From positions 1-26,943 of the forward strand of contig NW_003115931.1 in NCBI RefSeq assembly GCF_000003605.2: a stretch of DNA of 26,943 nucleotides, in the 5' to 3' direction. Positions 1 to 26,943 of the stretch are shown here, piece by piece; the first letter of the stretch is position 1; each line of letters starts with the position of its first letter. A program made the translations under genes and the position numbers. The notes under the pieces are model-generated. The model made no database searches. It saw only the letters and a program-made list of their open reading frames with translations, and was not told the origin of the DNA. The stretch comes from Saccoglossus kowalevskii. Its lineage: Eukaryota; Hemichordata; Enteropneusta; Harrimaniidae.

Positions 1-180
1 TGAAATACATTTGTTTGGTTCCGAAACAAACATGGAAAAGACATAATGTGTTTTTTTGTATTTTTATTATTGAAATGTAACTCCTTTATAGCAGAAAGTC
101 GTGCTGGTTTTATTTGATAATTTAAGTGTATAGAATGTTTAAATATTTGCACGTATTTTCAATGCACAACTCCCTCTTGC
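1..180 (+). repeat. Partial monomer, 3' arm only
   Basis: This is the 3' end of a monomer cut by the window edge. It starts within the spacer after the 5S-like segment, runs through GGTTCCGAAACAAACATGG and the T-type arm (TTTGCACGTATTTT), and ends just before the first landmark. Confidence 0.95.
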
Positions 181-1112
181 GGTCGGCTATAGTGGATGTC
201 AGATATAAAAATTGTGTACAAAGCTGTACAAAGTGAGTACAAAGTTGGTAGAATAGCGTGTATGTTTGAACTAAGTTGTTGTCATATCTAACCGTAAAAT
301 TATAAAGTACGGAAAGTGAATAAAATGCAAGTGAACGTCTCGTATATTAGAATAGTGCCCTATGAGCTTACCGTAGCATGTTCTAAAACATCCTAAAACG
401 ATAGGAAGAGCATTAGAAAAGTAGGTGGGTTTGCTAATACATTTTACCTAAGTCATTGTAATATCGACAACACGGTTAAAAATATAGTAAAATGGGCAAA
501 TGTGTTGGAAAAGTCTTATACATTAGCAGATTATACCACTATGAAACCGTGAAATGATAAACAAACTGATTACAAAAGTACTGAAAAGTAGTTGTAAAGT
601 TAGCAAAATTACATGGAAATGTGACCTATGTTGTTATATTATTGAGACCCATAGTTAAATATTAGGAAAAGTGAATTAATATGTCGTAAATGGCCGTCTA
701 CTAACGAACTGACTTTCGAAGCATGGATAGGTCATAGGTCAACTTACGAAAGACACACGTGAAACGAATGACAATTCGAAACATTTTCAAACATTTAATG
801 GGCCGCCAATTCGAATAGAAATCGAATGATCCCAGTAGTCGAGTGATCATGTGATGGACCTGTCACAAAAGTTAAGATCAATAGGGCGTGCCTCGTAATT
901 GCATGGGAGACCACTTGAGCTAACAAGCTTGTTTAATACATTTTTTTTTGGTTCCAAAACAAACATGGAAAAGACCTAAAGTACTTTTTTGTATTTTTAT
1001 TATTGAAATGCAGCACCTTTATAGCAGAAAGTCGTGCTGGTTATTTTGATAATTTAAGTTTATAGAATGTTTAAAAATTTGCACGTATTTTCAATGCACA
1101 ACTCCCTCTTGC
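181..1112 (+). repeat. Satellite unit 1 (932 bp, type A)
   Basis: Complete monomer with the type A central segment and a T-type 3' arm. The HindIII palindrome is broken at its final base (CTTGTTT instead of CTTGTTA), and the following GGTTCC block reads GGTTCCAAAAC. Confidence 0.95.
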
Positions 1113-1246
1113 GGTCGGCTATAGTGGATGTCAGTTATTAAAATTGCGTACTAAGCTGTACAAAGTGAGTGCAAAGTTGGTAGAATAGCGTGGATGTTTG
1201 AACTACGTTGTTGTCATGTCTAACCGTACAATTATAAAGTACGGAC

Positions 1247-1593
1247 AGTGAATAAAATGCAAGTGAACGTCTCGTATATTAGAATAGTGCCCTATGAGCT
1301 TACCGTAGCATGTTCTAAAGCATCCTAAAACGATAGGAAAAGCATTGGAAAAGTTGGTGGGTTTGCTAATACATTTTACCTAAGTCATTGTAATATCGAC
1401 AACACGGTTAAAATTATAGTAAATTGGGCAAATGTGTTGGAAAAGTCTTATACATTAGCATATTATACCACTATGAATCCGTGAAATGATAAACAAACTG
1501 ATTACAAAGTAGTGAAAAGTGGTTGCAAAGTTAGCAAAATTACATGGAAATGTGACCTATGTTGTTATATTATCGACACCCATAGTTAAATGT
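1247..1593 (+). repeat. 347-bp block identical to 3103-3449
   Basis: Units 2 and 4 are identical across this block at 1,856-bp (two-monomer) spacing. The block includes variants found in no other unit (AATTATAGTAAATTGGGC, GCATATTATACC). Unit 3, lying between them, does not carry them. Confidence 0.9.
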
Positions 1594-1791
1594 TAGGAAA
1601 AGTGAATTAATATATCGTAAATGGCCGTTTATTAACGTACTGACTTTCGAAGCATGGATAGGTCATAGGTCAACATACGAAAGACACACGTGATACGAAT
1701 GACAATTCGAAACACTTTCAAACATTAAATGGCCGCCAATTCGAATAAAATTCAAATGATCCCAGTAGTCGAGTGATCATGTGATGTTCCT

Positions 1792-1846
1792 GTCACAAAA
1801 GTTAAGATCAATAGGGCGAGCCTCGTAATTGCATGGGAGACTACTT
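1792..1846 (+). pseudogene. 5S rRNA-like segment, common (more diverged) form, example from unit 2
   Basis: Most units have the common form, AAGTTAAGATCAATAGGGCG followed by GCCTCGTAATTGCATGGGAGAC. Its box C core GCATGGGAGAC lies about 212 bp before the next landmark in each unit. It has lost TCGGG and GGTTAG compared with 5S, but keeps GTTAAG, GTAATTGCATGGGAGAC and their spacing. This entry stands for the equivalent segment in every unit other than 13, 19 and 29. Confidence 0.6.
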
Positions 1847-1850
1847 GAGC

Positions 1851-1864
1851 TAACAAGCTTGTTA
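1851..1864. repeat. 14-bp perfect palindrome TAACAAGCTTGTTA with a HindIII site
   Basis: The sequence equals its own reverse complement and contains AAGCTT. It recurs immediately 3' of the 5S-like segment in most units, so HindIII would cut the array into a roughly 929-bp ladder. The site is lost in units 3, 5, 12, 13, 25 and 29, and an extra site lies at 5009-5014. Confidence 0.9.
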
Positions 1865-1870
1865 AATACA

Positions 1871-1877
1871 TTTTTTT
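1871..1877 (+). terminator. T-run downstream of the 5S-like segment (possible Pol III terminator)
   Basis: A run of seven T starts exactly 29 bases after GGGAGAC. In real 5S genes the terminating T-run begins about 27-30 bases after the same motif. The run is present in nearly all units at variable length and is interrupted in a few (ATTTATG in unit 19). Function is inferred only from spacing; plain A+T richness is the alternative. Confidence 0.4.
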
Positions 1878-2040
1878 GGTTCCGAAACAAACATGGAAAA
1901 GACATAAAGTATGTTTTTGTATTTTTATTATTGAAATGTAACACCTTTACAGCAGAAAGTCGTGCTGGTTATTTTGATAATTTAAGTTTATAGAATGTTT
2001 AAAAATGTGCACGTAGTTTCAAAGCACAACTCCCTCTTGC

Positions 2041-2968
2041 GGTCGGCTATAGTGGATGTCAGCTATTAAAATTGCGTACAAAGCTGTACAAAGTGAGTGC
2101 AAAGTTGGTAGAATAGCGTTTATGTTTGAAGTAAGTTGTTGTCATATCTAACTGTAAAATTATTAAGTACGGAAAGTGAATAAAATGCAAGTGAACGTCT
2201 CGTATATTAGAATATTGCCCAATGAGCTTACCGTAGCATGTCCTAAAGCATCCTAAAACGATAGGAAAAGCATTGGAAAAGTAGGTGGGTTTGCTAATAC
2301 ATTTTACCTAAGTCATTGTAATATCGACAACACGGTTAAAAATATAGTATAATGGGCAAATGTGTTGGAAAAGTCTTATACATTAGCAGATTATACCACT
2401 ATGAAACCGTGAAATGATAAACAAACTGCATACAAAGTAGTGAAAAGTAGTTGTAAAGTTAGCAAAATTACATGGAAATGTGACCTATGTTGTTATATTA
2501 TTGATACCCATAGTTAAATGTTAGGAAACGCGAATTAATATGTCGTAAATGGCCGTTTACTAACGTACTGACTTTCGAAGCATGGATAGGTCATAGGTCA
2601 ACATACGAAATACACACGTGATACGAATGACAATTCGAAACACTTTCAAACATTAAATGGCCGCAAATTCGAATAAAATTCAAATGATCCCAGTAGTCGA
2701 GTGATCATGTGATGGACCTGACACAAAAGTTAAGATCAATAGGGCGTGCCTCGTAATTGCATGGGAGACTACTTGAGCTAACCAGCTTGTTAAATACATT
2801 TTTTTGGGGTTCCGAAACAAACATGGAATACATAAAGTATTTTTTTGTATTTTTATTATTGAAATGTAACACCTTTATAGCAGAAAGTCGTGCTGGTTAT
2901 TTTGATTATTTAAGTTTATAGAATGTTTAAAAATGTGCACGTAGTTTCAATGCACAACTCCCTCTTGC
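2041..2968 (+). repeat. Satellite unit 3 (928 bp, type A)
   Basis: Complete type A monomer with a G-type arm. It has the variants GCGTTTATGTTTGAAGTAAG and GTCCTAAAGC, shared with unit 12; the first is also in unit 14. The HindIII site is lost (ACCAGCTT). Confidence 0.95.
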
Positions 2969-3896
2969 GGTCGGCTATAGTGGATGTCAGCTATTAAAAT
3001 TGCGTACAGAGCTGTACAAAGTGAGTGCAAAGTTGGTAGAATAGCGTGTATGTTTGAACTAAGTTGTTGTCATATCTAACCGTAAAATTATAAAGTACGG
3101 AAAGTGAATAAAATGCAAGTGAACGTCTCGTATATTAGAATAGTGCCCTATGAGCTTACCGTAGCATGTTCTAAAGCATCCTAAAACGATAGGAAAAGCA
3201 TTGGAAAAGTTGGTGGGTTTGCTAATACATTTTACCTAAGTCATTGTAATATCGACAACACGGTTAAAATTATAGTAAATTGGGCAAATGTGTTGGAAAA
3301 GTCTTATACATTAGCATATTATACCACTATGAATCCGTGAAATGATAAACAAACTGATTACAAAGTAGTGAAAAGTGGTTGCAAAGTTAGCAAAATTACA
3401 TGGAAATGTGACCTATGTTGTTATATTATCGACACCCATAGTTAAATGTCAGGAAAAGTGAATTAATATGTCGTAAATGGCCGTTTACTAAGGTACTGAC
3501 TTTCGAAGCATAGATAGGTCAGAGGTCAACTTACGAAAGACACACGTGAAACGAATGACAATTCGAAACACTTCCAAAGATTAAATGGCCGCCAATTCGA
3601 ATAAAATTCAAATGATCCCAGTAGTCGAGTGATCATGTGATGGACCTGGCGCAAAAGTTAAGATCAATAGGGCGTGCCTCGTAATTGCATGGGAGACTAC
3701 TTGAGCTAACAAGCTTGTTAAATACATTTTTTTTTGGTTCCGAAACAAACATGGAATACATAAAGTATTTTTTTGTATTTTTATTATTGAAATGTAACAC
3801 CTTTATAGCAGAAAGTCGTGCTGGTTATTTTGATAATTTAAGTTTATAAAATGTTTAAAAATGTGCACGTAGTTTCAATGCACAACACCCTCTTGC
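2969..3896 (+). repeat. Satellite unit 4 (928 bp, type A)
   Basis: Complete type A monomer with a G-type arm preceded by ATGGAATACATAAAG. Its 3103-3449 block matches unit 2 exactly, two monomers away. Confidence 0.95.
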
Positions 3897-4825
3897 GGTC
3901 GGCTATAGTGGATGTCAGCTATTAAAATTGCGTACAAAGCTGTACAAAGTGAGTGCAAAATTGGTAGAATAGCGTGTATGTTTGAACTAAGTTGTTGTCA
4001 TATCTAACCGTAAAATTATAAAGTACGGAAAGTGAATAAAATGCAAGTGAACGTCTTGTATATTAGAATAGTGCCCTATGAGCTTACCGTAGCATGTTCT
4101 AAAGCATCCTAAATCGATAGGAAAAGAATTGGAAAAGTAGGTGGGTTTGCTAATACATTTTACCTAAGTCATTGTAATATCGACAACACGGTTAAAATAT
4201 AGTAAAATGGGCAAATGTGTTGGAAAAGTCTTATAAATTAGCAGATTATACCACTATGAAACCGTGAAATGATAAACAAACTGCTTACAAAGTAGTGAAA
4301 AGTAGTTGTAAAGTTAGCAAAATTACATGGAAATGTGACCTATGTTGTTATATTATTGATACCCATAGTTAAATGTTAGGAAACGTGAATTAATATGTCG
4401 TAAATGACCGTTTACTAACGTACTGACTTTCGAAGCATGGATAGGTCATAGGTCAACTTACGAAAGACACACGTGATACGAATGACAATTCGAAACACTT
4501 TCAAACATTAAATGGCCGCCAATTCGAATAAAATGTAAATGATCCCAGTAGTCGAGTGATCATGTGATGGACCTGATACAAAAGTTAAGATCAATAGGGC
4601 GTGCCTCGTAATTGCATGGGAGACTACTTGAGCTAACAAGGTTGTTAAATATATTTATTTTTGGTTCCAAAACAAACATGGAAAAGACACAAAGTATTTT
4701 TTTGTATTTTTGTTATTGAAATGTAACACCTTTATAGCAGAAAGTTGTGCTGGTTATTTTGATAATTTAAGTTTATAGAATGTTTAAAAATTTGCACGTA
4801 TTTTCAATGCACAACTTCCTCTTGC
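3897..4825 (+). repeat. Satellite unit 5 (929 bp, type A)
   Basis: Complete type A monomer with a T-type arm. The HindIII site is lost (ACAAGGTT). The CTGCTTACAAAG, ATTGATACCC and AAATGACCG variants in its second half are shared with unit 12. Confidence 0.95.
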
Positions 4826-5753
4826 TGTCGGCTATAGTGGATGTCAGCTATTAAAATTGCGTACAAAGCTGTACAAAGTGAGTGCAAAATTTGTAGAATA
4901 GCATGTATGTTTGAACTAAGTTGTTGTCATATCTAACCGTAAAATTATAAAGTACGGAAAGTGAATAAAATGCAAGTGAACGTCTCGTATATTAGAATAT
5001 TGCCCTATAAGCTTACCGTAGCATGTTCTAAAGCATCCTAAAACGATAGGAAAAGCATTGGAAAAGTAGGTGGGTTTGCTAATACATTTTACCTAAGTGA
5101 TTGTAATATCGACAACACGGTTAAAAATATAGTAAAATGGGCAAATGTGTTGGAAAAGTCTTATACATTAGCAGATTATACCACTATGAATCCTTGAAAT
5201 GACAAACAAACTAATTACAAAGTAGTGAAAAGTGGTTGCAAAGTTAGCAAAATTACATGGAAATGTGACCTATGTTGTTATATTATTGATACCCATAGTT
5301 AAATGTTAGGAAACGTGAATTAATATGTCGTAAATAGCCGTTTACTAACGTACTGACTTTCGAAGCATGGATAGGTCATAGGTCAACTTACGAAAGACAC
5401 ACGTGAAACGAATGACAATTCGAAACTCTTCCAAAGATTAAATGGCCGCCAATTCGAATAAAATTCAAATGATCCCAGTAGTCGAGTGATCATGTGATGG
5501 ACATGTCACAAAAGTTAAGATCAATAGGGCCTGCCTCGTAATTGCATGGCAGACAATTTGAGCTAACAAGCTTGTTAAATACATTTTTTTGGTTCCGAAA
5601 CCAACATGGAAAAGACATAAAGTATTTTTTTGTATTTTTATTATTGAAATGTAACACCTTTATAGCAGAAAGTCGTGCTGGTTATTTTGATAATTTAAGT
5701 TTATAGAAAGTTTAAAAATTTGCACGTATTTTCAATGCACAACTCCATCTTGC
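4826..5753 (+). repeat. Satellite unit 6 (928 bp, type A); start of duplicated block
   Basis: Complete type A monomer with a mutated landmark (TGTCGG). An extra HindIII site lies at 5009-5014 (CTATAAGCTTACC). Private variants such as GAAACTCTTCC, GGGCCTGCC and GCATGGCAGAC recur only in unit 10, because this unit is part of the 1,654-bp duplicated block. Confidence 0.95.
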
Positions 5754-6480
5754 GGTCGGCTATAGTGTATGTCAGCTATAAAAATTGCGTACAAAGCTGT
5801 ACAAAGTGAGTGCAAAGTTGGTAGATTAGCGTGTATGTTTGAACTAAGTTGTCTTATCTAACCGTAAAATTATAAAGAACGGAAAGTGAATAAAATGCAA
5901 GTGAACATCTCGTATATTAGAATAGTGCCTTATGAGCTTACCGTAGCATGTTCTAAAACATCCTAAAACGATAGGAAAAGCATTAGAAAAGTAGGTGGGT
6001 TTGCTATTACATTTTACCTAAGTCATTGTAATATCGACTCCACAGTTAAAAATATAGAAAAAATGAGCATATGTGCTGGAAAAGCCTCATATATTAGCGG
6101 ATTATACCACTATGAATCCGTGAAATGACAAACAAACTGATTACAAAGTAGTGAAAAGTGGTTGCAAAGTTAGCAAAATTACATGGAAATGTGACCTATG
6201 TTGTTATATTATCGACACCCTTAGTTAAATGTAAGGAAAAGTGAATTAATATGTCGTAAATGACCATTTACTAACGTACTGACTTTCGAAGCATAGATAG
6301 GTCATAGGTCAACTTACGATAGACACACGTGATATGAATGACAATTCGAAACACTTTCAAACATTAAATGGCCGCCAATTCGAATAAAATTCAAATGATC
6401 CCAGTAGTCGCGTGATCATGTGATGGACCTGTCACAAAAGTTAAGATCAATAGGGCGTGCCTCGTAATTGCATGGGAGAC
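4827..6480 (+). repeat. 1,654-bp block duplicated at 8540-10193
   Basis: This block covers most of units 6 and 7 and reappears exactly 3,713 bp downstream with no net indel and about seven substitutions seen by eye. General unit-to-unit differences are far more frequent. It marks a recent four-monomer-register duplication or conversion. Confidence 0.93.
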
Positions 6481-6679
6481 CACTTGAGCTAACAAGCTTG
6501 TTAAATACATTTTTTTGGTTCCGAAACAAACATGGAAAAGACATAAATTATTTCTTTGCATTTTTATTATTGAAATGTAACACCTTTATAGCAGAAAGTC
6601 GTGCTGGTTATTTTGATAATTTAAGTTTATAGAATGTTTAAAAATTTGCACGTATTTTCAATGCACAACTCCCTCTTGC
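5754..6679 (+). repeat. Satellite unit 7 (926 bp, type B); duplicated block
   Basis: First type B unit, with the private form GACTCCACAG, GAGCATATG. Other private variants (GTGTATGTCAG, GTAGATTAGC, AAGTTGTCTTATC, AAGAACGG, GTCGCGTGATC) recur only in unit 11. The duplicated block ends at about 6480, and the unit continues with its own 3' arm. Confidence 0.95.
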
Positions 6680-7607
6680 GGTCGGCTATAGTGGATGTCA
6701 GCTATTAAAATTGCGTACAAAGCTGTACAAAGTGAGTGCAAAGTTGGTAGAATAGCGTGTATGTTTGAACTAAGTTGTTGTCATATCTAACCGTAAAATT
6801 ATAAAGTACGGAAAGTGAATAAAATGCAAGTGAACGTCTCGTATAATAGAATAGTGCCCTATGAGCTTACCGTAGCATGTTCTAAAGCATCCTAAAACGA
6901 TAGGAAAAGAATTGGAAAAGTAGGTGGGTTTGCTAATACATTTTACCTAAGTCATTGTAATATCGACAACACGGTTAAAAATATAGTAAAATGGGCAAAT
7001 GTGTTGGAAAAGTCTTATACATTAGCAGATTATACCACTATGAATCCGTGAAATGACAAACAAACTGCTTACAAAGTAGTGCCAAGTAGTTGTAAAGTTA
7101 GCAAAATTACATGGAAATGTGACCTATGTTGATATATTATTGAGACCCATAGTTAAATGTTAGGAAAAGTGAATTAATATATCGTAAATGGCCGTTTACT
7201 AACGTACTGACTTTCGAAGCATGGATAGGTCATAAGTCAACATACGAAAGACACACGTGATACGAATGACAATTCGAAACACTTTCAAACATTAAATGGC
7301 CGCCAATTCGAATAAAATTCAAATGATCCCAGTAGTCGAGTGATCATGTGATGGACCTGGCACAAAAGTTAAGATCAATAGGGCGTGCCTCGTAATTGCA
7401 TGGGAGACTACTTGAGCTAACAAGCTTGTTAAATACATTTTTTTTTGTTTCCGAAACAAACATGGAATACATAAAGTATTTTTTTGTATTTTTATTATTA
7501 AAATGTAACACCTTTATAGCAGAACGTCGTGCTGGTTATTTTGATAATTTAAGTTTATAGAATGTTTAAAAATGTGCACGTAGTTTCAATGCACAACTCC
7601 CTCTTGC
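6680..7607 (+). repeat. Satellite unit 8 (928 bp, type A)
   Basis: Complete type A monomer with a G-type arm. From 7291 it is nearly identical to the adjacent unit 9, sharing the arm variants TTTGTTTCCG, TTATTAAAATG and AGAACGTCG. Confidence 0.95.
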
Positions 7608-7856
7608 GGTCGGCTATAGTGGATGTCAGCTATTAAAATTGCGTACAAAGCTGTACAAAGTGAGTGCAAAATTTGTAGAATAGCACGTATGTTTGAACTA
7701 AGTTGTTGTCATATCTAACCGTAAAATTATAAAGTACGGAAAGTGAATAAAATGCAAGTGAACGTCTCGTATATTAGAATATTGCCCTATGAGCTTACCG
7801 TAGCATGTTCTAAAGCATCCTAAAACGATAGGAAAAGCATTGGAAAAGTAGGTGGG
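7291..7856 (+). repeat. 566-bp block duplicated in the adjacent monomer (8222-8787)
   Basis: Spans the end of unit 8 and start of unit 9. It matches the next monomer at 931-bp spacing with three differences seen (ATGGCC/ATAGCC, GACCTGG/GATCTGG, AGCACG/AGCATG). Shared private variants include TTTGTTTCCG and AGAACGTCG. Confidence 0.9.
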
Positions 7857-8538
7857 GTTTGCTAATACATTTTACCTAAGTCATTGTAATATCGACAACA
7901 CGGTTAAAAATATAGTAAAATGGGCAAAATGTGTTGGAAAAGTTTGATGCATTAGGCAGATTATACCACTAGGAAACCGTGAAATGATAAAACAAAGCTG
8001 CTTTACAAAGTGGTGAAAAAGTAGTGTAAAGTTAGCAAAATTACATGGAAATGTGACCTATGTTGTTATAATATTGATACCCATAGATAAATGCTAGGAA
8101 ACGTGAATTAATATGTCGTAAATGACCGTTTACTAACGTCTGACTTTCGAAGCATGGATAGGTCATAGGTCAGCTTACGAAAGACACACGTGATACGAAT
8201 GACAATTGAACACTTTCAAACATTAAATAGCCGCCAATTCGAATAAAATTCAAATGATCCCAGTAGTCGAGTGATCATGTGATGGATCTGGCACAAAAGT
8301 TAAGATCAATAGGGCGTGCCTCGTAATTGCATGGGAGACTACTTGAGCTAACAAGCTTGTTAAATACATTTTTTTTTGTTTCCGAAACAAACATGGAATA
8401 CATAAAGTATTTTTTTGTATTTTTATTATTAAAATGTAACACCTTTATAGCAGAACGTCGTGCTGGTTATTTTGATAATTTAAGTTTATAGAATGTTTAA
8501 AAATGTGCACGTAGTTTCAATGCACAACTCCCTCTTGC
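7608..8538 (+). repeat. Satellite unit 9 (931 bp, type A) with dense indels
   Basis: Complete type A monomer with a G-type arm. Between about 7850 and 8215 it has many single-base gains and losses (GGTGGGGTTT, GGGCAAAATG, GATAAAACAAAGCTGCTTT, AACGTCTGAC, CAATTGAACAC) that no other unit shares. This looks like consensus error more than biological divergence. Confidence 0.93.
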
Positions 8539-9466
8539 GGTCGGCTATAGTGGATGTCAGCTATTAAAATTGCGTACAAAGCTGTACAAAGTGAGTGCAA
8601 AATTTGTAGAATAGCATGTATGTTTGAACTAAGTTGTTGTCATATCTAACCGTAAAATTATAAAGTACGGAAAGTGAATAAAATGCAAGTGAACGTCTCG
8701 TATATTAGAATATTGCCCTATGAGCTTACCGTAGCATGTTCTAAAGCATCCTAAAACGATAGGAAAAGCATTGGAAAAGTAGGTGGGTTTGCTAATACAT
8801 TTTACCTAAGTCATTGTAATATCGACAACACGGTTAAAAATATAGTAAAATGGGCAAATGTGTTGGAAAAGTCTTATACATTAGCAGATTATACCACTAT
8901 GAATCCTTGAAATGACAAACAAACTAATTACAAAGTAGTGAAAAGTGGTTGCAAAGTTAGCAAAATTACATGGAAATGTGACCTATGTTGTTATATTATT
9001 GATACCCATAGTTAAATGTTAGGAAACGTGAATTAATATGTCGTAAATAGCCGTTTACTAACGTACTGACTTTCGAAGGATGGATAGGTCATAGGTCAAC
9101 TTACGAAAGACACACGTGAAACGAATGACAATTCGAAACTCTTCCAAAGATTAAATGGCCGCCAATTCGAATAAAATTCAAATGATCCCAGTAGTCGAGT
9201 GATCATGTGATGGACATGTCACAAAAGTTAAGATCAATAGGGCCTGCCTCGTAATTGCATGGCAGACTATTTGAGCTAACAAGCTTGTTAAATACATTTT
9301 TTTGGTTCCGAAACCAACATGGAAAAGACATAAAGTATTTTTTTGTATTTTTATTATTGAAATGTAACACCTTTATAGCAGAAAGTCGTGCTGGTTATTT
9401 TGATAATTTAAGTTTATAGAAAGTTTAAAAATTTGCACGTATTTTCAATGCACAACTCCATCTTGC
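8539..9466 (+). repeat. Satellite unit 10 (928 bp, type A); mosaic copy
   Basis: Mosaic monomer. The arm before it and its first ~250 bp match units 8/9 at 931-bp spacing. From 8540 onward it matches unit 6 at 3,713-bp spacing. The two matches overlap at 8540-8787. Confidence 0.95.
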
Positions 9467-10193
9467 GGTCGGCTATAGTGTATGTCAGCTATAAAAATTG
9501 CGTACAAAGCTGTACAAAGTGAGTGCAAAGTTGGTAGATTAGCGTGTATGTTTGAACTAAGTTGTCTTATCTAACCGTAAAATTATAAAGAACGGAAAGA
9601 GAATAAAATGCAAGTGAACATCTCGTATATTAGAATAGTGCCTTATGAGCTTACCGTAGCATGTTCTAAAACATCCTAAAACGATAGGAAAAGCATTAGA
9701 AAAGTAGGTGGGTTTGCTATTACATTTTACCTAAGTCATTGTAATATCGACTCCACAGTTAAAAATATAGAAAAAATGAGCATATGTGCTGGAAAAGCCT
9801 CATATATTAGCAGATTATACCACTATGAATCCGTGAAATGACAAACAAACTGATTACAAAGTAGTGAAAAGTGGTTGCAAAGTTAGCAAAATTACATGGA
9901 AATGTGACCTATGTTGTTATATTATCGACACCCTTAGTTAAATGTAAGGAAAAGTGAATTAATATGTCGTAAATGGCCATTTACTAACGTACTGACTTTC
10001 GAAGCATAGATAGGTCATAGGTCAACTTACGATAGACACACGTGATATGAATGACAATTCGAAACACTTTCAAACATTAAATGGCCGCCAATTCGAATAA
10101 AATTCAAATGATCCCAGTAGTCGCGTGATCATGTGATGGACCTGTCACAAAAGTTAAGATCAATAGGGCGTGCCTCGTAATTGCATGGGAGAC
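8540..10193 (+). repeat. Copy of the 1,654-bp block at 4827-6480
   Basis: Covers most of units 10 and 11. Differences noted: TATAAGC/TATGAGC, AAGTGATTG/AAGTCATTG, GAAGCATGG/GAAGGATGG, AGACAATTTG/AGACTATTTG, AAAGTGAAT/AAAGAGAAT, TAGCGGATT/TAGCAGATT and AATGACCATT/AATGGCCATT (first/second copy). Confidence 0.93.
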
Positions 10194-10392
10194 TACTTAA
10201 GCTAACAAGCTTGTTAAATACATTTTTTTGGGGTTCCGAAACAAACATGGAATACATAAAGTATTTTTTTGTATTTTTATTATTGAAATGTTACACCTTT
10301 ATAGCAGAAAGTCGTGCTGGTTATTTTGATAATTTAAGTTTATAGAATGTTTAAAAATTTGCACGTAGTTTCAATGCACAACTCCCTCTTGC
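9467..10392 (+). repeat. Satellite unit 11 (926 bp, type B); copy of unit 7
   Basis: Near-identical to unit 7 until about 10193, where the match stops just past GCATGGGAGAC. The following arm is a hybrid (TTTGCACGTAGTTT). Confidence 0.95.
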
Positions 10393-11321
10393 GGTCGGCT
10401 ATAGTGGATGTCAGCTATTAAAATTGCGTACAAAGCTGTACAAAGTGAGTGCAAAGTTGGTAGAATAGCGTTTATGTTTGAAGTAAGTTGTTGTCATATC
10501 TAACCGTAAAATTATAAAGTACGGACAGTGAATAAAATGCAAGTGAACGTCTCGTATATTAGAATATTGCCCTATGAGCTTACCGTAGCTTGTCCTAAAG
10601 CATCCTAAAACGATAGGAAAAGCATTGGAAAAGTAGGTGGGTTTGCTAATACATTTTACCTAAGTCATTGTAATATCGACAACACGGTTAAAAATATAGT
10701 AAAATGGGCAAATGTGTTGGAAAAGTCTTATACATTAGCAGATTATACCACTATGAAACCGTGAAATGATAAACAAACTGCTTACAAAGTAGTGAAAAGT
10801 AGTTGTAAAGTTAGCAAAATTACATGGAAATGTGACCTATGTTGTTATATTATTGATACCCATAGTTAAATGTTAGGAAACGTGAATTAATATGTCGTAA
10901 ATGACCGTTTACTAACGTACTGACTTTCGAAGCATGGATAGGTCATATGTCAACTTACGAAAGACACACGTGATACGAATGACAATTCGAAACACTTTCA
11001 AACATTAAATGGCCGCCAATTCGAATAAAATTCAAATGATCCCAGTAGTCGAGTGATCATGTGATGGACCTGTCACAAAAGTTAAGATCAATAGGGCGTG
11101 CCTCGTAATTGCATGGGAGACTACTTGAGCTAACAAGGTTGTTAAATACATTTTTTGGGGGTTCCCGAAACAAACATGGAATACATAAAGTATTTTTTTG
11201 TATTTTTATTATTGAAATGTTACACCTTTATAGCAGAAAGTCGTGCTGGTTATTTTGATAATTTAAGTTTATAGAATGTTTAAAAATGTGCACGTAGTTT
11301 CAATGCACAACTCCCTCTTGC
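10393..11321 (+). repeat. Satellite unit 12 (929 bp, type A)
   Basis: Complete type A monomer with a G-type arm. It shares GAAGTAAG and GTCCTAAAGC with unit 3, about nine monomers upstream, and its second half resembles unit 5. The HindIII site is lost (ACAAGGTT). Confidence 0.95.
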
Positions 11322-12247
11322 GGTCGGCTATAGTGGATGTCAGCTATTAAAATTGCGTACAAAGCTGTACAAAGTGAGTGCAAAGTTGGTAGAATAGCGT
11401 GTATGTTTGAACTAAGTTGTTGTCATATCTAACTGTAAAATTATAAAAGTACGGAAAGTGAATAAAATGCAAGTGAAACGTCTCGTATATTAGAATAGTG
11501 CCCTATGAGCTTACCGTAGCATGTTCTAAAGCATCCTAAAACGATAGGAAAAGCATTGGAAAAGTAAGTGGGTTTGCTAATACATTTTACCTAAGTCATT
11601 TTAATATCGACAACACGGTTAAAATATAGTAAAATGGGCAATGTGTGGAAAAGTCTATACATTAGCAGATATACCACTATTGAAACCGTGAAATGATAAA
11701 CAAACTGAATACAAAGTAGTGAAAAGTAGTTGTGAAGTTTGCAAAATTACATGGAAATGTGACTATGTTGTTATATATCGACACCCATAGTTAAATGTTA
11801 GGAAAAGTGAATTAATATGCCGTAAATGGCCCGTTTACTAACGTACTGACTTTCGAAGCATTGATAGGTCAGAGGTCAACTTACGGGCGACAAACGTGAA
11901 ACGAATGACAATTCGAAACACTTCCAAAGATTAAATGGCCGCCAATTCGGATAAAATTCAAATGATCCCAGTAGTTGAGTGATCTTGTGATTGGCCTGTC
12001 ACAAAAGTTAGGATCTATCGGGCGCGGCTAGTAATTGCATGGGAGACTACTTGAGCTAACAAGCTAGTGAAATACATTTTTTTTGGTTCCGAAACAAACA
12101 TGGAAAAGACATAAAGTATTTTTTTGTATTTTTATTATTGAAATGTAACACCTTTATAGCAGAAAGTCGTGCTGGTTATTTTGATAATTTAAGTTTATAG
12201 AATGTTTAAAAATGTGCACGTAGTTTCAATGCACAACTCCCTCTTGC
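11322..12247 (+). repeat. Satellite unit 13 (926 bp, type A) with dense indels and a well-preserved 5S-like segment
   Basis: Type A monomer with a G-type arm. Indels cluster at about 11445-11890 (AAAAGTACGG, GTGAAACGTC, GGGCAATGTGTGG, GTGACTATG). Its 5S-like segment has the 5S-closer form TATCGGGCGCGGCTAG, and the HindIII site is lost (AAGCTAGTG). Confidence 0.93.
11997..12047 (+). pseudogene. 5S rRNA-like segment, unit 13
   Basis: Same 5S-like segment with GTTAGGATCTATCGGGC for box A plus intermediate element, and GGCTAGTAATTGCATGGG for box C. It retains CGGGCGCGG, which is close to the CGGGC(G/C)(C/T)GG of invertebrate 5S genes. This form is closer to 5S than the usual AATAGGGCGTGCCTCG. 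Confidence 0.66.
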
Positions 12248-13176
12248 GGTCGGCTATAGTGGATGTCAGCTATTAAAATTGCGTACAAAGCTGTACAAAG
12301 TGAGTGCAAAGTTGGTAGAATAGCGTTTATGTTTGAAGTAAGTTGTTGTCATATCTAACTGTAAAATTATAAAGTACGGAAAGTGAATAAAATGCAAGTG
12401 AACGTCTCGTATATTAGAATAGTGCCCTATGAGCTTACCGTAGCATGTTCTAAAGCATCCTAAAACGATAGGAAAAGCATTGGAAAAATAGGTGGGTTTG
12501 CTAATACATTTTACCTAAGTCTTGGTAATATCGACAACACGGTTAAAAATATAGTAAAATGGGCAAATGTGTTGGAAAAGTCTTATACATTAGCAGATTA
12601 TACCACTATGAAACCGTGAAATGATAAACAAACTGCTTACAAAGTAGTGAAAAGTAGTTGTAAAGTAAGCAAAATTACATGGAAATGTGACCTATGTTGT
12701 TATATTATTGACACCCATAGTTAAATGTTAGGAAAAGTGAATTAACATGTCGTAAATGGCCGTTTACTAACGTACTGACTTTCAAAGCATAGATAGGTCA
12801 GAGGTCAACTTACGAAAGACACACGTGAAACGAATGACAATTCGAAATACTTCCAAAGATTAAATGGCCGCCAATTCGAATAAAATTCAAATGATCCCAG
12901 TAGTCGAGTGATCATGTGATGGACATGTCACAAAAGTTAAGATCAATACGGCGTGCCTCGTAATTGCATGGGAGACTACTTGAGCTAACAAGCTTGTTAA
13001 ATACATTTTTTGGTTCCAAAACAAACATGGAAAAGATATAAAGTATTTTTTTTTGTATTTTTATTATTGAAATGTAACACCTTTATAGCAGAAAGTCGTG
13101 CTGGTTATTTTGGTAATTTAAGTTTATAGAATGTTTAAATATTTGCACGTATTTTCAATGCACAACTCCCTCTTGC
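12248..13176 (+). repeat. Satellite unit 14 (929 bp, type A)
   Basis: Complete type A monomer. The 5' part has the GAAGTAAG variant of units 3 and 12; the second half switches to the CTTCCAAAGATT form. The 3' arm is T-type and stays so through unit 22. Confidence 0.95.
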
Positions 13177-14104
13177 GGTCGGCTATTGTGGATGTCAGCT
13201 ATAAAAATTGCGTACAAAGCAGTACAAAGTGAGTGCAAAGTTTGTAAAATAGCGTGTATGTTTGAACTAAGTTTTTGTCATATCTAACCGTAAAATTATA
13301 AAGTACGGAAAGTGAATAAAATGCAAGTGAACGTCTCGTATATTAGAATAGTGCCCTATGAGCTTACTGTAGCATGTTCTAAAACATCCTAAAACGATAG
13401 GAAAAGCTTTAGAAAAGTAGGTAGTTTTGCTAATACATTTTACCTAAGTCATTGTAATATCGACAACACGGTTAAAAATATAGAAAAAATGAGCAAAGGT
13501 GTTGGAAAAGTCTTATACATTAGCAGATTATACCACTATGAAACCGTGAAATGATAAACAAACTGATTACAAAGTAGTGAAAGGTAGTTGTAAAGTTAGC
13601 AAAATTACTTAGAAATGTGACCTATGTTGTTATATTATTGACACCCATAGTTAAATGTTAGGAAAAGTGAATTAATATGTCGTAAATGGCCGTTTACTAA
13701 CGTACTGACTTTCGAAGCATAGATAGGTCAGAGGTCAACTTACGAAAGACACACGTGAAACGAATGACAATTCGAAACACTTCCAAAGATTAAATGGCCG
13801 CCAATTCGAAGTAAATTCAAATGATCCCAGTAGTCGAGTGATCATATGATGGACATGTCACAAAAGTTAAGATCAATAGGGCGTGCCTCGTAATTGCATG
13901 GGAGACTACTTGAGCTAACAAGCTTGTTAAATACATTTTTTGGTTCCAAAACAAACATGGAAAAGACAGAAAGTATTTTTTTGCATTTTTTTTATTGAAA
14001 TGTAACACCTTTATAGCAGAAAGTCGTGCTGGTTATTTTGATAATTTAAGTTTATAAAATGTTTAAAAATTTGCACGTATTTTCAATGCACAACTCCCTC
14101 TTGC
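13177..14104 (+). repeat. Satellite unit 15 (928 bp, A/B hybrid)
   Basis: The central segment is a hybrid. It begins as type A (GACAACACGG), continues as type B (ATAGAAAAAATGAGC), then returns to type A (GGAAAAGTCTTATACATTAG). Confidence 0.95.
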
Positions 14105-15034
14105 GGTCGGCTATAGTGGATGTCAGCTAATGAAATTGCGTACAAAGCTGTACAAAGTGAGTGCAAAGTTGGTAGAATAGCGTGTATGTTTGAACTAAGT
14201 TGTTGTCATGTCTAACCGTAAAATTATAAAGTACGGAAAGTGAATATAATGCAAGTGAACGTCTCGTATATTAGAATAGTGCCTTATGAGCTTACCGTAT
14301 CATGTTCTAAAACATCCTAAAACGATAGGAAAAGCATTAGAAAAGTAGGTGGGTTTGCTAATACATTTTACCTAAGTCAATGTAATATCGACAACACGGT
14401 TAAAAATATAGTAAAATGGGCAAATGTGTTGGAAAAGTCTTATACATTAGCAGATTATACCACTATAAAACCATGAAATGATAAACAAACTGATTACAAA
14501 GTAGTGAAAAGCGGTTGTAAAGTTAGCAAAATTACATGGAAATGTGACCTATGTTGTTATATTATTGAGACCCATAGTTAAATTTTAGGAAAAGTGAATT
14601 AATATGTCGTAAATGGCCGTTTACTAACGTACTGACTTTCGAAGCATGGATAGGTCATAGGTCAACTTACGAAAGACACACGTGAAACGAATGACAATTC
14701 GAAACACTTTCAAACATTAAATGGTCGCCAATTCGAATAAAATTCAAATGATCCCAGTAGTCGAGTGATCATGTGATGGACCTGTCACAAAAGTTAAGAT
14801 CAATAGGGCGTGCCTCGTAATTGCATGGGAGACTACTTGAGCTAACAAGCTTGTTAATTACATTTTTGTTTGGTTCCGAAACAAACATGGAAAAGACATA
14901 ACGTATTTTTTTGTATTTTTATTTTTGAAATGTAACACCTTTTTAGCAGAAAGTCGTGCTGGTTATTTTGATAATTTAAGTTTATAGAATGTTTAAAAAT
15001 TTGCACGTATTTTCAATGCACAACTCCCTCTTGC
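14105..15034 (+). repeat. Satellite unit 16 (930 bp, type A)
   Basis: Complete type A monomer with a T-type arm. The arm has TTAATTACATTTTTGTTTGG and CCTTTTTAGCAG. Unit 17 shares both, and unit 20 shares the latter. Confidence 0.95.
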
Positions 15035-15965
15035 GGTCGGCTATAGTGGATGTCAGCTATAAAAAATGCGTACAAAGCTGTACAAAGTGAGTGCAAAGTT
15101 GGTAGAATAGCGTGTATGTTTGAACTAAGTTGTTGTCATATCTAACCGTAAAATTATAAAGTACGGAAAGTGAACAAAATGCAAGTGAACGTCTCGTATA
15201 TTAGAATAGTGCCCTATGAGCTTACCGTAGCATGTTCTAAAACATCCTAAAACGATAGGAAAAGCGTTAGAAAAGTAGGTGGGTTTGCTAATACATTTTA
15301 CGTAAGTCATTGTAATATCGACCCCACAGTTAAAAATATAGAAAAAATGAGCAAATGTGCTGGAATAGCCTCATATATTAGCAGATTAAACCATTATGAA
15401 TCCGAGAAATGACAAACAAACTGATTACAAAGTAGTGAAAAGTGGTTGCAAAGTTAGCAAAATTACATGGAAATGTGACCTATGTTGTTATATTATCGAC
15501 ACCCATAGTTAAATGTTAGGAAAAGTGAATTAATATGTCGTAAATGGCCGTTTACTAACGTACTGACTTTCGAAGCATGGATAGGTCATAGGTCAACTTA
15601 CGAAAGACACACGTGAAACGAATGACAATTCGAAACACTTTCAAACATTAAATGGCCGCCAATTCGAATAAAATTCAAATGATCCCAGTAGTCGTGTGAT
15701 CATGTGATGGACCTGTCACAAAAGTTAAGATCAATAGGGCGTGCCTCGTAATTGCATGTGAGACTACTTGAGCTAACAAGCTTGTTAATTACATTTTTGT
15801 TTGGTTCCGAAACAAACATGGAAAAAACATAACGTATTTTCTTGTATTTTTATTTTTGAAATGTAACACCTTTTTAGCAGAAAGTCGTGCTGGTTATTTT
15901 GATAATTTAAGTTTATAGAACGTTTAAAAATTTGCACGTATTTTCAATGCACAACTCCCTCTTGC
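15035..15965 (+). repeat. Satellite unit 17 (931 bp, type B)
   Basis: Complete type B monomer (GACCCCACAG, GAAAAAATGAGC, GCCTCATATATTAG) with a T-type arm shared with unit 16. Confidence 0.95.
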
Positions 15966-16893
15966 GGTCGGCTATAGTGGATGTCAGTTAATAAAATTGC
16001 GTACAAAGCTGTACAAAGTGAGTGCAAAGTTTGTAGAATAGCGTGTATGTTTGAACTAAGTTGTTGTCATGTCTAACCGTAAAATTATAAAGTACTGAAA
16101 GTGAATATAATGCAAGTGAACGTCTCGTATATTAGAATAGTGCCCTAGGAGCTTACCGTAGCATGTTCTAAAACATCCTAAAACGATAGGAAAAGCATTG
16201 GAAAAGTTGGTGGGTTTGCTAATACATTTTACCTAAGTCATTGTAATATCGACCCCACAGTTAAAAATATAGAAAAAATGAGCAAATGTGTTGGAAAAGC
16301 CTCATATATTAGCAGATTATACCACTATGAATCCGTGAAATAATAAACAAACTGATTACAAAGTAGTGAAAAGTGGTTGTAAAGTTAGCAAAATTACATT
16401 GAAATGTGACATATGTTGTTATATTATTGAGACCCATAGTTAAATGTTAGGAAAAGTGAATTAATATGTCGTAAATGGCCGTTTACTAACGTACTGACTT
16501 TCGAAGCATGGATAGGTCCTAGGTCAACTTACGAAAGACACACGTGAAACGAATGACAATTCGAAACACTTCCAAAGATTAAATGTCCGCCAATTCGAAA
16601 AAATTCAAATGATACTAGTAGTCGAGTGATCATGTGATTGGCCTGTCACAAAAGTTATGATCAATAGGGCGTGCCTCGTAATTGCATGGGAGACCAATTG
16701 AGCTAACAAGCTTGTTAAATACATTTTTTTTGGTTCCGAAACAAACATGGAAAAGACATAAAGTATTTTTTTGTATTTTTATTATTGAAATGTAACACCT
16801 TTAAGCAGAAAGTCGTGCTGGTTATTTTGATAATTTAAGTTTATAGAATGTTTAAAAATTTGCACGTATTTTCAATGCACAATTCCCTCTTGC
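15966..16893 (+). repeat. Satellite unit 18 (928 bp, type B)
   Basis: Complete type B monomer with one type A base (GTGTTGG). Just before the 5S-like segment it has GATTGGCCTGTCAC, shared with units 13 and 19. A small deletion gives ATTCGAAAAAATTC. Confidence 0.95.
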
Positions 16894-17823
16894 GGTCGGC
16901 TATAGTGGATGTCAGCTATTAAAATTGCGTACAAAGCTGTACAAAGTGAGTGCAAAGTTGGTAGAATAGCGTGTATGTTTGAACTAAGTTGTTGTCATAT
17001 CTCACCGTAAAATTATAAAGTACGGAAAGTGAATAAAATGCAAGTGAACGTCTCGTATATTAGAATAGTGCCCTATGAGCTTACCGTAACATGTTCTAAA
17101 ACATACTCAAGAGATAGGAAAAGCATTAGAAAATTAGGTGGGTTTGCTAATACATTTTACCTAAGACATTGTAATATCGACCGCACAGTTAAAAATATAG
17201 AAAAAATGAGCAAATGTGCTGGAAAAGCCTCATATATTAGCAGATTATACCACTATGAATCCGTGAAATAATAAACAAACTGATTACAAAGTAGTGAAAA
17301 GTGGCTGTAAAGTTAGCAAAATTACATGGAAATGTGACCTATGTTGTTATATTATCGACACCCATAGTTAAATGTTAGGAAAAGTGAATTAATATGTCGT
17401 AAATGGCCGTTTACTAACGTACTGACTTTCGAAGCATAGATAGGTCAGAGGTCAACTTACGAAAGACACACGTGAAACGAATGACAATTCGAAACACTTC
17501 CAAAGATTAAATGGCCGGCAATTCGAAAAAAATCAAATGATCCCAGTAGTCGAGTGATCATGTGATTGGCCTGTCACAAAAGTTAAGATCTATCGGGCGT
17601 GGCTAGTAATTGCATGGGAGACTACTTGAGCTAACAAGCTTGTTAAATACATTTATGTTTGGTTCCGCAACTAACATGGAAAAGACATAACGTATTTTTT
17701 TGTATTTTTATTATTGAAATGTAACACCTTTATAGCAGAAAGTCGTGCTGGTTATTTTGATAATTTAAGTTTATAAAATGTTTAAAAATTTGCACGTATT
17801 TTCAATGCACAACTCCATCTTGC
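16894..17823 (+). repeat. Satellite unit 19 (930 bp, type B) with opened sense frame and best 5S-like segment
   Basis: Complete type B monomer. Four substitutions at 17105, 17108, 17111 and 17112 remove the stop codon that closes the sense frame in the other units. Its 5S-like segment (17572-17630) is the best match to 5S rRNA in the window. Confidence 0.95.
17572..17630 (+). pseudogene. 5S rRNA-like segment (3' half with internal promoter boxes), unit 19
   Basis: From AAAAGTTAAG through GCATGGGAGAC, this segment aligns without gaps to the region of animal 5S rRNA running from box A (AAGCTAAG in vertebrates) to box C (ending GGATGGGAGAC). By eye 33 of 45 bases match the vertebrate form, and 26 of 30 match from TCGGGC onward. 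The mismatches are concentrated in a 5-bp gap region. Upstream, CCTGTCAC resembles the 5S CTGATCTC. The 5' third of 5S is not recognisable, so this is a fragment or relic, not a working 5S gene. In eukaryotic 5S genes this part holds the TFIIIA-bound internal control region. Alternative: convergence, unlikely given the match length and correct box spacing. Confidence 0.7.
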
Positions 17824-18754
17824 GGTCGGCTATAGTGGATGTCACCTATAAAAATTGCGTACAAAGCTATACAAAGTGAGTGCAAAGTTGGTAGAATAGC
17901 GTGTATGTTTGAACTAAGTTGTTTTCATATCTAACCGTAAAATTATAAAGTACGGAAAGTGAATAAAATGCAAGTGAACGTCTCGTATATTAGAATAGTG
18001 CCCTATGAGCTTACCGTAGCATGTTCTAAAACATCCTAAAACGATAGGAAAAGCATTAGAAAAGTAGGTGGTTTTGCTAATACATTTTACCTAAGTCATT
18101 GTAATATCGACAACACGGTTAAAAATATAGAAAAAATCAGCAAAGGTGTGGAAAAGTCTTATACATTAGCAGATTATACCACCATGAAACCGTGAAATGA
18201 TAAACAAACTGATTACAAAGTAGTGAAAAGTAGTTGTAAAGTTAGCAAAATTACATGGAAATGTGACCTATTTTGTTATATTATTGACGCCCATAGTTAA
18301 ATGTTAGAAAAGTGAATTAATATGTCGTAAATGGCCGTTTACTAACGTACTGACTTTCGAATGCATAAGAAAAGGTCAGAGGTCAACTTACGAAAGACAC
18401 ACGTGAAACGAATGACAATTCGAAACACTTCTAAAGATTAAATGGCCGCCAATTCGAATATAATTCAAATGATCCCAGTAGTCGAGTGATCATGTGATGG
18501 ACATGTCACAAAAGTTAAGATCAATAGGGCGTGACTCGTAATTGCATGGGAGACTACTTGAGCTAACAAGCTTGTTAAATACATTTTTTTTGGTTCCGAA
18601 ACAAACATGGAAAAGACATAACGTATTTTTTTGTATTTTTATTTTTGAAATGTAACACCTTTTTAGCAGAAAGTCGTGCTGGTTATTTTGATAATTTAAG
18701 TTTATAGAATGTTTAAAAATTTACACGTATTTTCAATGCACAACACCCTCTTGC
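17824..18754 (+). repeat. Satellite unit 20 (931 bp, A/B hybrid)
   Basis: Hybrid central segment (type A start, GAAAAAATCAGC, type A end). It has a local rearrangement, GAATGCATAAGAAAAGGTCAG, where other units read GAAGCATGGATAGGTCA. Confidence 0.94.
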
Positions 18755-19686
18755 GGTCGGCTATAATGGATGTCAGCTATTAAAATTGCGTACAAAGCTG
18801 TACAAAGTGAGTGCAAAGTTGGTAGAATAGCGTGTATGTTTGAACTAAGTTGTTGTCATTTCTAACCGTAAAATTATAAAGTACGGACAGTGAATAAAAT
18901 GCAAGTGAACGTCTCGTATATTAGAATAGTGCCCTATGAGCTTACCGTAGCATGTTCTAACACATCCTAAAACGATAGGAAAAGCATTAGAAAAGTAGGT
19001 GGTTTTGCTAATACATTTTACCTAAGTCATTGTAATATCGACAACACGGTTAAAAATATAGAAAAAAACGAGCAAAGGTGTTGGAAAAGTCTTATACATT
19101 AGCAGATTATACCACTATGAAACCGTGAAATGATAAACAAACTGATTACAAAGTAGTGAAAAGTAGTTGTAAAGTTAGCAAAATTACATGGAAATGTGAC
19201 CTATGTTGTTATATTATCGACACCCATAGTTAAATGTTAGGAAAAGTGAATTAATATGTCGTAAATGGCCGTTTACTGACGTACTGACTTTCGAAGCATG
19301 GATAGGTCATAGGTCAACTTACGAAAGACACACGTGATACGTATGACAATTCGAAACACTTTCAAACATTAAATGGCCGCCAATTCGAATAAAATTCAAA
19401 TGATCCCAGTAGTCGAGTGATCATGTGATGAACCTGTCAGAAAAGTTAAGATCAATAGGGCGTGCCTCTTAATTGCGTGGGAGAGTACTTGAGCTAACAA
19501 GCTTATTAAATACATTTTTTTTTGGTTCCGAAACAAACATGGAAAAGACAGAAAGTATTTTTTTGCATTTTTATTATTGAAATGTAACACCTTTATAGCA
19601 GAAAGTCGTGCTGGCTATTTTGATAATTTAAGTTTATAAAATGTTTAAAAATTTGCACGTATTTTCAATGCACAACTCCATCTTGC
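18755..19686 (+). repeat. Satellite unit 21 (932 bp, A/B hybrid)
   Basis: Hybrid central segment (GACAACACGG, GAAAAAAACGAGC, GTCTTATACATTAG), T-type arm, and HindIII palindrome degraded to AAGCTTATTA. Confidence 0.95.
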
Positions 19687-20618
19687 GGTCGGCTATAGTG
19701 GATGTCAGCTATAAAAATTGCGTACAAAGCTGTACAAAGTGAATGCAAAGTTGGTAGAATAGCGTGTATGTTTGAACTAAGTTGTTGTCATTTCTAATCG
19801 TAAAATTATAAAGTACGGAAAGTGAATAAAATGCAAGTGAACGTCTCGTATATTAGAATAGTGCCCTATGAGCTTACCGTAGCATGTTCTAAAACATCCT
19901 AAAACGATAGGAAAAGCATTAGAAAAGTAGGTGGTTTTGCTAATACATTTTACCTAAGTCATTGTAATATCGACAACACGGTTAAAATTATAGAGAAAAT
20001 GATCAAAGTTGTTGGAAAAGTCTTATATATTAGCAGATTATACCGCTATGAATCCGTGAAATGATAAACAAACAGCTTACAAAGTAGTGAAAAGTAGTTG
20101 TAAAGTTAGCAAAATTACATGGAAATGTGACCTATGTTGTTATATTATTGAGACCCATAGTTAAATGTTAGGAATGGTGAATTAATATGTCGTAAACGGC
20201 CGTTTACTAACGTACTGACTTTCGAAGCATGTATATGTCAGAGGTCAACTTACGAAAGACACACGTGAAACGAATGACAATTCGAAACACTTCCAAAGAT
20301 TAAATGGCCGCCAATTCGAATAAAATTCAAATGATACCAGTAGTCGAGTGATCATATGATGGACCTGTCACAAAAGTTAAGATTAATAGGGCGTGCCTCG
20401 TAATTGCATGGGAGACTACCTGAGCTAACAAGCTTGTTAAATACATTTTTTTTTTGGTTCCGAAACAAACATGGAAAATACATAAAGTATTTGTTTGTAT
20501 TTTTATTATTGAAATGTAACACCTTTATAGCAGAAAGTCGTGCTGGTTATTTTGATAATTTAAGTTTATAGAATGTTTAAAAATTTGCACGTATTTTCAA
20601 TGCACAACTCCTTCTTGC
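19687..20618 (+). repeat. Satellite unit 22 (932 bp, A/B hybrid)
   Basis: Hybrid central segment with private changes (ATAGAGAAAATGATC). It is the last of the run of hybrid units and has a T-type arm with a long T-run. Confidence 0.95.
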
Positions 20619-21546
20619 GGTCGGCTATAGTGGATGTCAGCTATTAAAATTGCGTACAAAGCAGTACAAAGTGAGTGCAAAGTTGGTAGAATAGCGTGTA
20701 TGTTTGAACTAAGTTGTTGTCATATCTAACCGTAAAATTATAAAGTACGGAAAGTGAATAAAATGCAAGTGAACGTCTCGTATATTAGAATAGTGCCCTA
20801 TGAGCTTACCGTAGCATGTTCTAAAGCATCCTAAAACGATAGGAAAAGCACTGGAAAAGTAGGTGGGTTTGCTAATACATTTTACCTAAGTCATTGAAAT
20901 ATCGACCCCACAGTTAAAAATATAGAAAAAATGAGCAAATGTGCTGGAAAAGCCTCATATATTAGCAGATTATACCACTATGAATCCGTGAAATGACAAA
21001 CAAACTAATTACAAAGTAGTGAAAAGTGGTTGCAAAGTTAGCAAAATTACATGGAAATGTGACCTATGTTGTTATATTATCGACGCCCATAGTTAAATGT
21101 TAGGAAAAGTGAATTAATATGTCGTAAATGGCCGTTTACTAACATACTGACTTTCGAAGCATGGATAGGTCATAGGTCAACTTACGAAAGACACACGTGA
21201 TACGAATGACAATTCGAAACACTTTCAGACATTAAATGGCCGCCAATTCGAATAAAATTCAAATGATCCCAGTAGTCGAGTGATCATGTGATGGACCTGA
21301 CACAAAAGTTAAGATCAATAGGGCGTGCCTCGTAATTGCATGGGAGACTACTTGAGCTAACAAGCTTGTTAAATACATTTTTTTTGGTTCCGAAACAAAC
21401 ATGGAATACTTAAAGTATTTTTTTGTATTTTTATTATTCAAATGTAACACCTTTATAGCAGAAAGTTGTGCTGGTTATTTTGATAATTTAAGTTTATAGA
21501 ATGTTTAAAAATGTGCACGTAGTTTCAATACACAACTCCCTCTTGC
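20619..21546 (+). repeat. Satellite unit 23 (928 bp, type B)
   Basis: Complete type B monomer with a G-type arm preceded by ATGGAATACTTAAAG. It shares CTTTCAGACATT with unit 24 and TCGACGCCCATAG with unit 25. Confidence 0.95.
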
Positions 21547-22473
21547 GGTCGGCTGTAGTGGATGTCAGCTATTAAAATTGCGTACAAAGCTGTACAAAGT
21601 GAGTGCAAAGTTGGTAGAATAGCGTGTATGTTTGAACTAAGTTGTTGTCATATTTAACCGTAAAATTATAAAGTACGGAAAGTGAATAAAATGCAAGTGA
21701 ACGTCTCGTATATTAGAATAGTGCCCTATGAGCTTACCGTAGCATGTTCTAAAGCATCCTAAAACGATAGGAAAAGCATTGGAAAAGTAGGTGGGTTTGC
21801 TAATACATTTTACCTAAGTCATTGTAATATCGACAACACGGTTAAAAATATAGTAAAATGGGCAAATGTGTTGGAAAAATCTTATACATTAGCAGATTAT
21901 ACCACTATGAAACCGTGAAATGATAAACAAACTGCTTACAAAGTAGTGACAAGTAGTTGTAAAGTTAGCAAAATTACATGGAAATGTGACCTATGTTGTT
22001 ATATTATTGAGACCCATAGTTAAATGTTAGGAAAAGTGAATTAATATATCGTAAATGGCCGTTTACTAACGTACTGACTTTCGATGCATGGATAGGTCAT
22101 AGGTCAACATACGAAAGACACACGTGATACGAATGACAATTCGAAACACTTTCAGACATTAAATGGCCGCCAATTCGAATAAAATTCAAATGATCCCAGT
22201 AGTCGAGTGATCATGTGATGGACCTGGCACAAAAGTTAAGATCAATAGGGCGTGCCTCGTAATTGCATGGGAGACTACTTGAGCTAACAAGCTTGCTAAA
22301 TACATTTTTTTTGGTTCCGAAAAAAACATGGAATACTTAAAGTATTTTTTTGTATTTTTATTATTGAAATGTAACACCTTTATAGCAGAAAGTCGTGCTG
22401 GTTATTTTGATAATTTAAGTTTATAGAATGTTTAAAAATGTGCACGTAGTTTCAATGCACAACTCCCTCTTGC
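21547..22473 (+). repeat. Satellite unit 24 (927 bp, type A)
   Basis: The only type A unit in the right-hand third, flanked by type B units, with a G-type arm. The second half resembles unit 8 (GACAAGTAG beside GCCAAGTAG, AATATATCG, GACCTGGCAC). Confidence 0.95.
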
Positions 22474-23403
22474 GGTCGGCTATAGTGGATGTCAGCTATT
22501 AAAATTGCGTACAAAGCTGTACAAAGTGACTGCAAAGTTGGTAGAATAGCGTGTATGTTTGAACTAAGTTGTTGTCATATCTAACCGTAAAATTATAAAG
22601 TACGGAAAGTGAATAAAATGCAAGCGAACGTCTCGTATATTAGAATAGTGCCCTATGAGCTTACCGTAGCATGTTCTAAAGCATCCTAAAACGATAGGAA
22701 AAGCATTGGAAAAGTAGGTGGGTTTGCTAATACATTTTACCTAAGTCATTGTAATATCGACCCCACAGTTAAAAATATAGAAAAAATGAGCAAATGTGCT
22801 GGAAAAGCCTCATATATTAGCAGATTATACCACTATGAATCCGTGAAATGATTAACAAACTGATTACAAAGTAGTGAAAAGTGGTTGCAAAGTTAGCAAA
22901 ATTACATGGAAATGTGACCTATGATGTTATATTATCGACGCCCATAGTTAAATGTTAGGAAAAGTGAATTAATATGTCGTAAATGGCCGTTTACTAACAT
23001 ACTGACTTTCGAAGCATGGATAGGTCATAGGTCAACTTACGAAAGACACACGTGATACGAATGACAATTCGAAACACTTTCAAACATTAAATGGCCGCCA
23101 ATTCGAATAAAATTCAAATGATCCCAGTAGTCGAGTGATCATGTGATAGACCTGACATAAAAGTTAAGATCAATAGGGCGTGCCTCGTAATTGCATGGGA
23201 GACTACTTGAGCTAACAAGGTTGTTAAATACATTTTTTTTTTGGTTCCGAAACAAACATGGAATACTTAAAGTATTTTTTTGTATTTTTATTATTGAAAT
23301 GTAACACCTTTATAGCAGAAAGTCGTGCTGGTTATTTTGATAATTTAAGTTTATAGAATGTTTAAAAATGTGCACGTAGTTTCAATGCACAACTCCCTCC
23401 TGC
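22474..23403 (+). repeat. Satellite unit 25 (930 bp, type B)
   Basis: Complete type B monomer with a G-type arm. The HindIII site is lost (ACAAGGTT). Confidence 0.95.
22480..22721 (+). repeat. 242-bp monomer region missing from unit 26
   Basis: This part of unit 25 corresponds to the stretch deleted from the following monomer at about 23410. It holds the first GTACAAAG cluster, the GGAAAGTGAATAAAATGC element and the first two-thirds of the sense frame. Confidence 0.85.
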
Positions 23404-24087
23404 GGTCGGGTTTGCTAATACATTTTACTAAGTCATTGTAATATCGACCCCACAGTTACAAATATAGAAAAAAATGAGCAAATGTGCTGGAAAAGCTCAT
23501 ATATTAGCAGATTATACCACTATGAATCCGTGAAATGACAAACAAACTAATTACAAAGTAGTGAAAAGTGGTTGCAAAGTTAGCAAAATTACATGGAAAT
23601 GTGACCTATGTTGTTATATTATTGATACCCATAGTTAAATGTTAGGAAACGTGAATTAATATGTCGTAAATAGCCGTTTACTAACGTACTGACTTTCGAA
23701 GCATGGATAGGTCATAGGTCAACTTACGGAAGACACACGTGATACGAATGACAATTCGAAACACTTTCAAACATTAAATGGCCGCCAATTCGAATAAAAT
23801 TCAAATGATCCCAGTAGTCGAGTGATCATGTGATGGTCCTGGCACAAAAGTTAAGATCAATAGGGCGTGCCTCGTAATTGCATGGGAGACTATTGAGCTA
23901 ACAAGCTTGTTAAATACATTTTTTTTGGTTCCGAGACAAACATGGAATACATAAAGTATTTTTTTGTATTTTTATTATTGAAATGTAACACCTTTATAGC
24001 AGAAAGTCGTGCTGGTTATTTTGATAATTTAAGTTTATAGAATGTTTAAAAATGTGCACGTAGTTTCAATACACAACTCCCTCTTGC
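23404..24087 (+). repeat. Satellite unit 26, internally deleted (684 bp, type B)
   Basis: The landmark GCGGTCGG joins directly to GTTTGCTAATAC at about 23410. This removes 242 bp corresponding to 22480-22721 of unit 25. The missing part holds the first GTACAAAG stretch and the start of the sense frame. Both parental edges end in GG, so the junction has a 2-bp microhomology. The remaining type B segment and 3' end are intact apart from small indels just past the junction. Confidence 0.95.
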
Positions 24088-25017
24088 GGTCGGCTATAGT
24101 GGATGTCAGCTATTAAAATTGCGTACAAAGCTGTACAAAGTGAGTGCAAAGTTGGTAGAATAGCGTGTATGTTTGAACTAAGTTGTTGTCATATTTAACC
24201 GTAAAATTATAAAGTACGGAAAGTGAATAAAATTCAAGTGAACGTCTCGTATATTAGAATAGTGCCCTATGAGCTTACCGTAGCATGTTCTAAAGCATCC
24301 TAAAACGATAGGAAAAGCATTGGAAAAGTAGGTGGGTTTGCTAATACATTTTACCTAAATCATTGTAATATCGACCCCACAGTTAAAAATATAGAAAAAA
24401 TGAGCAAATGTGCTGGAAAAGCCTCATATATTAGCAGATTATACCACTATGAATCCGTGAAATGACAAACAAACTAATTACAAAGTAGTGAAAAGTGGTT
24501 GCAAAGTTAGCAAAATTACATGGAAATGTGACCTATGTTGTTATATTATTGATACCCATAGTTAAATGTTAGGAAACGTGAATTAATATGTCGTAAATAG
24601 CCGTTTACTAACGTACTGACTTTCGAAGCATGGATAGGTCATAGGTCAACTTACGAGAGACACACGTGATACGAATGACAATTCGAAACACTTTCAAACA
24701 TTAAATGGCCGCCAATTCGAATAAAATTCAAATGATCCCAGTAGTCGAGTGATCATGTGATGGACCTGGCCCAAAAGTTAAGATCAATAGGGCGTGCCTC
24801 GTAATTGCATGGGAGACTACTTGAGCTAACAAGCTTGTTAAATACATTTTTTGTTGGTTCCGAAACAAACATGGAAAAGACATAAAGTATTTTTTGTATT
24901 TCTATTATTGAAATGTAACACCTTTATAGCAGAAAGTCGTGCTGGTTATTTTGATAATTTAAGTTTATAGAATGTTTAAAAATTTGCACGTATTTTCAAT
25001 GCACAACTCCCTCTTGC
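24088..25017 (+). repeat. Satellite unit 27 (930 bp, type B)
   Basis: Complete type B monomer. The ATGCAAGTG start of the sense frame is changed to TTCAAGTG, so the frame lacks its usual start codon. The arm returns to T-type. Confidence 0.95.
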
Positions 25018-25942
25018 GGTCGGCTATAGTGGATGTCAGCTATTAAAATTGCGTACAAAGCTGTACAAAGTGAGTGCAAAGTTGGTAGAAGAGCGTGTAT
25101 GTTTGAACTAAGTTGTTGTCATATCTAACCGTAAAATTATGAAGTACGGAAAGTGAATAAAATGCAAGTGAACGTCACGTATATTAGAATAGTGCCCTAT
25201 GAGCTTAACGTAGCATGTTCTAAAACATTCTAAAACGATAGGAAAAGCGTTAGAAAATTAGGTGGGTTTGCTAATACATTTTACCTAAGTCATTGTAATA
25301 TCGACCCCACAGTTAAAAATATAGAAAAAATGAGCAAATGTGTTGGAAAAGCCTCATATATTAGCAGATTATACCACTATGAATCCGTGAAATGATAAAC
25401 AAACTGATTACAAAGTAGTGAAAAGTGGTTGCAAAGTTAGCAAAATTACATGGAAATGTGACCTATGTTGTTATATTATCGACACCCATAGTTAAATGTT
25501 AGAAAAGTGAATTAGTATGTCGTAAATGGCCGTTTACTACATACTGACTTTCGAAGCATGGATAGGTCATAGTCAACTTACGAAAGACACACGTGAAACG
25601 AATGACAATTCGAAACACTTTCAAACATAAATGGCCGCCAATTCGAATAAAATTCAAATGATCCCAATAGTCGAGTGATCATGTGATGGACTGTCATAAA
25701 AGTTAAGATCAATAGGGCGTGCCTCGTAATTGCATGGGAGACCACTTGAGCTAACAAGCTTGTTAAATACATTTTTGTTGGTTCCGAAACAAACATGGAA
25801 AAGACATAATGTATTTTTTTGTATTTTTATTATTGAAATTTGATACCTTTATAGCAGAAAGTCGTGCTGGTTATTTTGATAATTTAAGTTTATAGAATGT
25901 TTAAAAATTTGGACGTATTTTCAATGCACAACTCCCTCTTGC
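25018..25942 (+). repeat. Satellite unit 28 (925 bp, type B)
   Basis: Complete type B monomer, the shortest full-length copy. Several single-base losses lie at 25500-25700 (TTACTACATACTG, CATAGTCAAC, CAAACATAAATGG). Confidence 0.94.
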
Positions 25943-26869
25943 GTTCGGCTATAGTGGATGTCAGCTATTAAAATTGCGTACAAAGCTGTACAAAGTGAGT
26001 GCAAAGTTGGTAGAATAGCGTGTATGTTTGAACTAAGTTGTTGTCATATCTAACCGTAACATTATAAAGTACGGAAAGTGAATAAAATGCAAGTGAACGT
26101 CTAGTATATTAGAATAGTGCCCTATGAGCTTACCGTAACATGTTCTAAAACATCCTAAAACGATAGGAAAAGCATTAGAAAAGTAGGTGGGTTTGCTAAT
26201 ACATTTTACCTAAGTCATTGTAATATCGACCCCACAGTTAAAAATATAGAAAAAATGAGCAAATGTGTTGGAAAAGCCTCATATATTAGCAGATTATACC
26301 ACTATGAATCCGTGAAATGATAAACAAACTGATTACAAAGTAGTGAAAAGTGGTTGCAAAGTTAGCAAAATTACATGGAAATGTGACCTATGTTATATTA
26401 TCGACACCCATAGTTAAATGTTAGGAAAAGTGAATTAATATGTCGTAATTGGCCGTTTACTAACGTACTGACTTTCGAAGCATGGATAGGTCATAGGTCA
26501 ACTTACGAAAGACACACGTGATACGAATGACAATTCGAAACACTTTCAAACATTAAATGGCCGCCAATTCAAAAGTATTCAAATGATCCCAGTAGTCGAG
26601 TGATCATGTGTTGGGCCTGTTACAAAAGTTAAGATCTATCGGTCGCAGCTAGTAATTGCATGGGAGACTACTTGAGCTAACTAGCTGGTGAAATACATTT
26701 ATTTTTGGTTCCGAAACAAACATGGAAAATACATAACGCATTTTTTTGTATTTTTTATTATTAAAATGTAACACCTTTATAGTAGAAAGTCGTGCTGTTT
26801 ATTTTGATATTTAAGTTTATAGAATGTTAAAAATTTGCACGTATATTTCAATTCACAACTCCCTCTTGC
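25943..26869 (+). repeat. Satellite unit 29 (927 bp, type B) with preserved 5S-like segment
   Basis: Complete type B monomer. The 5S-like segment (26618-26668) has the TATCGG, GCTAG form seen in units 13 and 19. The HindIII site is lost (TAGCTGGTG), paralleling AGCTAGTG in unit 13. Confidence 0.95.
26618..26668 (+). pseudogene. 5S rRNA-like segment, unit 29
   Basis: Third copy with the 5S-closer form: GTTAAGATCTATCGGTCGC, then AGCTAGTAATTGCATGGG. Two bases are worse than in unit 19 (CGGTCGCAG for CGGGCGTGG). Box C ending in ATGGGAGAC is intact. Confidence 0.64.
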
Positions 26870-26943
26870 GGTCGGCTGTAGTGGATGTCAGCTATAAAAT
26901 TGCGTACAAGCTGTACAAAGTGAGTGCAAGTTGGTAGAATAGC
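26870..26943 (+). repeat. Partial monomer at the right edge
   Basis: This is the first 74 bp of the next unit, cut by the window end. It has several single-base losses (GCTATAAAATTG, GTACAAGCTG, GCAAGTTGG), so the array clearly continues past the window. Confidence 0.95.

Follow-up and report, generated by a model that had tools for sequence, protein, structure and literature searches.

A satellite array of Saccoglossus kowalevskii carrying a segment derived from 5S rRNA

The locus described here raises the question of how a long tandem satellite came to carry a short stretch that resembles the internal promoter of a 5S rRNA gene: whether the resemblance is real, from which kind of 5S sequence it descends, and whether the stretch has been kept better than the rest of the repeat.

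The array and its 5S-derived segment

The window, that is, the whole stretch of DNA analysed, is the entire contig C930 with 26,943 bases, from a genome assembly of 572 Mb and 4830 contigs. It consists of a single head-to-tail array of satellite units with a monomer of ~929 bp. The 29 anchors in the window are separated by 27 spacings of 925–932 bp and one of 687 bp, and the identity to the tiled unit consensus is 93.5–97.2% across positions 3–26943. Long head-to-tail arrays are a trait of 5S-derived satellites; here the anchors fill the window, and more arrays lie on other contigs. The unit of 687 bp, at about 22926–23612, has an internal deletion of ~240 bp (unit positions about 486–725). 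A tRNA scan of the window found no tRNA.

The sequence-only reading had described in unit 19 a 5S-derived segment with box A, intermediate element, and box C at ungapped 5S spacing, agreeing by eye with a remembered animal 5S at 26 of 30 positions, and had proposed an alignment to the host's own 5S genes. These genes are represented in the same genome by 47 scored matches of 105–113 bits, all above the RF00001 cut-off, and the comparison confirms the segment and raises the count. Unit 19 agrees with host 5S at 28 of 30 positions from TCGGGC to GGGAGAC (17593–17622) and at 37 of 45 with box A included, without gaps, and AAGTTAAG of box A is identical at all eight of its positions. None of 200 first-order Markov windows of equal length exceeded 22/30 and 28/45, and on the reverse strand the counts were 17 (of 30) and 22 (of 45). 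A BLAST signal to 5S, whose absence was to have counted against the segment, was found over 49 bp with 83.7% identity (E about 5e-10 against a set of only six sequences). The segment originates from 5S. Homology of part of the monomer to host 5S beyond chance is a trait of satellites of the PcP190 and 5SHindIII type, and the presence of 5S promoter boxes in the repeat is common to the Cassandra and Ajax TRIMs.

The covariance-model check proposed alongside had a different outcome: Rfam scans of the window at the gathering cut-off and up to E = 10 gave no RF00001 match, and scans up to E = 10 gave none for the unit-19 segment or for two stretches of ~940-bp relatives (L049, L050). The rRNA fold is gone from the window satellite and from these relatives. 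The features are listed in Table 1, in which a host 5S position p corresponds to window position p + 17531; the limits of the box A, intermediate element, and box C follow a numbering that we take from Xenopus 5S.

Table 1. Positions of the array, of unit 19, and of its 5S-related features in the window.
Feature	Position	Strand	Remarks
Satellite array	1..26943	+	29 anchors; consensus tiles 3–26943
Unit 19, carrying the described segment	17346..18274	+	Consensus tiling
Putative position equal to 5S +1, if the start spacing was kept	17532	+	Register with host 5S
5S-derived stretch	17569..17622	+	Register of host 5S 38–91, ungapped; clear at 49–91, weaker at 38–48 (6/11)
Box A equivalent (5S 50–64)	17581..17595	+	11/15 against host 5S; AGTTAAG identical
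Intermediate element equivalent (5S 67–72)	17598..17603	+	5/6 against host 5S
Box C equivalent (5S 80–97)	17611..17628	+	15/18 against host 5S; first 12 identical
Place of terminator-like T-run	17652..17660	+	Broken in unit 19 (TTTATGTTT)

Unit 19, which had served as the example, does carry the segment, but it is the best-preserved case and not a typical one. Of the 29 units in the window, one agrees with host 5S at 28/30 core positions, another at 27/30, and the other 27 at 22–25/30; a typical unit stands at 25/30, and the window consensus has five changes in the 30-bp core. Box A retains AAGTTAAG in 27 of the 29 units, and GCATGGGAGAC persists in 25; the middle of the core is changed in most of them, the majority reading TAGGGCGTGCCTCGTAA. 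In a set of 57 distinct window-family units, which is biased towards unit 19 as it combines the window with loci picked as best unit-19 matches, five have at most four core mismatches and 52 have five to eight. The variability of the core inside the window is unremarkable, at the 17th percentile for 45 columns and the 35th for 30 columns. Most window units are probably promoter-weakened, and because they look so, the window is probably a mostly dead branch.

A common local haplotype around the core is found in units 13, 19, and 29 (12020, 17595, and 26641), which in units 13 and 19 is closer to host 5S than the majority (27/30 and 28/30), while unit 29 has 25/30. Units 13 and 19 are ordinary outside the core and are probably mosaics, in which old variants were spread by local exchange.

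The sequence-only reading also placed a T-run 29 bases past GGGAGAC in a typical unit. This spacing holds for 25 of the 29 units (runs of at least five T, counted from box C), with one unit at 28 nt and two at 33 nt, and fails in unit 19, the sole window unit with a broken run, where the next T-run lies 72 nt past box C. In host 5S, the T-run starts 27 or 28 nt past box C, and from random window positions the chance of the next run of five T falling 24–30 nt downstream is 1.5%. Between box C and the T-run of unit 19, a perfect 14-bp palindrome, TAACAAGCTTGTTA, is present at 17632–17645 and likewise in unit 20; it is missing from all five aligned 940-bp relatives.

Related satellites and 5S arrays in the genome

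A genome-wide search with a core pattern of 29 places (up to three mismatches) gave 8949 matches, whereas the reversed control pattern gave none. The matches come from real 5S genes and from satellites of no fewer than two kinds. By tail or spacer patterns with up to three mismatches, which miss more diverged copies, the window family was found to have 179 copies, its ~940-bp relatives 2558, and a 216-bp satellite 2251; about 3900 of the 8949 core matches fall outside these three patterns. Together, the three pattern families occupy ~3 Mb by rough arithmetic, or about half a percent of the assembly. Window-family copies among the 100 matches listed (of 179) fall in eight contigs. The related satellites, 940–945 bp long, are homologous to the window unit over the full length with 62–66% identity, and the window satellite is a member of a superfamily of related satellites. 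Weak matches of the relatives to a Streptococcus sRNA family (E 0.18–1.4, far under the cut-off) were set aside as chance.

Fragments of the ~940-bp satellite are present in large contigs as well, for instance at about 3121–5596 of C994 (992 kb), 14% diverged, and at about 2994–4264 of C3229 (538 kb), 27% diverged. These copies span about one to three units and look like scattered pieces of arrays rather than transposed single units. More exact pieces were seen in C203 and C1340, and single matches also in C74.

The separate 216-bp satellite (contigs C111, C404, C242, and C554) contains a nearly whole 5S-like stretch with 87–89% identity to host 5S, and its units have only the 5S part in common with the ~929-bp and ~940-bp satellites. 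Across two 4-kb stretches, from C404 and C242, it gave 36 full matches and one cut match to RF00001 with 41–98 bits, and two real 5S genes in the same scan scored 110 and 113 bits. The real 5S arrays are also arranged head to tail, with a repeat of 1139 bp in C3485 and of about 1580 bp in C2212 and C3801. Between these two repeat kinds (C3485 and C2212), similarity is mostly confined to the gene and the 55 bp or so 3' of it. The rest of the satellite unit, compared with both host 5S spacers, has no similarity to them outside the core; this dissimilarity carries little weight, since the two host spacers have little in common even with each other.

In contig C2777, two satellite units lie between 518-bp direct repeats, an arrangement that was considered as a TRIM and rejected. 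The repeats end in TG...CA, CGGAA lies at each edge of the satellite, and further repeats outside point to a longer element, so the 518-bp repeats are better taken as the LTRs of another, inserted element. The LTRs, at 3272–3789 and 5641–6158, look like those of an ordinary LTR element and lie in a satellite array. The two copies occupy the same site, two units apart, which suggests that element and satellite were later duplicated in tandem together.

The same assembly includes a mitochondrial contig (C4830), in which TGA stands for Trp, AAA for Lys, and AGA for Ser, ATA is found where Ile is usual, and no AGG codon occurs in the six genes examined. This codon use presumably fits the hemichordate code. 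The nad6 and cox1 genes lie on the opposite strand to nad5, cob, nad1, and nad2; all were named by eye except COX1, which was identified computationally.

Conservation of the core and of its flanks

In five contigs picked by an exact core, the core was the top conserved window, a result that was dropped since the choice is circular. A fairer sample is composed of 12 contigs that were selected, independently of the core, for an exact 33-mer lying about 230 nt away from it; these are 12 of the 14 among the matches listed, C324 and C389 being excluded as earlier chosen by core, and they hold two pairs that are 96% alike and are thus not fully independent. The consensus core of this sample is identical to host 5S at all 30 positions. 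Its mismatches to the 12-contig consensus total 25, where the divergence of the individual units predicts 40 and other 30-column windows average 47 (SD 12.7), 4% of these windows being as low. Perfect cores were found in four of the 12 units, compared with a mean of 0.7 for other windows. By mean pairwise identity, the core lies in the top 5.3% and is not first; the superfamily window at position 66, near the selecting 33-mer, is more conserved. Six of the 12 tail-chosen units carry three or four core mismatches. The T-run follows at 23–33 nt in the eight of the 12 contigs that have the anchor motif. The relic in C3229, 27% diverged from the consensus, has a single core mismatch, which is equalled by 0.8% of its own windows.

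Exact consensus 31-mers were also counted across the genome. The core plus one base occurs 796 times, a typical window 180 times, the tail 219 times, and the best-conserved other window 434 times. Among the 100 matches listed for the core 31-mer, 12 lie in 216-bp 5S-like arrays and three more are uncertain. Even with 15% deducted, intact copies of the core outnumber those of the controls by a factor of about 1.6 to 3.8. Intact cores are in excess genome-wide relative to the three control windows, an excess to which a recent expansion of intact subfamilies may have contributed. The retention of the promoter asserted by the sequence-only reading applies to the superfamily and is poor in most units of the window.

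Family by family, the flanks of the core are not significantly similar to 5S, with p 0.24–0.96 on the 5' side and p 0.12–0.68 on the 3' side. In the 12-contig consensus, both flanks are collinear with 5S, at 4–48 and 99–121, and shuffling gives each of them p about 0.07; the T-run contributes some of the 3' score, and with the T-run held fixed the 3' test gives p = 0.31. Combined and compared with 5S 1–48 plus 92–122, the flanks score 38.5, a value reached at none of 1675 other placements within the unit (which overlap and are not independent) and with p = 0.015 in shuffles. The combined similarity tends to favour an entire 5S gene as the ancestor, short of proof.

Origin and possible role of the satellite

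The explanation put forward here, with a confidence somewhat above even, is that the array is a satellite descended from a tandem 5S rRNA gene repeat in which the control region decayed slowest. The ancestor would be a tandem 5S gene repeat of the same animal, with gene and long spacer arranged head to tail. Once copies ceased to serve as rRNA genes, most of the gene sequence would have decayed past clear recognition, and the internal control region (box A, intermediate element, and box C; 5S about 49–91) would have decayed more slowly, as would the T-run at its 5S-like spacing. Descent from a 5S gene is supported by the match to host 5S, the 30/30 consensus core, and, weakly, the collinear flanks, with a gene repeat as a more probable source than a mobile element. 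The sequence-only reading had offered a 5S gene or a 5S-headed SINE as the ancestor; the first agrees with this evidence, and the second finds no support among the copies examined.

The internal control region of 5S genes is bound by TFIIIA and TFIIIC. The core may have been kept because these factors still bind it, and a bound core could at times direct RNA polymerase III to make a short transcript, about 120–125 nt long, or else act as a bound silent site. Binding or transcription may still be useful somewhere in the family; alternatively, intact copies may merely have spread more. A further proposal is that hundreds of units carry intact type 1 Pol III promoters under selection and that the satellite, derived from 5S genes but released from the constraint of the rRNA fold, would be an element of chromatin that is either bound or transcribed. 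It is considered unlikely; if true, the satellite would provide TFIIIA/TFIIIC sites, perhaps nucleolar tethering, and perhaps a ~120-nt satellite RNA.

The same 5S origin could also hold with a core that has no function, the intact-core subfamilies having been amplified recently or short tracts having been exchanged with real 5S genes. This is regarded as possible, at a tentative level, and is consistent with the ordinary diversity of the core within the window, with the core mismatches in half of the tail-chosen units, and with the clustering of intact cores in some contigs (C324, C482, and C829, among the 100 matches listed). It is opposed by the core being the commonest intact 31-mer of the four counted across the assembly and by the diverged relic that keeps the core but for one base; exchange tracts of only about 30 bp would also be unusual. 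Chance resemblance to 5S, for which the missing covariance-model match could be cited, is contradicted by the agreement of both stretches with host 5S beyond every random window and the reverse strand, and by the empty reversed-pattern search; the host-5S comparison refutes it, and its probability is negligible.

Directly 3' of the T-run, a typical window unit has TGGTTCCGAAAC, a putative primer-binding site that resembles the one for tRNA-Phe at 11 of 12 positions. Such a site would suit a TRIM retrotransposon that carries a 5S promoter within the LTR and is arrayed in tandem, similar to Cassandra or Ajax, as would the satellite fragments in large contigs. Ajax retains only the promoter part of 5S, and Cassandra makes long tandem arrays (PMC10886601, PMC7215508). 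As a primer-binding site, TGGTTCCGAAAC was rejected, being missing in five aligned ~940-bp relatives, with ~0.2 chance matches expected by estimate. Moreover, no LTR pair of the unit's own was found among the loci examined, and the two large-contig copies examined are fragments of more than one unit, so a TRIM origin is improbable. A 5S-headed SINE of the SINE3 type that turned tandem is very improbable. Its retained promoter part and a remainder that is barely 5S-like would fit, and a SINE turned satellite is reported from limpets (PMC11121367). However, SINEs are short, dispersed, and tailed, and the unit here is ~930 bp; the 100 matches listed of the 8949 (exact, in low-numbered contigs only) all lie in array contigs. 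No short dispersed relative was seen among the loci examined, with about 3900 core matches unaccounted for, and the copies examined with more than one unit of flank are tandem arrays or fragments of more than one unit.

Satellites derived from 5S are already known, and the reduction to the promoter is a variant of them. For instance, 5SHindIII of the fish Hoplias malabaricus is reportedly a 5S-derived satellite; it is like the window satellite in its 5S origin and differs in its fish host. PcP190 of hyloid frogs likely arose from 5S rDNA, combines a conserved 5S-like region with an unrelated variable region in several types, and is transcribed along the entire repeat (PMC11675491). It has in common with the window satellite the likely 5S descent and the conserved 5S-like region, but it is ~190 bp long and its conserved 120 bp are ~70% similar to the entire transcribed 5S, whereas the satellite here is ~930–945 bp long with about 43–54 bp clearly 5S (PMC11675491). 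The 216-bp satellite of S. kowalevskii is a closer parallel to PcP190 than the ~929-bp satellite. The authors of the PcP190 study prefer recombination with 5S rDNA over selection as the reason for the conserved part (PMC11675491), and by analogy this caution would apply to the window satellite.

Similarly, Cassandra combines 5S promoter boxes with tandem arrays that have an intervening internal domain, as boxes and arrays are combined here; it is a plant LTR element with a primer-binding site, and none is shown in the window satellite (PMC7215508). The nemertean TRIM Ajax keeps only box A, intermediate element, and box C and has lost the rRNA fold, like the window satellite, but it is an LTR element with 5-bp target duplications, and the array here is without LTRs of its own in the loci examined (PMC10886601). 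In mammals, 5S pseudogenes show biased conservation of the internal factor-binding sites, and a 5S sequence can repress a linked reporter and recruit a locus to the nucleolus (PMC3261910). The preferential conservation of internal sites is shared with these pseudogenes, which are not a satellite (PMC3261910). Word-based, not sequence-based, searches of open-licence literature brought up 5S-derived satellites of frogs and fish, TRIMs with 5S promoters, 5S-headed SINEs of insects, and the SINE-derived limpet satellite; among the titles and abstract openings listed, neither a 5S-derived monomer of ~930 bp nor one from a hemichordate is described, a weak indication that there is none on record.

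5S genes are among the known sources of satellite DNA. The genome of S. kowalevskii holds real 5S arrays, a 216-bp 5S-like satellite, and promoter-keeping satellites of ~930–945 bp, so that stages of decay stand side by side in one genome. The satellite is a candidate for asking whether the 5S machinery still reads or binds such repeats, and its intact and decayed units would allow a test of promoter binding as what maintains them.
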